DNA of 64,000 bases from NCBI RefSeq assembly GCF_000218895.1, contig NC_015703.1, positions 4,353,001 to 4,417,000 on the forward strand. Direction: 5' to 3'. Each line of letters starts with the position of its first letter. Position 1 is the first letter of the stretch. Shown here piece by piece: positions 1 through 64,000 of this stretch. A program made the translations under genes and the position numbers. Source of the stretch: Runella slithyformis DSM 19594. Lineage in GTDB: Bacteria > Bacteroidota > Bacteroidia > Cytophagales > Spirosomataceae. The notes beneath the pieces are model-generated. The model did no database searches and had not been told where the DNA came from. It saw only the letters and a program-made list of their open reading frames with translations.

Positions 1-77
1 GCAAAGTACTATTAAAAGGCATTTGCCGTTTTTATCAGAGGTTTAACTGTATTCAAAAAAAACAGATGAGTTGTTTC

Positions 78-1181
78 ATGAAAAAAATCATTCTTCCTTT
101 CCTCGGCCTGGCAGTATTGGCAGGCTGTTCTAAAACAAAAGACCCGATGCCTAAGGGCATTGATGCCGTTTTTGTGGGAAGCAGTGACAATAAACTCTAC
201 GCTATCCATTCCAAGACCGGCGCCAAACTTTGGGAATTTACGGCCAAATCGGCCGTGCATTCGTCGCCGGCCTTGGGGAATGGCCTCGTGATCCTGGGGA
301 GTTCGGACGAAAATGTGTATACCCTTGATATTCAAACAGGAGCCAAAGTGTGGGAGTTTGCCTCCGGCATGCGCATTTCTTCGGCCCCTTTTTATGCCGA
401 TGGTACCGTATACGCGGGCATGGGCAGTACCTCCAATTTTACCAGTAAACTCTACGCTCTGAATGTGGTCAACGGCAGTAAAAAGTGGGAGTTTTCGGCC
501 GATGGCCTTAATGTCTCATCCTGCACCGTTGTCAACGGGAAAGTATATGTGGGCGGCTTTACCAATCTATACGCGTTGGATGCCCAAACGGGGAAAAAAC
601 AGTGGGAGTTTGTCACGGGTACAGGCGTAGATTCATCGCCTGCGGTGGCCGACGGTATGGTGTATATCGGCAGCAATGATTTTAACGTCTATGCTGTCGA
701 TGCCCTGACGGGCACCAAAAAATGGCAGTTTGCGACGGGCGGAGAAGTCTCTTCTTCTCCAACCGTAGCCAACGGAACAGTGTATGTCGGCAGTTTTGAC
801 CGGAAACTCTATGCTTTGGACGCCAAGACGGGTACCAAACAGTGGGAATTAAGAACCGATGGCCCGCTTCTTTCCTCGCCGGTCGTGTCCAAGGGCATTG
901 TGTATATTGGCAGCAATGATAACAAGCTGTATGCCGTAGATGCGAAAACAGGTGCTAAAAAATGGGAGTTTTGGACTTCCAACCGCATCCAATCTTCGCC
1001 GGTGGCTTCTGATAGCCTGGTGTACGTGGGCAGTCTTGACAATAAACTTTATGCCGTGGATATTCAGTCGGGGGCTAAAAAATGGGATTTTCAGACGGGA
1101 GGCAGCATTTATTCATCGCCGGTGATTCTCAATGCCAAAGGGACCGTATACAGTGCGGGGGTCAGCGGTGCGCAACAATAG
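78..1181 (+). CDS. PQQ-repeat beta-propeller lipoprotein
   Basis: Exported lipoprotein, 367 aa from the ATG at 78. That start gives a short lipoprotein signal ending in the lipobox LAGC (Cys at residue 17); an ATG four codons upstream (66) is possible but puts extra residues before the KK of the signal. The mature part is about eight repeats of roughly 40 residues with the pattern S-S-P..V..G.VYVGS.D.KLYA.D..TG.K.WEF, the PQQ-like beta-propeller repeat of the BamB/PQQ-dehydrogenase superfamily. No catalytic residues of a quinoprotein dehydrogenase are evident, so a binding or scaffolding role at the envelope is more likely than catalysis. It is not shown to be BamB: Bacteroidota usually lack that protein, and no Bam partners lie nearby. 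The function is inferred only at fold level. Confidence 0.85.
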   Translation: MKKIILPFLGLAVLAGCSKTKDPMPKGIDAVFVGSSDNKLYAIHSKTGAKLWEFTAKSAVHSSPALGNGLVILGSSDENVYTLDIQTGAKVWEFASGMRISSAPFYADGTVYAGMGSTSNFTSKLYALNVVNGSKKWEFSADGLNVSSCTVVNGKVYVGGFTNLYALDAQTGKKQWEFVTGTGVDSSPAVADGMVYIGSNDFNVYAVDALTGTKKWQFATGGEVSSSPTVANGTVYVGSFDRKLYALDAKTGTKQWELRTDGPLLSSPVVSKGIVYIGSNDNKLYAVDAKTGAKKWEFWTSNRIQSSPVASDSLVYVGSLDNKLYAVDIQSGAKKWDFQTGGSIYSSPVILNAKGTVYSAGVSGAQQ

Positions 1182-1316
1182 GCGTATTAATTTTGGCAAC
1201 GTGCGAACTTTTTCGACCTACGCGGGTGTTTAGAATAAACCCGATTTTACCAATGTCTGTTTTCGGTCAGCGCTTTCCGGAAAACAGGTACGGGGCGTAA
1301 CGCATCACTCTTACTT

Positions 1317-1687
1317 GGGGCCGCCATGGTTTTGACAGCGAGTTGAAGCAATACGTATAAGCACGTCGGGACGTGTGCGCGAGTCCTGTTAAAAACACGC
1401 ATAAACAATAGCTGGCGAATATAGCTACGCTATGGCTGCCTAATCCGGAGTGATTAGCCTTTAGCCATCGTTCCTCCAACCTCCGCCTTGCAGGTTGGAT
1501 CAAGGAGCGTCGAAACGTAAGGCTGGTCGGGCGGATGGTGTTAATGCTCGGTGAGACACAACACCTAAGGTGCGGGATGAGGTCTGATTTGAACCTTGCC
1601 TGCGCTCGAAAATCCAATCAAATCTAAGCGTGTAGAAGGCGTACGGTTTCCTTGTTCTGGACGTGGGTTCGACTCCCACCGGCTCCA
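1317..1687 (+). ncRNA. ssrA: tmRNA (transfer-messenger RNA)
   Basis: Rescues stalled ribosomes by trans-translation. The 5' end GGGGCCG pairs with CGGCTCC near the 3' end to form the 7-bp acceptor stem (one G-U pair), and a T-arm-like segment with GGTTCGACTCCC precedes it. The tag reading frame runs 1411-1443 and translates as AGEYSYAMAA then stop, ending in the hydrophobic AMAA tail typical of Cytophagales tags. After the discriminator A at 1687 the DNA reads CAA, so the CCA tail is apparently added after transcription. Pseudoknot-rich sequence fills the middle. It is followed closely by a strong intrinsic terminator. Confidence 0.95.
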
Positions 1688-1698
1688 CAACTAACACA

Positions 1699-1743
1699 AA
1701 TAACCTCTTGACTATCATATAGTTAAGAGGTTATTGTTTTTTG
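1699..1743 (+). terminator. Intrinsic terminator of ssrA
   Basis: An 11-bp perfect stem (1699-1709 with 1725-1735) is extended inward by further pairs around a small loop and is followed by a T-rich run at 1736-1742. It starts 12 bases after the tmRNA 3' end. Confidence 0.85.
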
Positions 1744-2247
1744 GGAGGACAGTTTCAGTAAAATGCTTAAAAACAGGTATACTTTTTGGTCCCGGGTTTC
1801 TTCGTAAATACAAGTCTTTACAATGGGAGTGCAATGTAAGTTACTGTAATACCAAAGTGACATTTTTCCAATGGAGCTTTCCCTTTTTATTGTTGCCGGT
1901 AGGGTTCAAAAATGGGTTTATATGTCAATAACCCAGAAATGCTAAGAACTCTCTAATACGGTAAACTGAATGATATCTAATGTAAAGTCCGTTACAACAG
2001 TAAGATTTATGTATTGTTCAGGCACCTTCTGTGTGATTGTATACCCCTATAAAATTTTACAATGTATCACGGGAAAAAGGACGTACGAATTAAGCATCAA
2101 ATTCTTTTAAAGCTTTATTTTTCTCCTCTATACATCTGGTATCCGTCTCAAATTTGATTTTTTTACTATACCCCCTAGTCTTATGGAATTTTGTTTAATT
2201 TTATGTATTACTTTTAAGGTATTATCGGTTTTTAGTGCTATCAACGT
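1744..2247. other. AT-rich intergenic region without a supported gene
   Basis: About 500 bases between the tmRNA terminator and the next coding-like frame. One 65-codon open frame (1734-1931) overlaps the terminator and has no domain-like character. I see no gene, tRNA or convincing promoter here. Confidence 0.5.
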
Positions 2248-2582
2248 ATGAAATATTTTATTATAACGTTAATTTATGAATTAAAGGATGTAGCAGAATA
2301 TCCTTTATTTAAGAACTATATTGTAAATACAATTGACAAAATACCTTTAGCTGAACTTTTTCAATCCTCTAAATATCAAATTGAGGGTTATCGGGTAGTG
2401 GGGGTGCTGAGTCCGTTGGCAATTTCAAAAACAACTGCTGAATCATTGAAAACTTTGCGAAAGGATACCATTTGCGGAGAATTGTGTACAATATCATAGA
2501 CAAAAAGCGGGCGGATGTCGATGGAAAAATCACTATATTAAATAGTGTAGATTTTTTTGACATTAATGAATGCCCTTATTAG
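2248..2582 (+). pseudogene. Frameshifted small gene, unknown family
   Basis: An ATG frame from 2248 encodes about 70 residues of ordinary protein-like sequence (MKYFIITLIYELKDVAEY...), then drifts to a stop at 2497. Reading on in the -1 frame from about 2460 gives RIVYNIIDKKRADVDGKI... to a TAG at 2580-2582, followed at once by a hairpin. The two pieces together would make a protein of about 110 aa with coding-like composition throughout, so I read this as one gene split by a single frameshift near 2455-2475. I do not recognise the family. A programmed -1 shift is less likely because there is no clear slippery heptamer. Confidence 0.4.
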
Positions 2583-2601
2583 CAAAAATTGCCAATAAGG
2601 G
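2573..2601 (+). terminator. Hairpin at the end of the frameshifted gene
   Basis: The stem CCCTTATT (2573-2580) pairs with AATAAGGG (2594-2601), with a nested GCAA/TTGC stem in the loop. It overlaps the stop of the preceding decayed gene. Only a short T-rich stretch (2613-2618) follows, so termination is plausible but not certain. Confidence 0.4.
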
Positions 2602-2997
2602 TTGGTAGTTGCTTTTTCTAGCTATTTACGTATTTTTTTTAAACATTCCACAGAGTTTAACCTTGGACATCCCGGAGAAAGTATCTCAAAGCAACGCAAA
2701 TAGTCCTGTATTATATGCACTTGCCCAAAAATACTTTTCAGGTATTCCTATTTACTCTGTATTCTCTAAAGCTTTGCTTACAAACCAGAAAAAGTATTCG
2801 CTGTTGAACTTAGGTGAGGTTGGCAAAATATGCGAAAAAGCCTTTTCCTGCAAAAGATCAGGTTGTCAGATAACGTAGTAGTGTCGTCCGTGCAAACAAT
2901 AAAAAATGCAGATTGAAAATGATTTAAAATTTATAAATTTTGCTTGGGTTAGCCATACCAATCGATGTGATGAAATAATATAGCATTATTTTTATAA
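2602..2997. other. Gene-poor AT-rich stretch
   Basis: An 89-codon open frame (2609-2878, + strand) exists but does not start at a convincing site and is not recognisable as any family. It may be a relic. Nothing else is supported. Confidence 0.35.
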
Positions 2998-3486
2998 TCA
3001 TTTTTCAATTTTTTGCTTTTTTTTTAAATCCTTTATGGCTCCGGGCTGTTGGCGCACATTGACCGGTCGGCCTTTCCTGAACTTGATTTTTAAGCGTTTA
3101 CACAAATCGCTTACACCTCCGATTGTATAACTTACTCCCAAATGATTTTGCAAATAGACTTGAATATCAGCCAGCGTCTCTGCTCGGTCATCTAATATGA
3201 ATTGTCGTAAATGAGCTATTTGAGTACTGCTTAATTTCCCCCAATATCCCCAAGCAGGTTTTTTTTGTAAGCCTGCCAGTCCTTTCTCCTGATAAATCCG
3301 CCAAAGTCGCTGCGATTGGCGCTCACATAGACCAATAGTTTTCCCGGCGGCTGACTGAGTTTTGGCTTCACCACTTTTTAATAGCCGAATAAAACGAACA
3401 CGGTCCCGAATAATGGCCAGACTACTCTTGTGTTCTTGTTCAAGTAAAAATTCTGCACTTTCAATTATTTTAGACTCATAGTTCAT
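2998..3486 (-). CDS. Orphan IS630-type helix-turn-helix transposase subunit
   Basis: 162 aa from MNYESK. Residues about 20-80 form a helix-turn-helix of the kind found at the N-terminus of IS630/Tc1-mariner transposases (SAAGKTIGLCERQSQRLWRI), followed by a winged-helix segment (LADIQVYLQNHLGVSYT...) and a basic tail (FRKGRPVNV, then KKKQKIEK). The DDE catalytic half, normally encoded by a second overlapping frame or a fused C-terminal domain, is absent: only about 120 bases without such a frame lie downstream. An A-rich run close to the stop is the kind of site where such elements frameshift. I read it as the remaining half of a degraded insertion sequence, or a stand-alone DNA-binding protein derived from one. 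Confidence 0.6.
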   Translation of the reverse strand: MNYESKIIESAEFLLEQEHKSSLAIIRDRVRFIRLLKSGEAKTQSAAGKTIGLCERQSQRLWRIYQEKGLAGLQKKPAWGYWGKLSSTQIAHLRQFILDDRAETLADIQVYLQNHLGVSYTIGGVSDLCKRLKIKFRKGRPVNVRQQPGAIKDLKKKQKIEK

Positions 3487-3555
3487 ATTGCAGCAATACA
3501 ACTATTAACTTTTGATTTAATATTACCTTAGCTATCTGCTGAGTTGATCTTAGTG

Positions 3556-4344
3556 TTAATATAGGTAATCACTCAGTAGTGTATCAATGTTTTTTAAAAG
3601 CCTATTTTGAAACTTAGTCATCTGATTAGATTGTACATCCAGATCATTGTCATTTTCTTTCATGGATTCCACCCTTACATCCATAAGTGTTTTAAATGGG
3701 TCAAGTGGGTGAACCCGAAAAATCAAAGTGTAGTTAACTTTTGTTCGTATCTTTTTTTGACCTATTAACCTTCTGGGTATAAGCTGTTCAATTGACTCCT
3801 GCGCCCAAACTTTATTTGCAGAGCCATCGATAAAATTATATTTCGACTGGTTAAAAATAAAATAATTCTTAATTTTTGGAACAAGTATATTTTGCGATAA
3901 ATTATATGAACGCATGGCAAGTTTTAGGTCAGAAATAACCATTCGGATATTCTTTATTTCAGATTCTAAACTGACATATTGCTTTAATGAGTCATCTAAT
4001 TGAGTAACCCTTGTTTGAAGACTGTGTACATCTGCATTATATTGATCGGCCAGGCGGTTTTTCTCTTTAATATTCTTCTCTAAATCAATATGTGTAGTCG
4101 TGCTGTCTTGTTTTAAAAAAGTAATCTTATTGATCAGCAGTTTGTTTTCTGTATTTAAAGCAGCATTTTTCTTTTTCAGTATTCTGTTATTTCGTTGCAG
4201 ACCGTTTACCTTTTGCTTTAAAACCACGTTTTCATTTCGCAAAAGTTCATCTTTAGGCGAGGGTTGTAAACTACCTGTCTCCTGTGCATTGGCACTTTTA
4301 AGAGTCATAACTGCCAAAAAGAGTGTTAAAAAGGCAATCTTCAT
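3556..4344 (-). CDS. Exported coiled-coil protein, unknown function
   Basis: 262 aa starting at MKIAFLT, chosen because it begins a clean signal peptide (MKIAFLTLFLAVMTLKSANA, cleavage before QE); the open frame continues upstream to 4911 but that part is not protein-like. After the signal comes a long predicted coiled coil at residues about 35-130 (repeated LKQKVNGLQRNNRILKKKNAALNTENK pattern with heptad Leu/Asn), then a globular C-terminal part of about 120 residues containing IPRRLIGQKK and VNYTLIFRVHPLD. Periplasmic or outer-membrane-associated by inference. No family is recognised. It stands alone in an AT-rich, gene-poor region. Confidence 0.6.
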   Translation of the reverse strand: MKIAFLTLFLAVMTLKSANAQETGSLQPSPKDELLRNENVVLKQKVNGLQRNNRILKKKNAALNTENKLLINKITFLKQDSTTTHIDLEKNIKEKNRLADQYNADVHSLQTRVTQLDDSLKQYVSLESEIKNIRMVISDLKLAMRSYNLSQNILVPKIKNYFIFNQSKYNFIDGSANKVWAQESIEQLIPRRLIGQKKIRTKVNYTLIFRVHPLDPFKTLMDVRVESMKENDNDLDVQSNQMTKFQNRLLKNIDTLLSDYLY

Positions 4345-5220
4345 ATTCTTTTTAATTAATGATTCTACTAAATATATTTTCTTATAAACCTGCACTGAAA
4401 ACCGATTCGTTTTTTCACTATTCTCAGTAAATGAAAACGCAGTCCTATCAACAGAGCCAAGTAAACATACCTGCCTAGTATAGATTTCATCCATAGAATA
4501 ATCTTCCCCCGGGCTCCATTTATGAGCTTGCAAAGCCCCCGGGATGACAACAATGGAGTATATAAGTGTATGCTGAGCAGTTTTTGACCATGTACTGCTG
4601 TATCCACAGGATTTCATTTGTGAGAAGAACCGGTTTTTTCTTACCTTTTTGTGAGTTACTAAACTCGCCTCGTATTGTGGAAAGAACCCTCTGTGAAAAC
4701 CTACGTGACCACTATACGTAGACTTGCCAAGTTTGTACTGTGTCTCATTTTTCTCAACCTGACACTTTGCCCCCGGAATACGACCCGGTTTTATTTCTTG
4801 CCCTCCCGTATACTTATAGACATGGTCTTCAGATACAACTATACCTGACAAAGGACTCAATAAATCATTGACTTTTGAATAAATATCGCTCCCACCGGCC
4901 ATAGTTACCAAATTTTTGAAGATAGAGACTAAAAAAAACGTTGAGTTCGGTTCGGATTTGGATCAATACCTCTTTGGCAGTTTTATGTCTCCCAAGCGCG
5001 CTTGACAGTCGTTCTTATGTATACTTTTAAGAATCCTTTGATTCCAACAGCTCTTTAGGGTTAATCCGAAATGTTCGGCTCCGTGCAATCGTAAAAAAAC
5101 GTTCTCAATATCACAGAAGTTTTCTTTGGACTGTAAATATGAAAACATACCAAACTTTATATCAATTGATGCATGAAACTTTTCGTGTATCATATCGAAA
5201 AGGTTGGTTAGGTTAACCAA
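4345..5220. other. Region without a supported gene
   Basis: The frame of the coiled-coil gene stays open upstream to 4911, but its residue content is erratic and it would place the signal peptide in mid-protein. A further 85-codon frame (4963-5220, minus strand) has no recognisable domain. Both may be decayed sequence; I do not call genes here. Confidence 0.45.
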
Positions 5221-5716
5221 AAAGCAAAGGAAATGGCCAATAATTAAACATTTAAGGCTTTTCTTGCAAGAAAGGCACTATGCGAAGTTTAAAATACGCC
5301 TGGCATCCTCTCTTGAGAGCTTGATTGGGCCTATTCCAAATAAATTTGAAAGTATTAACTTGGCTTCAAGAGGGAGAATACTGTGGCCATTTCTATAGTA
5401 TCTTACAGTCACTATAAATACTTTCAGATACTCAGCCAATGGTTCTTAATTCAAACCTGAACGGTTACTGATAAGATGAATGTTTTTTCTATAACGTTGT
5501 TTAATGTACTCATTGTTGTTTTCTTTATTACAAAGTTGATGTAAATGTAAGTAAAATACCCATAAAATTTAATATAAAATGCCTTAATAAAATTGATAAT
5601 TATTTTATATGACTGATAATCAGATGATTTAATGATTTAAACTTTGGGCAGTCATTGAAAATGTTCATCAAATCTGTCAATACCTCATCCGGATGAATTT
5701 ATATCGGTAAAAAAAT
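5221..5716. other. AT-rich intergenic sequence
   Basis: Very AT-rich, especially 5500-5660. No gene, RNA or clear repeat seen. Confidence 0.4.
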
Positions 5717-6122
5717 GTGATTGGTAAACTGACGGTGTATATGCCGGAGAACGATGTAGAGCCCGGCAGGAATGAAGCTGTTGATTATTTCGATGACGGG
5801 TCGGTCTTCATACGCTGGTACTGCGAACACGTTGGTTGGATGCCCCTTTATGTGAGCTGAAATTTGGCGGTGATTATTACAGATGCTGATCTGCTCTACA
5901 GCTTTGGGGAATGACTTGTAAAAAAAGAAGTGATTTTTCCGTCTTTATAGCTTTTAAAAAGTAATCAATTATCCAAAATAATACGAAGTACTTGACCTGA
6001 AAATAAAACCGCCGATTATCCGGTTGTCGGGATGTTCAATTCAGGATTAGTATTCGGCTGAGCATTTCGATGATTTTCCCAAAGTAGTGGGGGATGTAAT
6101 AGTGGGTTCCGAGTTTATATAA
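5717..6122 (+). pseudogene. Decayed protein-coding gene with several stops
   Basis: One reading frame from 5717 gives strongly protein-like sequence (VIGKLTVYMPENDVEPG..., then YFDDGSVFIRWYCEHVGWM) up to a TGA at 5858. The same frame resumes as NLAVIITDADLLYSFGE to TGA 5912, then continues through TAG 5948 and TGA 5993 to KTADYPVVGMFNSGLVFG and TGA 6059. An overlapping frame at 6057-6122 adds AEHFDDFPKVVGDVIVGSE and ends in TAA. Four in-frame stops plus one shift in otherwise coding-like sequence indicate a dead gene. No upstream start is visible, so the 5' end may be lost. I cannot name the family. Confidence 0.4.
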
Positions 6123-6166
6123 GGCAGTAAGTATCTTCAACACCGACAATTTCATTCCCCCCGACC

Positions 6167-6817
6167 TTAGTGCGGCACGGCTTCCAACAATTCAATTTTG
6201 TTGCGCGAGAGTTTTACGCGGTCCAGTCGTTCGAGCTGTTTGAGGAGGCGTGAAATCACCTCACGTGAAGTAGCCAACTCGTTGGCGAGCTCTTCGTGGG
6301 TGATGTTGAAGACGCTGCACCCGCATTGCTTTGACTTGCGTTTGAGCAGGTTGATGAGGCGCTCGTCAAGTTTATGAAACGCAATCTGATCGATAGCGCC
6401 CAGCAGGTCGTCAAAACGTTTCTGATATGTGGCAAACACGAACTGTTTCCACGATGGGTATTTATTCATCCAATCTTCTGCCTTTTCGACCGGAATCGTA
6501 ATGAGACGCGTTTTTTCGTCCGCAACGGCCGTGATCTCGCTTTGGCGGCGGCCCAGGCAGCAGGTCAGCGACATGGCGCAGGAGTCAAGTCCGCCCAGGT
6601 AATACAATAAGGCCTCGCGCCCGTCGGCATCGGAGCGCGAAATTTTGACTGAGCCGCTCAATAGAATGGGGATGCTGCGGATATAGCCGCCGGGACGCAT
6701 GAGCACAAAGCCTTCCTCTACTTCCATATAATGGCCGACTTGGGCCAATTCATCCAATAAATTCGATTCAAATAAATTTCCGAATTGCGCTTTCAGGAGT
6801 TGACTGTCTAATTTCAT
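6167..6817 (-). CDS. Crp/Fnr family transcriptional regulator
   Basis: 216 aa. The N-terminal two thirds form a cyclic-nucleotide-binding-like cupin (VLMRPGGYIRSIPILLSGSV, then a GREALLYYLGG segment in the phosphate-cassette position), followed by a long dimerisation helix. A C-terminal winged helix follows (THEELANELATSREVISRLL is the recognition region; the SREVISRLLKQLE pattern is classic Crp/Fnr). The segment after the cassette holds a CAMSLTCCLGRR cysteine cluster and a CGC precedes the HTH. Such Cys residues occur in the Bacteroidota Crp subgroup that senses redox or sulfur signals, but a cluster here is only a possibility. It is transcribed in the same direction as the NmrA-like gene upstream, 112 bases away. 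Confidence 0.9.
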   Translation of the reverse strand: MKLDSQLLKAQFGNLFESNLLDELAQVGHYMEVEEGFVLMRPGGYIRSIPILLSGSVKISRSDADGREALLYYLGGLDSCAMSLTCCLGRRQSEITAVADEKTRLITIPVEKAEDWMNKYPSWKQFVFATYQKRFDDLLGAIDQIAFHKLDERLINLLKRKSKQCGCSVFNITHEELANELATSREVISRLLKQLERLDRVKLSRNKIELLEAVPH

Positions 6818-6929
6818 ACTGATTGTCGTGGTGATGAAAGTACAACACGTTTATCCACCTAACCATTTCCAAAAGCATATTCTTTTTTAGGATTACTATA
6901 TCCAAAATGTTACATGGGAACACAAAAAG

Positions 6930-7799
6930 TTAAGGATGTAAGGCCTTACGGTGATTAAGAATGAATTGAGCAAACGATACCGGCGGTGTACCGGTGAGTT
7001 TTTCTACCCAATCGGTTATGGCGGGCTCTTTTTGAAATCGCGGCAGATAGTGCAGCATGATCATGACCAAAATGAGCATGGTCGGAACGTTTTCGCGGCG
7101 TTTAGCCCAAAAGAAGCGCAGCAGATTGGGAGATTCGTACTGAATCGTCACGTCCAACGCCTGACTCAGCGCCGCTGCCATTTCACCAAAAGTAAGCTTT
7201 TCATTGTTGGTCAACTCATACGCTTTGTAAAGATGCTTGGCGCTGTCGGTCAATATAAGGGCGGCCGCGGCACCAATGTCCCGTACATCAATCAGGGTAA
7301 ATTTGGCATGGCCGGCGGGTAAAAAGATACGTTTGCGGAGCCGCAGGTCAGGAAGCAGGGTCGTGGTAAAATTTTGCATAAAGTAGGCCGGACGCAGAAA
7401 TACATACGGAATGCCGCTCTCCACAATCAGCTTTTCAATGGTATGGTGGGGAATGAGGGTGCTGCTTTCTACGCCCTGCACCGATAAAAAAACGATGCAC
7501 TGTACCCCTGTTTCTTTGGCGGTGTCGATCAGGGGCTTAAAATACTTCTGTACTTCGGAGAGTTGTGGCGGACGCAGCAGGAACAGAAGGTCGCAACCGG
7601 TCAGCGCGGGCCGAAAGGTAGCGGGGTCGGTAAAGTCAAAAGGCACCAAGGTTGGAAGGATGCCTGTGATCTTTTCGGCGTCTTTTGCGGGGTTTCTTAC
7701 GCCCGCCCTGACCTCGAAGGAATGCGGGAGCTTTTGCAGGGCTGCCAGTACTTCCAGGCCGACATTGCCCGTGGCTCCGGTGATGAGTATTTTTTTCAT
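6930..7799 (-). CDS. NmrA-like NAD(P)-binding oxidoreductase
   Basis: 289 aa atypical short-chain dehydrogenase. The N-terminal Rossmann motif ITGATGNVG (GxxGxxG) is at residues 6-14 and R33 of the AGVRNP segment would favour NADP(H). The middle has FLSVQGVE and the LRPAYFMQN segment characteristic of NmrA/QOR2-type proteins, where the SDR Tyr-Lys pair is replaced (here HHTIEKLI). Members act as NAD(P)H-dependent reductases or redox sensors; the substrate is unknown. The C-terminal helical region includes a hydrophobic stretch (TMLILVMIMLHYLP). Its start is the ATG at 7799, with the Rossmann strand beginning at residue 3. Confidence 0.85.
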   Translation of the reverse strand: MKKILITGATGNVGLEVLAALQKLPHSFEVRAGVRNPAKDAEKITGILPTLVPFDFTDPATFRPALTGCDLLFLLRPPQLSEVQKYFKPLIDTAKETGVQCIVFLSVQGVESSTLIPHHTIEKLIVESGIPYVFLRPAYFMQNFTTTLLPDLRLRKRIFLPAGHAKFTLIDVRDIGAAAALILTDSAKHLYKAYELTNNEKLTFGEMAAALSQALDVTIQYESPNLLRFFWAKRRENVPTMLILVMIMLHYLPRFQKEPAITDWVEKLTGTPPVSFAQFILNHRKALHP

Positions 7800-7934
7800 A
7801 ACGGCCGATTTTTGCAGAATCTCAGCATATCTGTGGAAATAAGATCGGAGTCATTCCTTTGAAACATATCCTTAATAACGTTGAAACGAGTTTTCAATAA
7901 TCTGGAAACAGGGATACGTTTCAAATGAGTAAAG

Positions 7935-8591
7935 TCATAGATTTATGTCAATGGTACGGCCCGCATGACTGATGCGCATCTTTACGGGGTGGGCTTCGGA
8001 GGCCAAATCGGCGGTAGGGTACCAATTCCTTCCGATCGGAACCATGATCAGCAATCCGCTGTCGTCGCCCAATACGCTGAATGTTTCGCAGGGAGGCTGT
8101 TTCACAAAATACGAAAGACCGCCCCGGGCCATTAATTTTTCACATTCCTCTTTTACATTTTTCACGGGCAACCCCATCTCGCTGACCGATTGAATGGCCG
8201 AAGGGGTAAACGTGGGCGGGTCGTGGCGGCCCAAGTCAAATCGACCGATGTACTCGACGATGTTGCCATTGTTGTCGTAAAAATAAAAGGCTTTGGCGTT
8301 CCAATTGGCAAAGTCCGCGATGTTTGTGGTAGCTGAAACGGGAAGAATGTTTAGGGTGGAACTCATAGAGGCAAAGGCATCCAACACTGCGTTGTAAGGA
8401 ATGTTGAACGCAAAATGATAGCGGGGGTGTCGATGGATTCTTGATTTTTTAAACCGTAACAGCGTTTCTCCCGCCTGAAATGTGATGCCATTGGTCTCTT
8501 TGGTCGTCAGCGAAAGGCCCAAACGTTCGGTATAGAACTGCTCGGTTTCGATGAGGTTATCGGTGAGTAACGTCAGCTCTTGGATAATCAT
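7935..8591 (-). CDS. VOC-family (glyoxalase/dioxygenase fold) protein
   Basis: 218 aa with two vicinal-oxygen-chelate modules: residues 1-115 (IQELTLLTDNLIETEQFYTERLGL at the start, FYFYDNNGNIVEYIGR at the end) and residues about 130-190 (ESVSEMGLPVKNVKEECEKL-like start, then SVLGDDSGLLIMVPIGRNW). The NGNIVEY motif carries the Glu expected as a metal ligand. Enzymatic role unknown; relatives include dioxygenases, lyases and resistance proteins. Single gene, same strand as its neighbours. Confidence 0.85.
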   Translation of the reverse strand: MIIQELTLLTDNLIETEQFYTERLGLSLTTKETNGITFQAGETLLRFKKSRIHRHPRYHFAFNIPYNAVLDAFASMSSTLNILPVSATTNIADFANWNAKAFYFYDNNGNIVEYIGRFDLGRHDPPTFTPSAIQSVSEMGLPVKNVKEECEKLMARGGLSYFVKQPPCETFSVLGDDSGLLIMVPIGRNWYPTADLASEAHPVKMRISHAGRTIDINL

Positions 8592-8903
8592 GTTTTTGGA
8601 ATAGAATTGGTGATTTCCTCCTAAAGTTAAGGGAAGAAAAGTGATTTATCGCGAACGCTTCAGGATAAATACTTTCTGCCCCCAGAGGCAATATGTGGGC
8701 AGTGAGAGCATTGTTTTGTCAATCAAGTGTGCCGCAGGTATACCACGGCAGGATGATTGCATACCTACGGCCCGTTGAATCATTACATCCTCTTTTTCGG
8801 CTGCCGATCGTCAGTGTTATTGAAAAGTTGCGTGGATTCAGATAAACAGCAATGCCTGTTTATCTGAACGTACTTTATGACACCCGTTTTTTATTGCTGG
8901 CTT
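8592..8903. other. Intergenic region with an inverted repeat
   Basis: No gene. It holds an 11-bp perfect inverted repeat, CAGATAAACAG at 8839-8849 and its complement at 8856-8866, about 40 bases past the stop of the DUF421 gene. It could be a terminator-like hairpin for that gene, but no T-run follows on the minus strand. Confidence 0.5.
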
Positions 8904-9584
8904 TCACCCATTTTGTTTTTTGCAGGTTGGGCACACTTTCTTTGACGCAGCAGCCAATTTTGCGGTATAACCGCAGAACGTGCAGGAATAATGCCCCGGC
9001 TCTGAGATGCGCTCGGTGGACGTGTCCAATACCGATAGCATCACGGGCAGCCCGTATTTTACCTGAGTGTCTTCGTAAAAAAAGAGACTGATTTGGCCGG
9101 ACGTTTCGACGATGGCTTCTTCGATCTGGCCCAGATGCGAAACGCTTTGCAGCCGCAGTTCCGAAAAGAATTCATCTTCTCCCAAGGCTTCTTTTCTGAA
9201 ATTGTCGATGGAGAATACGCCTTCTTTGATCAGGCAGATGGGCTTGCCTTCTACCAGCACTTCAAATTTCTTATTTTGTCCAATGACGTAAGTGACGGCC
9301 TTGTACAAAACAATGACGATCGAAAATACGACCAGCGCGGGCAGAATCCCTACGTCTTTGTACAGCATCGGGTCGCCGGCGGCCGAGCCCAACCCGATAA
9401 TGACCACCAGTTCAAAGACCGAGAGTTGTTTTACGCCTCGCTTTCCCAATAACCGCAGGCCCGTCAAAAGCACAAGAAACATGATGGCCGTACGCAGGGA
9501 GGTCTCGATCAGAAAATGCCAATCTTCCCCTCCCGGCATGACTTCTTTCCAATCAATTTCCGTGGATATTTCTAAAAAAAACAT
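8904..9584 (-). CDS. DUF421 / YetF-like membrane protein with zinc ribbon
   Basis: 226 aa from MFFLEIS. Three N-terminal membrane helices (LRTAIMFLVLLTGLRLLGKRG..., VFELVVIIGLGSAAGDPML, ALVVFSIVIVLYKAVTYVI) are followed by the cytosolic DUF421 domain (KPICLIKEGVFSIDNFRKE, then ELRLQSVSHLGQIEEAIVE). It ends with a CTFC...CPTC zinc ribbon that not all family members have. The frame is open to an ATG at 9698, but that extension overlaps the reading frame of the terC relic and is not membrane-protein-like, so I choose 9584. Family function is unknown (YetF-type proteins in Bacillus are envelope associated). Confidence 0.8.
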   Translation of the reverse strand: MFFLEISTEIDWKEVMPGGEDWHFLIETSLRTAIMFLVLLTGLRLLGKRGVKQLSVFELVVIIGLGSAAGDPMLYKDVGILPALVVFSIVIVLYKAVTYVIGQNKKFEVLVEGKPICLIKEGVFSIDNFRKEALGEDEFFSELRLQSVSHLGQIEEAIVETSGQISLFFYEDTQVKYGLPVMLSVLDTSTERISEPGHYSCTFCGYTAKLAAASKKVCPTCKKQNG

Positions 9585-9621
9585 AGAGACAGTGTTTAAT
9601 GGTACGTTTCCACCGGTTTGA

Positions 9622-9959
9622 TTAATTGTCGGATGCCCGAATTTGGGTGGTTTTTTTGTCGGGATTTCCGGAGCCGCTGTACTTTTTGAGGCGCTCATCC
9701 GCTTTTGGCTGACGGGGATTGGGCCGTTTTAGGGTTTTCATTTGGACAACATCCACCAAAAACGCAAAAGCTATGGAGAAATAAATGTATCCTTTGAAAA
9801 TTTCAAAATGCAGCCCTTTGTCCGGAGTTTATTGTGTTGCTCTTTGGGGAGTTTATCGGCTAAGATAGAAATGAAAATGATGTTGTCGATTTCCGGAATG
9901 ACCTCTAAGGCAATCAGGGAAAGAAAGGGGATGAACGCATCGATCATGGAGAGGTACAA
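9622..9959 (-). pseudogene. terC-family pseudogene with internal deletion
   Basis: The first 48 codons from 9959 read as the N-terminus of a TerC-family membrane protein (FLSLIALEVIPEIDNIIFIS, then ILADKLPKEQHNKLRTKG), with the family's E...DNIIF motif. The frame then leaves the family and hits a stop at 9771. In the neighbouring frame, starting at about 9813, the sequence reads LHFEIFKGYIYFSIAFAFLV then DVVQMKTLKR, the conserved C-terminal helix of TerC, and continues to a TAA at 9622-9624. About 150-170 central residues are missing and the two ends are out of frame, so the gene is dead. It lies directly upstream of, and co-directional with, the DUF421 gene. Confidence 0.75.
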
Positions 9960-10065
9960 TGGGATGACGTATGTAGGCGATATGTTGCCGATACTATCCT
10001 TAAAAAATCATGCCTGACCTGCTCAAATTGCGTTTTTTCGATGAGTATTTTGCGATGCCTTGCGG

Positions 10066-10644
10066 TTAAAATTGTTTGGGCTTTTGTCTTTTTTCGGCGA
10101 GTTCGGCTATTTCAAGGATTCTTTTTTGCCTTGTTTCGGGGCGCTTGGCCAATACCAGCCATTGCAACATCGCTTTTCGGGTAGACTTGCTTAAACCCAT
10201 AAAATACTCCATGGCGTTTGGTTTGGACGTTAGCTCGGTTTCGAGATCAAGGGGCATGATCAATTCTTCCACACTGTCCAATATTGCCCAGGAACCGTTC
10301 TGCTTGGCTATTTCTATGCACTTGAGCCCGGCGTCGGTCATTTGGCCGGAGGCAATTAGCTTAATGACTTTTTCTTTATTGATTTTTGACCAGGTACTTT
10401 TGGGTTTGCGTTTACTGAAAAACTGAATGGATCGTTCATCGTCCAATTTTTTCTGTACACTGTCTATCCAACCAAAACACAGGGCTTCATCCACGGCGTC
10501 ACTCCATTTTATCGTTGGTTGGTTGGCACTTTTTCTATAATAAATGAGCCAAACCGCCTCTTTTTGCACATGGTTTTCTGCTAACCAATCTCGCCAGTGC
10601 TGTTGGTTCTCGGGGTAAAACAGTTCGGTTTCTTGGATGGACAT
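10066..10644 (-). CDS. YdeI/OmpD-associated family protein
   Basis: 192 aa. The start (ELFYPENQQHWRDWLAENH), the WSDAVDEALCFGWIDS motif with its following basic KRKPKSTWSKIN segment, and the C-terminal ARK..L.WL..AKRPETRQKRI helix are the hallmarks of the YdeI/OmpD-associated (bacteriocin-protection-like) family. Relatives are cytosolic and poorly characterised; a link to outer-membrane permeability has been suggested for enterobacterial YdeI. Full length for the family. Single gene. Confidence 0.85.
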   Translation of the reverse strand: MSIQETELFYPENQQHWRDWLAENHVQKEAVWLIYYRKSANQPTIKWSDAVDEALCFGWIDSVQKKLDDERSIQFFSKRKPKSTWSKINKEKVIKLIASGQMTDAGLKCIEIAKQNGSWAILDSVEELIMPLDLETELTSKPNAMEYFMGLSKSTRKAMLQWLVLAKRPETRQKRILEIAELAEKRQKPKQF

Positions 10645-10701
10645 TAGTGTTTTATGGTTGTTTGTCGGTTGGTTGAGGGGTATAGTACCTTCTCGTTCCC
10701 G

Positions 10702-12120
10702 TTATTCAAAAAACTGCGCGTGGAAGTTCATCATAAATACCTCGTCGGTGGCGCGGGTCATAGCCGTATACAGCCACCGCACAAACTCCCGATTGACCTG
10801 CTCTTCAGGCAGGTAGCCCTGATTCACAAACACGGATTTCCACTGTCCGCCCTGCGATTTATGGCAGGTGAGGGCGTAGGCAAATTTGACCTGTAACGCG
10901 TTCAGATATACATCCTGACGGATGGCTTCGGTGCGGGCTTTTTTGGATTTGAGATAGATATAATCCTGCAACACGGCCTCGTACAACCGTTTGTTTTCGT
11001 CCTGACTCAGCGACGGGGCGGGGGAGTGGAGCGTATCCAGAAAAATCTTGGCTTCAAAGGGCGGCTGCTCCTCGTAGTCGAGCAGTTGAAGCTCCACGGT
11101 GGCGAAGCGAAAGCCGTGCATTTCTTCTTCTCGGCGGATGCGCTTTACCTCCACAAAATCACCGTTGGCCAAAAAGCCCGCCGGCGATTCTTCATCGAGC
11201 ACGGTATAATTGTTGCGCACGATCATCAGCAGGTCGCCCGCTTCGATCTCTTCTTCGGAGCCGTTGATCTGGCGGCGCACAAACTCATTGAGCTGCACGG
11301 CTTCGCGGTTGGAGCGCGTGATGATGGTCACGTTTTCGCGGCCGTGCTTGTCGTAAGCGTAGCGCAGACCGTCTTCGAGGCGTTCGCCGGGCATTTTATA
11401 AAAATCGCGCAAGCCGCGTGTGCGGAGTTGAATGGATAGTTTTTCGAGCGGCAGGGCGTCGCGCAGGCGCGTGGCGTTTTGCAGAATGCCAGAGTTTTGT
11501 CCCTGACGCGTTACTTCGGTCAGTTCCTGCTCGTACACGCTCATGTAATAAGTACTTTCGAGGATGCCTTTGTCGAGCGCGGGGCTAAGTTCTTTGTTGA
11601 TGGGCGGGAGCTGGGCCACGTCACCCACGATGAGGAGTTTGTTGCCAATACCCTCAAACACGTATTCGATCAGATCGGCCAGTAAGCCGCGTGAGCCGAA
11701 TTCGGCCTCGTCGGAGATCATGGAGGCTTCGTCTACGATAAAAAGCGTATCGCGGTGTTTGTTGGACTGGCGCTCAAAGTGCAGCGAGCCCGTGTAGGCA
11801 TCGGCTACCTGCCGGTATATCTTTTTGTGGATGGTAAATGACTTCTTTTTCGAGTAGTTGCTCATCACCTTGGCGGCTCGGCCCGTGGGGGCCAACAGGA
11901 CGGTTTTGAAGCCAAACTTGCTTACTACTTTGATAACGGTACTGATAAGGGTCGTTTTGCCCGTTCCGGCGTAGCCTTTCAACAAAAAACAATCGCGAAG
12001 GTTATCATCTTCCAGAAATTCGGCTATTTTTATAAAAAAATGTTGCTGACCGGCGGTAGGCTCATGCGGAAAATTTTTCAGCATCAGCTCTGAGGCGGTG
12101 GGGGGCGTTGTCTCTTTCAT
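10702..12120 (-). CDS. RecD-like superfamily 1 DNA helicase
   Basis: 472 aa from MKETTPP (an ATG 12 codons upstream is less likely). ATP-dependent 5'-3' helicase of the RecD/Dda type. Seen: Walker A GYAGTGKTTL at residues about 48-57, motif Ia (LLAPTGRAAKVM), Walker B with IVDEASMI, motif III (LLIVGDVAQLPPI), and the UvrD_C_2 part with FAYALTCHKSQGGQWKSVFV and the VI motif WLYTAMTRATDEV. It lacks the long N-terminal region of RecD2 and no recBC genes are near, so this is the short stand-alone class. A role in DNA repair or processing is inferred. Confidence 0.9.
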   Translation of the reverse strand: MKETTPPTASELMLKNFPHEPTAGQQHFFIKIAEFLEDDNLRDCFLLKGYAGTGKTTLISTVIKVVSKFGFKTVLLAPTGRAAKVMSNYSKKKSFTIHKKIYRQVADAYTGSLHFERQSNKHRDTLFIVDEASMISDEAEFGSRGLLADLIEYVFEGIGNKLLIVGDVAQLPPINKELSPALDKGILESTYYMSVYEQELTEVTRQGQNSGILQNATRLRDALPLEKLSIQLRTRGLRDFYKMPGERLEDGLRYAYDKHGRENVTIITRSNREAVQLNEFVRRQINGSEEEIEAGDLLMIVRNNYTVLDEESPAGFLANGDFVEVKRIRREEEMHGFRFATVELQLLDYEEQPPFEAKIFLDTLHSPAPSLSQDENKRLYEAVLQDYIYLKSKKARTEAIRQDVYLNALQVKFAYALTCHKSQGGQWKSVFVNQGYLPEEQVNREFVRWLYTAMTRATDEVFMMNFHAQFFE

Positions 12121-12257
12121 GTATCCAAAACTACGGCAGGAACACAAATTTCGCAACCCAAAAAATTATTACTTGGAGAAAGTTTTCCTTTTTTAGGAAT
12201 AAATTGTATTTTCATCACCCTTTTATACCTAACTCCCAATAATTAACGAAATCGAAC

Positions 12258-12698
12258 ATGAAAATCAAGAACGTATTACGCGACAAGACCCGCAATGCCA
12301 TCTTTTCGGTTACTCCTGAAACTACGGTGCTGGATGCGCTTAAACAAATGGCGGACAAAAATATTGGAGCGGTGTTGGTTTTGGAAGAGGGGAAGTTGGC
12401 CGGAATATTTTCCGAGAGAGACTATGCCCGTAAAGGGATTTTGCAGGGGCGGGCGTCCAACCAAACGCTTATTAAAGAAGTAATGACGGCTAAGTTGATC
12501 ACGGTCACTTCCGAGCAAAAACTGGAAGAAGCCATGGTAATTATGTCAGAGAAGCACATCCGTCACTTACCGGTTGTCGACGAAGGCGAACTGATCGGTA
12601 TCATCTCCATCAATGACGTTGTAGCCAGTATCATCAAAGATCAAAAAGCACGGATTGAATCGCTGGAAAGCTACATTTCGGGTAATCCTTACGCATAA
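12258..12698 (+). CDS. CBS-pair domain protein
   Basis: 146 aa consisting of two CBS motifs: residues 8-58 (VTPETTVLDALKQMADKNIG...) and 73-128 (MTAKLITVTSEQKLEEAMVI..., HIRHLPVVDEGELIGIISIN). Such pairs bind adenosyl ligands (AMP, ATP, SAM) and regulate partner proteins. Nothing is fused to it. Divergent from the helicase gene, with 137 bases between the two starts. Confidence 0.9.
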   Translation: MKIKNVLRDKTRNAIFSVTPETTVLDALKQMADKNIGAVLVLEEGKLAGIFSERDYARKGILQGRASNQTLIKEVMTAKLITVTSEQKLEEAMVIMSEKHIRHLPVVDEGELIGIISINDVVASIIKDQKARIESLESYISGNPYA

Positions 12699-12702
12699 TC
12701 AC

Positions 12703-12710
12703 TATCTTTG
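12703..12710 (+). promoter_or_regulatory. Putative -7 promoter element TATCTTTG
   Basis: Exact match to the Bacteroidota -7 consensus TAnnTTTG, just after the CBS gene stop and about 100 bases upstream of the Nudix start. No good -33 TTTG lies at 19-21 bases; the nearest is TTTC at 12676. The call rests on the -7 box alone. Confidence 0.4.
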
Positions 12711-12816
12711 CAGCCTTAAAAAAGGGAAACGTTGTACGCGAAAACGCATTGGCTTGATTTTCAAGCTGTCGGCTACCGTCAGCGGTTCACCGGAAACATT
12801 AACCAATAGAGGTACA

Positions 12817-13335
12817 TTGGAAAAGGCAAGACAGGAAGTAGCCCGATTGTATGGCAATCGCTTACGGTTGAGAGTGTGCGGAATTTGTGTCGAAAACAAT
12901 AAAATTTTGATGCTGAGTCATCGGGGTATCGGTCATACCGATATTTTCTGGTGTCCTCCGGGAGGTGGAATTCAATTTGGCGAATCCACGCACGAAGCCC
13001 TGAAACGCGAATTTGAAGAAGAAACGGGCCTAATGATTGATATTGGCAATCTATTGTTTGTCAATGAATTTATGCAGCCTCCTCTGCACGCACTTGAGTT
13101 GTTTTTTGAAGTTAAATGCACAGGCGGCCATCTCCACTTAGGAACTGATCCCGAAATGACCGGCGACACCCAGATCATTCAGGAAATGCGATGGATGAGT
13201 TTTGAAGAAATCAAAGCGTACCCGTCCCATGAGGTACATACCCTGTTTAAGCATTGTGAACGTCTATCTGATATTTATCAATTGCGAGGGTACCTGAATG
13301 AGTCCTCCCAATTGGCGGAGGTTGACATCAATTGA
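12817..13335 (+). CDS. Nudix hydrolase
   Basis: 172 aa from TTG 12817. Hydrolyses a nucleoside diphosphate linked to another moiety; substrate unknown. The Nudix box is complete (GGGIQFGESTHEALKREFEE followed by ETGL), with the catalytic REFEEE helix. A frame stays open upstream to a TTG at 12655 inside the CBS gene, but no ATG exists in it. TTG 12817 is preceded by AGAGG with 4-base spacing, an unusually clear Shine-Dalgarno for this genome, and its product LEKARQEVARLYGNRLRLRV matches the usual family N-terminus. Non-AUG initiation is therefore likely. Confidence 0.8.
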   Translation: MEKARQEVARLYGNRLRLRVCGICVENNKILMLSHRGIGHTDIFWCPPGGGIQFGESTHEALKREFEEETGLMIDIGNLLFVNEFMQPPLHALELFFEVKCTGGHLHLGTDPEMTGDTQIIQEMRWMSFEEIKAYPSHEVHTLFKHCERLSDIYQLRGYLNESSQLAEVDIN

Positions 13336-13461
13336 TAGATACCATCGCCGGAACAAAGACGATGGGTTTTCGTTAACCTGCTATTACAGACACCGGCAAG
13401 GGTTGACTTTTAACATTTAACGTGTGCTTCAGCACTCACTATTTATTGGATTAGAAAAAGG

Positions 13462-14352
13462 ATGGTTGATACACAAAACGCAATTGCTCCTTTGTTGGAG
13501 ATAAAGGACGAACACTTCGACCCTAAAAGATGCGCAGAGTACGAATTATTGATGGAATTGGGCGCCGAACGACTGCGCTTTCTGGTGTTGGACGGTCGTA
13601 AAAAACGGGTTTTATATTTGGAAGATTATTTGATCGGTGGGTTGCCCAGTGAAAAAAAATGGTCCACTTGGCTCGCAAAATTATCAGAGCAGCATCCTTT
13701 TTGGGGTGGTAATCTTTGGAAAAGCGTGACTGTTTCCTTTAATACGCCTTATTTTACGTTGATTCCCGACGTGTATTTTCGGAAGGAATACCTCAACAGC
13801 TACCTAAATTTGGTACAGGGTGATCTTTTTGAAACCGACCAGATCCTGCACCGGGAAGTCAAACGGATCGAAGCAAGGAATGTTTTTACGGTCAATAAAG
13901 AATTGTGGGAGTGGGTTTTAAACACGTACACATTGCAGGCACCTACTTTTATTCACCAAACCAATGCCCTGATAGAAGGCGCACTGGAGCTTTCGGGCAA
14001 TGACAAAGAATCCATTATACTGGATCTGCACTATGAAGATGATTTCGTAACCCTGGTGATCGTTCAAAACGGTTCTCTGCTGATGTGTAATAAATTTGCC
14101 TACAAAACTGCTGCGGATATGGCCTATTTCATCATGTTTGTACTGGATTCTCTCCAACTCAAACCCGATGAAGTAAAATGTCGCTTCTATGGTGAAACAA
14201 CCCCCTATTCAGAAGATTATCAGCTTCTGCAAAAGTTTTTGCCTCACCTCTCTTTCGGTAAAACTCCCGAAAACATCATCGTAGGTTCGGCTTTTGAAGA
14301 TGTACCTGAGCATCGTTATTACAGTTTATATACCATTCACTTTGCTTCCTGA
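13462..14352 (+). CDS. DUF3822 family protein
   Basis: 296 aa, full length for DUF3822, a Bacteroidota-specific family with an actin/ASKHA-like fold suggested by its alternating strands. Seen: an N-terminal ELLMELGAERLRFLVLDGRK, a middle FYTLIPDVYF-like segment (TPYFTLIPDVYFRKEYL), and a C-terminal SIILDLHYEDDFVTLVIVQN resembling a phosphate-binding strand pair. It sits 26 bases before coaD; DUF3822 commonly lies next to coaD (often with rsmD) in this phylum. Cytosolic; function unknown. An A-rich AAAAAGG precedes the ATG. Confidence 0.85.
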   Translation: MVDTQNAIAPLLEIKDEHFDPKRCAEYELLMELGAERLRFLVLDGRKKRVLYLEDYLIGGLPSEKKWSTWLAKLSEQHPFWGGNLWKSVTVSFNTPYFTLIPDVYFRKEYLNSYLNLVQGDLFETDQILHREVKRIEARNVFTVNKELWEWVLNTYTLQAPTFIHQTNALIEGALELSGNDKESIILDLHYEDDFVTLVIVQNGSLLMCNKFAYKTAADMAYFIMFVLDSLQLKPDEVKCRFYGETTPYSEDYQLLQKFLPHLSFGKTPENIIVGSAFEDVPEHRYYSLYTIHFAS

Positions 14353-14378
14353 AACCAAAACGTTAACCCACCCCATGC

Positions 14379-14852
14379 ATGAAACGTGTAGCTCTTTTTC
14401 CCGGATCGTTTGACCCTTTTACCAAAGGCCACGAAGACATCGTGCTCAGGGGGTTGCATCTTTTTGATGAGATTATTGTCGGAATCGGACATAATGCCGC
14501 CAAGAAACGCTATTTTCCGGTGGAAGTAATGCAGCGTTTGATTGAAGAAACGTTTGAAAAATATCCACAGATACACACCGTTACGTATGATGATCTGACG
14601 GCCAATATGGCGCGTCAGTTAGGGGCACGGTTTTTGATAAGGGGGCTGCGTAATACCACTGATTTTGAATATGAAAATAGCATTTCACAGGTAAACCGCC
14701 ACGTATACAGCGATGTAGAAACGGTTTTTTTGATTACGTCACCGCATTTGGCACCCATTAGTTCAACCATCATTCGTGAGCTTCATAAGTATGGACATAA
14801 TGTAGATGAATTTTTGCCGTATAAATTATCGGAGCTTACCACTTCGGTGTAA
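14379..14852 (+). CDS. coaD: Phosphopantetheine adenylyltransferase
   Basis: 157 aa, full length. Transfers AMP from ATP to 4'-phosphopantetheine, the penultimate step of coenzyme A synthesis. Nucleotidyltransferase motif GSFDPFTKGHEDI (T/HxGH type) at residues 9-21, the RGLRNTTDFEYE substrate-binding loop and the ISSTIIREL motif near the C-terminus. Follows DUF3822 in the same operon. Its 3' end overlaps the convergent DUF983 gene by 17 bases. Confidence 0.95.
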   Translation: MKRVALFPGSFDPFTKGHEDIVLRGLHLFDEIIVGIGHNAAKKRYFPVEVMQRLIEETFEKYPQIHTVTYDDLTANMARQLGARFLIRGLRNTTDFEYENSISQVNRHVYSDVETVFLITSPHLAPISSTIIRELHKYGHNVDEFLPYKLSELTTSV

Positions 14853-15240
14853 TCTTTTTTTCTCCATTGGCGGCGTCAGGATTGTAGCTGACAAAAATAT
14901 TGATCCAGAGCAGTCTGCCCCAACGAAAAAAAACAGGTTGTGAAATAATGAGGATGGGGATAAGAAAGGCCAACACGTAAAAGATGTTGATCTTTAAAAC
15001 CACTACACAGCTGACAAAGACACTTGCGATCAGTAATGTATAAAGAGTATAACTTCCGTACATACCGCCAAAATAAAATCCGGGCTCTCGCTCGAATGAC
15101 TCCCCGCATACTTCGCAGTGTGGGTGCATTTTGTCAAATTTCCTCAAATTGAATGGGTTATTGTAAACAAAGAATGCTCCCTGCTGGCAGCGAGGACATT
15201 TGTTGTAGAGAATACTGTATATTTTGGACCCTTTACGCAT
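14836..15240 (-). CDS. DUF983 zinc-ribbon membrane protein
   Basis: 134 aa. Two CxxC pairs (CPRC near residue 15, CEVC near residue 44) before the conserved EREPGFYFGGMYGSY motif, then two membrane helices (LYTLLIASVFVSCVVVL; FYVLAFLIPILIISQPVFF). Standard DUF983 architecture; function unknown. Convergent with coaD, overlapping its last codons. Confidence 0.88.
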   Translation of the reverse strand: MRKGSKIYSILYNKCPRCQQGAFFVYNNPFNLRKFDKMHPHCEVCGESFEREPGFYFGGMYGSYTLYTLLIASVFVSCVVVLKINIFYVLAFLIPILIISQPVFFRWGRLLWINIFVSYNPDAANGEKKITPKW

Positions 15241-15299
15241 GACTTCTTAATATTTTGCTAAAGGTACAACAATCCTTGACAGCGATTGGTGCGAAATGG

Positions 15300-16043
15300 C
15301 TAAAGCAAATGCTGATTAAGCAGTCCCTTTTCAAGCAATTTGGCAAAGTTGCGACTATGAAGGGCTTCGTGGGCCTGACTCCAGTCACGGAGATTATGGA
15401 CATTACTGCCCGCAAAAGAGATAAGCCCTTCAGAAGCAAGACGTTCGGCCAGCATACGGGTGCCTTGGTGGTTACTTGTCCAGGATCCCAGATTAACCTG
15501 AAACAAAACCCCAAGGCGGTGCAGATCAATGACCAAATTAAAGTTTTGCTGTAAATAATGATACCGTTCCGGATGTGCTAAAACAATGACCAAGTTCCGT
15601 TGACGGGCCAACTTGATAGCTTCGCCTAAAAGAGAAGGTGTTCCGACAATATTAGTCTCTAAAAGTAAATAGGTTTCTGCGATAGTAAGTAAAGGTTGGT
15701 TTGTTTCAAGCAATGAAATTAGCGATACATCCAGGTAATATTCAGCGGCGGCATCAATTTCCAGAGAAATACATCTTCGCTGCAGTTCCGAACGGATCCG
15801 ATACAGGCTTGACCGGATATTTTCCTCACCGTTACGATAATATTCTCCCATGATATGCGGTGTGGCAATGATTTTGCGTACACCATTGGCCGACATTTCC
15901 TGCAGCAGTGTAATACTCTCTTCCAGGGTCTCAGGACCATTGTCAAGTGCAGGTAAAATGTGTGCATGCATATCTACCGCAAAAGGGGATGAACGGGTAA
16001 ATCCTGCTACTGTTCGGTTACGTTTTAGGAAAGGAAAAGGCAT
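15300..16043 (-). CDS. CpsB/YwqE-type PHP tyrosine phosphatase
   Basis: 247 aa PHP-domain metal-dependent phosphatase of the CpsB/CapC/YwqE family, which dephosphorylates bacterial tyrosine kinases that control exopolysaccharide export. Metal-binding motif DMHAHILPALDNGP at about residue 24, IATPHIMGEYY, the ..EY.LD.. segment, VLAHPERYHYL, and a late SNVHNL in place of the usual SDAHN. No kinase gene is adjacent, but the next co-directional gene (rfbC) also serves surface polysaccharide. Confidence 0.88.
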   Translation of the reverse strand: MPFPFLKRNRTVAGFTRSSPFAVDMHAHILPALDNGPETLEESITLLQEMSANGVRKIIATPHIMGEYYRNGEENIRSSLYRIRSELQRRCISLEIDAAAEYYLDVSLISLLETNQPLLTIAETYLLLETNIVGTPSLLGEAIKLARQRNLVIVLAHPERYHYLQQNFNLVIDLHRLGVLFQVNLGSWTSNHQGTRMLAERLASEGLISFAGSNVHNLRDWSQAHEALHSRNFAKLLEKGLLNQHLL

Positions 16044-16179
16044 AAGTGCTTACGATTCGTGACAAAGAAAACATGCATTTATACACTATTTTTGTCATGA
16101 ACTGTGCCAAAGTTGGAGAACAAAAAAAATAAATCACAATACCTTGTCTTAAACGAACAGAAGCCTATATATACTTTTT

Positions 16180-16205
16180 TGGTATATTTTTATGGTATAT
16201 TTTTG
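16180..16205. repeat. Short AT-rich tandem repeat
   Basis: Two near-identical 13-base units TGGTATATTTTT(A/G) in the gap between the CpsB-type gene and rfbC, just downstream of the rfbC stop. Role unknown; no terminator fold is obvious. Confidence 0.5.
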
Positions 16206-16236
16206 GTCGAATGTATTTCAATTGGTACATAAATTG

Positions 16237-16782
16237 CTACGGTAGTGTTTCTGCAAAGTAGGCTTTAAATGCAGGAAGAAGCACGTCTTTTTCGGATACA
16301 ATGGGGTTGGATATCTGCCAATTTATGTTCAGTTCGGTATCGTTCCAAATAATACCTCCTTCTGATGCTTTATGGTATAAATTAGTACATTTATAGCTAA
16401 AAACGGAGTCTTCCAGAGCGGCAAAGCCATGAGCAAAGCCCTCAGGAATATAGAACATATTATTGCGTTCGCCATCCAGCTCTACTGCTTCATATTTTCC
16501 AAACGTTGGAGAATCGGGACGAATATCAACCGCAATATCCAACACTCTGCCCGTAATGACCCGTACCAGTTTTCCCTGTGCGTGAGGCGCGCGTTGAAAA
16601 TGCAGACCGCGCACTACGCCTTTGATTGAAAATGATTGATTATCCTGTACAAAATGGGTAGGCAGGCCATGGGCCTCAAAAAGTTGTCGATTATAATTCT
16701 CGAAAAAAGACCCTCTTTCATCTTTATAAACCGTTGGTATAATTTCAAGCAGCCCTTCGATAGATTTTTTGATAACTTGCAT
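16237..16782 (-). CDS. rfbC: dTDP-4-dehydrorhamnose 3,5-epimerase
   Basis: 181 aa, full length cupin. Third step of dTDP-L-rhamnose synthesis for surface glycans. Motifs seen: GSFFENYNRQLFEAHGLP, the catalytic-His segment VVRGLHFQRAPHAQGKLVRV, IAVDIRPDSPTFGKYEAVEL and the YIPEGFAHGF motif. No rfbA, B or D neighbours in the window. Its start overlaps the longest form of the divergent histidine kinase frame by 14 bases, which argues for a later start of that gene. Confidence 0.95.
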   Translation of the reverse strand: MQVIKKSIEGLLEIIPTVYKDERGSFFENYNRQLFEAHGLPTHFVQDNQSFSIKGVVRGLHFQRAPHAQGKLVRVITGRVLDIAVDIRPDSPTFGKYEAVELDGERNNMFYIPEGFAHGFAALEDSVFSYKCTNLYHKASEGGIIWNDTELNINWQISNPIVSEKDVLLPAFKAYFAETLP

Positions 16783-16831
16783 GAGTGAGTATGTGTTGAA
16801 TATCTATCACAAAATTAGCTATTTTGGCCGA

Positions 16832-17923
16832 ATGTCGAAAAAAAGAATATACTGGGCTTGTCAGGTAGGTAGTTGGACCGCACTAATGTTCTATGAACTC
16901 TGGGTGTACAGTCTGGAGGATGAATTTACGTGGGAGATGTTTTACTTTGCCATTGCCAACATTCTGGTCTGTATTTTACTTACGCATTTTTACCGCCTTG
17001 TTGTTCGGGAGCAAAATTGGGTTTCTCAACCATTGTACCGATTGGTTCCCAGGGTTATTTTTTCCGGGCTGCTTTTAGGGTTGATCATGACTTTAATGAA
17101 TTTTCCCATTGATATACATACATTAAAAGAAGTGGTTAGAAGTCAGCCGTTTATTTTTTTTATGGCTTGGCTTACATGGAGTAAGAGCATGTTTATGTGG
17201 GTTCTGAGCTACACCATTTATCATTATGTGGAAAGTATGCGGGATACCGAAATTGAGAAAATCCTTCTCAAGACATCGGTCAAAGAAACGGAAGCCAAGA
17301 TATTGCGTTCGCAGTTGAACCCTCACTTTGTGTTTAATGCGCTCAACTCCATTCGGGCATTGGTGTCGGAAGATCCCTCAAAAGCGCAACAGAGCGTTAC
17401 GCAACTTTCCAATATCCTGCGGAACTCATTATTGGCCGACCGCCGTAAAACGGTCGAATTGCGCGAAGAACTGAAGACCGTCGAGGATTATCTGGCTCTT
17501 GAAAAAGTACGCTATGAAGACCGACTGATGGCAGATTTTCACATTGACCCCAGAACCCAATACCTTCAGGTGCCTCCCATGATGCTCCAGACATTGGTTG
17601 AAAATGCCATCAAGCACGGAGTACAAAAAGCGGTAAGCGGGGGATTTGTGCAGGTAACGTCTTTTTTGGAGAATAACTGCGTGCATATTCACATACGTAA
17701 TACAGGTACCCTTGTTAAAAAAGAGAATGATCTGGAAAAACATAAGGAAGCGAGCGGGTTTGGACTGGCCAATACAGAGCGTCGGCTGCAATTGATCTAT
17801 GGGGAAGACTCGGCCAAATTCAGGATATTTCAGGAGTCGGATGATGTTGTCAGAGCCGAAATCATTTTGCCAATCCAGACTGAAGGGGTTTTTCGGAACA
17901 GTCCGGCTGCGGTTCATAGATAA
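16832..17923 (+). CDS. LytS/YehU-type sensor histidine kinase
   Basis: 363 aa from MSKKRIYW; an ATG at 16769 is in frame but would overlap rfbC. Four membrane helices in the first about 150 residues, then a short coiled linker and the His_kinase domain with LRSQLNPHFVFNALNSIRAL (phospho-accepting His in the NPHFVFN motif). A GHKL ATPase follows with LVENAIKHG and GFGLANTERRL. The partner LytTR regulator follows 72 bases downstream. The signal sensed is unknown. Confidence 0.9.
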   Translation: MSKKRIYWACQVGSWTALMFYELWVYSLEDEFTWEMFYFAIANILVCILLTHFYRLVVREQNWVSQPLYRLVPRVIFSGLLLGLIMTLMNFPIDIHTLKEVVRSQPFIFFMAWLTWSKSMFMWVLSYTIYHYVESMRDTEIEKILLKTSVKETEAKILRSQLNPHFVFNALNSIRALVSEDPSKAQQSVTQLSNILRNSLLADRRKTVELREELKTVEDYLALEKVRYEDRLMADFHIDPRTQYLQVPPMMLQTLVENAIKHGVQKAVSGGFVQVTSFLENNCVHIHIRNTGTLVKKENDLEKHKEASGFGLANTERRLQLIYGEDSAKFRIFQESDDVVRAEIILPIQTEGVFRNSPAAVHR

Positions 17924-17966
17924 ACAAAATTCAAAGTCGATAATTCATAATTATTGGGAATACTCC

Positions 17967-17992
17967 CCAATCACTAACCACCAATCACTAAC
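17967..17992. repeat. Short tandem repeat CCAATCACTAAC
   Basis: Two copies of a 12-base unit with a 14-base period (17967-17978 and 17981-17992), ending three bases before the ATG of the response regulator. It occupies the place where a ribosome-binding region would be. Confidence 0.55.
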
Positions 17993-17995
17993 TTA

Positions 17996-18730
17996 ATGAA
18001 AGCCCTTATCATTGACGACGAAAGGCTTGCTCGTAATGAGCTGCGCCGATTGCTTGAAAATTTTCCCAAAATTGAAGTTGTTGGCGAAGCGGCTAACGTA
18101 GATGAAGCCATTAAATTGGTCAATGAACTCCGTCCGGATCTGTTGTTTTTGGATATTCAAATGCCCGGTAAAAACGGTTTTGAACTATTGGAAGCACTGG
18201 AAGATGATACCATTCCGGAAGTGATCTTTACAACGGCCTACGACGAGTACGCCCTGAAAGCCTTCGAATACAATGCACTGGATTATATACTTAAGCCCAT
18301 TGATCTGCCTCGGTTGAGCGAAGCAGTCCATCGGGTGTTTGAGGAACTGGACCGTAAGCATGAACATGATTCACTTGCCGAACGTAAAATGTTGGGCGAA
18401 AATGATCAGGTATTTATCAAAGACGGTGAAAAATGCTGGTTTGTAAAACTCGGCAAAGTTCGTCTTTTTGAATCCATGGGTAACTATGTTCGTCTGCACT
18501 TTGATGACCAAAAACCATTGGTACTCAAGTCATTGAATGCCTTGGAAGATCGCTTGGATCCTATTTCGTTTTTTCGTGCCAATCGTAAGCACATTATTAA
18601 TCTTCAATGGATTGACAAAATTGAGCCTTGGTTTTCGGGCGGCCTTTTGGTGACGCTCAGAGGAAGTGGCGAGAAAATTGAGATTTCGCGCCGTCAGGCC
18701 ATTCGTTTCAAAGATATGCTGAGCCTTTGA
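17996..18730 (+). CDS. LytTR-family response regulator
   Basis: 244 aa. Receiver domain with the acidic pair DDE (residues about 6-8), phospho-acceptor Asp in LLFLDIQMPGKNGF, and Lys in YILKPIDLP. The C-terminal LytTR DNA-binding domain (residues about 140-244) holds the FESMGNYVRLHF and FFRANRKHIINLQWI motifs. Forms a pair with the upstream histidine kinase. Confidence 0.93.
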   Translation: MKALIIDDERLARNELRRLLENFPKIEVVGEAANVDEAIKLVNELRPDLLFLDIQMPGKNGFELLEALEDDTIPEVIFTTAYDEYALKAFEYNALDYILKPIDLPRLSEAVHRVFEELDRKHEHDSLAERKMLGENDQVFIKDGEKCWFVKLGKVRLFESMGNYVRLHFDDQKPLVLKSLNALEDRLDPISFFRANRKHIINLQWIDKIEPWFSGGLLVTLRGSGEKIEISRRQAIRFKDMLSL

Positions 18731-18740
18731 TGAAGCAGGG

Positions 18741-18806
18741 AGTATTCAGTTGGCAGTTTATATAAGAAAAACGTATTTATTTACTGACGGCTGCCAACTG
18801 AATACT
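18741..18806. repeat. Long inverted repeat between convergent genes
   Basis: AGTATTCAGTTGGCAG (18741-18756) and its exact complement (18791-18806) form a 16-bp stem around a 34-base AT-rich spacer, filling the gap between the LytTR gene and the convergent oxidoreductase gene. It could terminate transcription in both directions, or be a copy of a mobile palindromic repeat. Confidence 0.75.
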
Positions 18807-18814
18807 GTCAGCTC

Positions 18815-20200
18815 TTATTGTAATTTTATCTCCATCGACTTCCCGCTTTTGCGGCTTGCTTCGGCCATAAAGCCCATCACGTGGCTTTCTATGGATGCTT
18901 CAATGGTAGACGTCAGCAATGCCCGATTATTCTGGGCTACGGCCTGAACAAAGTTTTGCATCAGGCCATGATCACCGCCACCGTGGCCCGAAGTATTAAA
19001 TTCTTTCTGCGCGCTGGCTTTCCAAAGGGTCACTTCTTTGGTGCGAAAATCGGTTACTTTGATCAGGTCATTATCACCTTCGATCTCGCCCATGCTGAAC
19101 ATTACGCGGGTTTTTCGGGCTTCCCAGGCCGTGAAAGCTTCCAAGCCAAAGGTGGCTAAAATGCCGTTGCCAAATTGAAAGATACTCGTATAATGGTCGG
19201 GCTGGTCGTTGTTCATGCGATAGACACAACGGCCGTAATTGGAGGTTTTGAGCCGCTCCAAGATGGCGGGGCCCTGCAGTGCCGGGTCTTCGGGAACATC
19301 CAGTACGTGAATGCGTTTTTTCTGTTCGTAATAGACCTTAATGGCCGAAAAAGGGCATTCACGCTCTACTTTACAACCTTCTACGCAACGTTCGGTGCTG
19401 CCCGCAGGCGCATTTTCGAGTTTAAACCATTTGAGGTTGCCGTAGGCCGAAACAGTCTTGGCCGGCGTATTGGCTATCCAGCGCATGATGTCCAGATCAT
19501 GACTGGATTTGGCAAGAATAAGGGGATTTGTTTTTTCGGCCTCGTGCCAGTTGCCCCGCACGTACGAGTGGGCCATGTGTACGTGTTCGATGCCTTCCAA
19601 ATGATTGATACTGATCATTTCACCCAAGGTTCCCGACGCACAAAGCTCTTTCAGCTTACGGAAGTAAGCCGTATAACGCAGGACGTGACACACCGCAATG
19701 ATGCTTTTGGATTTCTTTGTGGCGGCCAAAATATCCAGACACTCCTGTAATGAAGGCGAAATGGGCTTTTCGAGCAATATATGATACCCCATTTCCAGGG
19801 CTTTTATAGCCGGGCCGTAGTGAAGGGTGTCCGGGGTGGAGATGATGACGGCATCGGCAAATTTGGGGACTTTAAACACATCTTCCCACGTGACAAAGCG
19901 ATGATTGGCTTCGATGCCGTGGGTTTTGGCAAAGCGCTCATTGCGAAATTCATTCGGCTCCGCTACGCCTACCATTTTGACGTCGCCGGGATAAGCCACG
20001 GCGTAGCGACCATATACATTGCCCCGATTTCCGGCGCCCAATACAATGGCCGTAATGGGCTGAGCGAGTGAGATATAATCGGGGTTTTCCGGAAAAGTAA
20101 TTTCTCTGATCTCATTGGCTTGGGCGGTCGAGGTCAGGGCGGCGGCCCCGGCGGTCAGGCCGAGGGTTTTGAGTACATCGCGGCGGTTAAGGGTTGGCAT
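18815..20200 (-). CDS. Tat-exported Gfo/Idh/MocA family oxidoreductase
   Basis: 461 aa. N-terminal twin-arginine signal NRRDVLKTLGLTAGAAALTS, so it is folded with its cofactor before export to the periplasm. The NAD(P)-binding Rossmann domain begins at about residue 47 (AIVLGAGNRGNVYGRYAV), and the EKP motif (HILLEKPISPSL) follows. The C-terminal alpha/beta domain includes SSHDLDIMRWI and a four-cysteine segment (CVEGCKVERECPF). Likely acts on a sugar or sugar derivative; substrate unknown. Members like this are common in Bacteroidota polysaccharide use. Confidence 0.92.
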   Translation of the reverse strand: MPTLNRRDVLKTLGLTAGAAALTSTAQANEIREITFPENPDYISLAQPITAIVLGAGNRGNVYGRYAVAYPGDVKMVGVAEPNEFRNERFAKTHGIEANHRFVTWEDVFKVPKFADAVIISTPDTLHYGPAIKALEMGYHILLEKPISPSLQECLDILAATKKSKSIIAVCHVLRYTAYFRKLKELCASGTLGEMISINHLEGIEHVHMAHSYVRGNWHEAEKTNPLILAKSSHDLDIMRWIANTPAKTVSAYGNLKWFKLENAPAGSTERCVEGCKVERECPFSAIKVYYEQKKRIHVLDVPEDPALQGPAILERLKTSNYGRCVYRMNNDQPDHYTSIFQFGNGILATFGLEAFTAWEARKTRVMFSMGEIEGDNDLIKVTDFRTKEVTLWKASAQKEFNTSGHGGGDHGLMQNFVQAVAQNNRALLTSTIEASIESHVMGFMAEASRKSGKSMEIKLQ

Positions 20201-20644
20201 AGGAATGGTAAATAGAAAAATAATAATTCCCTATTTTAAAACTTAGATTCAAAAAGTAATAAATCGGGATTAGGAATTTTGCTGCAGGAAATTGGCTCTA
20301 TTATTTAAGGTAAGTATAAAGATATTGAACAGTTGCGGCAATAAGCGCATCGGGAGTTTTAAAGGAATGTTGGCTTCTTAGTCTGATTGTCAACTGTTTG
20401 ATAGCTTCATTTTTAGAATGTTTTTTATTCCGGCAGCAAACAAAATATCAATAGTTGTATCTGCCGGGAGGTGAAACACATTTGGGTTACCTCGGTGATC
20501 TCGGCCGGAGCCGCTCCTGTTTTGAACCTTCATAAAAAGTCTGCTTTGTATTTCCAATGCCAAGAAAAAGGTTAATCAGTAACTCTTTTTCAATGGAGTA
20601 ATAATGAAAGGGAATTACGATTTATTATTACTCTATTGAAAATA
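20201..20644. other. Intergenic region with a coding relic
   Basis: About 440 bases between two minus-strand genes. Apart from the PIN-like relic listed separately I see no gene. An inverted repeat built on AATAGAGTAATAATA-type sequence (20594-20638 region) lies just downstream of the DinB gene stop and may end its transcript. Confidence 0.4.
20301..20429 (-). pseudogene. PIN-domain toxin C-terminal fragment
   Basis: The minus strand reads EAIKQLTIRLRSQHSFKTPD then ALIAATVQYLYTYLK and a stop at 20301. The LR...FKTPDALIAAT pattern is the conserved C-terminal part of VapC-like PIN ribonucleases, where the Asp of PDA is a metal ligand. No N-terminal half or start is present in frame, and upstream frames contain stops. 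No antitoxin gene is visible. Fragment only; the family assignment rests on this one motif. Confidence 0.4.
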
Positions 20645-21097
20645 TCATTCTCTCGACCACAGGATATAGTCCGTTGCCGGCAGCGGATGAAATACGGATT
20701 TGAGCGCTTCGATGATTTGACCTCGGTGGTAAGCGGCATGATGGTTTAAATGCGTCAGAATTTCACCGATGGGTGATTCAAAATATTCCCCTTTGGTGTT
20801 TCGATACTTTATGATTTTGTTAAAATCGGCTTCGTCAAGGTCCTTTACGTAGCTGTCCCATTTTTGGTAACTGAGGTCGGCGGTTTCTTTGAGCCACGAA
20901 ACGGGTAACAGATCCCATACGCCTACCACCAAATGGTCATTGGTAAGGCGGGTAAACCAGACCATTTGTGCATTCAAAATGTGACTGGTGAGGAGAACGG
21001 CACGTTCGGGGGGAGTGTCGAGTTTTTCCAGCGCTTCGATGATGCGCAAATTGGCCCAATAATCGTATTGGAGCAGGCGGATATGGTATGCTTTCAT
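20645..21097 (-). CDS. DinB family protein
   Basis: 150 aa four-helix-bundle protein. Start segment YHIRLLQYDYWANLRIIEAL and the HLNHHAAYHRGQIIEAL motif give the three-His metal site of DinB/YfiT proteins. Often thiol-dependent transferases; substrate unknown. Confidence 0.88.
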   Translation of the reverse strand: MKAYHIRLLQYDYWANLRIIEALEKLDTPPERAVLLTSHILNAQMVWFTRLTNDHLVVGVWDLLPVSWLKETADLSYQKWDSYVKDLDEADFNKIIKYRNTKGEYFESPIGEILTHLNHHAAYHRGQIIEALKSVFHPLPATDYILWSRE

Positions 21098-21255
21098 GGG
21101 ATGACGTTAAGTCATGCCAAGTTGTGAAAAATCGTTCAAACCGACAAGGACTTTGGTCTTGTTTTCCCATTTAATGCTGTACCGTCAGTCGGTTACTGAT
21201 CACCAAGTATCACCGACCGACGGTGTATGCGGCAGAAATAAAATTCTTAAGGGTA

Positions 21256-22257
21256 TTACCATTTTATCAAAGCAGACGCCCATGTAAACCCGCTTCCGAA
21301 AGCGGCGAGGCAGATAAGATCACCTTCCTTGACGCGGCCTTCTTCCCAGGCTTCCGTAAGCGCAATGGGGATGGAAGCGGCGGTGGTATTGCCGTATTTA
21401 TGGATATTACTGATGACTTGGTCTTCCCGCAGTTTCATTTGATCGCGGACGTATTCACTGATACGGATGTTGGCCTGATGCGGTACCAGCAACGAAATAT
21501 CTTCGGGTTGGTAACCGTTGGCGTCTAAAGCTTCGCGAATGGCTTCTGCAAAACGAACCACGGCGTGCTTGAAGACCGCGTTGCCGTTCATGACTACTTC
21601 AAAGCCGCCTTCGTCGATCATTTCTTTGGTCGCCGAGCGTACGGGCCGGCTGCTGCCGGGGTCTTTGACGTACAGGTCTTCGGCAAAACGGCCATCGGCG
21701 TGGAGGTGAGTGGAAAGAATGCGGTGGGAGACATCTTCGGTCGTCTGCAAAACGGCTGCACCGGCACCGTCACCAAAAATAACCGCTACGTTGCGGCCTT
21801 TGGTACTTTTGTCGGTCCAGGTCGATTGGATTTCTGCACCTACCACCAAAATGGTTTTGTACATGCCCGTTTTAATGAACTGGTCGGCAATGGAAAGGGC
21901 ATACACAAAGCCGGAGCATTGCTCCCGAATATCAACGACCGGAATACCGACAAGGCCCAGCTCGCGTTGCATCAGAAAAGCCGAACCCGGAAAGAAATAA
22001 TCGGGCGTGATGGTGGCATAGACAATCATCTCTACGTCAGCGGGTTGAAGGCCTGCGCGTTCAAGTGCCTGCCTCGCCGCCGCCGTTGCCATGCTCGAAT
22101 TGGTTTCTTTGCCGTAGGTAAAATAACGTCGTTCCCGAATGCCGGTCCGTTCCCGGATCCATTGGTCGGAAGTTTCCATGAATTGGGTCAGATCATCGTT
22201 GGTTACTACCTGTTCAGGAACGTAATAACCCAAACCTGTGATTTTGGAATAAGGCAT
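21256..22257 (-). CDS. fabH: Beta-ketoacyl-ACP synthase III
   Basis: 333 aa. Condenses acyl-CoA with malonyl-ACP to start fatty-acid chains. The catalytic triad is visible: Cys in DIREQCSGFVYAL, His in LLVPHQANIRI and Asn in HKYGNTTAASIPIAL. The N-terminal ETSDQWIRERTGIRERR motif is typical. Bacteroidota carry several FabH-like paralogues, so this one may be specialised. Part of a minus-strand run with purS and pssA. Confidence 0.9.
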   Translation of the reverse strand: MPYSKITGLGYYVPEQVVTNDDLTQFMETSDQWIRERTGIRERRYFTYGKETNSSMATAAARQALERAGLQPADVEMIVYATITPDYFFPGSAFLMQRELGLVGIPVVDIREQCSGFVYALSIADQFIKTGMYKTILVVGAEIQSTWTDKSTKGRNVAVIFGDGAGAAVLQTTEDVSHRILSTHLHADGRFAEDLYVKDPGSSRPVRSATKEMIDEGGFEVVMNGNAVFKHAVVRFAEAIREALDANGYQPEDISLLVPHQANIRISEYVRDQMKLREDQVISNIHKYGNTTAASIPIALTEAWEEGRVKEGDLICLAAFGSGFTWASALIKW

Positions 22258-22353
22258 TGTGTGTTGAAGTTAATTGTTAAAAGGTATTTGTCAAAGGGCT
22301 CGCCCCTTAACTCCCTTACCCAACGGGGATGCTGTGCCCTGCGTTAACTTCTT

Positions 22354-22605
22354 CTAAGCTTCTTTCAGCGAATAGGTATAATCTTCCATGATCATATTGG
22401 CCAATAACTTACTGCAGGCCGTTTCTACCTGCTGTTGAGCGGCCGCTTCTGAATCAGCGTCTAAGGCCAGTGTGATATGCTTACCAATGCGTACATCAGA
22501 CACGTCGTCGATGCCCAGATTGTGAAGACCCAATTTAACGGCTTTGCCTTGAGGGTCCAGAATCTCTTTTTGGGGCATGACGTTGATTTCGGCGATGAAT
22601 TTCAT
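22354..22605 (-). CDS. purS: Phosphoribosylformylglycinamidine synthase subunit PurS
   Basis: 83 aa, full length for PurS, the small structural subunit that bridges PurL and PurQ in step four of purine synthesis. Seen: KFIAEINVMPQKEILDPQGKA at the start, LGIDDVSDVRIGKHITLAL in the middle and the C-terminal ACSKLLANMIMEDYTYSL. purL and purQ are not in the window. Confidence 0.92.
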   Translation of the reverse strand: MKFIAEINVMPQKEILDPQGKAVKLGLHNLGIDDVSDVRIGKHITLALDADSEAAAQQQVETACSKLLANMIMEDYTYSLKEA

Positions 22606-22696
22606 AGTGAAATTTTGAGATGTTAAATAGATTGAGAGAAGCTTATTTTTAAGACAGACACTGGGGTGAATCCGGCAGAAAGGTAAACTTCAGTGG

Positions 22697-23398
22697 TTAA
22701 AATTTGAAAATTCGTTGAAACACCGACAACACTATGTAAAGCGCTACGATCAGTGGAATGGCTGCAAATTTCAGCAAAAACCCTAAAATCACCGCCAATA
22801 GGATAAAAATATATTTGAGTTGGTTGTCTTTCAGGCCAAAGGTCTTGAATTTGAACGCTAAAAGCGGAAGCTCACACACCAATAAATACGACATCAAAAG
22901 AGTGTACCCTACCAATACGTATTGGTTGATGATCCAGGGTTCAAACTCAGGGTGATTGCGTAATATAAAAGGTAAAGAGGCAACGAGAATCGCATTGGCG
23001 GGCGTTGGCACACCGATAAAAGAGTCCGTTTGTCGGGTATCGATGTTGAATTTGGCCAGCCGCAACCCCGAAAATACCGCCAAAATGAACGCACTGAACG
23101 AGATCATCATGGCACCGATGTCGAGGGAGGTGGTGGTACGCTCCAGCAATTGAAAAAGGATCATGGAAGGCAATACACCGAACGTAACCATATCGGCCAG
23201 CGAATCGAGCTCTTTGCCGATGGGCGAGGATTGGTTGAGCAAGCGGGCTGCAAAACCATCAAAAAAATCCAGAATTCCGGCAAATAAAATCAAATACCCC
23301 GAAAGCAGCAGATCTCCCCGAAAACTAAAAACAATGCCAAGACACCCGCAGAGCAGATTTCCGCAGGTCATCAAATTGGGAATGGTAAAAAGACGCAT
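22697..23398 (-). CDS. pssA: CDP-diacylglycerol-serine O-phosphatidyltransferase
   Basis: 233 aa membrane enzyme making phosphatidylserine, the precursor of phosphatidylethanolamine. The CDP-alcohol phosphatidyltransferase motif is complete (DGFAARLLNQSSPIGKELDS then LAD). Six to seven hydrophobic helices. Begins IPNLMTCGNLLCGCLGI, typical of the Bacteroidota type. Confidence 0.92.
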   Translation of the reverse strand: MRLFTIPNLMTCGNLLCGCLGIVFSFRGDLLLSGYLILFAGILDFFDGFAARLLNQSSPIGKELDSLADMVTFGVLPSMILFQLLERTTTSLDIGAMMISFSAFILAVFSGLRLAKFNIDTRQTDSFIGVPTPANAILVASLPFILRNHPEFEPWIINQYVLVGYTLLMSYLLVCELPLLAFKFKTFGLKDNQLKYIFILLAVILGFLLKFAAIPLIVALYIVLSVFQRIFKF

Positions 23399-23471
23399 AG
23401 GATCGGTACGGACAGGCTGTCCATGAATAAAAGTAAAAGTACTGCCTGTGAATGCTCATCAGGCAAAAAGA

Positions 23472-24110
23472 TCAGTTAAGAAACGGGTTAGTGCGACGTT
23501 CCCGGCCGATGGTGGTCGGCTCCATGTGGCCCGCAAATACCTGATAGTCATCTTCCAACGTCATAAATTTTGTTTGTATGCTTCGGATGAGTGCGGCATG
23601 GTCACACAGTGGGAAATCCGTGCGTCCTACGCTTCCTCTGAACAGCACATCGCCGCCAATGACAAATCGTTGGGTGTGATTGACAAAAGCCAAATGCCCC
23701 GGAGCGTGCCCCGGTACGAACAGCGTTTCCAGGGTAGAATGACCAAACGTGATGACATCTCCCTCTTCTAAAAAGGCATCCGCTTCTACCGGCTCATAGC
23801 CTCTAATGCCCCATAACTGACAACGGTTTTCGACGGAGGATAAAATGGGCAATTCATTTTTGTGCATGTACATTTTTACCCCATATTTGCGCTTTACATA
23901 CGCACTGCCAAAGACGTGGTCGAGGTGGGCGTGGGTTTGAAGAAGCATTGTTACCTTCAATCCTTCCTGCTCAATAAAACGGGATAAGGTCTCTTTTTCC
24001 GATTGCATAAGGCAACCCGGGTCAATGACAACCGCTTCATTGGTTTCGTCGTAAAGTACGTAGGTGTTTTCGGCAAAAGGGGAGAACTCGAAAGATTGGA
24101 TTTGAATCAT
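23472..24110 (-). CDS. MBL-fold metallohydrolase (glyoxalase II-like)
   Basis: 212 aa. The metal motif THAHLDHVFG is present, with the later VPGHAPGHLAF, GGDVLFRGSVGRTDF and a C-terminal VFAGHMEPTTIGRE. This is the short class lacking the C-terminal helical domain of true GloB; it likely hydrolyses a thioester. Divergent from the LOG-family gene. Confidence 0.9.
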   Translation of the reverse strand: MIQIQSFEFSPFAENTYVLYDETNEAVVIDPGCLMQSEKETLSRFIEQEGLKVTMLLQTHAHLDHVFGSAYVKRKYGVKMYMHKNELPILSSVENRCQLWGIRGYEPVEADAFLEEGDVITFGHSTLETLFVPGHAPGHLAFVNHTQRFVIGGDVLFRGSVGRTDFPLCDHAALIRSIQTKFMTLEDDYQVFAGHMEPTTIGRERRTNPFLN

Positions 24111-24169
24111 ACAGGCTTCGTCATATTCAACCGTAAAATTACTAAACTATTCTGTAAACACTATCAGCA

Positions 24170-24919
24170 ATGACCGATAACCCACCCAAAACCCCTTTTA
24201 TTGACCAAAATTCAGGTCATTATTACTTAGAAGGCCCCAAAAGCCGACGGTTTGAGTTTTTATTTATTTTAGATGTGATGTGGGAGTTTTTGAAGGGGAT
24301 TCGCGCCTTGCATTTTGTGGGTCCCTGCGTGACGGTCTTTGGCTCTGCACGGTTTAAGGAAGGCAGCGTGTATTATGAGCAGGCGCGCGAAGTGGGAAAA
24401 CGTATTGCAATGGAGTTGGGGCTTACCCTTATGACGGGCGGTGGTCCGGGCATCATGGAGGCGGCCAACCGAGGGGCTTTTGAAAGCGGAGGCCGCTCGG
24501 TGGGTTGCAACATTCAGTTGCCCTTTGAACAGCACGAAAATCCCTACATGCAAAAATGGGTGAAAATCAAGTACTTTTTTGTGCGCAAAGTCCTTTTGGT
24601 CAAGTATTCCTATGCGTTTGTGATCATGCCCGGGGGAGTGGGCACCATGGATGAATTTTTTGAAACACTGACCTTGATACAAACGGGAGTGATTCAAAAT
24701 TTTCCGTTGGTGGTGATCGGAAAAGAATACTATACGCCCATGATTTCGATGTTACAGAAAATGGCCGATCAGGGAACCATCTCCCCGAAAGACATGGACC
24801 TTCTTAAGTTTACTGATGATATAGACGAAGCCATTGAACACATACGATTGTATCTAACCGCCAATTTTCACGTTCACAAGCGCCGTCGGCCTATTTGGTG
24901 GCTTTTGGAAAAGAGGTAA
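24170..24919 (+). CDS. LOG-family (TIGR00730-like) Rossmann protein
   Basis: 249 aa. Contains the lysine-decarboxylase-like motif PGGVGTMDEFFETLTLIQTG and an upstream GGGPGIMEAANRGAFE segment, as in cytokinin phosphoribohydrolases (LOG) and bacterial YgdH/PpnN-like nucleosidases. Predicted to cleave the N-glycosidic bond of a nucleoside monophosphate. Its stop is immediately adjacent to the stop of the convergent SxtJ-like gene. Confidence 0.9.
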   Translation: MTDNPPKTPFIDQNSGHYYLEGPKSRRFEFLFILDVMWEFLKGIRALHFVGPCVTVFGSARFKEGSVYYEQAREVGKRIAMELGLTLMTGGGPGIMEAANRGAFESGGRSVGCNIQLPFEQHENPYMQKWVKIKYFFVRKVLLVKYSYAFVIMPGGVGTMDEFFETLTLIQTGVIQNFPLVVIGKEYYTPMISMLQKMADQGTISPKDMDLLKFTDDIDEAIEHIRLYLTANFHVHKRRRPIWWLLEKR

Positions 24920-25288
24920 TTACCAGATATTTTCCATGTCTTTTTTAGAATAGGTGTGGTTGCGCTCTACATACACACTCTTTCCAACAGGGCGTTTGAT
25001 ACCCATTGGGTTTTTTGTTGATAGGCGGTATAGCATCGCAATAGGCCACAAAAACACATAAAATACAATAGAAAGAATAACACGTGAATTGAACCAACCC
25101 AATCCTTCGGCTATTTTAAACCAGATCTTAACGATAAAATCCCCAACGACCGGAATGAAAATACTTACAACGCCCACAATACCGGCGGCATACAGTAAAT
25201 AAACAGCGGCAGATTTGAAAATAAACGAAAAGATAACCAGCCCGGTAACGATGACTAGCTGGGCTTTGCTTTTTTCAGCTTCAGACAT
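24920..25288 (-). CDS. SxtJ-like small membrane protein
   Basis: 122 aa from MSEAEKSK (an in-frame ATG at 25330 lies in repeat DNA). Three hydrophobic segments: LVIVTGLVIFSFIFKSAAVY, LLYAAGIVGVVSIFIPVVGD and VILSIVFYVFLWPIAMLYRL, the last followed by a basic cytosolic tail. The arrangement, with FKIAEGLGW before the last helix, matches the SxtJ family, which typically accompanies a carbamoyltransferase and a DUF5989 protein. That company is present here. Function unknown; probably part of a membrane step for a carbamoylated product. Confidence 0.75.
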   Translation of the reverse strand: MSEAEKSKAQLVIVTGLVIFSFIFKSAAVYLLYAAGIVGVVSIFIPVVGDFIVKIWFKIAEGLGWFNSRVILSIVFYVFLWPIAMLYRLSTKNPMGIKRPVGKSVYVERNHTYSKKDMENIW

Positions 25289-25293
25289 TTTTT

Positions 25294-25368
25294 GAGGAGT
25301 GAGGAGTGAGGAGTGAGGAGCGGGAATCACAGTTATTTCACTGCTCAGTTCTCACTCCTGACTCCTGA
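25294..25368. repeat. GGAGTGAGGAG-type intergenic repeat
   Basis: Several tandem GAGTGAG units (25294-25320) are followed, after about 30 bases, by their complement-like CTCACTCCTGACTCCTGA (25351-25368), giving a palindromic element between the DUF5989 and SxtJ-like genes. A related element is at 46082-46130. Confidence 0.65.
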
Positions 25369-25372
25369 ATGC

Positions 25373-25522
25373 TTAAAATAAGGTATAAATAAACGGAGCA
25401 ACGGCTGAGCCTCCGCCAATTACGATGATGACACCGATCAGTAGCAATAAAATAATCATTGGAGCTAACCACCACTTTTTTCGTTCACTCATGAAAGCAA
25501 AAAGGTCTTTTAGAAAATCCAT
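25373..25522 (-). CDS. DUF5989 small membrane protein
   Basis: 49 aa miniprotein: MDFLKDLFAFMSERKKWWLA, then a single membrane helix PMIILLLLIGVIIVIGGGSA and a short tail ending FIYTLF. The KKWW-L-P followed by a helix and GGGSAVAPFIY tail is the DUF5989 signature, a family found with carbamoyltransferases and SxtJ. Too short for usual ORF cut-offs but clearly coding. Confidence 0.85.
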   Translation of the reverse strand: MDFLKDLFAFMSERKKWWLAPMIILLLLIGVIIVIGGGSAVAPFIYTLF

Positions 25523-25665
25523 TTTTGATAAGTTTGGCGTTATTAATATTCATTTTATCCTAAAAAAATGATAAACCGAAAGGTTAATAACAGTTATAAA
25601 ATGTAATTAGACACAAATTTACACATTTTCAAGTTAAGAAACCGTCCGTACTGAATGCATTTTTT

Positions 25666-26793
25666 TTATTGCCCCTTCATCTTTTTGTATAATTCATCAG
25701 CGATGACCGTGTTTACTTTTGCGCTGGCATGTCCGTCATTTTTACCGACAATGCGCTCCTTAGGCGGAATATTTCCTAAATGTTCGCTCAGCCTAACTAC
25801 CGGAATTTTTTGATTAATGAAAAAATCTTCAATGGGTTTGGTATAGCCGTTGCTCTTCTCTACATTCTGTAAAAAAGGAACCATAACCACGTACATCGGC
25901 GCATTGTTCGCGTGAGCGTAATCCACGATTTTCTGAAGATCGCGCAGGTGTGGATGAAGGATGGTGGTATCAGTGTATGATTTTTGGACAAAATCCGTGA
26001 TGGAAGCCGGCGGCATGTGCGGGAATTGCCAATAAATAAAATTAGGTAAATAAAATCGCATGACCAACGATCCTACCCCCGGCAATTTGATATCATCGTA
26101 AGGTTTGAATTCCGTCAAGGTTAGTTTAGCATCTCGGGCGGCTTTTTCAATGTCATTCGGAAAATATTCCAATACCAGCACATCGGGTTTTATCGGAAAT
26201 TTCTGTAAGCGTTGAAACTCGTCGCGCGTATCTGAACCGGAAACCCCTAAATTATAGACGGCGTACCTGTCGGCACCCAGTTTTTTTTCCAATTGGTCCG
26301 AAAAGCGATCCTCAGTGTTGTTGAGCCCATGACCTGCGGCAAATGAATCACCTAAAACTAACACTTTTTTCTTTTTTTCGGTATTGGTTTTCGGAAAGTC
26401 ACGATAGCCTTCGGGCGTGATAGGTTTCCAATACTTGGCAAACCAAATTTGAGAAGCTTTGCTCAGGTCTCCTTCGTGGCTTTGCGAAATGAACATGAAC
26501 GCAATTTCCAATAATCCCGCCAACCATACTGTCATGATCCCGAGGGTGGCGATATTTGCCACGATTTTATTGCTTTTTGGGTTTTTGATTACGCCGTAGT
26601 AAAATATGCGAAGCAATTCAATCAAGACAAACAGTAAAGTCATTGCCTTAGCCAGCCGGATGAAAAAGTTATCCATCAGCCCTGCATAAGGGTAGTCAAA
26701 TGTGATGTTTATCTTATCGGGGAAGAATAAGAAAAACATCGGTACCGCCAAGATGACAAGTCGAACAAAAGATGTTACCAGTTTGGAAATCAT
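25666..26793 (-). CDS. SGNH/GDSL hydrolase-like membrane protein
   Basis: 375 aa. Three N-terminal membrane helices (residues 1-105), then an extracytoplasmic SGNH domain with block I VLVLGDSFAAGHGLN, an LGVSGSDTRDEF segment, LEYFPNDI (the N of block III) and a C-terminal NDGHASAKVN with the D-x-H pair. Could be an esterase or acyltransferase acting on a glycan or secondary metabolite. It follows the carbamoyltransferase gene by 72 bases in the same direction. Confidence 0.82.
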   Translation of the reverse strand: MISKLVTSFVRLVILAVPMFFLFFPDKINITFDYPYAGLMDNFFIRLAKAMTLLFVLIELLRIFYYGVIKNPKSNKIVANIATLGIMTVWLAGLLEIAFMFISQSHEGDLSKASQIWFAKYWKPITPEGYRDFPKTNTEKKKKVLVLGDSFAAGHGLNNTEDRFSDQLEKKLGADRYAVYNLGVSGSDTRDEFQRLQKFPIKPDVLVLEYFPNDIEKAARDAKLTLTEFKPYDDIKLPGVGSLVMRFYLPNFIYWQFPHMPPASITDFVQKSYTDTTILHPHLRDLQKIVDYAHANNAPMYVVMVPFLQNVEKSNGYTKPIEDFFINQKIPVVRLSEHLGNIPPKERIVGKNDGHASAKVNTVIADELYKKMKGQ

Positions 26794-26865
26794 AAAAATG
26801 CGTAGGGTATTGGCTATGGAAAAGAAAATGAACGTATGTGGAAAGTTATCTGACCGAAATCATCT

Positions 26866-28728
26866 TTAATCCAGCACAAATTCTTCTTTCCAATTGTCGG
26901 TATCCTGCCACTTGGGTTGCTGACGTTTATCAAAAACATAATTACCTACTACCAGATAATCCATTTCGGTGCGCATAAAACAGCGATAAGCATCATTGGG
27001 CGTGCTTACGATGGGTTCTCCGCGTACGTTAAAACTGGTATTGACGATTACTCCGTATCCGGTCAGTTTTTCAAAATCATGGATCAATTGATAGTAACGG
27101 GGGTTAGTGTGTTTATGGACGGTTTGAATACGGGCCGAAAAGTCGATGTGCGTAATGGAGGGTAAATCCGAACGTAAGTAATAGAGCTTATCGCGTAAGT
27201 CAAACGAATCAAACTCGGCAGGCAGTTCATTTCGACGTGACTCTTTGACCGGATGGACTAATAGCATATACGGCGATATGCCATCATAATCAAAGTATTC
27301 GCCTACTTTTTCGGCCAGTACCGAAGGCGCAAACGGACGGAAAGACTCTCTGTATTTGATTTTGACGTTGAGTTTTTTCTGCATTTCAGCGTTGCGCGGG
27401 TCACCCAAAATGCTGCGGGCACCCAATGCCCGGGGGCCAAATTCCATCCGCCCCTGTACCCAGCCTACCACATTGCCGTCGGCAAGGATTTGGGCCACTT
27501 CTTTGGTCAGCTCGTCAAAATTGTCAAATTTCCTGAATACAGCTTTGTATTTTTTAGACACCAATTCTACGTCCAGATCCGAAAAGGTAGGCCCCAAATA
27601 CGACCCACTCATGGCATCCTGCGTGTAGTTGATGGTCCGTTTTTGGTCAAAATAAATATAGTATGCCGTCAAAGCCGCTCCCAGCGCACCGCCTGCATCA
27701 CCGGCGGCGGGTTGGATAAATACTTCCCTGAATACCCCTGATTTTTGCAGTTTACCGTTGGAGACGCAATTGAGCGCGACCCCACCCGCCAGACATAAGT
27801 AATCGGCTCCCGTAAGGCGTTTGGCTTCCTGTGCCATTTTAACCACTACTTCTTCCGTTACACGCTGAATGGCCAATCCCAGATTACAGTGGTGTGCTTC
27901 CAGCGGGTCTTCAGGCTTGCGGGTTTTCATGCCGAACAGTCTCTCCCAATCGGCCTCGCGTACCATCTTGAGACCGGTGGCATAATCAAAATAATTTTGG
28001 TCCAGCCAAATAGAGCCATCTTCTTTAATGACTACGAGGTCCTTTTTTATGGTTTCTACGTATCTGTCTACCTCCGGTGAAGAGGGGTTGCCGTAAGGAG
28101 CCAGCCCCATCAGTTTATATTCTCCCGAATTAACCTTAAATCCTAAAAAGTAGGTAAACGCAGAATACAAAAGGCCCAATGAATGCGGGAAACGGAGTTC
28201 TTTCAGGATCGAAATTTTGTTGCCTTCGCCGGAGCAAATAGAGGCCGTAGCCCATTCTCCCACTCCGTCAATGGTCAGAATCGCCGCTTTTTCGTAGGGG
28301 GAAGGGTAAAAAGCGCTTGCAGCGTGGGATAAATGGTGTTCGGGAAAGAGAAGCTTGATCGGTTTTTTACGATTGTAGCCAAGTTTTTCCAACTCCTCGT
28401 AGATGAGTCGTTTAAGAAACATTTTCTCTTTGATCCATACCGGAATGGCGGTAATGAATGACCTTATGCCTTTGGGCGCAAATGTATAGTAGGTTTCCAA
28501 CAAACGCTCAAATTTGAGTAGGGGCTTGTCATAAAATACGATAGCGTCCAATTCGTTGATTGTAGTGCCGCTGTATTCCAGGCAATAGTTGATGGCATTG
28601 GCTGGAAAATTTGGATCGTGCTTTTTACGGGTAAAACGCTCTTCTTGGGCTGCAGCCATGATTTCACCATTATCAATTAGGGCAGCAGCTGAGTCGTGAT
28701 AAAAAGCGGAAATTCCCAGTATTTTCAT
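26866..28728 (-). CDS. O-carbamoyltransferase (NodU/CmcH/TobZ family)
   Basis: 620 aa, full length. Transfers a carbamoyl group from carbamoyl phosphate, via carbamoyl-adenylate, to a hydroxyl. N-terminal Kae1-like domain: ILGISAFYHDSAAALI, FPEHHLSHAASAFYPSPYE, LTIDGVGEWATAS and LAGGVALNCVSNGKL. C-terminal YrdC-like carbamoyltransferase domain: GWVQGRMEFGPRALGARSIL and VNTSFNVRGEPIVSTP. First gene of the minus-strand cluster with SGNH, DUF5989 and SxtJ-like genes. The acceptor is unknown; a cell-surface glycan or small metabolite is plausible. Confidence 0.93.
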   Translation of the reverse strand: MKILGISAFYHDSAAALIDNGEIMAAAQEERFTRKKHDPNFPANAINYCLEYSGTTINELDAIVFYDKPLLKFERLLETYYTFAPKGIRSFITAIPVWIKEKMFLKRLIYEELEKLGYNRKKPIKLLFPEHHLSHAASAFYPSPYEKAAILTIDGVGEWATASICSGEGNKISILKELRFPHSLGLLYSAFTYFLGFKVNSGEYKLMGLAPYGNPSSPEVDRYVETIKKDLVVIKEDGSIWLDQNYFDYATGLKMVREADWERLFGMKTRKPEDPLEAHHCNLGLAIQRVTEEVVVKMAQEAKRLTGADYLCLAGGVALNCVSNGKLQKSGVFREVFIQPAAGDAGGALGAALTAYYIYFDQKRTINYTQDAMSGSYLGPTFSDLDVELVSKKYKAVFRKFDNFDELTKEVAQILADGNVVGWVQGRMEFGPRALGARSILGDPRNAEMQKKLNVKIKYRESFRPFAPSVLAEKVGEYFDYDGISPYMLLVHPVKESRRNELPAEFDSFDLRDKLYYLRSDLPSITHIDFSARIQTVHKHTNPRYYQLIHDFEKLTGYGVIVNTSFNVRGEPIVSTPNDAYRCFMRTEMDYLVVGNYVFDKRQQPKWQDTDNWKEEFVLD

Positions 28729-28886
28729 TAGAAGTTATTGATATTGAGCCGTAAAACTAAGGAGTTATTGGCGATTATTCAACTAACAGCCTCCGGTAAA
28801 ATTTTTATTCATTCTTAAATTAGCTATTATCTTTACGTTTTTAAGCAACTTTATTAATTATAACTGATATATTTAATTAATTGTAA

Positions 28887-30284
28887 ATGATTCGATTACT
28901 GAAATTTTGGTTGATAGTCAGTATAGGATGGGCCGGGATATGGTTGGGAGTAAGCAGCTACGAAAACTACATTAAAAACGGTGATGGGTTTCTTGGAGTA
29001 ACAAATATCAATGCTCTGTTTAGATATACAGGCTGGTTGTTAGGGGTACTGATGCTTCTCAGTTTTGGGCTTAAATCAAAGATAAATTGGCTCCTTAATT
29101 TGACGTTATCTGCTGCGAGCTTTCTCTTTTTTTTGTTTTTGGGGGAAGTGTTGTGTCTTATCCTTATTCGTTTTACTATTGTTGAAGTTGCGAAGCCGTT
29201 TCATTCCCGACTTTTTTTGTTTGAAGGCTGGAATGCGCCCAAAAGACCCTTTTGGGGAGATTATAGTCGCGAATTTGGCAGTTGGCGCCTTCCCAATGAC
29301 TCCTTAGAGATAGTTCCCTGTCATGGTGATACCCTCAGCATACGTACAAATAGTTTTGGGATGCGTGACAAAGAGCGGACGCTCAAAAACACAAAATCAC
29401 AAAAAAGGGTGCTGATGTTGGGCGATTCTTTTGCCGAGGGGTATATTGTCAATGCCTCAGCGCGACATTCGGATATACTGGAAAAAGAAACTCAAATAGA
29501 ACACCTTAATTTTGGGATTAAAAGTACAAGTGCCATTAATTACTACCTGACATACAGTCACTTAGCTAAAAAATTTGAGCATGATGTGCTTACTGTGTGT
29601 ATTTTGCCGGCCAATGATTTTGAAGATTATACGTCGGAAACCAAAGTCGATCTGTTAAAATATCCTATTTATCGTCCTTATTGGGAAGGCACGTTTCCTA
29701 ATGTTTCGGTAAAGTATTCATTGGCCGATATTTCTCAATCGCTCGCTACGCTCCAAAATCACAATAAACCTATACGTACGTATTATACGGTTGATTCCAT
29801 ATATCATACATTGCCGCTGAAACAGCGAATTTGGGCCGAAATCACCCTTAATTCGTATTTGTACAACTGCGTATTTGGCTTGTCCGCAAAGTTTGTCAAT
29901 CGAAAAAGGATGCCTCCTAACAGCTTTGCTAAGGAGTCATTTGAAAAACGTTGGGATGCTTTTGCGCACTCCTTAGAGCAACTTGCGAAAGCAGCGAAGG
30001 GAAAAGAAGTGATATTTTATGCGGTTCCCATTGTCAATGACCTGAAAGTATATCACCAAAGCAAGGTTGATGACTTATCGCCACGAATTGAAGCTCTTTG
30101 CCGTAAATATAATATCACTTATATCAATTTATTGCCAAAGTTTTATGCCGCCGGTCCACAAAATTGGGATAAGCTGTATGAACCCTGTGACGGGCATTGG
30201 ACACCCGCAGGAGAACGGCTTGTAGCTGCGGCTTTGCTGAAGCATCCGGCCTATCTGAAAGCAATTGGCTTAACAAACCCTTGA
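28887..30284 (+). CDS. Membrane-anchored SGNH-type protein
   Basis: 465 aa. Three N-terminal membrane helices (LKFWLIVSIGWAGIWLGVS; YTGWLLGVLMLLSFGLK; LNLTLSAASFLFFLFLGEVL) precede an exported SGNH domain with LMLGDSFAEGYIVNA (block I), LPANDFEDY (block III) and a C-terminal CDGHWTPAGERLVA with the D-x-H of block V. Divergent from the carbamoyltransferase, 158 bases apart, so probably part of the same process. AT-richer than the flanking housekeeping genes. Upstream, TATCTTTA at about 28828 is one mismatch from the -7 consensus. Confidence 0.8.
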   Translation: MIRLLKFWLIVSIGWAGIWLGVSSYENYIKNGDGFLGVTNINALFRYTGWLLGVLMLLSFGLKSKINWLLNLTLSAASFLFFLFLGEVLCLILIRFTIVEVAKPFHSRLFLFEGWNAPKRPFWGDYSREFGSWRLPNDSLEIVPCHGDTLSIRTNSFGMRDKERTLKNTKSQKRVLMLGDSFAEGYIVNASARHSDILEKETQIEHLNFGIKSTSAINYYLTYSHLAKKFEHDVLTVCILPANDFEDYTSETKVDLLKYPIYRPYWEGTFPNVSVKYSLADISQSLATLQNHNKPIRTYYTVDSIYHTLPLKQRIWAEITLNSYLYNCVFGLSAKFVNRKRMPPNSFAKESFEKRWDAFAHSLEQLAKAAKGKEVIFYAVPIVNDLKVYHQSKVDDLSPRIEALCRKYNITYINLLPKFYAAGPQNWDKLYEPCDGHWTPAGERLVAAALLKHPAYLKAIGLTNP

Positions 30285-30335
30285 TATTTTACGCCAAATT
30301 TTACTACTTGCTCCTTCAATAATAAATCATAAACT

Positions 30336-31208
30336 GTGAAAATTGCGGCAATTGATATTGGCTCTAATGCAGCACGCCTTCAAATTTCTTCCGTTCTGCA
30401 TGATGTCGGCTATACCAGTTTCAAAAAAGTGGAATATGTTCGTTTTCCGCTGCGGCTCGGACATGATGTCTTTAACTTTGGAAGTATTACGTCCGAGGGC
30501 GAGGCCCGTACGCTAAAACTGATGAAGTGCTATAAGTTGTTGATGGAACTGCACGAAGTGGAAGGCTATATGGCCTGTGCTACTTCGGCCATGCGTGAAT
30601 CCTCCAACGGTGAAGAAATCGTGGAGCGAATTGTTCAAAGTACCGGCATTAAGATTCACATTATCGACGGAGCTCGCGAAGCACAGCTCATCAATAATGT
30701 GGTGGTTCAGGCGCTGGAAGACGGTCAATACCTCCACATCGACGTAGGCGGCGGAAGTACTGAGCTGAACATTTATTTTAATCGTCAGAAAATAGCTTCC
30801 AAATCTTTTAAGATCGGGTCGGTGCGTTTGCTGGAAGGCAAAGAAAGTAAAGGGGCCTGGGCCAAAATAGAGCAATGGATCGAAGACAACGTTGATTCGT
30901 TGGAGCCTATCGTGGCAGTCGGCACAGGAGGGAACATTTCAAAGCTTTTTAACTTAGTTTCCAAAACCGCTGAAAACGCTACTTCTTTGTCGGAACTGCA
31001 GCGAATGCGAAATTATATCGCCTCGTTCAGTCAGGAAGAGCGCGTGAATAAATTGCGCCTGAACGCTGATCGTGCCGATGTCATCATTCCTGCTTCCGAT
31101 ATTTATATTTCGGTCATGAAATGGGCAGGTGCCGATAAAATACTCGTGCCGGATCTGGGACTGAAAGACGGTATCATTCAGTTGGTGTACGAGAAAATTA
31201 AGAAATAA
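30336..31208 (+). CDS. Ppx/GppA-type exopolyphosphatase-like protein
   Basis: 290 aa from GTG 30336 (MKIAAIDIGSNAARL). ASKHA-fold phosphatase domain: phosphate-1 motif AIDIGSNAARL, CATSAMRESSNGEEI, IDGAREAQLINN and the second phosphate motif HIDVGGGSTELN, then VGTGGNISKL. It ends after the Ppx-GppA domain with no HD domain, so it is the short form. Acts on polyphosphate or pppGpp; which one is not decidable from sequence. Confidence 0.9.
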   Translation: MKIAAIDIGSNAARLQISSVLHDVGYTSFKKVEYVRFPLRLGHDVFNFGSITSEGEARTLKLMKCYKLLMELHEVEGYMACATSAMRESSNGEEIVERIVQSTGIKIHIIDGAREAQLINNVVVQALEDGQYLHIDVGGGSTELNIYFNRQKIASKSFKIGSVRLLEGKESKGAWAKIEQWIEDNVDSLEPIVAVGTGGNISKLFNLVSKTAENATSLSELQRMRNYIASFSQEERVNKLRLNADRADVIIPASDIYISVMKWAGADKILVPDLGLKDGIIQLVYEKIKK

Positions 31209-31236
31209 AAGAAACACAGCCATCGTGGCTACCGTG

Positions 31237-31262
31237 GCGCGGGTTGTGAGCAACCCGCGCCA
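31237..31262. terminator. Bidirectional hairpin terminator
   Basis: An 11-bp GC-rich perfect stem (GGCGCGGGTTG with its complement, loop TGAG) lies between the convergent Ppx/GppA and DUF1624 genes, with a T-rich run 3' on the plus strand at 31266-31278. Confidence 0.8.
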
Positions 31263-31275
31263 TACATTTGATTTT

Positions 31276-32436
31276 TTATAAATACGAAAGCCATTTGATA
31301 TTGCGATGCGTGGCTTTGTACTTTCCGTACCAACGACACAACGGGTATAAAGTAAGCACTACACCCAGCCAGACACTGTAGACAATGCCCAGTTCAACTC
31401 CCGAATTGGGCGGTCGGCCAAAACTGAATGTTCCGATCGGGATATCCTTCCAACTGAAGCCCTGTAAAAACAGCATTCCAAACATCAGGCTGTGGATGAG
31501 GTACCAATGCAGCAGATAATAAAACATCGGGACCTTGCCGTAGGTAGCCAATACCTTGGTGAAACCGTTAGGCTTTGTGTCGCCCAACGCCAGCAGTATA
31601 AACATGATGCCCAGCATAAGAAGGGTATAGAGCAGCGAAGGAGGATACTTAAATACATTGATAAACGAAAGAAACGTAAACAGTTCGGATTTTTGAACTG
31701 CCCAGGGGAAGGGGTCGCCGTAAAAGTTGATCAATCGAATGATTACAAACAGGCTTAACGCCAACAACGCCGAGCGCCAAAGTAACTTTTTGCGAATGGG
31801 TGCCGATTGCTCAAAGACGCTGCCAAACGCATATCCTGACAATAGTATGCCCAGCCACGGGATGAAGGGGTATAAAGTGCCCAGGGTAAAATTGGGAGTG
31901 ATGGTAAACACATTGGTTCTGAAGAAAAAAGACCAGACAACCGCTAAACCCTGATTTTGGGGAACGGGAACCAAGAGGGTAAGTCCATGCAGAAAAACGA
32001 TGCCCGCTCCGATGACTCCAATGATCCGTGCCGAAACCTTCAATAAGAAAGACAGAGCTACGAAGCCCAGACCAATGGCAAAAATGACCTGTAGAATGAT
32101 GGTTCGAAATTGAAGGTCGAACCAGAAGGCAAAGTTGATGACGGTCACTTCCATAAACATCAGCCAAAGTCCTCTGGTCAGCAGAAACTGTTTGGTTTGG
32201 GATAAATCACACCGGCTCTTGAGCGTCAGGTAGGCTGAGGCCCCTGACAAAAAAACAAAACTCGGTGCGCAGAGGTGTGTTATCCAACGGGTCAGAAACA
32301 GTGCCGCTGTGGTGGTTCTGAAATCGGTCGGGTCTTGGGTCAGTGCGGTCGTATGCATCAGATCCCTGACGTGGTCCAGGGCCATGATGATCATAACGAT
32401 ACCGCGTGTAACATCAATGGGATGAATGCGTTTCAT
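31276..32436 (-). CDS. DUF1624 / heparan N-acetyltransferase-like membrane protein
   Basis: 386 aa from MKRIHPIDVTRG; the 28 codons upstream in frame are not membrane-protein-like. Begins with the family signature IDVTRGIVMIIMALDHVRDL, carrying the conserved Asp-His, then about ten membrane helices. HGSNAT-like acyltransferase-3-related proteins move acetyl groups across the membrane to sugars. The substrate is unknown. Confidence 0.85.
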   Translation of the reverse strand: MKRIHPIDVTRGIVMIIMALDHVRDLMHTTALTQDPTDFRTTTAALFLTRWITHLCAPSFVFLSGASAYLTLKSRCDLSQTKQFLLTRGLWLMFMEVTVINFAFWFDLQFRTIILQVIFAIGLGFVALSFLLKVSARIIGVIGAGIVFLHGLTLLVPVPQNQGLAVVWSFFFRTNVFTITPNFTLGTLYPFIPWLGILLSGYAFGSVFEQSAPIRKKLLWRSALLALSLFVIIRLINFYGDPFPWAVQKSELFTFLSFINVFKYPPSLLYTLLMLGIMFILLALGDTKPNGFTKVLATYGKVPMFYYLLHWYLIHSLMFGMLFLQGFSWKDIPIGTFSFGRPPNSGVELGIVYSVWLGVVLTLYPLCRWYGKYKATHRNIKWLSYL

Positions 32437-32542
32437 GCAGTAGGGTGTAATTGTCAGGTATTTAGTACGCAGGCTATGTGTAAAAGGAGCTGGGTCAGTG
32501 ATATAATGAGACTTCGGCAAAAAATCGGATTACACATAAAAC

Positions 32543-33304
32543 TTATTTACTTTTTACAATGACCAACTGAGCCATTAAATCTTTTCGTCGGCCGTCCGGG
32601 ATGGAAATTTCATGATCCTGTATAAAAAGTCGGTGGGAATCAATTCGGGATACATGGGTCAGATTAACGGTAATGAAGCGGGACAAACGATAAAAGTCAG
32701 GTGTTAATTGGCGAAAGATACTGCCCATGTTTGCCAAAATAAGCACAGACTCATATTTTTTTTTAGGGTACATCTTACCGAATTCTTCTTCTGATAAGAA
32801 TAATTCGGCATTATTTCCTTTTGCTTTCATAAACATGATTTCCTTTATTTTTACGTTGATATGGCCTTTATCAGTGGGTAAAAACAACGGAAAAACTTTG
32901 GTTTGTTGAGGAGCCGGAAGATTGCCGGCGTTGAAATTGAGCATAGCCAACCTTATCTGGACCGCTACTTCTTTGAGGCGCAACGGTTTTGCCAGAAATG
33001 CTGCCGGATAGGTCTTTCCCATTCGCTCCTTTACTTCGAGAGGGGTCGTTGCGGTCATGTAGATAATGGGTATCCACTTGATTTTGAGCAGTTCGGCAGC
33101 GGTGGTTATGCCGTCTTCCGGACCGTTGAGCTGCATGTCGATCAGTGCCAGTTCTACGGAGTTTCGTTTCATGATCTCAACGGCTTCGGCCATATTTTCC
33201 GCAATGCCTGCCACCGTTATGCCTTCTTTTTGAAGATTTTGCCGGACATCTTCGGCCAGTAAGGGGTCATCTTCAACGATGAGAATAGTGATGCGAGGTT
33301 CCAT
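32543..33304 (-). CDS. LytTR-type response regulator
   Basis: 253 aa from MEPRITIL; the ATG at 33379 would overlap the upstream kinase. Receiver domain: VEDDPLLAEDV, phospho-acceptor in LALIDMQLNGPEDGI, Lys in FLAKPLRLKEV. A C-terminal LytTR-like DNA-binding domain is at residues about 150-250 (FMKAKGNNAELFLS, then YRLSRFITVNLTHVSRID). Follows the TPR histidine kinase by 7 bases in the same direction, so the two form a pair. Confidence 0.88.
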   Translation of the reverse strand: MEPRITILIVEDDPLLAEDVRQNLQKEGITVAGIAENMAEAVEIMKRNSVELALIDMQLNGPEDGITTAAELLKIKWIPIIYMTATTPLEVKERMGKTYPAAFLAKPLRLKEVAVQIRLAMLNFNAGNLPAPQQTKVFPLFLPTDKGHINVKIKEIMFMKAKGNNAELFLSEEEFGKMYPKKKYESVLILANMGSIFRQLTPDFYRLSRFITVNLTHVSRIDSHRLFIQDHEISIPDGRRKDLMAQLVIVKSK

Positions 33305-33311
33305 TGTGTAC

Positions 33312-35078
33312 TTATATGGAGTGGGGAATAGACGTTTTACGCTCTTTAGGTAACACTGCCGGTTTGCCTTTATCGGCAAAACTCAGCTCAAAACAACACC
33401 CTTCTCCCATACGGTATTGGCCCGTAGCCTTTAGCTTACGCATCAGAATGCTGATAAGCCGCAAACCAAAAGTAGCCGTATCAGAGGGGGGTACGAATCC
33501 CGGGCCGTTGTCGGCCACCCGTAAAAACATCTTCCCTACTTTACGATAACAATGTATGGTAAGCGCAGGATCCGGATGATTGGGTAGGGCATACTTACAG
33601 GCGTTGGTAACAAGCTCATTGAGGACCAGACCCAGCGGAATGGCATTGTCGGCATGAAGCCAGCGTTCTTCTACCTCATACATTACATTTGTATGCTCAA
33701 GATCATAGCTTCTTAATACACTTTGTATTAAGTCAGGAATGTATTTTTTAAGGTTTACTTCGATTAATTTTTCTCCCTGATAGAGTTCCCGGTGCAGGAG
33801 CAACATGGCATCTACCCGCATGACACTTTCTTCCAATGCTCTTACGGCCACGGGATCGGTGAGTTGGTTCAGCTGTAAGCTCAATAAATTTGACACCGAT
33901 TGTAAATTATTTTTGGTTCGATGGTCCTGCTCTTTGATCAAGTCGGCATGCAACGTACTTATTTTTTTGTACTTAACAAACAATCGATAAAACAAAACCC
34001 CTGCCAAGCAGACCCCTAAAAATAGAATGACTAAAACGAAGGAGAGCTTGTTTCTTAGTGCCATTTCTTTTTGCTGCGCTCTGAATTCGGTTTGCCTTTT
34101 TTCGTGCTCGTCAAGCAGGAGTGAGTTTTGAATCGCTTGATTGAATTGATCGGCCAACTCCTGATTTTTCAATTGACGGCCTTTCTTTTGGTACTGAAAC
34201 GCCATTTTCCAGTCTCCGATCTGTTCATAATAAAGCGCATAGGCTTCTGTAAGCTTCTCATGTATCAGGTTGTTTGAAGTTCTTGGGGTTAAAGGACGTG
34301 CTTTATCCAGCCATTGCTTTGCCAACAAAGGTTTATTTTGTTGTAATAACTCTATGGATGTATTTACATACCTATCCATAAGGTTATTTGTCAGGTTTGC
34401 TTTGGTATATATATCGATTTCTTTTTGTCGATATTCACTGCTTTTTTGCGGGTTATTTTTCAGCTTCCAAACATCACCTAAAAAACCGTAAGCTAACCCA
34501 ATATCACTGGGATTATCGACTTTTTTGGCGGCTTGGAGACTTCGCTCAGCATAATAAACGGCACTGTCCGGCGAGCCGGTAGCCTTGGTATAAGGCAATG
34601 GTTGGCGGGACTCCCAAGCCACTGCGTGTAAATGACCCAATAATTTATTGGCTTCCATTTGACTCCGCCATGATTTGCCTGCCCTGAAGTTGATGTACGC
34701 CATATAATTATAGTGTAAGGTTTTGGCGGTATTGGGGAAATAGATTTGGAATCCGGCTATCTGAATGTATATTTTTCCAATGTCTTCAGAAGGCCCCAGC
34801 GGCTCTCTGATGCGTAACGCTCTCAAGAACCATTCCTGTGCCTTACTGAAATTTTTAAGGCCTGCATAACGCTTCCCCATGCGGTAGCACATCTCAGCTA
34901 CTTCCAGAGAGTCGCCCGTTTTCATGGCAGCTTCATAGTCCTTTTGGGTTTCCAATAAACGTTCATAAGGGCTTTGGGGAGGGCTTGATTGAGGAGGAGT
35001 TTGTGCTATTGCCTGATAGGCCGAAATGCCTGCCATAAACAAAGTCGTAAAGAAGGTTGAGTAGATGATTTTATTCAT
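33312..35078 (-). CDS. TPR-containing HisKA_2-type sensor kinase
   Basis: 588 aa from MNKIIYSTF, which starts a signal peptide (to about residue 26, AQ). An exported region of about five tetratricopeptide-like repeats (residues about 40-310) is followed by a membrane helix (LSFVLVILFLGVCLAGVLFY), a HisKA_2 domain with EQDHRTKNNLQSVSNLLSLQ (phospho-His in DHRTKNNLQ) and a GHKL ATPase (LVLNELVTNACKYAL, DNGPGF). Pairs with the LytTR regulator downstream. Confidence 0.9.
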   Translation of the reverse strand: MNKIIYSTFFTTLFMAGISAYQAIAQTPPQSSPPQSPYERLLETQKDYEAAMKTGDSLEVAEMCYRMGKRYAGLKNFSKAQEWFLRALRIREPLGPSEDIGKIYIQIAGFQIYFPNTAKTLHYNYMAYINFRAGKSWRSQMEANKLLGHLHAVAWESRQPLPYTKATGSPDSAVYYAERSLQAAKKVDNPSDIGLAYGFLGDVWKLKNNPQKSSEYRQKEIDIYTKANLTNNLMDRYVNTSIELLQQNKPLLAKQWLDKARPLTPRTSNNLIHEKLTEAYALYYEQIGDWKMAFQYQKKGRQLKNQELADQFNQAIQNSLLLDEHEKRQTEFRAQQKEMALRNKLSFVLVILFLGVCLAGVLFYRLFVKYKKISTLHADLIKEQDHRTKNNLQSVSNLLSLQLNQLTDPVAVRALEESVMRVDAMLLLHRELYQGEKLIEVNLKKYIPDLIQSVLRSYDLEHTNVMYEVEERWLHADNAIPLGLVLNELVTNACKYALPNHPDPALTIHCYRKVGKMFLRVADNGPGFVPPSDTATFGLRLISILMRKLKATGQYRMGEGCCFELSFADKGKPAVLPKERKTSIPHSI

Positions 35079-35448
35079 AACGTAGGGGCTAATAGATGAA
35101 GAATGCTTCATAACACTACGGTAAATCTAATGAATTTAAGCTTGAAAGTAGTTGAAAAGTTATCAAACGTAATGCTGTTTTAAGATGGGTTTCATTTCGA
35201 GTGGGAATCAGGAATTTCCTAAATGAAAAAAAACCTGTTTCAGCAGAAATAATGGGCACTTCGGATGTTTGGCGGTCAATGAAGCGAAAGTTTTTCCAGT
35301 TTGTGCTTAGGTTTCTTCCAGGTACATTTAAAATGCGTTTTGTGTATAAATCAGTGACAGAAACTGCGGGAAAATCGAAGAATATTGCTGATTAATGGAA
35401 TACCCTATTTAATGATAAGCACATTACTGTTTCAAACTTTTTACCGTT
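35079..35448. other. Intergenic region, nothing recognised
   Basis: Between divergent genes. A 64-codon open frame (35201-35395) has no signal or domain features and is not called. Promoters for both neighbours are expected here but no clear TAnnTTTG was found. Confidence 0.4.
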
Positions 35449-35892
35449 ATGAATTTTATTCAAAAAAATCTGTCTGCCAATGAAATCATTGTCTATCAAT
35501 CTAAACTGCACTGGTGGATTTTTATGCCCGGGGGAGTGTTTTTTTTATTGGGATTTCTTTTCAAAAATCAGTCAGGTGAATTTGGAGGCTTATTGGTCAT
35601 CATTGGGCTGGTTTTGGTTGGTGCAGCTTATCTCAACCGGTCATCTTCCGAATTTGTGATTACGAACAAACGAGTGATACTTAAAACAGGTTTACTCAGT
35701 CGAAAACTAATTGAGATTCAGCTTAATAAAGCTGAAGGATTGATGGTTAAACAGGGAATAATCGGTCGGGTTTTCAATTTTGGCGGCGTTTGGGTAACGT
35801 CAGGGGGAGTGCAAAATGCCTTTGCACCCATGGAAGATCCTTTTAATTTTAAAAGGAAAGTAAACGAAGCCGTAGAAAATTATACCGCATAG
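35449..35892 (+). CDS. Bacterial PH-domain membrane protein
   Basis: 147 aa. Two close membrane helices (WWIFMPGGVFFLLGFLF; FGGLLVIIGLVLVGAAYL) and then a YdbT-type bacterial pleckstrin-homology domain (SEFVITNKRVILKTGLLSRK, then IELNKAEGLMVKQGIIGRVF-like with FGGVWVTSGG). Likely membrane-associated; function unknown. 19 bases before the next gene. Confidence 0.85.
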   Translation: MNFIQKNLSANEIIVYQSKLHWWIFMPGGVFFLLGFLFKNQSGEFGGLLVIIGLVLVGAAYLNRSSSEFVITNKRVILKTGLLSRKLIEIQLNKAEGLMVKQGIIGRVFNFGGVWVTSGGVQNAFAPMEDPFNFKRKVNEAVENYTA

Positions 35893-35911
35893 AGTACAGG
35901 ACTGATTCCGT

Positions 35912-36439
35912 ATGAAAAGTTATCTGTTGCTTTTGCTGTTTGGCTTTCTGTTGCCTTCTGCGAGCGTGGCCCAGTCGCCGGCGGCACCTAAAATCAGCAG
36001 GCCTGATTTCATTTACTGCATTGATAAAGCTGTGATCGAATGTATAATACTTTCGGAAAACAGTCGTGAGATCAGCTATCGGCTGCTTACTGATGCGCCC
36101 GATAAGGTACGTACAATTCGGTGTTTTGCCGTGGAGCGAATTGAAAGAAGTCAACATGCATCTGTGGTGGCTTCGCCTACTGCGACAACCAATCCCTCGC
36201 CCATGGTTACACCAAGAACGTCGCCTGCTAAAGTGACCTGGAAAAGCAATACCCAGGTACTGCTTCGCCGACTAAATATACCCTGTAGGGCATCGTTGGC
36301 CCGAATGCCGCTTATCCCTTTGGGCATCACCCAACAACAGTTAAATTACCTAACCGCTATTTTTTATGAAACTGCCCCTATTTGTATTTATCGTATTGTT
36401 CGCTGTTTCGACGGCTATTGCTCAGGAAACCATCAATAA
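35912..36439 (+). CDS. Exported protein, unknown family
   Basis: 175 aa. Signal peptide MKSYLLLLLFGFLLPSASVA. The segment FIYCIDKAVIECIILSENSR then EISYRLLTD resembles a short strand-rich module common in exported Bacteroidota proteins (a D.IY..D...I...V....I.YR pattern). The C-terminal third is odd and its frame runs 74 bases into the signal-peptide region of the next gene. A frameshift near 36150-36290 that would end the protein earlier (a stop at 36286 in another frame) is possible. Confidence 0.5.
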   Translation: MKSYLLLLLFGFLLPSASVAQSPAAPKISRPDFIYCIDKAVIECIILSENSREISYRLLTDAPDKVRTIRCFAVERIERSQHASVVASPTATTNPSPMVTPRTSPAKVTWKSNTQVLLRRLNIPCRASLARMPLIPLGITQQQLNYLTAIFYETAPICIYRIVRCFDGYCSGNHQ

Positions 36440-37430
36440 CCAAAGTGTAATTTCAATGGTTACGGCCAAAATTTCACGCGATCTGATTTTGGATAAGATC
36501 AAATTCAGTCCCGGCCGCTATGATATGACGACCAAAGGTATCATTGAACTGACAAAAGCCCGTGTACCTGATGCGGTCATTGATGCCATGATGCTTGCCT
36601 CATCACCATTGCCCGTATTGCGTAATCAGGATGTGATTGACTTACATGCGGGTGGGGTATCAAGAGACGTCATCACTAAAAAAATTCAATATTCAGAGTC
36701 AGATTTTAGCCTGACCACCGAAGCGCTTATTGAACTTAAAACTGCTAAAGTTCCTGACCCATTGGTAAAAGTGATGATGGTGCCCAAACGGGCTACGTTA
36801 CAAAGCGGCAATCCTAATCTGATTGCAGGAGTACTCTCCCCTCATCCCGATTTTCCTATTCCGGCGCGTACTAAGTTCGGCGAGCCGGGTCTCTATTATG
36901 AAGAATACAAAAATAAACTGCCGAAGTACGAGGAACTGGAACCCACGACCACCAATCAAACGAAATCGGGAGGACTGGGGGAAGCAGTCGCCAATTCTGC
37001 TACCAGAGGACTTACAGGAACCTCCCAACGCGTAGGACTGGCTAATCCCAGTGCGAATTTTATCATTGAAGACAATCGCCCGGTGTTCTATTTTGTGTTT
37101 AGCGGTACAACCCGCAAAAATATGAATGAAGTGGCTGAGTCGATATTTGATGGCGTGGCCAGTCCTAATGACTTCACACTGATGCGGGTAAAACCCAATA
37201 ACCGGGGGAGAGAATTTGTGATTGGCCGGGAAACATCTGTGAGCAGTTCTTCGGGCTTTTCAGAAGGGACGGTTCCGTTTCGCTTCAAAAAAATCAGCAA
37301 TACGCTCTACAAAATATATTTTGATCAGGAAATTGCGGCGGGTGAGTATGCTTTTTTCTACAACAAAAGCAGTGAATTTACCTCTTCTTTGAAACTGTAT
37401 GACTTTTCGCTGAGAAATAATGTAAAGTAA
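36366..37430 (+). CDS. Exported protein with duplicated helical module
   Basis: 354 aa. Signal peptide MKLPLFVFIVLFAVSTAIAQ. Residues about 22-80 and 84-140 are two copies of one module of about 60 residues: N.SVISMVTAKISRDLILDKI then LTTEALIELKTAKVPDPLVK-type endings. The module has a V/I-I-x-M/L..G-S-D-V-I pattern and probably forms a helical pair. The C-terminal region (about 160-354) is strand-rich. Probably periplasmic or surface-exposed. Function unknown. Confidence 0.65.
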   Translation: MKLPLFVFIVLFAVSTAIAQETINNQSVISMVTAKISRDLILDKIKFSPGRYDMTTKGIIELTKARVPDAVIDAMMLASSPLPVLRNQDVIDLHAGGVSRDVITKKIQYSESDFSLTTEALIELKTAKVPDPLVKVMMVPKRATLQSGNPNLIAGVLSPHPDFPIPARTKFGEPGLYYEEYKNKLPKYEELEPTTTNQTKSGGLGEAVANSATRGLTGTSQRVGLANPSANFIIEDNRPVFYFVFSGTTRKNMNEVAESIFDGVASPNDFTLMRVKPNNRGREFVIGRETSVSSSSGFSEGTVPFRFKKISNTLYKIYFDQEIAAGEYAFFYNKSSEFTSSLKLYDFSLRNNVK

Positions 37431-37489
37431 TCAGTGATTGTGTAAGTGTTTATATATCAAGTTATTAATTAATAATTAAAACCTAAGTT

Positions 37490-38122
37490 ATGAAAAAAGT
37501 ACTACTATTTTCCAACATCCTGTTTCTTTTATTGTTTGGCTGTCAAAAGCGGAACTATGTTAAACAAATTCCTGCTCCCACCTTTCATTATGTGAATGGA
37601 AATGCAAAATCTTCTTTTGCTCAACAACCTGAAACGCAGATTGAAAAAGCTCCGGAAAATACAGCAAATGATGCCCCTGTACTTATTGCAGGCGGCACAG
37701 AGAATGTTTCAGTGGCTTTAACTTCAGCCCGCCCAACGGAATACCGATACCATCCCGAAGTACTTAAAACCAAAGTCAACAGCAGTAATAAGCCCTCCTT
37801 TAAAGAGAAGATAGCGAGGAAAGTGGTTGCTCGAAAAGTTCAAAAACTTACTTCCGGCAAACGTACCCAATCTGACTCGGTCAATACGATGGCGTTGCTG
37901 GCAGGAATATTTGGGATTTTGAGCGTGGTCCTTTTTTGGCTGACAATAGTGCTTGGGATTTTATTTGCCATAGCTTCCATCGTTCTCGGGATTATTGGCA
38001 AAAAACAGGTCAACGAAGGTAACGGTACCGGTAAAGGATGGGCAATTACCGGCATAGCCTTAGGCTTTGTTACACTCTTAATTACAGCAATTTTTGCAAT
38101 CCTTATCATTGCACTCTTATAA
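37490..38122 (+). CDS. DUF4190-domain lipoprotein
   Basis: 210 aa. Lipoprotein signal with lipobox LLFGC (Cys at about 18), a low-complexity linker, a basic segment (FKEKIARKVVARKVQKLTSG) and a C-terminal DUF4190 domain of two membrane helices (LAGIFGILSVVLFWLTIVLG; GWAITGIALGFVTLLITAIF) separated by GIIGKKQVNEGNGTGKG. Small envelope protein of unknown function. Confidence 0.8.
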   Translation: MKKVLLFSNILFLLLFGCQKRNYVKQIPAPTFHYVNGNAKSSFAQQPETQIEKAPENTANDAPVLIAGGTENVSVALTSARPTEYRYHPEVLKTKVNSSNKPSFKEKIARKVVARKVQKLTSGKRTQSDSVNTMALLAGIFGILSVVLFWLTIVLGILFAIASIVLGIIGKKQVNEGNGTGKGWAITGIALGFVTLLITAIFAILIIALL

Positions 38123-38668
38123 AAGCATCGGAGATTATCATAGAAGATCGGTTCTTTGTTTTCTTTCGGTTGCTTAGGGGTTTCTCCGAGGTTTTGCCCA
38201 ATCGCATAAAAACGATTATGCTTTCTGTAACTACCTGCTCGAAAACATTCACCATCCGGAGGAGGCGAATCAATACGGACTCTCTGCCCCGCACTTACGC
38301 TTCATTTGAAGTAAGCATCGATAGATATTAAATCTAGGCTGATCAATGATGAGAAAATGCAGTTTACAGCCTGCCGGGTTGTAAACTGCATGATGAAAGA
38401 ATAGTTTATACAATCAGAATCCTGTTGGGGAAATCCTTTTCTGCGGGGGGGCGAAAATTCCAAAAAGGACACCATTGAGGAGATAGAAGTCATTCAAAGG
38501 AATCCATGTGCTTCAGGCTACTTACTACTTTCCTACCAAAACTCGCGATTTTCTGATTGACAAATGTACGGATGAGAATTTTGTTTTCTGTCCGGCGGTG
38601 GAGCGGGAAAAATATCAATTTCATCGTGAGAAATGTGCATGATATCTAAATTAAAACATTGCTGATTG
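38123..38668. other. Intergenic region with hairpin and coding relics
   Basis: Contains an 11-bp perfect inverted repeat (38357-38367 with 38381-38391) that, on the minus strand, is followed by TTTTCT and looks like a terminator without a gene. A coding-like frame near 38200-38315 reads KNDYAFCNYLLENIHHPEEA. A second one is listed separately at 38487-38642. No intact gene is seen. Confidence 0.4.
38487..38642 (+). pseudogene. Short coding-like relic
   Basis: A 51-codon frame without a start codon reads KSFKGIHVLQATYYFPTKTR then DFLIDKCTDENFVFCPAVER and ends in TGA at 38640. Composition is protein-like, but no family is recognised. It may be the tail of a lost gene. Confidence 0.25.
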
Positions 38669-40672
38669 ATGAAGACATTTACGTGGCTCTTGGCAGTTTT
38701 AACCTCATGTGCCGCTGTGGCCCAAGACAACATCGGCTTTGAGCGGGGTACGTTTGAAGGATGGACACTGTCTTACGGTACGGTGGACGAAAATGGGTTC
38801 ATTACTCTGTACCGCAACGAAAAAATGGGAACGCTGAATGAAGGGCATAAAATTTTTTCTCGAACCGACGGAAACGACCCGCGCGTAGGCATACCGATGG
38901 CCGCCCCTGGAAGCAGATACTCAGCCCGAATCGGCAATGCTTCAACCGGTTCCTATTTTGATAAAATCAGTACAACTTTTATAGCTACGCCCGAAAAAAG
39001 CCTTTTTCAGTACAAATTTGCGGTAGTATTGCAAGACCCGGGCCATCTTACATTTAGGCAACCTGCGTTTTCGATACTGGTACAAATAGACGGCGAAAAA
39101 GCTCCTTGCGGGTTTTATGAAGTAGCTGCCGGGCGAGGTATCCCCGGGTTTATCACAAGAGGGACGCTGATCTATCGCGATTGGACTACCGGCAGCATTG
39201 ATTTGCGCCAATATATAGGTAAAAAAATTACCATTTCGATCCGGGCGCAGGATTGTACCGAAGGGGGGCATTGGGGCTATGCTTATTTTGATGCGGAACT
39301 GCTCAAATCAGAAATCAGAACGGGCGTGTTTTGTTTGGAAGATTCAACCATCATTCTTCAAGCTCCGGAAGGCTTTGCGGCCTATGAGTGGTTTAACGGT
39401 CAAAAAACCACGCAAATCAAGACCAAATTTGATAAAAGAAGCGGGATTTTTGTCAAAGTAAAACCGTTTTCGAGTTTAGACGAAGATTGCGAGATTCGCT
39501 TTGACTTCAATCCAACTACTGATTCACAAGTGGTGTCTTATTCTGTTTCCGCCTGTGAAGGCGATGTTTTGAAAGTGTCCGGACAAATGCTGACGGCCAC
39601 TAAAAATGAAAGGACCAATGTACGCATACCTCGTCCCGGATACTGCGACTCGATTGTTATCGTCAATTTGAGAGTAAGCCCCAGGGCATTTTATGAACAG
39701 AAACTTTCGGCCTGTGAAGGAGATGTGGTCATCGTTGGCGGTCATATATACAATAAGGCGGGTGTGTATCGTGATACGCTGAAAAGAGTCAATCAATGCG
39801 ACAGTATCATAACGACTGTTCTGTCAGTGACTGCGCTTACAAGATATTCAGCTAAAAGGGTGATTTGTGAAGAAGATGTATATGCACTGGGAGATACCCT
39901 CATCAGGCATTCAGGGGTGTATACAAGGCGCATCAGGCGAGTAGGGCTCTGTGACAGTATTGCAACCGTCGAACTTGTTGTTCGCCCCCTTCCTCGGGTG
40001 CAAAGTACTAAATCCATTTGCCTGGGTGACAGTTTTAGGGTGGGCACTACATTCCTGAGCACCGCCGGAGTACACGTTGTAAGGGTTTCGAGGCCTGATA
40101 AATGTGATAGTGTCGTCACTTTAACACTTACTATCCTTGACCGAATAACCGCTGAAGATATTCGCAAAACTCACTATACCGTTACATTGGGCGACAGTAT
40201 TTGGCTGGAAGGTAAACTAAATAAACAGGGAGTGTACACCTATACATGGGAGCCGAAAACGAGTTGTATCAATTGCCCTGATATACTCATTAAACCTACA
40301 GATGATATTAAGTACACTATTATATACAACAGGGGCAGTACGTGCGAAAGCAGGATTCCTGTAGAAGTAACGGTAAAGCCGTGCCCAATGTACATTCCGG
40401 AGATTTTTACACCGAATGGGGACAACATTAACGAGAGTTTTCTCATTTTTTGTAACTGCTTCAGACAAATTGAAAAATTTATTGTGTACAACCGATGGGG
40501 TGAAGCTATTTATGCTATTCAAAGCAGTGTTGTCGGGAATGTTCTCTGGGATGGAATGTACAGGAATGAAATAGTGCCGGACGGATGGTATACCTACTAT
40601 ATTCAGGTTCGTTACACTAATGAAAAAATCGAAAGTCGACGTGGGGCGTTTTATGTGAGGCGCGAAAAGTGA
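38669..40672 (+). CDS. Type IX-secreted protein with gliding-motility C-terminal domain
   Basis: 667 aa. Signal peptide MKTFTWLLAVLTSCAAVAQ; a TTG precedes the ATG directly. An N-terminal lectin-like jelly-roll region (about 20-215: GFERGTFEGWTLSYG, SIRAQDCTEGGHWGYAYFD) is followed by four cysteine modules of about 60 residues, each opening with a CEGDV/CEEDV/CLGDS and closing with a CDSI or CDSV pair. The C-terminus is a gliding-motility type B sorting domain (IPEIFTPNGDNINESF, FIVYNRWGEAIYAI, LWDGMYRNEIVPDGWYTYYI). Predicted to be secreted by the type IX system and attached to the surface, perhaps as an adhesin. Not reached by the neighbouring genes' operons. Confidence 0.9.
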   Translation: MKTFTWLLAVLTSCAAVAQDNIGFERGTFEGWTLSYGTVDENGFITLYRNEKMGTLNEGHKIFSRTDGNDPRVGIPMAAPGSRYSARIGNASTGSYFDKISTTFIATPEKSLFQYKFAVVLQDPGHLTFRQPAFSILVQIDGEKAPCGFYEVAAGRGIPGFITRGTLIYRDWTTGSIDLRQYIGKKITISIRAQDCTEGGHWGYAYFDAELLKSEIRTGVFCLEDSTIILQAPEGFAAYEWFNGQKTTQIKTKFDKRSGIFVKVKPFSSLDEDCEIRFDFNPTTDSQVVSYSVSACEGDVLKVSGQMLTATKNERTNVRIPRPGYCDSIVIVNLRVSPRAFYEQKLSACEGDVVIVGGHIYNKAGVYRDTLKRVNQCDSIITTVLSVTALTRYSAKRVICEEDVYALGDTLIRHSGVYTRRIRRVGLCDSIATVELVVRPLPRVQSTKSICLGDSFRVGTTFLSTAGVHVVRVSRPDKCDSVVTLTLTILDRITAEDIRKTHYTVTLGDSIWLEGKLNKQGVYTYTWEPKTSCINCPDILIKPTDDIKYTIIYNRGSTCESRIPVEVTVKPCPMYIPEIFTPNGDNINESFLIFCNCFRQIEKFIVYNRWGEAIYAIQSSVVGNVLWDGMYRNEIVPDGWYTYYIQVRYTNEKIESRRGAFYVRREK

Positions 40673-40867
40673 CCCGGTATTCCCGGAAATATGTGGCAAA
40701 GGACAATCAGTCGTAAAGCATTGTCTCTGTTGTGAACAACGGTGTTAGATGAACGATATGCCTTTGTGGACTTATCCTAAGAATAGGTACACAAATCTGA
40801 ATTAACGCCTCCGGGCTGAATGAAAATCGGGAAGTTAATATTTCACTACTTTTCATCAACTTCGGCT

Positions 40868-40899
40868 TATGAAAACTCCCCGTAAGCGTTGTACCTTTG
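40868..40899 (+). promoter_or_regulatory. Promoter for the imino-acid oxidase gene
   Basis: -7 box TACCTTTG at 40892-40899, an exact TAnnTTTG match, with TATG (3 of 4 to TTTG) 20 bases upstream at 40868-40871. The oxidase ATG is 27 bases after the -7 box. Confidence 0.55.
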
Positions 40900-40925
40900 G
40901 CCTCTTCAATTGTAAATAACAACGA

Positions 40926-42173
40926 ATGAATTCAGTAACGATTATAGGGGGGGGCGTAAGCGGCCTTTTTTCGGCCTATTATCTTCAAAAAGCAGGCTAT
41001 TCGGTCACTATCATTGAGCAGGGCAGTTTTGCAGACGGTTGCTCTTTCGGCAATGCCGGCATGATTGTGCCCAGCCATATTGTACCGCTGGCCCAGCCGG
41101 GTATGATTTCTAAAGGATTGCGCTGGATGCTCAAATCGACAAGCCCGTTTTACGTAAAACCTCGCCTCAGTTGGGATTTGATGAAGTGGGGAATGCTGTT
41201 TTGGAAACACTCCACGGAAGAGCACGTCCGGCGTTCCATTCCCGTATTGCGCGATATCAGCCTGCTCTCCAAAAAGCTGTTTCAGGAACTGGCCGCTTCC
41301 GGTGAGGCCGATTTTGGATGGCATGAGCGCGGATTGCTGATGCTCTACAAAAATGCTGATACCGAACACGAGATGGCCGAAGAAGCGCATCTGGCCAACC
41401 AAGCAGGTATCGTGGCCGAAAGGCTGACCGGTGCACAGGTACAGGCACTTGAACCCGACGTACGCGTAGATGTACGCGGAGCGGTCTATTATCCGGGCGA
41501 CGCGCACATTACGCCTAATTTGCTCTTAAAAAATCTTTTGTCTTTTCTGAAAAACCAAGGGGTACAGGTATTGGAAAACGAAGAAATTTTCGGTTTTGAG
41601 AAAGAGGGAACTGAAATAAGGGCTGTTCAAACGAATAAAGGGAAGCATCACGTAGAAGAGTTAGTGATTGCGGCGGGGGCCTGGTCGCCGGTGTTGACCG
41701 AAAAACTGGGGATTTCGCTGCCATTGCAAGGCGGTAAAGGCTACAGTTTTATGCTTAACAATGTCACCAATAATATTAAAGTACCCGCCATTATGCTCGA
41801 AGCGCGCGCCACGGCTACGCCGATGGGCAGTGACCTGCGTTTTGCCGGTACGCTGGAAGTAGCCGGCACCGACATGACGGTCAACATGAACCGGGTCCGG
41901 GGGATTGTGCAGGGAATCAATAACTACTACCCTGAATTGGAAGTGACATTGCCCAAAGTGGAAAGTGTATGGCGCGGTTTGCGTCCCTGTTCACCGGATG
42001 GATTGCCCTACATCGGACGTGTAAGGGGTTTGGTGAACGTAACCCTTGCGACCGGACACGGTATGATGGGTATCAGCCTCGGGCCGGCAACCGGAAAGCT
42101 CGTGTCAGAAATCATTGCCGGTACTTCCGGTTCTATGGATATAAATGATTTTAACCCTTTAAGATTCGGCTAG
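40926..42173 (+). CDS. FAD-dependent D-amino/imino-acid oxidoreductase
   Basis: 415 aa DadA-like (DAO superfamily). N-terminal dinucleotide motif IIGGGVSGLFSAYYLQKAGY, the FAD-binding SFGNAGMIVPSHIVPLAQPG segment, VIAAGAWSPVLTEKLG and a C-terminal GHGMMGISLGPATGKLVSEI. Oxidises a D-amino or cyclic imino acid; because it precedes a 3-hydroxyproline dehydratase-like gene and a pyrroline-carboxylate reductase-like gene, a hydroxyproline-type substrate is likely. Cytosolic or membrane-bound, passing electrons to quinone by analogy with DadA. Confidence 0.85.
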   Translation: MNSVTIIGGGVSGLFSAYYLQKAGYSVTIIEQGSFADGCSFGNAGMIVPSHIVPLAQPGMISKGLRWMLKSTSPFYVKPRLSWDLMKWGMLFWKHSTEEHVRRSIPVLRDISLLSKKLFQELAASGEADFGWHERGLLMLYKNADTEHEMAEEAHLANQAGIVAERLTGAQVQALEPDVRVDVRGAVYYPGDAHITPNLLLKNLLSFLKNQGVQVLENEEIFGFEKEGTEIRAVQTNKGKHHVEELVIAAGAWSPVLTEKLGISLPLQGGKGYSFMLNNVTNNIKVPAIMLEARATATPMGSDLRFAGTLEVAGTDMTVNMNRVRGIVQGINNYYPELEVTLPKVESVWRGLRPCSPDGLPYIGRVRGLVNVTLATGHGMMGISLGPATGKLVSEIIAGTSGSMDINDFNPLRFG

Positions 42174-42212
42174 TTGTTTCCCTTTAAGGATAAGGTATCT
42201 CGGGTCAAAAAA

Positions 42213-42695
42213 CTAATTTTTGGAGGTTTGGGCGTACGGCATCCCTTTCTTTTTCTTTTGGTAAATTTCCCATTGCTCGGGGGTGAGAATGCCTTTGTAT
42301 TTCTCCTCTTTTTCCGTTTGCCATTTATCCACCGTTTCTCTGATTTGCTGGATTTCCTGCGGGGTCGGGCGAGTGTTGGCGTGGATTTTCATGAACGCTT
42401 CCTGATAATCACTCAACTTTAAGGCGTAATCCAGATTGATGGTTTCAATGGAGATGGATTGGTCTTCGGTAAGTTTTACTCTTTTGTCCAACCACTTGGT
42501 TTGCTCCTCGGCAATCTGGTCGGGCGTAAGGGGTTTTTTAGGCGTTGATGGAAGCTGATTCATACTGCTGCCGAACCCACGGCCACCTCCATAACCTCCA
42601 TATCCACCGCCGTATCCACCGAACTGGGCCATTGTTTGGAAACTTATAAAAAGAGTACCGATAAGACCAAAGGATAATAATTGTATTTTCATCAT
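42213..42695 (-). CDS. Exported Gly-rich protein, LTXXQ-like
   Basis: 160 aa. Signal peptide MMKIQLLSFGLIGTLFISFQ then TMAQ, a FGGYGGGYGGYGGGRGFG glycine-rich stretch, and a helical C-terminal part in which LTPDQIAEEQTKWLDKRVKL, LTEDQ and LTPEQWEIYQKKKKG recur. These LTxxQ-type repeats resemble the Spy/CpxP-like or DUF4890 periplasmic helical proteins. It lies antisense to, and within, the imino-acid cluster, so it is not part of that operon. Possible periplasmic chaperone-like role. Confidence 0.7.
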   Translation of the reverse strand: MMKIQLLSFGLIGTLFISFQTMAQFGGYGGGYGGYGGGRGFGSSMNQLPSTPKKPLTPDQIAEEQTKWLDKRVKLTEDQSISIETINLDYALKLSDYQEAFMKIHANTRPTPQEIQQIRETVDKWQTEKEEKYKGILTPEQWEIYQKKKKGMPYAQTSKN

Positions 42696-42766
42696 ATCTA
42701 TGTTTAGAAAAGTGGTCGAAATGTAGGTATTTTCGAGCCACTTTCAAAAACATCCGTTTCATTTCT

Positions 42767-43831
42767 GTGCTTTTTATGCATCCCTTTTCAGAACGTCTTA
42801 GTAGCTTAACTGCCTGGGAACCACCCAAAAATTGGCTTCAAATCACCGCAATCGACGCGCATACCGGCGGGGAACCTTTGCGGGTCATCACGGGAGGGTA
42901 TCTCGAAATAAAAGGCAATACCATTTTGGAACGACGGGCGTATCTCAAAACACACCTTGATTCGTTGCGAAAAGCCCTGATGTGGGAGCCGCGCGGTCAT
43001 GCCGATATGTACGGGTGCATTATCACCGAGCCGGTGACCGAAGACGCTGATTTTGGGGTGATTTTTTTACACAATGAAGGCTACAGCTCCATGTGCGGTC
43101 ACGGTATTATTGCAGTGACGAAAGTAGCCCTGGAATTGGGGCTGATAGAAATAAAAGAGCCCGTTACAACGCTCCGAATCGACGCACCTGCGGGGCTGAT
43201 CACGGCATATGCCCGTGTGGAAAATAGGCGGGTTATCTCGGTAAAATTTCAGAATGTACCGTCGTTTGTGCTGTACCGCGACCAAGACATCCACGTGCCC
43301 GGAATGGGGAATGTGCGTTTGGATGTGGTATACGGCGGGGCCTTTTATGCGTATGTCAATGCGGATGATTTAGGAATCGGTATGACTGCTGCCGATTATC
43401 GTTTACTGATCGAAAAAGGAATGGCCATTAAAAAAGCCGTAATGGATACGCTTCCCATCGTGCATCCTTTTGAAGAAGATCTGAGTTTTTTGTACGGAAC
43501 CATTTTTTACGGGAAAGGCCACACTCCGGGCACTGACAGCCGGAATGTGTGCATTTTTGCCGATGGCGAAGTGGACCGCAGCCCCACCGGAACGGGTGTC
43601 AGCGGACGCGTGGCGCTGCATCATGCACGGGGTGAACTGGCCTTGGGACAACCAATGGTCATTGAAAGCATTGTCGGTAGCCGATTCGTGGCTTCCGCTC
43701 AGGCAGTGACGACCTTTGGGCCGCATTCGGCGATCATTCCCGAAGTGGAAGGAAACGCCCATATTTGCGGAAAAAATACCTTTTTGCTCGATCCTGAGGA
43801 TGAATTGGGGAAAGGGTTCTTTTTGCGCTGA
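42767..43831 (+). CDS. Trans-3-hydroxy-L-proline dehydratase-like protein
   Basis: 354 aa, proline racemase superfamily. First catalytic Cys in YSSMCGHGIIAVTKVALE; the second position, Cys in racemases and 4-hydroxyproline epimerases (DRSPCGTG), is Thr here (DRSPTGTGVSGRVALH). Cys-plus-Thr defines trans-3-hydroxy-L-proline dehydratases, which yield 1-pyrroline-2-carboxylate. Length and motifs fit that class. The next gene encodes the reductase expected to turn that product into L-proline. Confidence 0.82.
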   Translation: MLFMHPFSERLSSLTAWEPPKNWLQITAIDAHTGGEPLRVITGGYLEIKGNTILERRAYLKTHLDSLRKALMWEPRGHADMYGCIITEPVTEDADFGVIFLHNEGYSSMCGHGIIAVTKVALELGLIEIKEPVTTLRIDAPAGLITAYARVENRRVISVKFQNVPSFVLYRDQDIHVPGMGNVRLDVVYGGAFYAYVNADDLGIGMTAADYRLLIEKGMAIKKAVMDTLPIVHPFEEDLSFLYGTIFYGKGHTPGTDSRNVCIFADGEVDRSPTGTGVSGRVALHHARGELALGQPMVIESIVGSRFVASAQAVTTFGPHSAIIPEVEGNAHICGKNTFLLDPEDELGKGFFLR

Positions 43832-43939
43832 TAAACTTGCCTTCCGGGTGCGTTGATGTGTTGTCGGGTTCTCAAACCCGAAAGATGGATTCGTAAAGCC
43901 GGGAAAATAAACCTTGATTTACTCTAACTTTATACTTCG

Positions 43940-44920
43940 GTGCATACATTTCGCTATTTTTCCCGTCAGGCTGTCGAAGAAGGGGTAACGATGATCGAGG
44001 CCATTGAATTGATGAAAGAAGCCTTTCGCAGTCTCTCAAGGGGGGAGGCCGTAGTGCCGTTGAGGATCAATTTGTCACAAACTGCACAAAATGCCCAAAC
44101 GCTGTTTATGCCCGTGTACCTGCCTTCGGCTGAAGCACTGGGCGTGAAAATGGTCACAGTCTTTCGGGATAATCCGATACAGAATTTACCGCTCATTCAT
44201 GGCCTGATGCTCGTCATGGACGGCACCAACGGACAGCCTCTGGCCCTTTTGGATGCCGAATACCTGACCGCTTTGCGTACGGGTGCGGCGTCGGGGTTGG
44301 CTACCGATCTGCTGGCCCGAAAAGAGGCGAAGGTGTTGGCGGTATTCGGAACCGGAGCGCAGGCCCGTACTCAAACAGAAGGCGTAGCGGCGGTGCGTAC
44401 GTTGGAAAAAGTACTCGTTTTTGGCCGTAATCTCGAAACTGCGGACGCCTTTTGCCACGAAATGCGGATAAAAACAGGGTTACCAATGGAGGTCGCTCAA
44501 CAACCCGAGCGGTTACTGGAGGCAGATATTATCTGTACGGCTACTACGTCAAATGTTCCCGTTTTTGAACATCGTCATCTCAAAAAAGGAGTCCATATCA
44601 ATGGCGTAGGTTCTTACCGCCCCGAGACCCGCGAATTGCCGGGAGAAACCATGCAGGCGGCAAGAATTACGGTAGATCAGCGAACCGCCGCTGCTGCGGA
44701 GGCAGGTGATATTCTACTCCCGATGAACGACGGAATGCTTGGTGAGGCTCCGATTTTTACCGAATTGGGCGAAATTGTGGCAGGGATAAAGTCCGGACGT
44801 AGGTCAGACGACGAAATCACCGTGTTCAAATCCGTCGGCAACGCCGCACAGGATCTGGCGGTGGCGAGTTATCTGGTAAAAAAAGCCGAAGAGTATAATT
44901 TGGGAACGGTTTTAGGCTAA
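43940..44920 (+). CDS. Ornithine cyclodeaminase-family reductase (pyrroline-2-carboxylate reductase-like)
   Basis: 326 aa from GTG 43940; starting there restores the usual family N-terminus (FRYFSRQAVEEGVTMIEAIE). Rossmann region VFGTGAQARTQTEGVAAVRT, substrate-side segment MVTVFRDNP and TALRTGAASGLATDLLA, and the late VFKSVGNAAQDLAVASYLV. This family holds both ornithine cyclodeaminases and NAD(P)H-dependent 1-pyrroline-2-carboxylate reductases; its place right after a 3-hydroxyproline dehydratase-like gene favours the reductase. Confidence 0.82.
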   Translation: MHTFRYFSRQAVEEGVTMIEAIELMKEAFRSLSRGEAVVPLRINLSQTAQNAQTLFMPVYLPSAEALGVKMVTVFRDNPIQNLPLIHGLMLVMDGTNGQPLALLDAEYLTALRTGAASGLATDLLARKEAKVLAVFGTGAQARTQTEGVAAVRTLEKVLVFGRNLETADAFCHEMRIKTGLPMEVAQQPERLLEADIICTATTSNVPVFEHRHLKKGVHINGVGSYRPETRELPGETMQAARITVDQRTAAAAEAGDILLPMNDGMLGEAPIFTELGEIVAGIKSGRRSDDEITVFKSVGNAAQDLAVASYLVKKAEEYNLGTVLG

Positions 44921-44944
44921 AATGCTTATTTTTTGTACAAATCC

Positions 44945-44975
44945 TTGACAATCCTGCGCGGCTCACCTACATTTG
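44945..44975 (+). promoter_or_regulatory. his operon promoter
   Basis: -33-like TTG at 44945-44947, a 20-base spacer, then TACATTTG at 44968-44975, an exact TAnnTTTG match. The predicted start point is about 44981, roughly 20 bases before the leader peptide start. The whole arrangement fits a Bacteroidota sigma-A promoter driving the leader and hisG. Confidence 0.7.
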
Positions 44976-44999
44976 CAGCAGCAATTTGTACAATTCTTC

Positions 45000-45062
45000 G
45001 TGAAAACACGCAACTACGCTTTCTTTCGACATCATCACCACCACGCCTGCGGGCGAGCGTAG
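45000..45062 (+). CDS. hisL: His-rich leader peptide of the his operon
   Basis: A 20-codon frame from GTG 45000 to TAG 45060-45062 reads MKTRNYAFFRHHHHHACGRA: five consecutive His codons (CAT CAT CAC CAC CAC) at 45030-45044. It lies between a promoter and hisG (start 45224), the usual place for an attenuator leader. The last His codons can form a weak stem with 45075-45079 (CACGC with GCGTG), and the 3' half (TGCGTGT at 45074-45080) can instead pair with ACGCGCA at 45164-45170. I could not find a convincing hairpin with a T-run before hisG, so the output structure remains open. The gene symbol is by analogy with enterobacterial hisL. Confidence 0.75.
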   Translation: MKTRNYAFFRHHHHHACGRA

Positions 45063-45223
45063 ATACCATTCCATGCGTGTGGCTTCAGGATATAAGTCAT
45101 TCGTTTTCATTAACTTTGCTTCCTACTTCGTGTCAGAAAGGCTTCCATGGGGTAGCAATCGTACGCGCACAGGCAGAGAACCCACTCAATCATTTGCTCA
45201 TTTATTCTTTTCGTTATTCAAAA

Positions 45224-46078
45224 ATGTTACGCATTGCCATTCAGAAATCAGGACGTCTCAGCGACGATTCCATCAAATTATTCAAAGAATGCGGTATTCA
45301 GTTTGACAGCAGTTCTTCCGGGAAATTAAAGTCGATCTCCGCCAATTTTCCCGCAGAATTTTTATTCCTGCGCGACGATGACATTCCCGGCTACGTCGAA
45401 GACGGCGTGGCAGACCTGGGCATTGTCGGCGAAAATGTGTACACCGAAACGGGGCGTGAAGTAAACGTAGTGCATAAACTGGGATTTTCGAAATGCCGGC
45501 TTTCGCTGGCCATTCCGCGCGGCACGCAGTGGAACGGTGTACAGGACCTGCACGGATGCGGCATTGCCACGTCATACCCGCGCATTTTGGGAAATTACCT
45601 GAAAGAAAACGGCGTTGAAGCGGAGATTCACGAAATCAGCGGCTCAGTGGAGATCGCTCCGAGCATCGGTTTGGCCGATGCCGTGTGTGATATTGTCAGT
45701 TCGGGAAGTACGTTGTTGAGCAATGGACTCAAAGAGGTCGAAGTGATTTACCGCTCGGAAGCCATTCTGATTGCAGCACCCGGGCTGAGTGGTGAAAAAG
45801 CCGCGCTGCTCGATAAGGTCATGTTTCGTATCAAGGCGGTACAGGCTGCTCAAAACAATAAATACATTTTGCTTAATTGCCCGGCCGATGCCGTCGACAA
45901 GATCATGCAATATATCCCCGGCATGAAAGCACCGACCGTGTTGCCGCTGGTGACGGAAGGTTGGGTGTCGCTGCATTCGGTCATCAACGAAAACGATTTC
46001 TGGACCAACATCGAAAAGATCCGCGAAGCCGGTGCTGAAGGGATTTTGGTGATACCGATTGAGAAAATGATACGATAA
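45224..46078 (+). CDS. hisG: ATP phosphoribosyltransferase
   Basis: 284 aa from MLRIAIQKS; a frame extends upstream to 44933 but it runs through the leader-peptide region and is not HisG-like. First enzyme of histidine synthesis, joining PRPP and ATP, and normally feedback-inhibited by His. Long form with the C-terminal regulatory ACT-like domain: KSGRLSDDSIKLFKECGI at the start, VADLGIVGENVY, SYPRILGNYLKENGVEAEIH, SGSVEIAPSIGLADAVCDIV SS and the regulatory tail (KYILLNCPADAVDKIMQYIP). The first structural gene after the leader. Confidence 0.95.
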   Translation: MLRIAIQKSGRLSDDSIKLFKECGIQFDSSSSGKLKSISANFPAEFLFLRDDDIPGYVEDGVADLGIVGENVYTETGREVNVVHKLGFSKCRLSLAIPRGTQWNGVQDLHGCGIATSYPRILGNYLKENGVEAEIHEISGSVEIAPSIGLADAVCDIVSSGSTLLSNGLKEVEVIYRSEAILIAAPGLSGEKAALLDKVMFRIKAVQAAQNNKYILLNCPADAVDKIMQYIPGMKAPTVLPLVTEGWVSLHSVINENDFWTNIEKIREAGAEGILVIPIEKMIR

Positions 46079-46081
46079 AAC

Positions 46082-46130
46082 AGGAGTGAGTAGTGAGGAG
46101 CAGGAATTCAGTACTGAGCACTACTCATTG
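46082..46130. repeat. GGAGTGAGGAG-type intergenic repeat, second copy
   Basis: AGGAGTGAGTAGTGAGGAGCA (written as AGGAGTGAG plus TAGTGAGGAGCA), then after a short spacer GAGCACTACTCA, its near-complement. It lies in the 70-base gap between hisG and hisD and matches the element at 25294-25368 in unit sequence and palindromic build. Confidence 0.6.
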
Positions 46131-46148
46131 CTTTCCAATGTATGAACT

Positions 46149-47417
46149 ATGCAAATTATCCCTTACCCCGACCGCAGTGAATGGGCTGCGCTTTTAGCCC
46201 GGCCGACACAGAGCATGGCCAATATCGAAAAGGCCGTTGCCCCTATTCTGGAACAGGTGCAGAAAGAAGGCGATGCCGCGTTGCGCGCGTTGGCGCTGAA
46301 ATTTGATAAAATTGATCTTGCCGAGATCGCGATGCCGCTGGAAACGGTGGCGGCCGCTGAGACAAGTTTAACCGAAGAGCTCAAAGCGGCGATTCGGCAG
46401 GCTTATGCCAATATTCGAAAGTTTCATGAGGCGCAGTATCAGCCCGCTGAAAAAATTGAAACTATGCCCGGGGTTACCTGCTGGCGGCGCAGCGTAGGCA
46501 TTGAAAAGGTAGGCTTATACATTCCCGGCGGTTCGGCTCCGCTGTTCAGTACGGTGCTGATGCTGGGCGTCCCGGCTCAATTGGCCGGCTGTAAAGAGGT
46601 TGTTCTCTGTACGCCGAGCGACCACCCCGCCATTTTGTACGCGGCACAATTGGTGGGTGTTACGAAGATTTTCCGTATCGGCGGTGCGCAGGCTATTGCG
46701 GCCATGGCCTACGGAACCGAATCCGTTCCTAAAGTCTACAAGATATTCGGGCCGGGCAACCAATACGTTACGGCGGCAAAAATGCTGTTGGCGAAAGAGG
46801 GCGTGGCCATTGACATGCCGGCGGGTCCCTCAGAAGTGGCGATTTACGCGGACGGATCGGCGGTACCGTCGTTTGTGGCGGCCGATCTGTTGTCGCAGGC
46901 AGAGCATGGAGCCGACAGCCAGGTGCTGCTGGTATCGACAGATAAGAAATTTTTAGCTTCGGTAAACCTTACGCTTGCTACGCAATTGGAAGGCCTGCCC
47001 CGGAAAGAATTGGCGCGAAAGGCGATTGAAAACAGCAAAGCGATCCTGGTGGAAGATGAAGCCGAAGCCATTGACCTGCTCAATGAGTATGCGGCAGAAC
47101 ACCTGATCCTGAGTGTGCAGAATGCCGAAGCCCTCAGTGAAAAGATCATCAATGCCGGCTCTGTTTTTCTGGGAAATTATACCCCCGAATCCTGCGGAGA
47201 TTATGCCTCGGGCACCAATCACACCCTGCCGACCAACGGCCACGCCCGGGCGTACAGCGGAGTATCGTTGGATAGTTTCGTAAAAAAGATCACCGTCCAG
47301 CACATCACGCCTGAAGGTCTCAAAGCTCTGGGACCGACAGTCGAGGCCATGGCCGAAGCCGAGTCGCTCTACGCGCATAAGCGTGCCGTAAGCTTGCGTT
47401 TGAGCAGTTTGAAATAA
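46149..47417 (+). CDS. hisD: Histidinol dehydrogenase
   Basis: 422 aa. Last two steps of histidine synthesis (histidinol to histidine, NAD-dependent, zinc enzyme). Motifs: CWRRSVGIEKVGLYIPGG, YKIFGPGNQYVTAAKMLLAK, IDMPAGPSEVAIYAD, the zinc-site LLSQAEHGADSQ and SCGDYASGTNHTLPT. Full length. The operon order hisG-hisD-hisC is normal apart from the insert that follows. Confidence 0.96.
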   Translation: MQIIPYPDRSEWAALLARPTQSMANIEKAVAPILEQVQKEGDAALRALALKFDKIDLAEIAMPLETVAAAETSLTEELKAAIRQAYANIRKFHEAQYQPAEKIETMPGVTCWRRSVGIEKVGLYIPGGSAPLFSTVLMLGVPAQLAGCKEVVLCTPSDHPAILYAAQLVGVTKIFRIGGAQAIAAMAYGTESVPKVYKIFGPGNQYVTAAKMLLAKEGVAIDMPAGPSEVAIYADGSAVPSFVAADLLSQAEHGADSQVLLVSTDKKFLASVNLTLATQLEGLPRKELARKAIENSKAILVEDEAEAIDLLNEYAAEHLILSVQNAEALSEKIINAGSVFLGNYTPESCGDYASGTNHTLPTNGHARAYSGVSLDSFVKKITVQHITPEGLKALGPTVEAMAEAESLYAHKRAVSLRLSSLK

Positions 47418-47457
47418 CGTAGGGGCAGGCCTTGCGTCTGCTCGATTTCGCCTGCCC
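47418..47457. repeat. GTAGGGGCAGGC-type intergenic repeat
   Basis: CGTAGGGGCAGGCCTTGCGT, then CTGCTCGATTTCGCCTGCCC, directly after the hisD stop; the GGGCAGGC and GCCTGCCC arms can pair. A related element follows the lolD stop at 62303. A further GCCTTGCA/TGCAGGC pair lies at 47498-47515. Confidence 0.65.
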
Positions 47458-47555
47458 AATAGCAAACGAGCATTATAAACGCCATTCCCGCCGCGTTTGC
47501 CTTGCAAATGCAGGCGAGTGTAGTAAATTGCATTACACTTGAAAAAAGCGCAAAC

Positions 47556-48872
47556 ATGGAAGAGATTTTTGTGACCAAACTTCGCATCAATAAGGTTCGC
47601 CATCTGGAAAACCTCGAAATTCCATTGTCCGAAACCGAGCGTAAGCACTTGATTTTGACGGGAAAAAACGGGAGTGGAAAGACGAGTGTGCTAGAGGGGA
47701 TTAATACTTTTTTGAATTGGATTTTAAATTCTCAAACTCAGGAAACAGAAGTTGAAGAAAACGTACAGCAATATATTTTTTATAAAAATGAAATAAAGCA
47801 ACGGGAAGCAAGAATGGCCAAAGGCTATAACGAATCTTATGGGCATTATCAATGGAAGGGAGATGCTGTGAATGTTCAGGATATGCAATCAAAAATAGTG
47901 CGTTATCAAACCTTTGTTGAATCCTGTACTCCTGTTCAGCTATTATCAAATGTTGACTTATATAGTGAGGGAAACTTTCAAAAAGTAAATTGGCGATTTG
48001 GTGATTTTATTCTCAAGTATTTCCCTTCAAAGCGTTTTTTTCAACCTAAGGAATCTCTAGGCCCCCAAAAAATTGAACTCAAAGAACAATATAATATTAA
48101 AGAAAATGCAAGTGAAAACTTTGTTCGTCAATTAGTTAATCTACGTTTGGATTTATTGGATGCGAAAGATACAGGCAAAACGTGGGAGGTTGAAAAAGTT
48201 GAGAATTGGTTCAAACAATTCGAAACTACACTTAGAAAAATTTTTGATGATGAGTCTCTTGAATTAGTTTTTGACCGATCCAGTTTTAATTATAATATTG
48301 TTACAAAAGGGAAAGGGTTATTTAACTTAAATCAGCTTTCCGATGGATATGCAGCATTTTTGTCGATAGTCTCTGAATTAATGATGAGAATGGATAAAAA
48401 GTTTGAGATGATAAGACCCTACGATCTCCAAGGCATCGTTCTGATTGACGAAGTAGAAACTCATCTGCACATTGATTTACAAAAGAAAATACTTCCGTTT
48501 TTAACATCGTTCTTCCCAAAGATTCAATTCATTGTTACCACACACTCGCCTTTTGTGCTGAGTTCGATTGACAATGCGGTGATCTATGATTTGGAAAAGC
48601 AGGAAAGAGTAGAGGATTTATCGGCTTATTCTTATACAAATATTGTCAAGGGCTACTTTGGAACCGATGAATATTCCAATGAAATTAAGGAGAAAGTAGT
48701 TGATTATGAGCGTTTATTAAACAGAATAAAGGGCAGTACAGCTAACCTTTCAATTGAGGAAAAAGAACAGTTTTATGAATTGAAAAAGTATTTTGAGGAA
48801 TTGCCCAAATCACTTTCACCTGAACTGCAACTCAAGATTCAACAATTAGAACTTGCCCAATTAGCTCAATGA
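47556..48872 (+). CDS. AAA/ABC-type ATPase of a Septu-like (PtuA-like) module
   Basis: 438 aa from MEEIFVTKLR. SMC/RecF-like ATPase: Walker A LTGKNGSGKTSVLEGI (residues about 35-48), a middle coiled and helical insert, the signature-like QLSDGYAAFLSI (about 259-270), Walker B GIVLIDEVETHLH (about 294-306) and the H-loop IVTTHSPFVLSS (about 325-337). An HNH nuclease gene overlaps its stop by ATGA. This pair matches PtuA plus PtuB of Septu anti-phage systems; related ATPase-HNH pairs also accompany some retrons, but no reverse transcriptase is here. Visibly AT-richer than hisD and hisC, with Lys/Glu/Asn-rich content, suggesting transfer. Defence function is inferred. Confidence 0.78.
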   Translation: MEEIFVTKLRINKVRHLENLEIPLSETERKHLILTGKNGSGKTSVLEGINTFLNWILNSQTQETEVEENVQQYIFYKNEIKQREARMAKGYNESYGHYQWKGDAVNVQDMQSKIVRYQTFVESCTPVQLLSNVDLYSEGNFQKVNWRFGDFILKYFPSKRFFQPKESLGPQKIELKEQYNIKENASENFVRQLVNLRLDLLDAKDTGKTWEVEKVENWFKQFETTLRKIFDDESLELVFDRSSFNYNIVTKGKGLFNLNQLSDGYAAFLSIVSELMMRMDKKFEMIRPYDLQGIVLIDEVETHLHIDLQKKILPFLTSFFPKIQFIVTTHSPFVLSSIDNAVIYDLEKQERVEDLSAYSYTNIVKGYFGTDEYSNEIKEKVVDYERLLNRIKGSTANLSIEEKEQFYELKKYFEELPKSLSPELQLKIQQLELAQLAQ

Positions 48873-49546
48873 TAAATATTTTAAAATCACAGCCTGCTCC
48901 TGAATGTTTAGCGTCAGAATCTCAAAAAGTCAGCGGCGATTATAAGTGTGGAGATGTATTACATCGAATTAAGCAAGATTTTAAAAATAAGTGCTATATC
49001 TGCGAAACAAAAGGCCCTACCACTATTAACGTTGAACATTTCTTGCCTCATCGCGGAGATGTTCAACGAAAGTTTGATTGGAATAATCTTTTTTATGTTT
49101 GTGGACATTGTAATAATACAAAGTTAGCTAAGTCTCAATACGATAATATTTTAGATTGTACCAACTCTGATAACCGAGTTGTAGATTTAATTGAACATAT
49201 TTTTGGTCCATTAAAGTCTGATTCCCTTGATTTTAAAGCTCAAATTCAAAGCCAAATAGTTCTTAATACGGTGGCACTTTTGGAAGAAGTATAGGATGGT
49301 AAAACTGTTTTGAAAAAAATTGAAGCCGAAAATATCATTCATGCTCTTACCAAAGAGATGAATAACTTTGTGCATTTTGCTACAGGATATTTAAAATCAG
49401 ACGACAATCCACAAGCAAGACGAGATTTTCATGAACTGATAGTTGCTAAATTGAAACCGGAGACTGCTTTTACAGCCTTCAAAATATGGGTTGTCAAATC
49501 AAACCCGAAACTTTTAAAAGAATTTGCAGAATACCTACCACAATGA
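48869..49546 (+). pseudogene. HNH nuclease (PtuB-like) interrupted by in-frame TAG
   Basis: The first 141 codons hold the HNH/zinc site: CYIC at residues 42-45, VEHFLPHRGD, FDWNNLFYVCGHC (Cys 78 and 81) and NN. A TAG at 49292-49294 follows LLEEV. The same frame then continues without a break as DGKTVLKKIEAENIIHALTK and on to a TGA at 49544-49546, giving an extra 83 residues of protein-like helical sequence. So a 225-aa nuclease appears cut by one base change (a Tyr codon TAT or TAC to TAG is likely). The truncated product keeps the whole zinc/HNH core and might still act. Its ATG overlaps the ATPase stop and its final stop overlaps the hisC start. Confidence 0.72.
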
Positions 49547-50601
49547 CATTTGACTTAACGAAAATCCTCCGTCCGCATATCCTTAATTTGGTGCCGTACT
49601 CCTCGGCACGGGATGAATATACGGGCAAAGAAGGTATCTTTTTGGATGCCAATGAAAACCCTTATCAATCGGTGAACGGACAGCACTGGAACCGTTATCC
49701 CGACCCGTATCAGTGGGCCATCAAAGAAAAACTGGCACCCATCAAGGGCGTACGTCCCACGCAGATCTTTCTGGGCAATGGCTCCGATGAGCCGATTGAC
49801 CTGTTGGTACGGGCCACCTGTACCCCCCGGGAAGATACCATGCTGCTCATGCCGCCCACCTACGGGATGTATCAGGTAAGCGCCGATATCAACGACGTGC
49901 CGGTCATCAAAGTACCGCTGACGCCTGATTTTCAAATTGATACTCCGGGTGTATTGGCGGCGTTGACCCCCCATACCAAAATCGTATGGATATGTTCGCC
50001 CAATAATCCCAGCGGCAACTTGGTTCGGCGGGAGGCGATCGTGGAGATTCTGAACACCTTTGAAGGATTGGTGGTGGTCGATGAAGCCTACATTGACTTT
50101 GCGAGTGAGCCGTCGTTTACGCAGGAGTTGGATAATTATCCCAATTTGATCGTGTTGCAGACCTTTTCCAAAGCCTGGGGATTGGCGTCGTTGCGCTTAG
50201 GAATGTGCTTTGCGTCTGAAGCAATCATTAAGGTACTGAACAAGATCAAGCCGCCCTACAACCTGAGCGGTGCCACGCAGCAATTGTTACTTGAAGCGCT
50301 GGATTACGTCGAAACTAAGAATCAATTGGTAAAGGATATTTTAGCGGAGCGGGAACAATTGCGCACGAATTTAGCCGCCCTGCCGTTAGTAAAGAGGATC
50401 TATCCCTCAGATTCCAACTTTTTGCTCGTCGAATTTGACGATGCTTACGCGGTAATGCAGTACCTGATTGACCAAAAAATCATCGTGCGCGACCGTTCAA
50501 AAGTGATCCTGTGTGAGGGATGTCTGCGCATCACGGTCGGAACGTTGGAAGAAAATACTACGTTGGTTCAAACACTGAACGCATTCGCCGTTATGGCCTG
50601 A
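49543..50601 (+). CDS. hisC: Histidinol-phosphate aminotransferase
   Basis: 352 aa from MTFDLTKILRP, starting at the ATG that overlaps the nuclease stop (ATGA); the frame is open upstream to 49486 but that part lies inside the nuclease gene. PLP-dependent class I/II aminotransferase of histidine synthesis: FLDANENPYQS, LGNGSDEPIDLLVRA, CSPNNPSGNL, VVDEAYIDFAS and the Schiff-base lysine in TFSKAWGLASLRLG. Probably translated in part by coupling to the nuclease gene, an unusual arrangement for an essential biosynthetic gene. Confidence 0.95.
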   Translation: MTFDLTKILRPHILNLVPYSSARDEYTGKEGIFLDANENPYQSVNGQHWNRYPDPYQWAIKEKLAPIKGVRPTQIFLGNGSDEPIDLLVRATCTPREDTMLLMPPTYGMYQVSADINDVPVIKVPLTPDFQIDTPGVLAALTPHTKIVWICSPNNPSGNLVRREAIVEILNTFEGLVVVDEAYIDFASEPSFTQELDNYPNLIVLQTFSKAWGLASLRLGMCFASEAIIKVLNKIKPPYNLSGATQQLLLEALDYVETKNQLVKDILAEREQLRTNLAALPLVKRIYPSDSNFLLVEFDDAYAVMQYLIDQKIIVRDRSKVILCEGCLRITVGTLEENTTLVQTLNAFAVMA

Positions 50602-50657
50602 CCGATGAGGGTTGGGACGTCGAAGATTGTCTTTGGGAAACATTAACTCTATTTTAA

Positions 50658-51191
50658 ATGAAAAAGAAGCTTTTAATGACCCTGCTTTTTGCCTCTTTTA
50701 CGGTTTTGCCGTCCTTGGCTCAGTACAATAATTGGGCGGTGGGATTTCAATTGGTGGAGCCTTCCGGGCTGAATCTTCGGAAATATTATGGTGAAAACAA
50801 AGCCTTAGACGTTTCGTTGGGTACGTACGGACTGTTTTACGGCCGCGACCGCAAGTACCGTAAGGGCTACTATCAGAATGCCGGATTTTCATTACGGGTC
50901 AATCATTTGTGGCATCGCGGTTTATTCAAAGCGGAAAAGCTGCACGTCTATTACGGTTTTGGCGGACAGATCAACTCGCGTCGGTATTATTTTAACGCAA
51001 GCAATGCGCCCGGAGTTAATGTGTTTACCAATACTATTTCTCTGGGCGGTTCGGGATTGGCGGGTGCCGAATATTTTGTAGATAACAGCCCTTTGTCCCT
51101 GTTTTTAGAAGGCGGTTTGTACGTGGAACTGATTCCCGATATCTTTTACCTTCATCCGCAGGCAGGCATCGGCGTACGCTTTAATTTTTGA
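50658..51191 (+). CDS. Small outer-membrane beta-barrel-like protein
   Basis: 177 aa. Signal peptide MKKKLLMTLLFASFTVLPSLA, then alternating amphipathic strands (WAVGFQLVEPSGLNLRKYY, ALDVSLGTYGLFYG, LHVYYGFGGQIN, LFLEGGLYVELIPDIFY) ending in a C-terminal aromatic F (GIGVRFNF), as outer-membrane barrels do. An eight-strand barrel is plausible. Function unknown. A strong terminator follows. Confidence 0.75.
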   Translation: MKKKLLMTLLFASFTVLPSLAQYNNWAVGFQLVEPSGLNLRKYYGENKALDVSLGTYGLFYGRDRKYRKGYYQNAGFSLRVNHLWHRGLFKAEKLHVYYGFGGQINSRRYYFNASNAPGVNVFTNTISLGGSGLAGAEYFVDNSPLSLFLEGGLYVELIPDIFYLHPQAGIGVRFNF

Positions 51192-51216
51192 AAGTTTAAA
51201 AGATTGATATACAGAA

Positions 51217-51266
51217 ATCGCGGGCAGCCTTTCGCGAAAGGTTGCCCGCGATGGTTTTTATTTTTA
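51217..51266 (+). terminator. Strong intrinsic terminator
   Basis: A near-perfect long stem spans 51217-51252 (ATCGCGGGCA at its 5' arm, TGCCCGCGAT at its 3' arm) and is followed by a T-rich run to 51266. It ends the outer-membrane protein transcript and lies before the convergent gpsA. Confidence 0.88.
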
Positions 51267-51311
51267 TGGGTTTATTATCTACCCTTATGATTATTTCTCA
51301 AAAAATTTCTT

Positions 51312-52301
51312 CTACCGAAGCTTCCTCTTCAACGCTCCGATTTCAGCCGCCGGTGGCTGACGTTCGTACAGTATTTTGTACGCCGCTTCGGTGATGGGCA
51401 TCTCCACACCGTATTTTTTGTTCATATCAAAAATACTGTTGACCGCGTAGTAGCCTTCGGCAATCATTTTCATTTCCATTTGGGCCGATTGTACGCTGTA
51501 GCCGCGTCCGATCATGTTGCCAAAGGTACGGTTGCGGCTGAACTGCGAATAGGCCGTTACCAACAGGTCCCCCAAATAGGCCGAGGCACTCAGATCACGC
51601 TCGCGCGGATCAACGGCATCGACAAACCGCCTGATTTCCTGCATGGCATTGGAAACCAATACCGCCTGAAAATTATCTCCGTAGCCGAGTCCGTGGCTGA
51701 TACCGCAGGTTAGGGCTACAATGTTTTTCATCACGGCGGCGTATTCCACGCCGTAGAGGTCAGTCAAGGGATTGGCCGTGACAAAGCGGCAACTCATCAA
51801 TTGGGAGAAATCGGCGGCGCAGGCAGCATCGGTCGAAGCAATGGTCAGGTAAGATTGTTTTTCCAAAGCCACTTCCTCGGCATGGCAGGGCCCGGCTATG
51901 ACGGAGATTTGACTAATCGGTACCTCAAAATGATCTTCAACCCAATCGGTGACCAGACAGTTACTCGTAGGAATCATTCCTTTAATGGCTGATACCACGC
52001 GCTTTCCCGCAAAGTGCTGAGGCGTAAGGCCCGACAGCGGCTCCTGCACAAAAGCCGCCGGAATGGCCAAAATGATGTACTCTGCACCGTTTATGGCATC
52101 CGCGATTTTTGTGAATGTTTTTACTTTGCGGGGACTTAATCGTACGTCGCGGAGGTAATCGGGATTGTAATGGTGTTTGCGGATATGGTCAACGGCTGCC
52201 CGGTCGCGTAGCCACCAGCGGATGGAGACGTTGTTTTCCGAAAGGATTTTGATAATGGCAGTGGCCCAACTGCCACCACCGATCACGGCGATTGAGGTCA
52301 T
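51312..52301 (-). CDS. gpsA: Glycerol-3-phosphate dehydrogenase [NAD(P)+]
   Basis: 329 aa. Makes sn-glycerol-3-phosphate for phospholipid synthesis. N-terminal IAVIGGGSWATAIIKILSEN, the VVSAIKGMI segment, ISVIAGPCHAEEVALEK, GVEYAAVMKNIVALTCGISH with the catalytic Lys, and RDLSASAYLGDLLVTAYS-type motif. Full length. Confidence 0.94.
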   Translation of the reverse strand: MTSIAVIGGGSWATAIIKILSENNVSIRWWLRDRAAVDHIRKHHYNPDYLRDVRLSPRKVKTFTKIADAINGAEYIILAIPAAFVQEPLSGLTPQHFAGKRVVSAIKGMIPTSNCLVTDWVEDHFEVPISQISVIAGPCHAEEVALEKQSYLTIASTDAACAADFSQLMSCRFVTANPLTDLYGVEYAAVMKNIVALTCGISHGLGYGDNFQAVLVSNAMQEIRRFVDAVDPRERDLSASAYLGDLLVTAYSQFSRNRTFGNMIGRGYSVQSAQMEMKMIAEGYYAVNSIFDMNKKYGVEMPITEAAYKILYERQPPAAEIGALKRKLR

Positions 52302-52377
52302 TTGTCAGGATTGGTGTTCGTAGCGCAAACTTGCAAAAAAAGCCCCGACTTTACACTTCGTCCCGTAAACTTTCCCC

Positions 52378-52503
52378 TTATTTCTCACAGCCGCAGCCCT
52401 TGCCGCAGCCCGAGTTCTTGGGGCTGAGTTCTTTGCGCAGGCGGTTGCCGACGTAACCGATCGCCCCTAAGAAAAGGGTGCCGATGATGATGGATTCCCA
52501 CAT
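52378..52503 (-). CDS. FeoB-associated Cys-rich miniprotein
   Basis: 41 aa. A short membrane helix (MWESIIIGTLFLGAIGYVGN), a basic stretch (RLRKEL) and a tail GCGKGCGCEK of closely spaced cysteines, as in the FeoB-associated Cys-rich membrane protein family linked to ferrous iron uptake. No feoA or feoB is near, so here it is an orphan or serves another transporter. Too short for common ORF thresholds. Confidence 0.7.
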   Translation of the reverse strand: MWESIIIGTLFLGAIGYVGNRLRKELSPKNSGCGKGCGCEK

Positions 52504-52649
52504 ATTCGAAGAATGTTAACTTTTTAATGCGACCGCGGGGGTTTTCAGAGCGTTTTACCGAACAGTATAAAACATATCGCCCATCGCTTTCGTCCAAAAC
52601 GCCTTTTTGCGTAATTGCGTTCCTGATGATCCTTTTCCGTTTCAAAAAT

Positions 52650-53885
52650 ATGAAAAATACAATTACCGAATCTGCTTCCTCCAACCGTTTGCTCAGCTTG
52701 CCCGTGATCGTATCTGCCTTGGGCTATTTCGTCGATGTCTATGATCTGATCGTATTCAACATTGTGCGCGTACCGAGCCTGAAAAGCCTGGGCCTGAGTC
52801 CCGAAGAAGTGTCGAGTGTGGGGGCAACGATCTACAATTGGCAGCAGGCCGGTCTGCTTTTGGGGGGGATTCTGTGGGGGATTCTGGCCGATAAACGCGG
52901 TCGACTTTCGGTGTTGTTTGGCTCTATCATCATGTATTCGTTGGCCAATATTCTCTGCGGTTTTGTACAAACGCCCATCATGTATGGAGTTTTACGCTTT
53001 ATCGCCGGGGTAGGCTTGGCGGGAGAATTGGGGGCCGGGCTGACACTGGTGGCTGAAATATTGCCCAAACATCTACGTGGATACGGCTCTTCGATCGTGG
53101 CGAGTGTGGGGCTTTTAGGCGCGGTGGTGGCCTTTTTGACCAATTCGTGGTTTGACTGGAGGACCACCTATTTTGCGGGTGGCGGTTTAGGCTTAGCATT
53201 GCTGCTGCTGCGGGTGCGCGTGTACGAGTCGGGTATGTTTGAGCAGGCCAAGACCCAAAGCTCACAGCGAGGCAGTATGCGCGCGCTGTTTGCCGACAGC
53301 GTCCGTTTTTGGAAATACATGCGCTGCATCGGCGTGGGCGTACCCACCTATTTTGTCATCGGAATTTTGGCTACGTTCAGCAATGAATTTGCCAAAGCGC
53401 TCGGCATCACAGAGGAGATCGTGACCGGACGTTGCGTGATGTACGTTTTTGTCGGAACCGTGGTGGGAGATATGTTCAGCGGCCTGTTGAGCCAATGGCT
53501 CAAATCGCGTCGTATGGCCATCGGAAGTATGACCACCATGACGCTGATAGGCGTTGTTTTTTACCTGTATGGCGGTATAAAACAGGCAAACACTTTCTAT
53601 TTGACCTGTGCCTATCTGGGCTTTTCGATTGGCTACATTGCCATGTTTTTGACCGTGACGGCCGAAAGTTTCGGGACCGATCTGCGGGCTACGGCTACCT
53701 CCACCGTCGCCAATTTTGTGCGGGCCACTACGTTGCTTACCCTGCCGCTGTACCAATACCTTAAACCCGATGTAGGGGCCATTTCGGCGGGAGGTTTGGT
53801 GGCGCTGCTTTGTTTTGTCATTGCGTATCTATCCCTCTTCCTGATGGAAGAAACTTTCCATAAAGACTTAGACTACGTGGAATAA
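52650..53885 (+). CDS. MFS transporter
   Basis: 411 aa from MKNTITESA, chosen over the longer frame from 52527 because the first transmembrane helix (LPVIVSALGYFVDVYDLIVF) follows it at once. Twelve predicted membrane helices; the inter-helix signature GILWGILADKRGRLSVLFGS (the MFS A-motif) is clear. Helix 5 region carries GVGLAGELGAGLTLVAEILP. Substrate unknown; resembles organic-acid or sugar porters. Confidence 0.88.
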   Translation: MKNTITESASSNRLLSLPVIVSALGYFVDVYDLIVFNIVRVPSLKSLGLSPEEVSSVGATIYNWQQAGLLLGGILWGILADKRGRLSVLFGSIIMYSLANILCGFVQTPIMYGVLRFIAGVGLAGELGAGLTLVAEILPKHLRGYGSSIVASVGLLGAVVAFLTNSWFDWRTTYFAGGGLGLALLLLRVRVYESGMFEQAKTQSSQRGSMRALFADSVRFWKYMRCIGVGVPTYFVIGILATFSNEFAKALGITEEIVTGRCVMYVFVGTVVGDMFSGLLSQWLKSRRMAIGSMTTMTLIGVVFYLYGGIKQANTFYLTCAYLGFSIGYIAMFLTVTAESFGTDLRATATSTVANFVRATTLLTLPLYQYLKPDVGAISAGGLVALLCFVIAYLSLFLMEETFHKDLDYVE

Positions 53886-53917
53886 AAGAACTCTTTGTCC
53901 GTTAATGGTAAATAAAG

Positions 53918-53950
53918 CCGGGCGTGCCTTTACAGGTACGCCCGGTTGTT
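53918..53950 (+). terminator. Intrinsic terminator after the MFS gene
   Basis: CCGGGCGTGCC pairs with GGTACGCCCGG (53918-53945, one G-T pair) around TTTACA, followed by TTGTTT. It sits between convergent genes and may serve both. Confidence 0.75.
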
Positions 53951-53988
53951 TCAGTAGGATACATGTTGTGATTCATTACACGGGGGTG

Positions 53989-54369
53989 TTATTTATGCAC
54001 TTCGCCGTGAATAGTTAGGGTCATTAATCCTCCATAAGCATTAGATTCGACGGTTACGGTTTTGTTAAAGAAGCCGATATTAGCCGCATTAAAAGTGGCT
54101 TTGACTGCGCCCGATGCTCCGGGCATAATTGGCTCTTTGGGATATTCCACTCCTGTGCATCCGCACGAGCCGTATGCTTTACTGATGATCAGCGGAGCTT
54201 CGCCTTTGTTGGTGAATTTAAACTCGGTTGTCACGGGTTTTCCCTGTGTGATTTGGCCGAAGTTATGCTCGGTCTCTACCCAGCGAAACGCAGCCGCAGC
54301 CGCACCGGCAAATACGACCGACGTCGCAATAAACAGAAGTGGTCCTAAAAGAAGAGTTACTTTTTTCAT
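53989..54369 (-). CDS. DUF1573 exported protein
   Basis: 126 aa. Signal peptide (MKKVTLLLGPLLFIATSVVF, then AGAAAAAF), followed by one DUF1573 immunoglobulin-like module: EHNFGQITQGKPVTTEFKFT, NKGEAPLIISKAYGSCGCTG and the final VESNAYGGLMTLTIHGEV. The GSCGCTG cysteine pair is typical. Periplasmic; function unknown. Confidence 0.87.
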   Translation of the reverse strand: MKKVTLLLGPLLFIATSVVFAGAAAAAFRWVETEHNFGQITQGKPVTTEFKFTNKGEAPLIISKAYGSCGCTGVEYPKEPIMPGASGAVKATFNAANIGFFNKTVTVESNAYGGLMTLTIHGEVHK

Positions 54370-54583
54370 TGAAATGAGTCTTTGTATGATTAATTTATTT
54401 TTGTCAATCGACAGGTCAAAAGTACCGGCTTTGGGTGGATGCAGGTGTTAATAAAAACTCAAGTTTTGTTAATGGATCGTTAATCTCCGGATAAGAATCT
54501 GCATACGTCCTGTATTTCTATGTAATTTTTAGTTAATATTGCCAACAGGCATTTATTTATAACCCGTAGGCCTGCATCTGTTT

Positions 54584-55831
54584 ATGTCAAGAACCACCAT
54601 ACGCCTTCTGGTCATTCTCTCCACTTTATCCATCGTCGGTGTCATTGTGACTCAAATCTATTGGGTGAGAAAAGCCTTGGCAATGCGTGAGCGACAGTTC
54701 AATCAGCAGGTACACGTATCCCTTCAGGAAGTGGCGGAAGAGCTGGCCCGGCTCAATGCGGTGATGCTGCATAATAATCCCGTAGAGCAGCTTACTTCGA
54801 ATTACTTTTTGGTCAATACGAACTCAATGGTTGACCCCGGAATTCTGGAACATTACCTGAAAAGCAGTTTTGTTAAACACAATATCATTACCGATTTTGA
54901 GGTCGGAATCTACGATTGTGCCACCAATAAAATGTTTTACGGCGTAGCGTTGAGCACCCGGAATGAACGCAGGATGCCCACTCAAACAGCCCATTGGCTG
55001 AAGTCAAATAAATATCCCTATTATTTTGGTGTACGTTTTTCCGGCCAGAACAATGCCGTCATCAACGACCTTAAAGGCTGGATATGGTCGTCGCTTTTGG
55101 TGCTGATCGCGGTGGTCTTTTTTGGGTATGCCCTGTTTGTGATCTTACGGCAAAAGCAGTTGACAGAAGTGCAGCGTGACTTTATCAACAACATGACCCA
55201 CGAGTTACAAACGCCCATTGCCACGATTCGAATCGCGGCCGATGTACTCAATACCCCCGCTATCAAAGACCAGCCCGAACGACTGAAAAAATATTCTGAA
55301 ATTATTAAGGAAGAAGCGCTTCGCCTGCAAACACAGGTAGAAACGGTGCTGAATATGGCCAAGGCTGAAAAAAACAAGTTGCCGCTGAATATTGAGTGGC
55401 TGGATGTCCATCAGATCATCAGTTTGTTAGTGACCAAATATGAAAATAATCTGAGCGTTCAGCTGAAAGCCACGGAACCTTATATTCATGCTGATCGAAT
55501 GCATTTAACCAACGCCATTACCAATTTATTGGATAATGCCTTTAAATACACCCCCGAAAATCCCGTTATTCAATTAAAGACGTTCAATGAAAATGGATCC
55601 TTGGTGGTGTCGGTCAAAGACAATGGCATAGGAATTGCACCGGAACACCGGAGTAAAGTCTTTAAAAAGTTTTACCGGGTTCCTACCGGCAATGTCCACA
55701 ATGTGAAAGGTTTTGGCATCGGCCTGAGTTATGTGCATCAAATTGCGAAAGCCCATCATTGGAAACTGCAACTTGACAGCGAAGAAGGGAAAGGAAGTGA
55801 ATTTAAAATTTCCATCCCTCTGAAAAAGTAG
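54584..55831 (+). CDS. Sensor histidine kinase (HisKA type)
   Basis: 415 aa. Two membrane helices (LLVILSTLSIVGVIVTQIYW near the start; WSSLLVLIAVVFFGYALFVI at about 167-186) enclose a sensor region of about 140 residues. H-box INNMTHELQTPIATIRIAAD (phospho-His), N-box AITNLLDNAFKYTPEN and G boxes DNGIGIAPEH and GFGIGLSYVHQI. The OmpR-type regulator lies 99 bases downstream, so together they form a two-component system. Confidence 0.92.
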   Translation: MSRTTIRLLVILSTLSIVGVIVTQIYWVRKALAMRERQFNQQVHVSLQEVAEELARLNAVMLHNNPVEQLTSNYFLVNTNSMVDPGILEHYLKSSFVKHNIITDFEVGIYDCATNKMFYGVALSTRNERRMPTQTAHWLKSNKYPYYFGVRFSGQNNAVINDLKGWIWSSLLVLIAVVFFGYALFVILRQKQLTEVQRDFINNMTHELQTPIATIRIAADVLNTPAIKDQPERLKKYSEIIKEEALRLQTQVETVLNMAKAEKNKLPLNIEWLDVHQIISLLVTKYENNLSVQLKATEPYIHADRMHLTNAITNLLDNAFKYTPENPVIQLKTFNENGSLVVSVKDNGIGIAPEHRSKVFKKFYRVPTGNVHNVKGFGIGLSYVHQIAKAHHWKLQLDSEEGKGSEFKISIPLKK

Positions 55832-55930
55832 GAGCGAACCCGCAGTGGCGGCAACGCCCGAAACACCGTCCCCGGCACCGCCCTTTCATGCAACGGATAA
55901 CCTAAAGAACCATTAACTTATTTTCTGAAA

Positions 55931-56629
55931 ATGCCTCGTATTCTGTATGTGGAAGATGACCCGAATTTGGGTTTTGTGACCAAAGACAACCTTGAACTTC
56001 ACCACTATGACATCGTCCATTGTACGGATGGATTACAGGCGTTGGAAACGTTTCAGAAAAACGCCTCCTTCGATCTGTGTGTATTGGACGTGATGTTGCC
56101 GCACCTTGATGGATTTACGTTAGCGCAAAAAATACGTCAGCAGGATACGCAGGTGCCCATTCTTTTTTTAACGGCGCGGGCGATGCAGGAAGATAAGATT
56201 TATGGCCTCCGGCTCGGGGCCGACGATTACCTGACCAAGCCGTTCAGCATGGAAGAATTGCTCCTTAAAATGGAGATTTTCTTGCGCCGAAGTCAGAAAA
56301 ATCAAGGGGCTGAATCCAACAGCAAGCCAATTTTCGGCGTGCTGCACGTGGGAAACTACCTCTTTGATTTTGAAAAACTATACCTTCAGATTAACGAAAA
56401 AATGCAGGACCTGACCTTTCGGGAGGCCGAAGTGCTGCGCTACCTGGCTGAGCGCCCCAATCAGGTCATTAGGCGCGAAGACCTCCTCAAAGCTATTTGG
56501 GGTGATGATGATTATTTTATGGGGCGCAGCCTCGACGTGTTCGTGTCGCGCCTGCGCAAGTACCTCTGCGAAGACCCCAATATTAAAATTGAAGGAATCC
56601 ACGGCGTGGGGTTTCGGATGCGGTGGTAA
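55931..56629 (+). CDS. OmpR-family response regulator
   Basis: 232 aa. Receiver: VEDDPNLGF, phospho-Asp in LCVLDVMLPHLDGF, DDYLTKPFSMEELL. C-terminal winged helix (EVLRYLAERPNQVIRREDLL, then FVSRLRKYLCEDPNIKIEGI and HGVGFRM). Partner of the kinase just upstream. Confidence 0.94.
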   Translation: MPRILYVEDDPNLGFVTKDNLELHHYDIVHCTDGLQALETFQKNASFDLCVLDVMLPHLDGFTLAQKIRQQDTQVPILFLTARAMQEDKIYGLRLGADDYLTKPFSMEELLLKMEIFLRRSQKNQGAESNSKPIFGVLHVGNYLFDFEKLYLQINEKMQDLTFREAEVLRYLAERPNQVIRREDLLKAIWGDDDYFMGRSLDVFVSRLRKYLCEDPNIKIEGIHGVGFRMRW

Positions 56630-56634
56630 AAAAG

Positions 56635-57513
56635 CTATTTCTTTCTGCGCAGGTCGGAGGCGTTGTAATTCATTTTTTTCTTGAAAATTCTCGAAAAATA
56701 AAACTCTGATTCGAAACCTGACCGGTAGGCGATCTCCGCCAATGTCATATTGGTTTCCTGAATAAGTTGCTCCGCTTTTCGCAGTTTAAACGTCAGATGG
56801 TATTGATTGGGGGAGGTGCCGAGTACTTCTTTAAACGTTTTGCGAAACCAGATATAGCTCAAATTAAAGCCTTTTGCCAGCGCTTCAAAGTCAATGTCTT
56901 TGTCCCAATTTTGGTGAATTTCGTTTCGGATCTTATCAATGATCTCTTCTTTGCGCGACATTTTGCGGTTAGACAGTAACACCGACGCGTAGACGATTCC
57001 CAATAAGTGAATGAGCAAAAAAGAGGAAAGCTTTTGGAAAAACTCCCCCCGGGCTTCGATCACTTCGATGAGTTTGGAAAATGTCTCTAAAAATTCAGTA
57101 TTGAATCCAACAATGATGATGGGATTTTGCGGATTAAAACATTCCTGTTCTAAGAGATAGTGCGCATACGTACCCGAAAAACCCACCCAATATTCTTCCC
57201 AGCCTGTCGTTTCCTTCGGTCGATACCGGTGCCACACGCCGGGATACAACAGAATAATGGTGCCGGCTTCAATGACCTGAGGCGGCAATCCATTTGCTTC
57301 AAAATAGCCCTCGCCTTTGGAAATGTAGATGATTTGGTATTCTTTCAGACTTCGCCCTTTGTCCCATTCAAAATAATAATCATTGGGATGTTGGATATCG
57401 GGGTAAGGATGATTCGCCGGGTGAATGTTATGGCCTACATTCAGAATATTGATTCCCTGATTCGGTTCATCGGGAGACGACTCTAACGTAAAGTATTTTC
57501 TGAATAATTTCAT
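56635..57513 (-). CDS. AraC-family transcriptional regulator
   Basis: 292 aa. N-terminal cupin-like sensor (NGLPPQVIEAGTIILLYPGV, then WHRYRPKETTGWEEYWVGF) and a C-terminal double helix-turn-helix (FEALAKGFNLSYIWFRKTFK, then TLAEIAYRSGFESEFYFSRI). Divergent from the sugar-isomerase-like gene with 215 bases between starts, so it probably controls that gene in response to a sugar. Confidence 0.92.
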   Translation of the reverse strand: MKLFRKYFTLESSPDEPNQGINILNVGHNIHPANHPYPDIQHPNDYYFEWDKGRSLKEYQIIYISKGEGYFEANGLPPQVIEAGTIILLYPGVWHRYRPKETTGWEEYWVGFSGTYAHYLLEQECFNPQNPIIIVGFNTEFLETFSKLIEVIEARGEFFQKLSSFLLIHLLGIVYASVLLSNRKMSRKEEIIDKIRNEIHQNWDKDIDFEALAKGFNLSYIWFRKTFKEVLGTSPNQYHLTFKLRKAEQLIQETNMTLAEIAYRSGFESEFYFSRIFKKKMNYNASDLRRKK

Positions 57514-57728
57514 ATCAAAAAATGTAAAACAATAATCATAATGGTCATTTGTGGATGGTTAAAAATACCATTTATTTGTGGAATAAGACTATAAATAATC
57601 TGTAATACTGTTTTGTTTCCTAAACGGGCCCCTCTTGATTGTACAATATGATATTTTTATGGTGCGCTATTTCCAAAAAAACATTCGACAACCCTAAGTA
57701 GTTAAATAAGTATAAACCATAACCTTTG

Positions 57729-59162
57729 ATGAAATTGAACACTTCGTTAAAAATTGGACTGTTTGGGATCGGTCTGGATACCTATTGGCCGCAGTTCGAA
57801 GGATTAAAAGAGCGTTTGGAAGGCTATATGGATACCGTTGAGTCCAAACTGGCTGAAGTCCATCCGCATATTGTCAATGTGGGGTTGGTAGATTCACCCG
57901 ATAAGGCGTTTGAGGCGGGCAAACGGTTTAAGACCGAAGATGTGGATATCATTTTTCTGTACGTGACCACTTATGCATTGTCTTCAACGGTTTTGCCGGT
58001 CGTGCAGCGGGCCAAAGTTCCCGTGATCATTCTCAATTTATCGCCCGAAGCGGCCATTGATTATGCCTCTTTCAACGCCATGACTGACCGGACCCAAATG
58101 ACGGGCGAATGGCTGGCCTACTGCTCGGCCTGTCCGGTGCCTGAGTTGGCCAATGTCTTCCATCGGGTAGGGATCAACTTCCATCAAATTACAGGCATGT
58201 TGCACAATGACCCCGAAACGTGGCAGGAAATCAGTGAGTGGGTGCAGGCCGCCAAGGTGGCCAACATCATGGCCTACAATCGCTTGGGTTGTATGGGGCA
58301 TTATTACAGCGGAATGCTGGATATTTATTCGGACCTGACGCAACAGTACGCACACTTTGGCGGACACATTGAACTGTTGGAAGTGGAAGAGTTGGCCGAA
58401 TTACGGAAAGAAGTCAGTAGGGCCGAAGCCGCCGACCGTCTTCAATTATTTCATGAAACCTTTGATATTCAGTTGGATTGTCCGCTCGAAGAGTTGGAAA
58501 AAGCGGCTGTTACGTCGGTGGCGTTGGAGCGTTTGGTGGCAAAGCATCAACTGGGCTCCATGGCCTATTACTACAAGGGCACGGGAAATCCGGAGAATGA
58601 GGAGGCGATCGCTTCCATTATTTTGGGTAACTCCTTATTGACCGCCAACGGTGTGCCCGTAGCGGGTGAATACGAGATCAAAAACGCCCAAGCCATGAAG
58701 ATCATGGACAGCTTTGGCGCGGGTGGCTCATTTACGGAGTATTACGCCATGGATTTTACGGACGATGTGGTGCTGATGGGACACGACGGCCCCGGACACA
58801 TTGCCATTGCCGAAGGCAAAACCAAAGTACGTCCCCTGAAAGTATACCACGGCAAAGTGGGCAAGGGCGTTTCGGTCGAAATGAGCGTCAAAAACGGTCC
58901 CGTGACGTTGTTGTCGGTCGTGGAAAAACGCGGCGGCGGACTGATGCTGCTTGTGGCCGAGGCAGAATCGGTCGCCGGGCCGATCTTAGAGATCGGCAAT
59001 ACCAACAGCCGGTATAAATTTTCCATCGGTGCCCGTCAATTTGTAAACGGTTGGAACAGTCACGGACCCGCGCATCATTGTGCCATCGGGATCGGTCACA
59101 TCAGTTCCAAAATTGAAAAATTAGGCGCCTTGTTGGGAATGGAAGTACGAAAGGTGTGCTGA
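57729..59162 (+). CDS. L-arabinose/L-fucose isomerase-like protein
   Basis: 477 aa from ATG 57729 (a TTG precedes it). Long alpha/beta enzyme with the isomerase-superfamily features: FKTEDVDIIFLYVTTYALSS, MAYNRLGCMGHYYSGMLDIY, AYYYKGTGNPENEEAIASII, GSFTEYYAMDFTDDVVLMGH and a C-terminal WNSHGPAHHCAIGIGH with paired His that fit the metal site. Aldose-ketose isomerisation is likely. The sugar is unknown; the divergent AraC gene suggests inducible sugar use. Confidence 0.85.
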   Translation: MKLNTSLKIGLFGIGLDTYWPQFEGLKERLEGYMDTVESKLAEVHPHIVNVGLVDSPDKAFEAGKRFKTEDVDIIFLYVTTYALSSTVLPVVQRAKVPVIILNLSPEAAIDYASFNAMTDRTQMTGEWLAYCSACPVPELANVFHRVGINFHQITGMLHNDPETWQEISEWVQAAKVANIMAYNRLGCMGHYYSGMLDIYSDLTQQYAHFGGHIELLEVEELAELRKEVSRAEAADRLQLFHETFDIQLDCPLEELEKAAVTSVALERLVAKHQLGSMAYYYKGTGNPENEEAIASIILGNSLLTANGVPVAGEYEIKNAQAMKIMDSFGAGGSFTEYYAMDFTDDVVLMGHDGPGHIAIAEGKTKVRPLKVYHGKVGKGVSVEMSVKNGPVTLLSVVEKRGGGLMLLVAEAESVAGPILEIGNTNSRYKFSIGARQFVNGWNSHGPAHHCAIGIGHISSKIEKLGALLGMEVRKVC

Positions 59163-59165
59163 GAA

Positions 59166-60533
59166 CTACCGCAGCAATTCCCCAAATACCTCATCCAACT
59201 TCGCGACGGGGATGATCTTAATGTCGTAGTTCTTGAAGATCACCCCTTTGGTGTTGTATTTGGAAATAAATATTTTCTTAAAGCCCAGTTTTTCCGCTTC
59301 GGCAATGCGCCCTTCGATGCGGCTTACGGCACGAACCTCCCCGCCCAGGCCCACTTCTCCCGCAAAACACACCGAAGGCGGCACAAAACCATCTTCAAAG
59401 GATGAGGCAATAGAGGTCACGACGGCTAAATCAATGGCGGGGTCTTCTACGCGCAGGCCACCCGCCACGTTGAGAAAAACGTCTTGGGTACCTAAGCGAA
59501 AACCGCCGCGTTTTTCCAATACGGCCAACAGCATCTGAAGGCGTTTGTTGTCAAATCCCGTGCTGCTGCGCTGCGGGGTTCCGTAGTTGGCTACGCTTAC
59601 CAGCGACTGTATCTCGATCATCAGCGGCCGGTTGCCTTCGAGCATGGAGCCGATGGTAATACCGCTCAATTGCTCTTCGCGCTGCGAGATCAATATCTCC
59701 GAGGGGTTGGTCACCTGACGCAGGCCGGTCCCGAGCATTTCGTAAATCCCCAGTTCTGAGGTGCTTCCGAAGCGGTTTTTGGTGGTACGCAGGATTCGGT
59801 AGGTGGTGTGGCGGTCGCCTTCAAACTGAAGCACGGTATCGACCATGTGCTCCAGGGTTTTGGGCCCGGCAAGGCTGCCGTCTTTGGTAATGTGTCCGAT
59901 CATAAATACCGGCACGCCGCTTTCTTTGGCGTATTTCATCAATTCCGACGCGCACTGACGCACCTGAGATACGCTGCCCGCGCCCGATTCGATGAGCGAC
60001 GATTGCATGGTTTGGATGGAGTCAATGATCAGCACATCCGGATTGAATTCTTCGATTTGGCGGAAGATATTGTCGGTCGACGTTTCCGTTAGAATAAAGC
60101 AATTGTGGTTTTTGGACGTAAGCCGTTCGGCGCGCATCTTGATCTGCTGCTCGCTTTCCTCCCCCGACACGTACAGCACGCGTTGGGTGAGCGTCAGCGC
60201 AATTTGCAGCATCAGTGTCGATTTTCCGATGCCCGGCTCCCCGCCGATGAGCACCAACGAACCCAGCACGATACCGCCGCCCAGGACGCGGTTAAGCTCG
60301 GCATCTATCGTGACAATACGCGGTTCTTCTTCGTATTTTATTTCGACAATGGCTTTGGGTTTGGAGGCCAAGCTCACCGATTTCCACTGCGCCAAGGGCC
60401 CTTTTTTATCTTCTTTTTCGAGAACTTCTTCTACCAAGGTGTTCCATTCGCCGCAGGAGGGGCATCGTCCGAGCCATTTGGGTGACTGATGACCACAACT
60501 TTGACAAAAATAAGCGGTTTTGACTTTAGCCAT
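59166..60533 (-). CDS. radA: DNA repair protein RadA
   Basis: 455 aa, full length. N-terminal zinc finger (CQSCGHQSPKWLGRCPSCGE), RecA-like ATPase with Walker A IGGEPGIGKSTL and VLYVSGEESEQQI, the RadA-specific TKNRFGSTSE motif, and a C-terminal Lon-protease-like domain (LNVAGGLRVEDPAIDLAVVT). Promotes branch migration in recombinational repair. Ends 3 bases before the isomerase stop. Confidence 0.96.
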   Translation of the reverse strand: MAKVKTAYFCQSCGHQSPKWLGRCPSCGEWNTLVEEVLEKEDKKGPLAQWKSVSLASKPKAIVEIKYEEEPRIVTIDAELNRVLGGGIVLGSLVLIGGEPGIGKSTLMLQIALTLTQRVLYVSGEESEQQIKMRAERLTSKNHNCFILTETSTDNIFRQIEEFNPDVLIIDSIQTMQSSLIESGAGSVSQVRQCASELMKYAKESGVPVFMIGHITKDGSLAGPKTLEHMVDTVLQFEGDRHTTYRILRTTKNRFGSTSELGIYEMLGTGLRQVTNPSEILISQREEQLSGITIGSMLEGNRPLMIEIQSLVSVANYGTPQRSSTGFDNKRLQMLLAVLEKRGGFRLGTQDVFLNVAGGLRVEDPAIDLAVVTSIASSFEDGFVPPSVCFAGEVGLGGEVRAVSRIEGRIAEAEKLGFKKIFISKYNTKGVIFKNYDIKIIPVAKLDEVFGELLR

Positions 60534-60730
60534 AGATTTGTTGAAAAATAGGTTTTGACAGTAAACCTACGATTACTAAACACCGTTTGGAAGGAAAAAG
60601 ATTCGGAAAAAGCATAGGTAAGTGAGTACTGTTTGTCGTTTTTTTGACGCAATTAAAGGCCTTTTATGTAACTGTGCGAAATCAGCCTGACCGGTAAAGC
60701 ATTCACCTTTTCTTTAATGTTTCGATGTTT

Positions 60731-61456
60731 TTATTCGGGATTCATGCGCGAAAATGCCTTTTGTAAATCCTCGGGTCCGGCTTTTGCCATGGCGTCACTG
60801 AAACCGAAGGTGATTTCCGTTTTCCCCTGTTTCAGTTGCTCAAAAACGGCCTCAATGAACGCGCTGACGGGAGGGGCCTGATCGTGTAAGCCTTTGCCGC
60901 CCAGGTCGGTGTTTAATGCAGGAGGAATCAACTCAATGACCTCGATCCCGTTGGATTTCAGGAGGTGCCTCAGCGAAAGGGTAAAGGAATGAAAAAACGC
61001 CTTCGTGGCCGAATACACCGGTACTTTGGTCAAGGGTACAAACGACAGTCCCGACGTAACGTTGATGATCGTTTGTACCGAGGGGAGCTGCATAAAAAGT
61101 GAAGCCAGATGCAGCGGGGCTTCAATGTTGATGGCAATCTCGCTTTGGGCCCGCTGAAAAAAGTCCGGGTCAGCGATCGACATCCAATTCTGAATGCCGG
61201 CGTTGTTGACCAGCACATTTACGTCGCTGTGGTTCGCAGAGATCCATTGAAAAAGGGCTTCCCGTTCTTCCGCCAAGGCCAGATCGCATTGTTTGGTTAT
61301 AACGGAGGGAAATTTGTCAACTACTTCCTGTAAGGCATCTGCCCGCCGCCCGCAAATGATGACGGTATTCTTCTCCTGCAAAAAGCGTTCGACCAGCCCG
61401 AGCCCAATGCCTGAAGCGCCGCCCGTAATTAAAATGGTATTGTTTGATATATTCAT
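60731..61456 (-). CDS. SDR-family oxidoreductase (DltE-like)
   Basis: 241 aa classical short-chain dehydrogenase. Cofactor motif ILITGGASGIGLGLVERFLQ, NNAG at about residue 86, catalytic Ser in VTSGLSFV and Tyr-Lys in VYSATKAFFHSF. Resembles DltE-type SDRs. The substrate is unknown. Confidence 0.9.
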   Translation of the reverse strand: MNISNNTILITGGASGIGLGLVERFLQEKNTVIICGRRADALQEVVDKFPSVITKQCDLALAEEREALFQWISANHSDVNVLVNNAGIQNWMSIADPDFFQRAQSEIAINIEAPLHLASLFMQLPSVQTIINVTSGLSFVPLTKVPVYSATKAFFHSFTLSLRHLLKSNGIEVIELIPPALNTDLGGKGLHDQAPPVSAFIEAVFEQLKQGKTEITFGFSDAMAKAGPEDLQKAFSRMNPE

Positions 61457-61646
61457 GGTTATTGTTAGAATTTCAGAGGGATTGCGTCAGCAAATGTAAG
61501 TGCCTGTTCGAAGTATATCGCCACCGTGAAGAAAACAAATTGCGTAAATGGAAAAAAAGAAGGGGAAGCACGACGAACTGTGCGTTGCTGTTGCCTAAGT
61601 TGCGAAGTTTTTCAATCTTTGTCCCTTCAACTTTAACCCGCTGAAA

Positions 61647-62306
61647 ATGCTGAAAGCCCGCCAAATTGTACGTAAATACGGAAATCTATCCGTTTTGAAA
61701 GGCATTGATTTAGAGATCAATAAAGGAGAGCTTGTCACGATCGTGGGCGCTTCCGGGGCGGGAAAAAGCACCCTGCTGCACATTTTAGGGACGCTCGACC
61801 GACCCGATGCGGGGCAGGTGTTTATCAACGATACCGACGTTTTTGCCCTCAAAGAAAAAGACCTGGCCGCTTTTCGCAACCATACCATTGGCTTTGTGTT
61901 TCAGTTTCACCATTTACTGCCCGAATTTACGGCCCTGGAAAATGTGTGTATGCCGGCATTTATTGACACCAAAAGTGACGAAACGGAAGTGAAAAAACGA
62001 GCGGGGGAGTTGCTGGAAATGCTGGGGCTGAAAGACCGCTTGGGAAATTTACCTTCCCAATTGTCGGGCGGAGAGCAGCAGCGGGTGGCCGTGGCGCGGG
62101 CCTTAATTAATAATCCTGCCATTATTTTTGCCGACGAGCCGAGCGGCAACCTCGATTCCCGTAACGCCGAAGACCTGCATCAATTGTTTTTTCGCCTGCG
62201 CAATGACCTCGGACAGACCTTTGTCATCGTGACCCACAACGAACACCTCGCCAACCTCGCCGACCGCAAACTGGAAATGATCGACGGCGGCCTGGCCCAC
62301 CCGTAG
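61647..62306 (+). CDS. lolD: ABC transporter ATP-binding protein, LolD-like
   Basis: 219 aa. Walker [18 protein letters not shown]-loop [18 protein letters not shown], signature [15 protein letters not shown], Walker [15 protein letters not shown]-loop VTHNEHL. The [14 protein letters not shown] stretch and size are those of LolD, the ATPase of lipoprotein release, or of the related MacB/FtsE group. Its TAG stop is made by the first bases of the repeat that follows. lolC/E partners are not adjacent. Confidence 0.88.
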
Positions 62307-62361
62307 GGGCAGGCTTTACGTCTGCCCGGCTTTACGTCTGCCCGGCTTTACGTCTGCCTGG
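62303..62361. repeat. GTAGGGGCAGGC repeat with tandem 16-mers
   Basis: Begins GTAGGGGCAGGC at 62303, where TAG is the lolD stop. Three tandem 16-base units GGCTTTACGTCTGCCC follow (62312-62327, 62328-62343, 62344-62359; the last differs at its final base). GGGCAG and CTGCCC arms make it palindromic. Related to 47418-47457. Confidence 0.85.
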
Positions 62362-62430
62362 GCTGTTGCTGAAAGGCTGTTGTCCAAAAAACGTTGGGCG
62401 ATCGTTGTTTTACGAGGGCCCTTTCAGGGG

Positions 62431-63879
62431 TTAATGGTTGGTTCTCATTTTCAAGGTTATGTCACCGATATTATAACTGTAGACGGATGCCGGCAAAAAC
62501 GAAAATACCAGATCATCAACCTGTTTTACCCCCGATTGGTCTATGGATGTGACCAATGCTTTTTGGAAATGATTCGTCCTACAGAAATGAATTAAGCTTT
62601 TTAATTCGTTTGGCCTTTCAAAATATCGATTGCTCCATTTTATTTCTACCCCCCACACCGGTTTATAGTTTTTGTTGTCAACCAATACCAGGTCTACTTC
62701 TCCTTCGTTTCGACCCTCTTTCCATTGGGCATAGGTCAGATCTAACTTTTCACGGTGCATCCATTGGGATAGGACGGCTGTTTCCACTAAATTTCCCATT
62801 TCGCTGTCCGTTTCAGAAGTAGGTGAAAACAAAGCCGTACGCAATGATGGATTGGTTAAATACACTTTAAAACTCGTCACGCGTTTGAGGCGTTTGGCGT
62901 TTATGTCAACTCTGTTCAGTACTTTGATCAGGAAGGCCGCTTCTAAATAGTCCAGGTATTTTTTTAAGGTATCTTTTTGAATACCGCTTTCCTGACTCAT
63001 TCTTTCATACGAAAATTCGTTACCTGTGTTGTAAGCAATATATGTGAAAAAACGATTTAACTCCTGAACGTCTTTGATTCCATACAGACTTGGTAAATCG
63101 CGTAACAACACCTTGTCCACTATATCGTTTTTTACATATCGGCCCATGTCGCTTTGTATTTTTTCGCTCAAAACAACTTCCGGATAACCGCCAAAATTCA
63201 GGTAATGCACATACTCTTTATTGAGGGCCTTAATGTCGTGCGTAAGACAATACGGAATTTGGTTGCCGCCATATTGTATTTGCCCGCTGTATATAAGGTG
63301 ATTCATATTTTTAAGATGAATGTACTCTTGAAAAGTAAGCGGTGGCAACATAAAATCGGTAAACCTACCGGCGCCACTTTCTGTACTGTGCCATTTCAGC
63401 GCTGCTGCTGCCGAACCCGAAACAATGAATTTGGTTTCAGGATAAGAATCTACCAGTACTTTCAGGTGGCGTTCCCAATCTTTGAGGTATTGTATCTCGT
63501 CAAAAAAAACAAAGCAGCCGTTCAGGTTTTGTTGATGCAGTGATTGTTTGCATAGATTTAAAATATCTTCCAAACTTAAATGGACATAAATAGGGTTGTC
63601 AACGCCGACAAAAAAGATTTTTTGCGGATTTACATTTTCGGTCATTAACTGCTGTATACTGTGGAACAGCATTACGGTTTTTCCTACCCGCCTTGGTCCC
63701 ATGAGTACCAACGCCCTGCGAATATTGTTTTCTGTTACGTGAGGATAAAATAAGCTGAAGTATAATCGTTTTGCCATCGAGCTGTACACTTCAGGTATTT
63801 GTTTGTTTACCCACCAAGGGTTTTCGTACCGTAATCGTTCTATTATTTTTTCTGTTGGAATAAGGCTTGAAATATCCAT
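62431..63879 (-). CDS. AAA_14 / DUF4143-type ATPase
   Basis: 482 aa. Walker A VLMGPRRVGKTVMLFHSIQQ, sensor or Walker B FVFFDEIQYLKDWERHLK, then a winged-helix region (FSYERMSQESGIQKDTLKKY) and a DUF4143 C-terminal domain with a PD-(D/E)xK-like NEGEVDLVLVDNK...VWGVEIKW. Such proteins are frequent, variable accessory ATPases in Bacteroidota, of unknown function; some are thought to act in defence or toxin-like systems. Preceded by a palindrome that may be its operator. Confidence 0.88.
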   Translation of the reverse strand: MDISSLIPTEKIIERLRYENPWWVNKQIPEVYSSMAKRLYFSLFYPHVTENNIRRALVLMGPRRVGKTVMLFHSIQQLMTENVNPQKIFFVGVDNPIYVHLSLEDILNLCKQSLHQQNLNGCFVFFDEIQYLKDWERHLKVLVDSYPETKFIVSGSAAAALKWHSTESGAGRFTDFMLPPLTFQEYIHLKNMNHLIYSGQIQYGGNQIPYCLTHDIKALNKEYVHYLNFGGYPEVVLSEKIQSDMGRYVKNDIVDKVLLRDLPSLYGIKDVQELNRFFTYIAYNTGNEFSYERMSQESGIQKDTLKKYLDYLEAAFLIKVLNRVDINAKRLKRVTSFKVYLTNPSLRTALFSPTSETDSEMGNLVETAVLSQWMHREKLDLTYAQWKEGRNEGEVDLVLVDNKNYKPVWGVEIKWSNRYFERPNELKSLIHFCRTNHFQKALVTSIDQSGVKQVDDLVFSFLPASVYSYNIGDITLKMRTNH

Positions 63880-63908
63880 ACACTCTACTTGTTTTTACAA
63901 AAATAACA

Positions 63909-63936
63909 AAATAGATAGATTTAAAACTATCTATTT
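63909..63936. promoter_or_regulatory. Palindrome upstream of the AAA_14 gene
   Basis: AAATAGATAG (63909-63918) and its exact complement CTATCTATTT (63927-63936) flank an 8-base spacer, about 30 bases upstream of the gene's start at 63879. Placed as an operator or promoter element. A further ATAG/GTAG-type half site follows at about 63955. Confidence 0.5.
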
Positions 63937-64000
63937 TTACATTAAGTGCAAAACAGGTAGTTTTATTGATTAGATAAGTGCCGTTTTGCCGGGTTAAAAG

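Follow-up and report, generated by a model that had tools for sequence, protein, structure and literature searches.

A Septu module with an interrupted ptuB at the hisD-hisC junction of Runella slithyformis, a slot of variable content among Runella genomes

The window analyzed here, 64,000 nucleotides of Runella slithyformis DSM 19594 (genome G000 in our comparisons), carries a two-gene module, ptuA and ptuB, between hisD and hisC. An earlier note had read an SMC-like ATPase gene followed by an HNH nuclease gene at this position, and both open reading frames, as well as their flanks, were confirmed. The ATPase frame, ptuA, runs from an ATG at 47556 to a TGA at 48870-48872, and the adjacent, co-directional HNH frame, ptuB, opens with the ATG at 48869; the internal overlap described previously, an ATGA common to both genes, is present at 48869-48872. 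Upstream, the true start of hisG probably lies further inside its ORF, since the NCBIfam match opens at residue 99. The features of the locus are as follows.

44933-46078, + strand: hisG ORF (NCBIfam TIGR00070, 7.7e-57; match from residue 99)
46149-47417, + strand: hisD, histidinol dehydrogenase, left flank of the slot (NCBIfam TIGR00069, 1.4e-152)
47418-47555, + strand: hisD-ptuA spacer, 138 nt
47556-48872, + strand: ptuA, Septu ATPase, 438 aa, open (PDLC00268, 2.3e-118)
47556-47696, + strand: ptuA head, codons 1-47 (GC3 0.55-0.60, like the his genes; conserved at the DNA level)
47697-49516, + strand: AT-rich ptuA-ptuB body, putatively exchanged (left edge approximate)
48869-49294, + strand: ptuB, translatable part, 141 aa with the HNH core (PDLC00321, 6.1e-48); ends at an in-frame TAG
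49292-49294, + strand: in-frame TAG stop within ptuB
49295-49546, + strand: remainder of the ptuB frame past the stop, 83 codons and TGA (matches the PtuB C-terminus)
49517-49546, + strand: ptuB 3' tail, last 9 codons and TGA
49543-50601, + strand: hisC, right flank of the slot; its ATG overlaps the TGA of the ptuB frame (NCBIfam TIGR01141, 2.7e-106)

The PtuA/PtuB layout proposed for this pair was borne out by profile search: PADLOC model PDLC00268 matched PtuA over residues 4-434 (profile positions 3-402 of 411), and PDLC00321 matched PtuB over profile positions 1-139 of 223. The PtuA translation contains GKNGSGKT, LSDG, VLIDE and TTHSPF, which we take to be ATPase motifs, and the HNH core of PtuB occupies residues 42-85, ahead of the stop. 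PDLC00268 was also the best model for the other three complete Runella PtuA proteins; the three complete Runella PtuB proteins returned the same two best models as G000, in reverse order, and a partial PtuB from genome G010 matched PDLC00331 at 8.7e-35. A PDB sequence search retrieved PtuA chains for PtuA (best 1.5e-23) and nothing better than E 0.22 for PtuB. The module thus shares with Septu (PADLOC PtuA1/PtuB1) its ATPase-then-HNH order, its overlapping genes, and a match over nearly the whole of PtuA and over PtuB up to the stop. It differs in lying inside an amino-acid operon, in its shortened ptuB, and in that the nearest relatives turned up by our searches are alternative alleles from this slot, as opposed to mobile-element copies.

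The PtuAB effectors of retron Ec78/Eco7 and those of Septu EcB88 have the same domain order as the Runella pair, and the reports describe the ATPase and HNH motifs of EcB88 as essential and tRNA-Tyr as cleaved or depleted by these systems (PMC11555353, PMC13096335). The pair differs from the retron I-A (Ec78) PtuAB: both equivalog scores fell far below their cut-offs (NF041760, 145.3 against 500 bits; NF041761, 34.6 against 150), and no reverse transcriptase occurred among the 12 neighboring proteins searched between 40926 and 55831 (NCBIfam identified hisG, hisD, hisC, gpsA and an ornithine cyclodeaminase-like protein; seven more were searched by Pfam, two of them matchless and none a reverse transcriptase). 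Rfam gave no match at E<=0.1 over 44000-52500, which would bear on an msr-msd RNA only if Rfam models such RNA.

We compared the hisD-hisC junction, as the earlier note had advised, across 13 Runella genomes and found it variable. Five carry Septu (G010 is only partly assembled there), and in the other eight hisC follows hisD directly with no insert. Constant core flanks with variable defense content, one criterion of a core defense hotspot, describe this junction. Of 222 family genomes, 4 yielded this PtuA subfamily (E<=1e-60), each a Runella with the gene at this slot. Runella G008, the most distant from R. slithyformis in its flanking genes (73% nucleotide identity), has the same slot filled and carries Xre-RES and DUF6364-PIN besides Septu; in other family members, the junction hosts co-directional toxin-antitoxin pairs (Xre-RES, PIN) and also metabolic genes. 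Two empty genomes, G004 and G006, carry 17 nt of the ptuB end of G000 and R. aurantiaca (G001), while the remaining six without an insert carry 0-8 nt. This stretch is likely a ptuB 3' scar marking a loss, though it may have begun as a leader of hisC and been taken over by ptuB. The refuting case of an ancestral pair in all close relatives with no defense matches is not what was found: the relatives vary and the defense matches are strong. Loss of the module had also been predicted to be polar on hisC; the eight genomes that keep hisC behind hisD with no insert, two of them with the likely scar, lend this no support.

At the start of the 138-nt hisD-ptuA spacer lies a short dispersed repeat: the spacer has 36 further matches across the genome, none reaching beyond its first 43 nt. 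Its last 36 nt are identical in G000 and G001. Its predicted hairpins are no stronger than those of shuffles (z -1.36). A promoter scan, which used the pattern of another type of promoter, gave 12 hits against 9.3 in shuffles (sd 2.9), and a terminator scan gave 3 against 6.3 (sd 2.2), neither exceeding the shuffles. The histidine-responsive promoter that had been claimed is not supported: Rfam returned no regulatory RNA at E<=0.1 over 44000-52500, and a separate promoter could lie in the spacer. It is doubtful that the module is co-transcribed with hisG, hisD and hisC and rises on histidine shortage, tying defense to amino-acid state. Such coupling would suit a ptuA that lies co-directionally 138 nt behind hisD, the ATGA overlap with hisC in the five Septu-bearing junctions (with an interrupted frame in G000), and the co-directional Xre-RES and PIN pairs that other family members have between hisD and hisC. 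Besides the lack of an Rfam match and a spacer with predicted hairpins and a repeat, the metabolic genes that also occupy the junction speak against it.

The HNH gene had been reported to end at 49546. Instead, the in-frame TAG at 49292-49294 ends ptuB after 141 aa, so that 141 of 225 codons are translated; past it, the frame stays open for 83 codons up to the TGA at 49544-49546. The translation of 49310-49543 in this frame matched PDLC00331 (2.4e-9, positions 145-218 of 222), the C-terminal third of PtuB profiles. The other four Runella ptuB copies are open at this position, making the stop particular to one genome, and a full-length PtuB, absent from G000, is found in G001, G008 and G009. 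The ATGA described at 49543-49546 is indeed in the DNA, but ptuB translation stops at the TAG first and would reach it from the ptuB start only by read-through. Because the stop lies 248 nt upstream of the hisC ATG, the proposed fusion of the module into the operon's translation chain is broken in G000; ptuB and hisC do overlap by 4 nt at the other four Septu-bearing Runella junctions. With the last third of PtuB removed, the G000 copy is, judging from its sequence, most likely inactive or weakened.

An unlikely alternative is that the stop is no defect and that a 141-aa PtuB works with PtuA, with or without the help of a C-terminal piece that has its own start. The HNH core does precede the stop, and between G000 and G010 the codons behind it are conserved (pN/pS 0.113, against 0.136 before the stop), meaning either that the stop is recent or that the tail still matters. 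However, the three complete Runella PtuB proteins and three outgroup PtuB proteins are all full length, and the missing part, longer than one third of the profile, includes AFTAFK, which is found in the three complete Runella proteins and, more loosely, in the outgroups.

The module had been described as AT-rich, unlike hisD and hisC. This holds for ptuB (GC 0.333) and for ptuA past its first 141 nt (0.338), compared with 0.55 for hisD and 0.50 for hisC, but not for roughly those first 141 nt, where GC is 0.447 and GC3 is host-like. The head effect is in part built into the family: GC3 is also higher in heads than in bodies of the outgroup PtuA genes (0.60/0.42, 0.57/0.40 and 0.42/0.33), and one body window of the G008 gene reaches 0.532, near its head at 0.553. 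We compared synonymous differences in the head (codons 1-47) with those in the Walker-B block, which is equally conserved. The contrast is clear for G000-G001 only (10.0/30.7 in the head against 22.0/32.0); the corresponding values were 15.5/30.2 against 19.0/31.8 for G000-G009, 15.5/29.8 against 16.0/31.2 for G001-G009, and 27.0/30.8 against 25.0/31.8 for G000-G008. At the other end, the last 9 codons of ptuB agree at 26 of 27 nt between G000 and G001, and likewise between G009 and G010, whereas over the 50 codons before this tail identity is 0.88 for G000-G010 and 0.46-0.58 for the nine other pairs. The ptuA head and the ptuB tail have histories other than that of the module body. Between them, the PtuA middle is hypervariable, with identities of 0.08-0.33 in four G000-G001 windows (alignment columns 51-150).

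Synonymous divergence alone was dropped as proof of exchange. Between G000 and G001 it is 0.617 for ptuA overall and 0.576 for the flanks, both near saturation, and our argument is therefore built on the close pair G001-G010 and on the body/tail mismatch. The flanking genes of G001 and G010 are 93% identical in DNA (dS 0.31, dN 0.012), yet their PtuB proteins are only 0.346 identical (dN 0.71, 159 codons). Conversely, G000 and G010 differ at a flank dS of 1.15, yet their PtuB identity is 0.871 (dS 0.56, 163 codons). These strongest comparisons comprise 159-163 codons from one draft genome (G010: 790 contigs, 83% complete, ptuB at a contig end). AU tests rejected G001 and G010 as sisters in PtuB (p 3.2e-5) and the full species tree in PtuB (p 3.2e-7), in PtuA (p 7.9e-5) and in the PtuA middle segment (3.0e-6); the outgroup in these tests was three distantly related proteins on long branches, and rejecting the full tree also involved the demand that Runella form one group. 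A PtuB tree merely grouping G000, G001 and G010 together stays acceptable (p 0.137). Quartet site patterns were too few for use.

No donor outside Runella was found above about 50% identity. In a 395-genome phylum sample, the one non-Runella carrier, G502, matched in two places (43%, and 50% over 196-435), and in a 395-genome class sample PtuA matches occurred in G000 and G001 only. Plasmid matches to PtuA were limited to 2 of 72,556 records (Persicobacter, 43.8%; one E. coli record, 30.2%). A phage search gave nothing at 1e-20, and in viral contigs the window PtuA gave 3 pattern matches and a four-row PtuA profile 167, with no relative among either set.

Taken together, these observations probably reflect a Septu module in a fixed hisD-hisC slot common to several Runella species, in which recombination swaps or removes the middle and whose copy in G000 is most likely inactive or weakened. 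A fixed slot with an exchanged body is most simply obtained by homologous recombination, which would act via the conserved his genes on either side and inside the conserved ptuA head and ptuB tail, exchanging the middle of the module or removing the module altogether; close species would thereby come to carry very different alleles or none. An intact module would be expected to behave as Septu systems do in general, with PtuA, the SMC-like ATPase, assembling with PtuB and licensing its HNH nuclease, which upon infection would cleave tRNA or DNA, the target differing between systems, and stop phage production. Family membership, the stop, the pattern of presence and absence, the divergent alleles of close species and the mosaic ends are computed results, from which the recombination mechanism, the loss marked by the scar, the biochemical activity and the loss of function in G000 are inferred. 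PtuA-PtuB assembly is reportedly the subject of Li et al. 2024.

The horizontal origin proposed earlier stands insofar as DNA transfer is involved, but simple insertion is not its best form, as the slot exists in several species and the body is exchanged. A single recent insertion into the his operon, placing Septu under the his promoter and coupling it to hisC, would account for the AT-rich body (GC 0.33-0.34 against 0.50-0.55) and the absence from 8 of 13 genomes; it is improbable given the filled slot in distant G008 and in G009, the likely scar in two empty sites, the host-like, shared ptuA head and the shared ptuB 3' tail. Equally hard to credit is one ancestral insertion inherited strictly vertically, lost in some lineages and driven by phages to very rapid protein change, with no exchange: it fits the hypervariable PtuA middle and the confinement to a single slot in a single genus of the family, but not the G001/G010 contrast between flanks and PtuB, the AU rejections of the species tree, or the different partners of body and tail.

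More tentatively, the slot may be an operon-embedded locus for immune alleles. The ptuA head, with its upstream stretch and P-loop, and the hisC-overlapping ptuB tail would belong permanently to the his operon, and only the middle, which senses and cuts, would pass between Runella species by host-gene recombination, without a mobile element and with the operon still working. The his operon could then be the family's standing home for self-limiting defense, as the toxin-antitoxin pairs at the junction in sister genera may suggest, possibly linked to amino-acid state. Allele exchange in hsdS/type I restriction systems likewise combines conserved stretches with a variable part that is exchanged; unlike hsdS, neither Runella protein is a DNA-specificity subunit.

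The core defense hotspots of Pseudomonas aeruginosa (PMC10250203) and the integration hotspots of E. coli (PMC10121019) likewise combine a fixed core-gene site with variable defense content, and those of P. aeruginosa share the lower GC of the Runella slot. Unlike both, the Runella slot lies inside a biosynthetic operon, holds one kind of defense system in divergent alleles, and has its putative exchange points inside the defense genes. The discussion in PMC10250203 leaves to future work the possibility that recombination in the conserved flanks transfers defense content, and the Runella slot makes that idea testable. Here, one slot with one kind of system, whose bodies diverge and whose ends are shared, together with likely loss scars and a stop in one genome, offers a small, clean case in which the turnover of a defense system can be traced codon by codon. 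Among the matches listed in our literature search (titles and abstract openings, few subscription journals), there was no report of Septu or of toxin-antitoxin pairs in a his operon. At this biosynthetic operon junction, several genera of one family host toxin-antitoxin and defense modules.

On their profile matches, the ATPase and HNH genes between hisD and hisC are a Septu-type pair, and the PADLOC scores bore out the PtuA/PtuB layout that the earlier note had claimed from sequence alone.

46149-47417, plus strand: hisD (NCBIfam), left neighbour of the module
47556-48872, plus strand: ATPase ORF (ptuA), 438 aa; PADLOC PtuA PDLC00268, 2.3e-118
From 48869, plus strand: HNH ORF (ptuB); PADLOC PtuB PDLC00321, 6.1e-48
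49543-50601, plus strand: hisC (NCBIfam), right neighbour of the module

Pfam placed AAA_21, AAA_15 and SMC_N over cut-off in the ptuA product, and HNH slightly below it in the ptuB product (20.7 vs 21.4 bits). Membership in the retron Ec78 PtuAB families was rejected, as NCBIfam scores reached only 145.3/500 and 34.6/150 bits; no reverse transcriptase was found among 12 proteins neighbouring the window's ptuAB. Rfam gave no regulatory RNA match at E<=0.1 in window positions 44000-52500. The hisD-ptuA spacer opens (47418-47460) with a short dispersed repeat that has matches at 36 further places in the genome.

Four Runella PtuAs keep candidate ATPase motif stretches, which we take to be Walker A, signature, Walker B and H-loop, and most positions of the Cys/His/Asn pattern in the HNH core are conserved among the Runella PtuBs. 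For the E. coli Septu system EcB88, PMC13096335 reports a requirement for both the ATPase and the HNH motifs, and cleavage of tRNA-Tyr on infection; PMC11555353 reports tRNA-Tyr depletion by retron Eco7 PtuAB and cites work in which another Septu targets nicked DNA. From these accounts and the conserved motifs we infer the division of labour of E. coli PtuAB for the Runella proteins: PtuA would act as the ATPase and PtuB as the HNH nuclease, as in studied PtuAB systems.

Searching 13 Runella genomes (family Spirosomataceae in the NCBI taxonomy) for hisD, PtuA and hisC, and reading the junction sequences, located Septu at the junction in five: the window's genome (G000), R. aurantiaca (G001), G008, G009 and, partly assembled, the draft genome G010. 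The junction was empty in the other eight (G002-G007, G011, G012), with the hisD and hisC matches 42-104 nt apart, hisD stop included; these eight relatives argue against hisC needing the module. In two of them, G004 and G006, the junction's final 17 nt match the 3’ end of ptuB in G000 and G001 exactly, which we read as a scar left by module loss. The 17 nt could instead be a hisC leader taken over by ptuB, but this is less likely because G008 retains nearly the same PtuB end through synonymous changes. G008, G009 and G010 share 6-11 nt with this 17-nt end, and for the remaining six empty genomes the match to the ptuB end of G000 is 0-8 nt. Of 222 family genomes, four (G000, G001, G008 and G009) had the PtuA subfamily at E<=1e-60, each time at the hisD-hisC slot; G010 is absent from this count as its contig ends within ptuB and no ptuA was found. 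Outside Runella, one genome (G502) had the subfamily in the two samples searched, 395 genomes from the phylum and 395 from the class.

The contents of this slot do not follow the species. In a tree of hisG, hisD, hisC and gpsA (G008 lacking a gpsA match), G001, G004, G006 and G010 form a tight clade at 93-95% DNA identity, yet G001 carries allele beta, G010 carries allele alpha and the other two species are empty. In these flank genes the clade is 83% identical to G000, G009 81% and G008 73%. Between G001 and G010, flank dS is 0.31 and dN 0.012, whereas PtuB identity is 0.346 and its dN 0.71 (159 codons); between G000 and G010, flank dS is 1.15, PtuB identity 0.871 and PtuB dS 0.56 (163 codons). 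A single rate does not explain both pairs, and the comparison points to replacement of an allele. With few and distant outgroups in the trees, AU tests rejected PtuB sisterhood of G001 and G010 (p 3.2e-5) and did not reject a less strict constraint that only places G000, G001 and G010 together in PtuB (p 0.137). The full species tree, a test that also requires Runella monophyly, was rejected on PtuB (p 3.2e-7) and likewise on PtuA (p 7.9e-5 for the whole protein, 3.0e-6 for its middle segment and 0.013 for its C-terminal segment). In the PtuA middle, G009 groups with the three outgroups, apart from the other Runella (support 100), and in the C-terminal part with G008 (support 93); alignment columns 51-150 are hypervariable, with G000-G001 windows at 0.08-0.33 identity. 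The slot has probably stayed fixed while the module body was swapped between Runella species, most simply by recombination.

The ends of the module have partners of their own. The last nine ptuB codons agree at 26/27 nt between G000 and G001 and again between G009 and G010, whereas over the 50 codons ahead of them G000 and G010 match at 0.88 and the nine other pairs at 0.46-0.58. Body and tail thus match different partners, the switch falling in the last 30 nt or so before hisC. On the ptuA side, G000 and G001 are identical over the 36 nt upstream of the ATG, and 10.0 of 30.7 synonymous sites differ between them in codons 1-47 (the head) vs 22.0 of 32.0 in the putative Walker-B block, at similar protein conservation (1.00 and 0.96). 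This contrast is clear in the G000-G001 pair only; G000-G009, G001-G009 and G000-G008 show little or none of it. In G000, G001, G008 and G009, GC3 is 0.55-0.60 in the head, 0.53-0.60 in the his genes and gpsA, and 0.20-0.30 in the body as far as the Walker-B block; later 47-codon windows stay under the head in all four PtuAs, most narrowly in G008 (0.532 vs 0.553). The outgroup PtuAs show a weaker contrast in the same direction (head/body 0.60/0.42, 0.57/0.40 and 0.42/0.33), part of the head effect thus being intrinsic.

The window's own copy is interrupted. The earlier note had ptuB extending to the hisC overlap, overlooking an in-frame TAG at 49292-49294 that ends PtuB at 141 aa. Behind the TAG another 83 codons are open in the same frame, up to a TGA (49544-49546) that overlaps the hisC ATG; within this remainder, 49310-49543 matches the same PtuB profiles over their C-terminal part. 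Complete PtuBs span 226 codons in G001 and G008 and 225 in G009, and the assembled part of ptuB in G010 is open at this position, so that one of the five Septu-bearing Runella genomes carries the TAG. Between G000 and G010, ptuB pN/pS is 0.136 upstream of the stop and 0.113 downstream, compatible with a recent stop. The missing third contains AFTAFK, a stretch that all three complete Runella PtuBs have and that the outgroups show more loosely; we therefore expect little or no activity from the shortened protein. Elsewhere in the same genome, in which the window occupies C4:4353001-4417000, lie two more ATPase-HNH pairs, both open, so loss of the hisD-hisC copy need not deprive the cell of Septu.

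C4:6563600-6564265 (L002): further pair, PtuA/PtuB profiles
C4:6343354-6343653 (L003): further pair, PtuA/PtuB profiles

One of these pairs matched PDLC00281 (1.8e-174) with PDLC00351 (9.2e-89), the other PDLC00269 (5.6e-151) with PDLC00340 (9.8e-94); a fourth match (L004) was weak, at 3.9e-4.

Across the family, we surveyed hisD and hisC positions in 222 genomes. Outside Runella, among the matches listed, at least 129 genomes had both genes, at least 112 of them on the same contig and strand, with gaps of <300 nt in at least 32, 300-1,500 in at least 52, 1,500-15,000 in at least 23 and larger in at least 5. Also among the matches listed, the gap was at least 675 nt in 28/28 such Spirosoma genomes (four more had the two genes on different contigs or strands) and about 1 kb in 36/47 genomes of a second genus (g8), probably Dyadobacter from its matching gap size and gene pair. 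ORFs were surveyed in 39 junction stretches from 38 genomes, picked mostly for having a gap. Peptide deformylase was commonest (29 ORFs), followed by putative class V aminotransferase-like ORFs (19), small antitoxin-like proteins (18; one was run against Pfam, with no match) beside 18 PIN proteins, RES (11) with Xre (9), and GNAT (9), the listed ORFs being co-directional with the his genes. Xre-RES pairs lay co-directionally at the junction in 5 of 80 named loci.

L010, L011, L012, L015: Xre-RES between hisD and hisC, co-directional, Dyadobacter
L014: Xre-RES between hisD and hisC, co-directional, Spirosoma luteum

Such varied inserts mark the junction as a much-used site, at which sister genera carry toxin-antitoxin pairs. 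In G008 (L166, 2120-3713), Xre and RES, then DUF6364 and PIN_3, precede Septu; a single operon gap here houses a defence system together with two toxin-antitoxin-like pairs. At Spirosoma junctions such as L180, L189 and L210 there is a peptide deformylase gene, often adjoining a putative class V aminotransferase-like gene. The junction on G196:C1 (L197, L200) spans 36.9 kb, from hisD at 7300315 to hisC at 7263423, and contains many ORFs.
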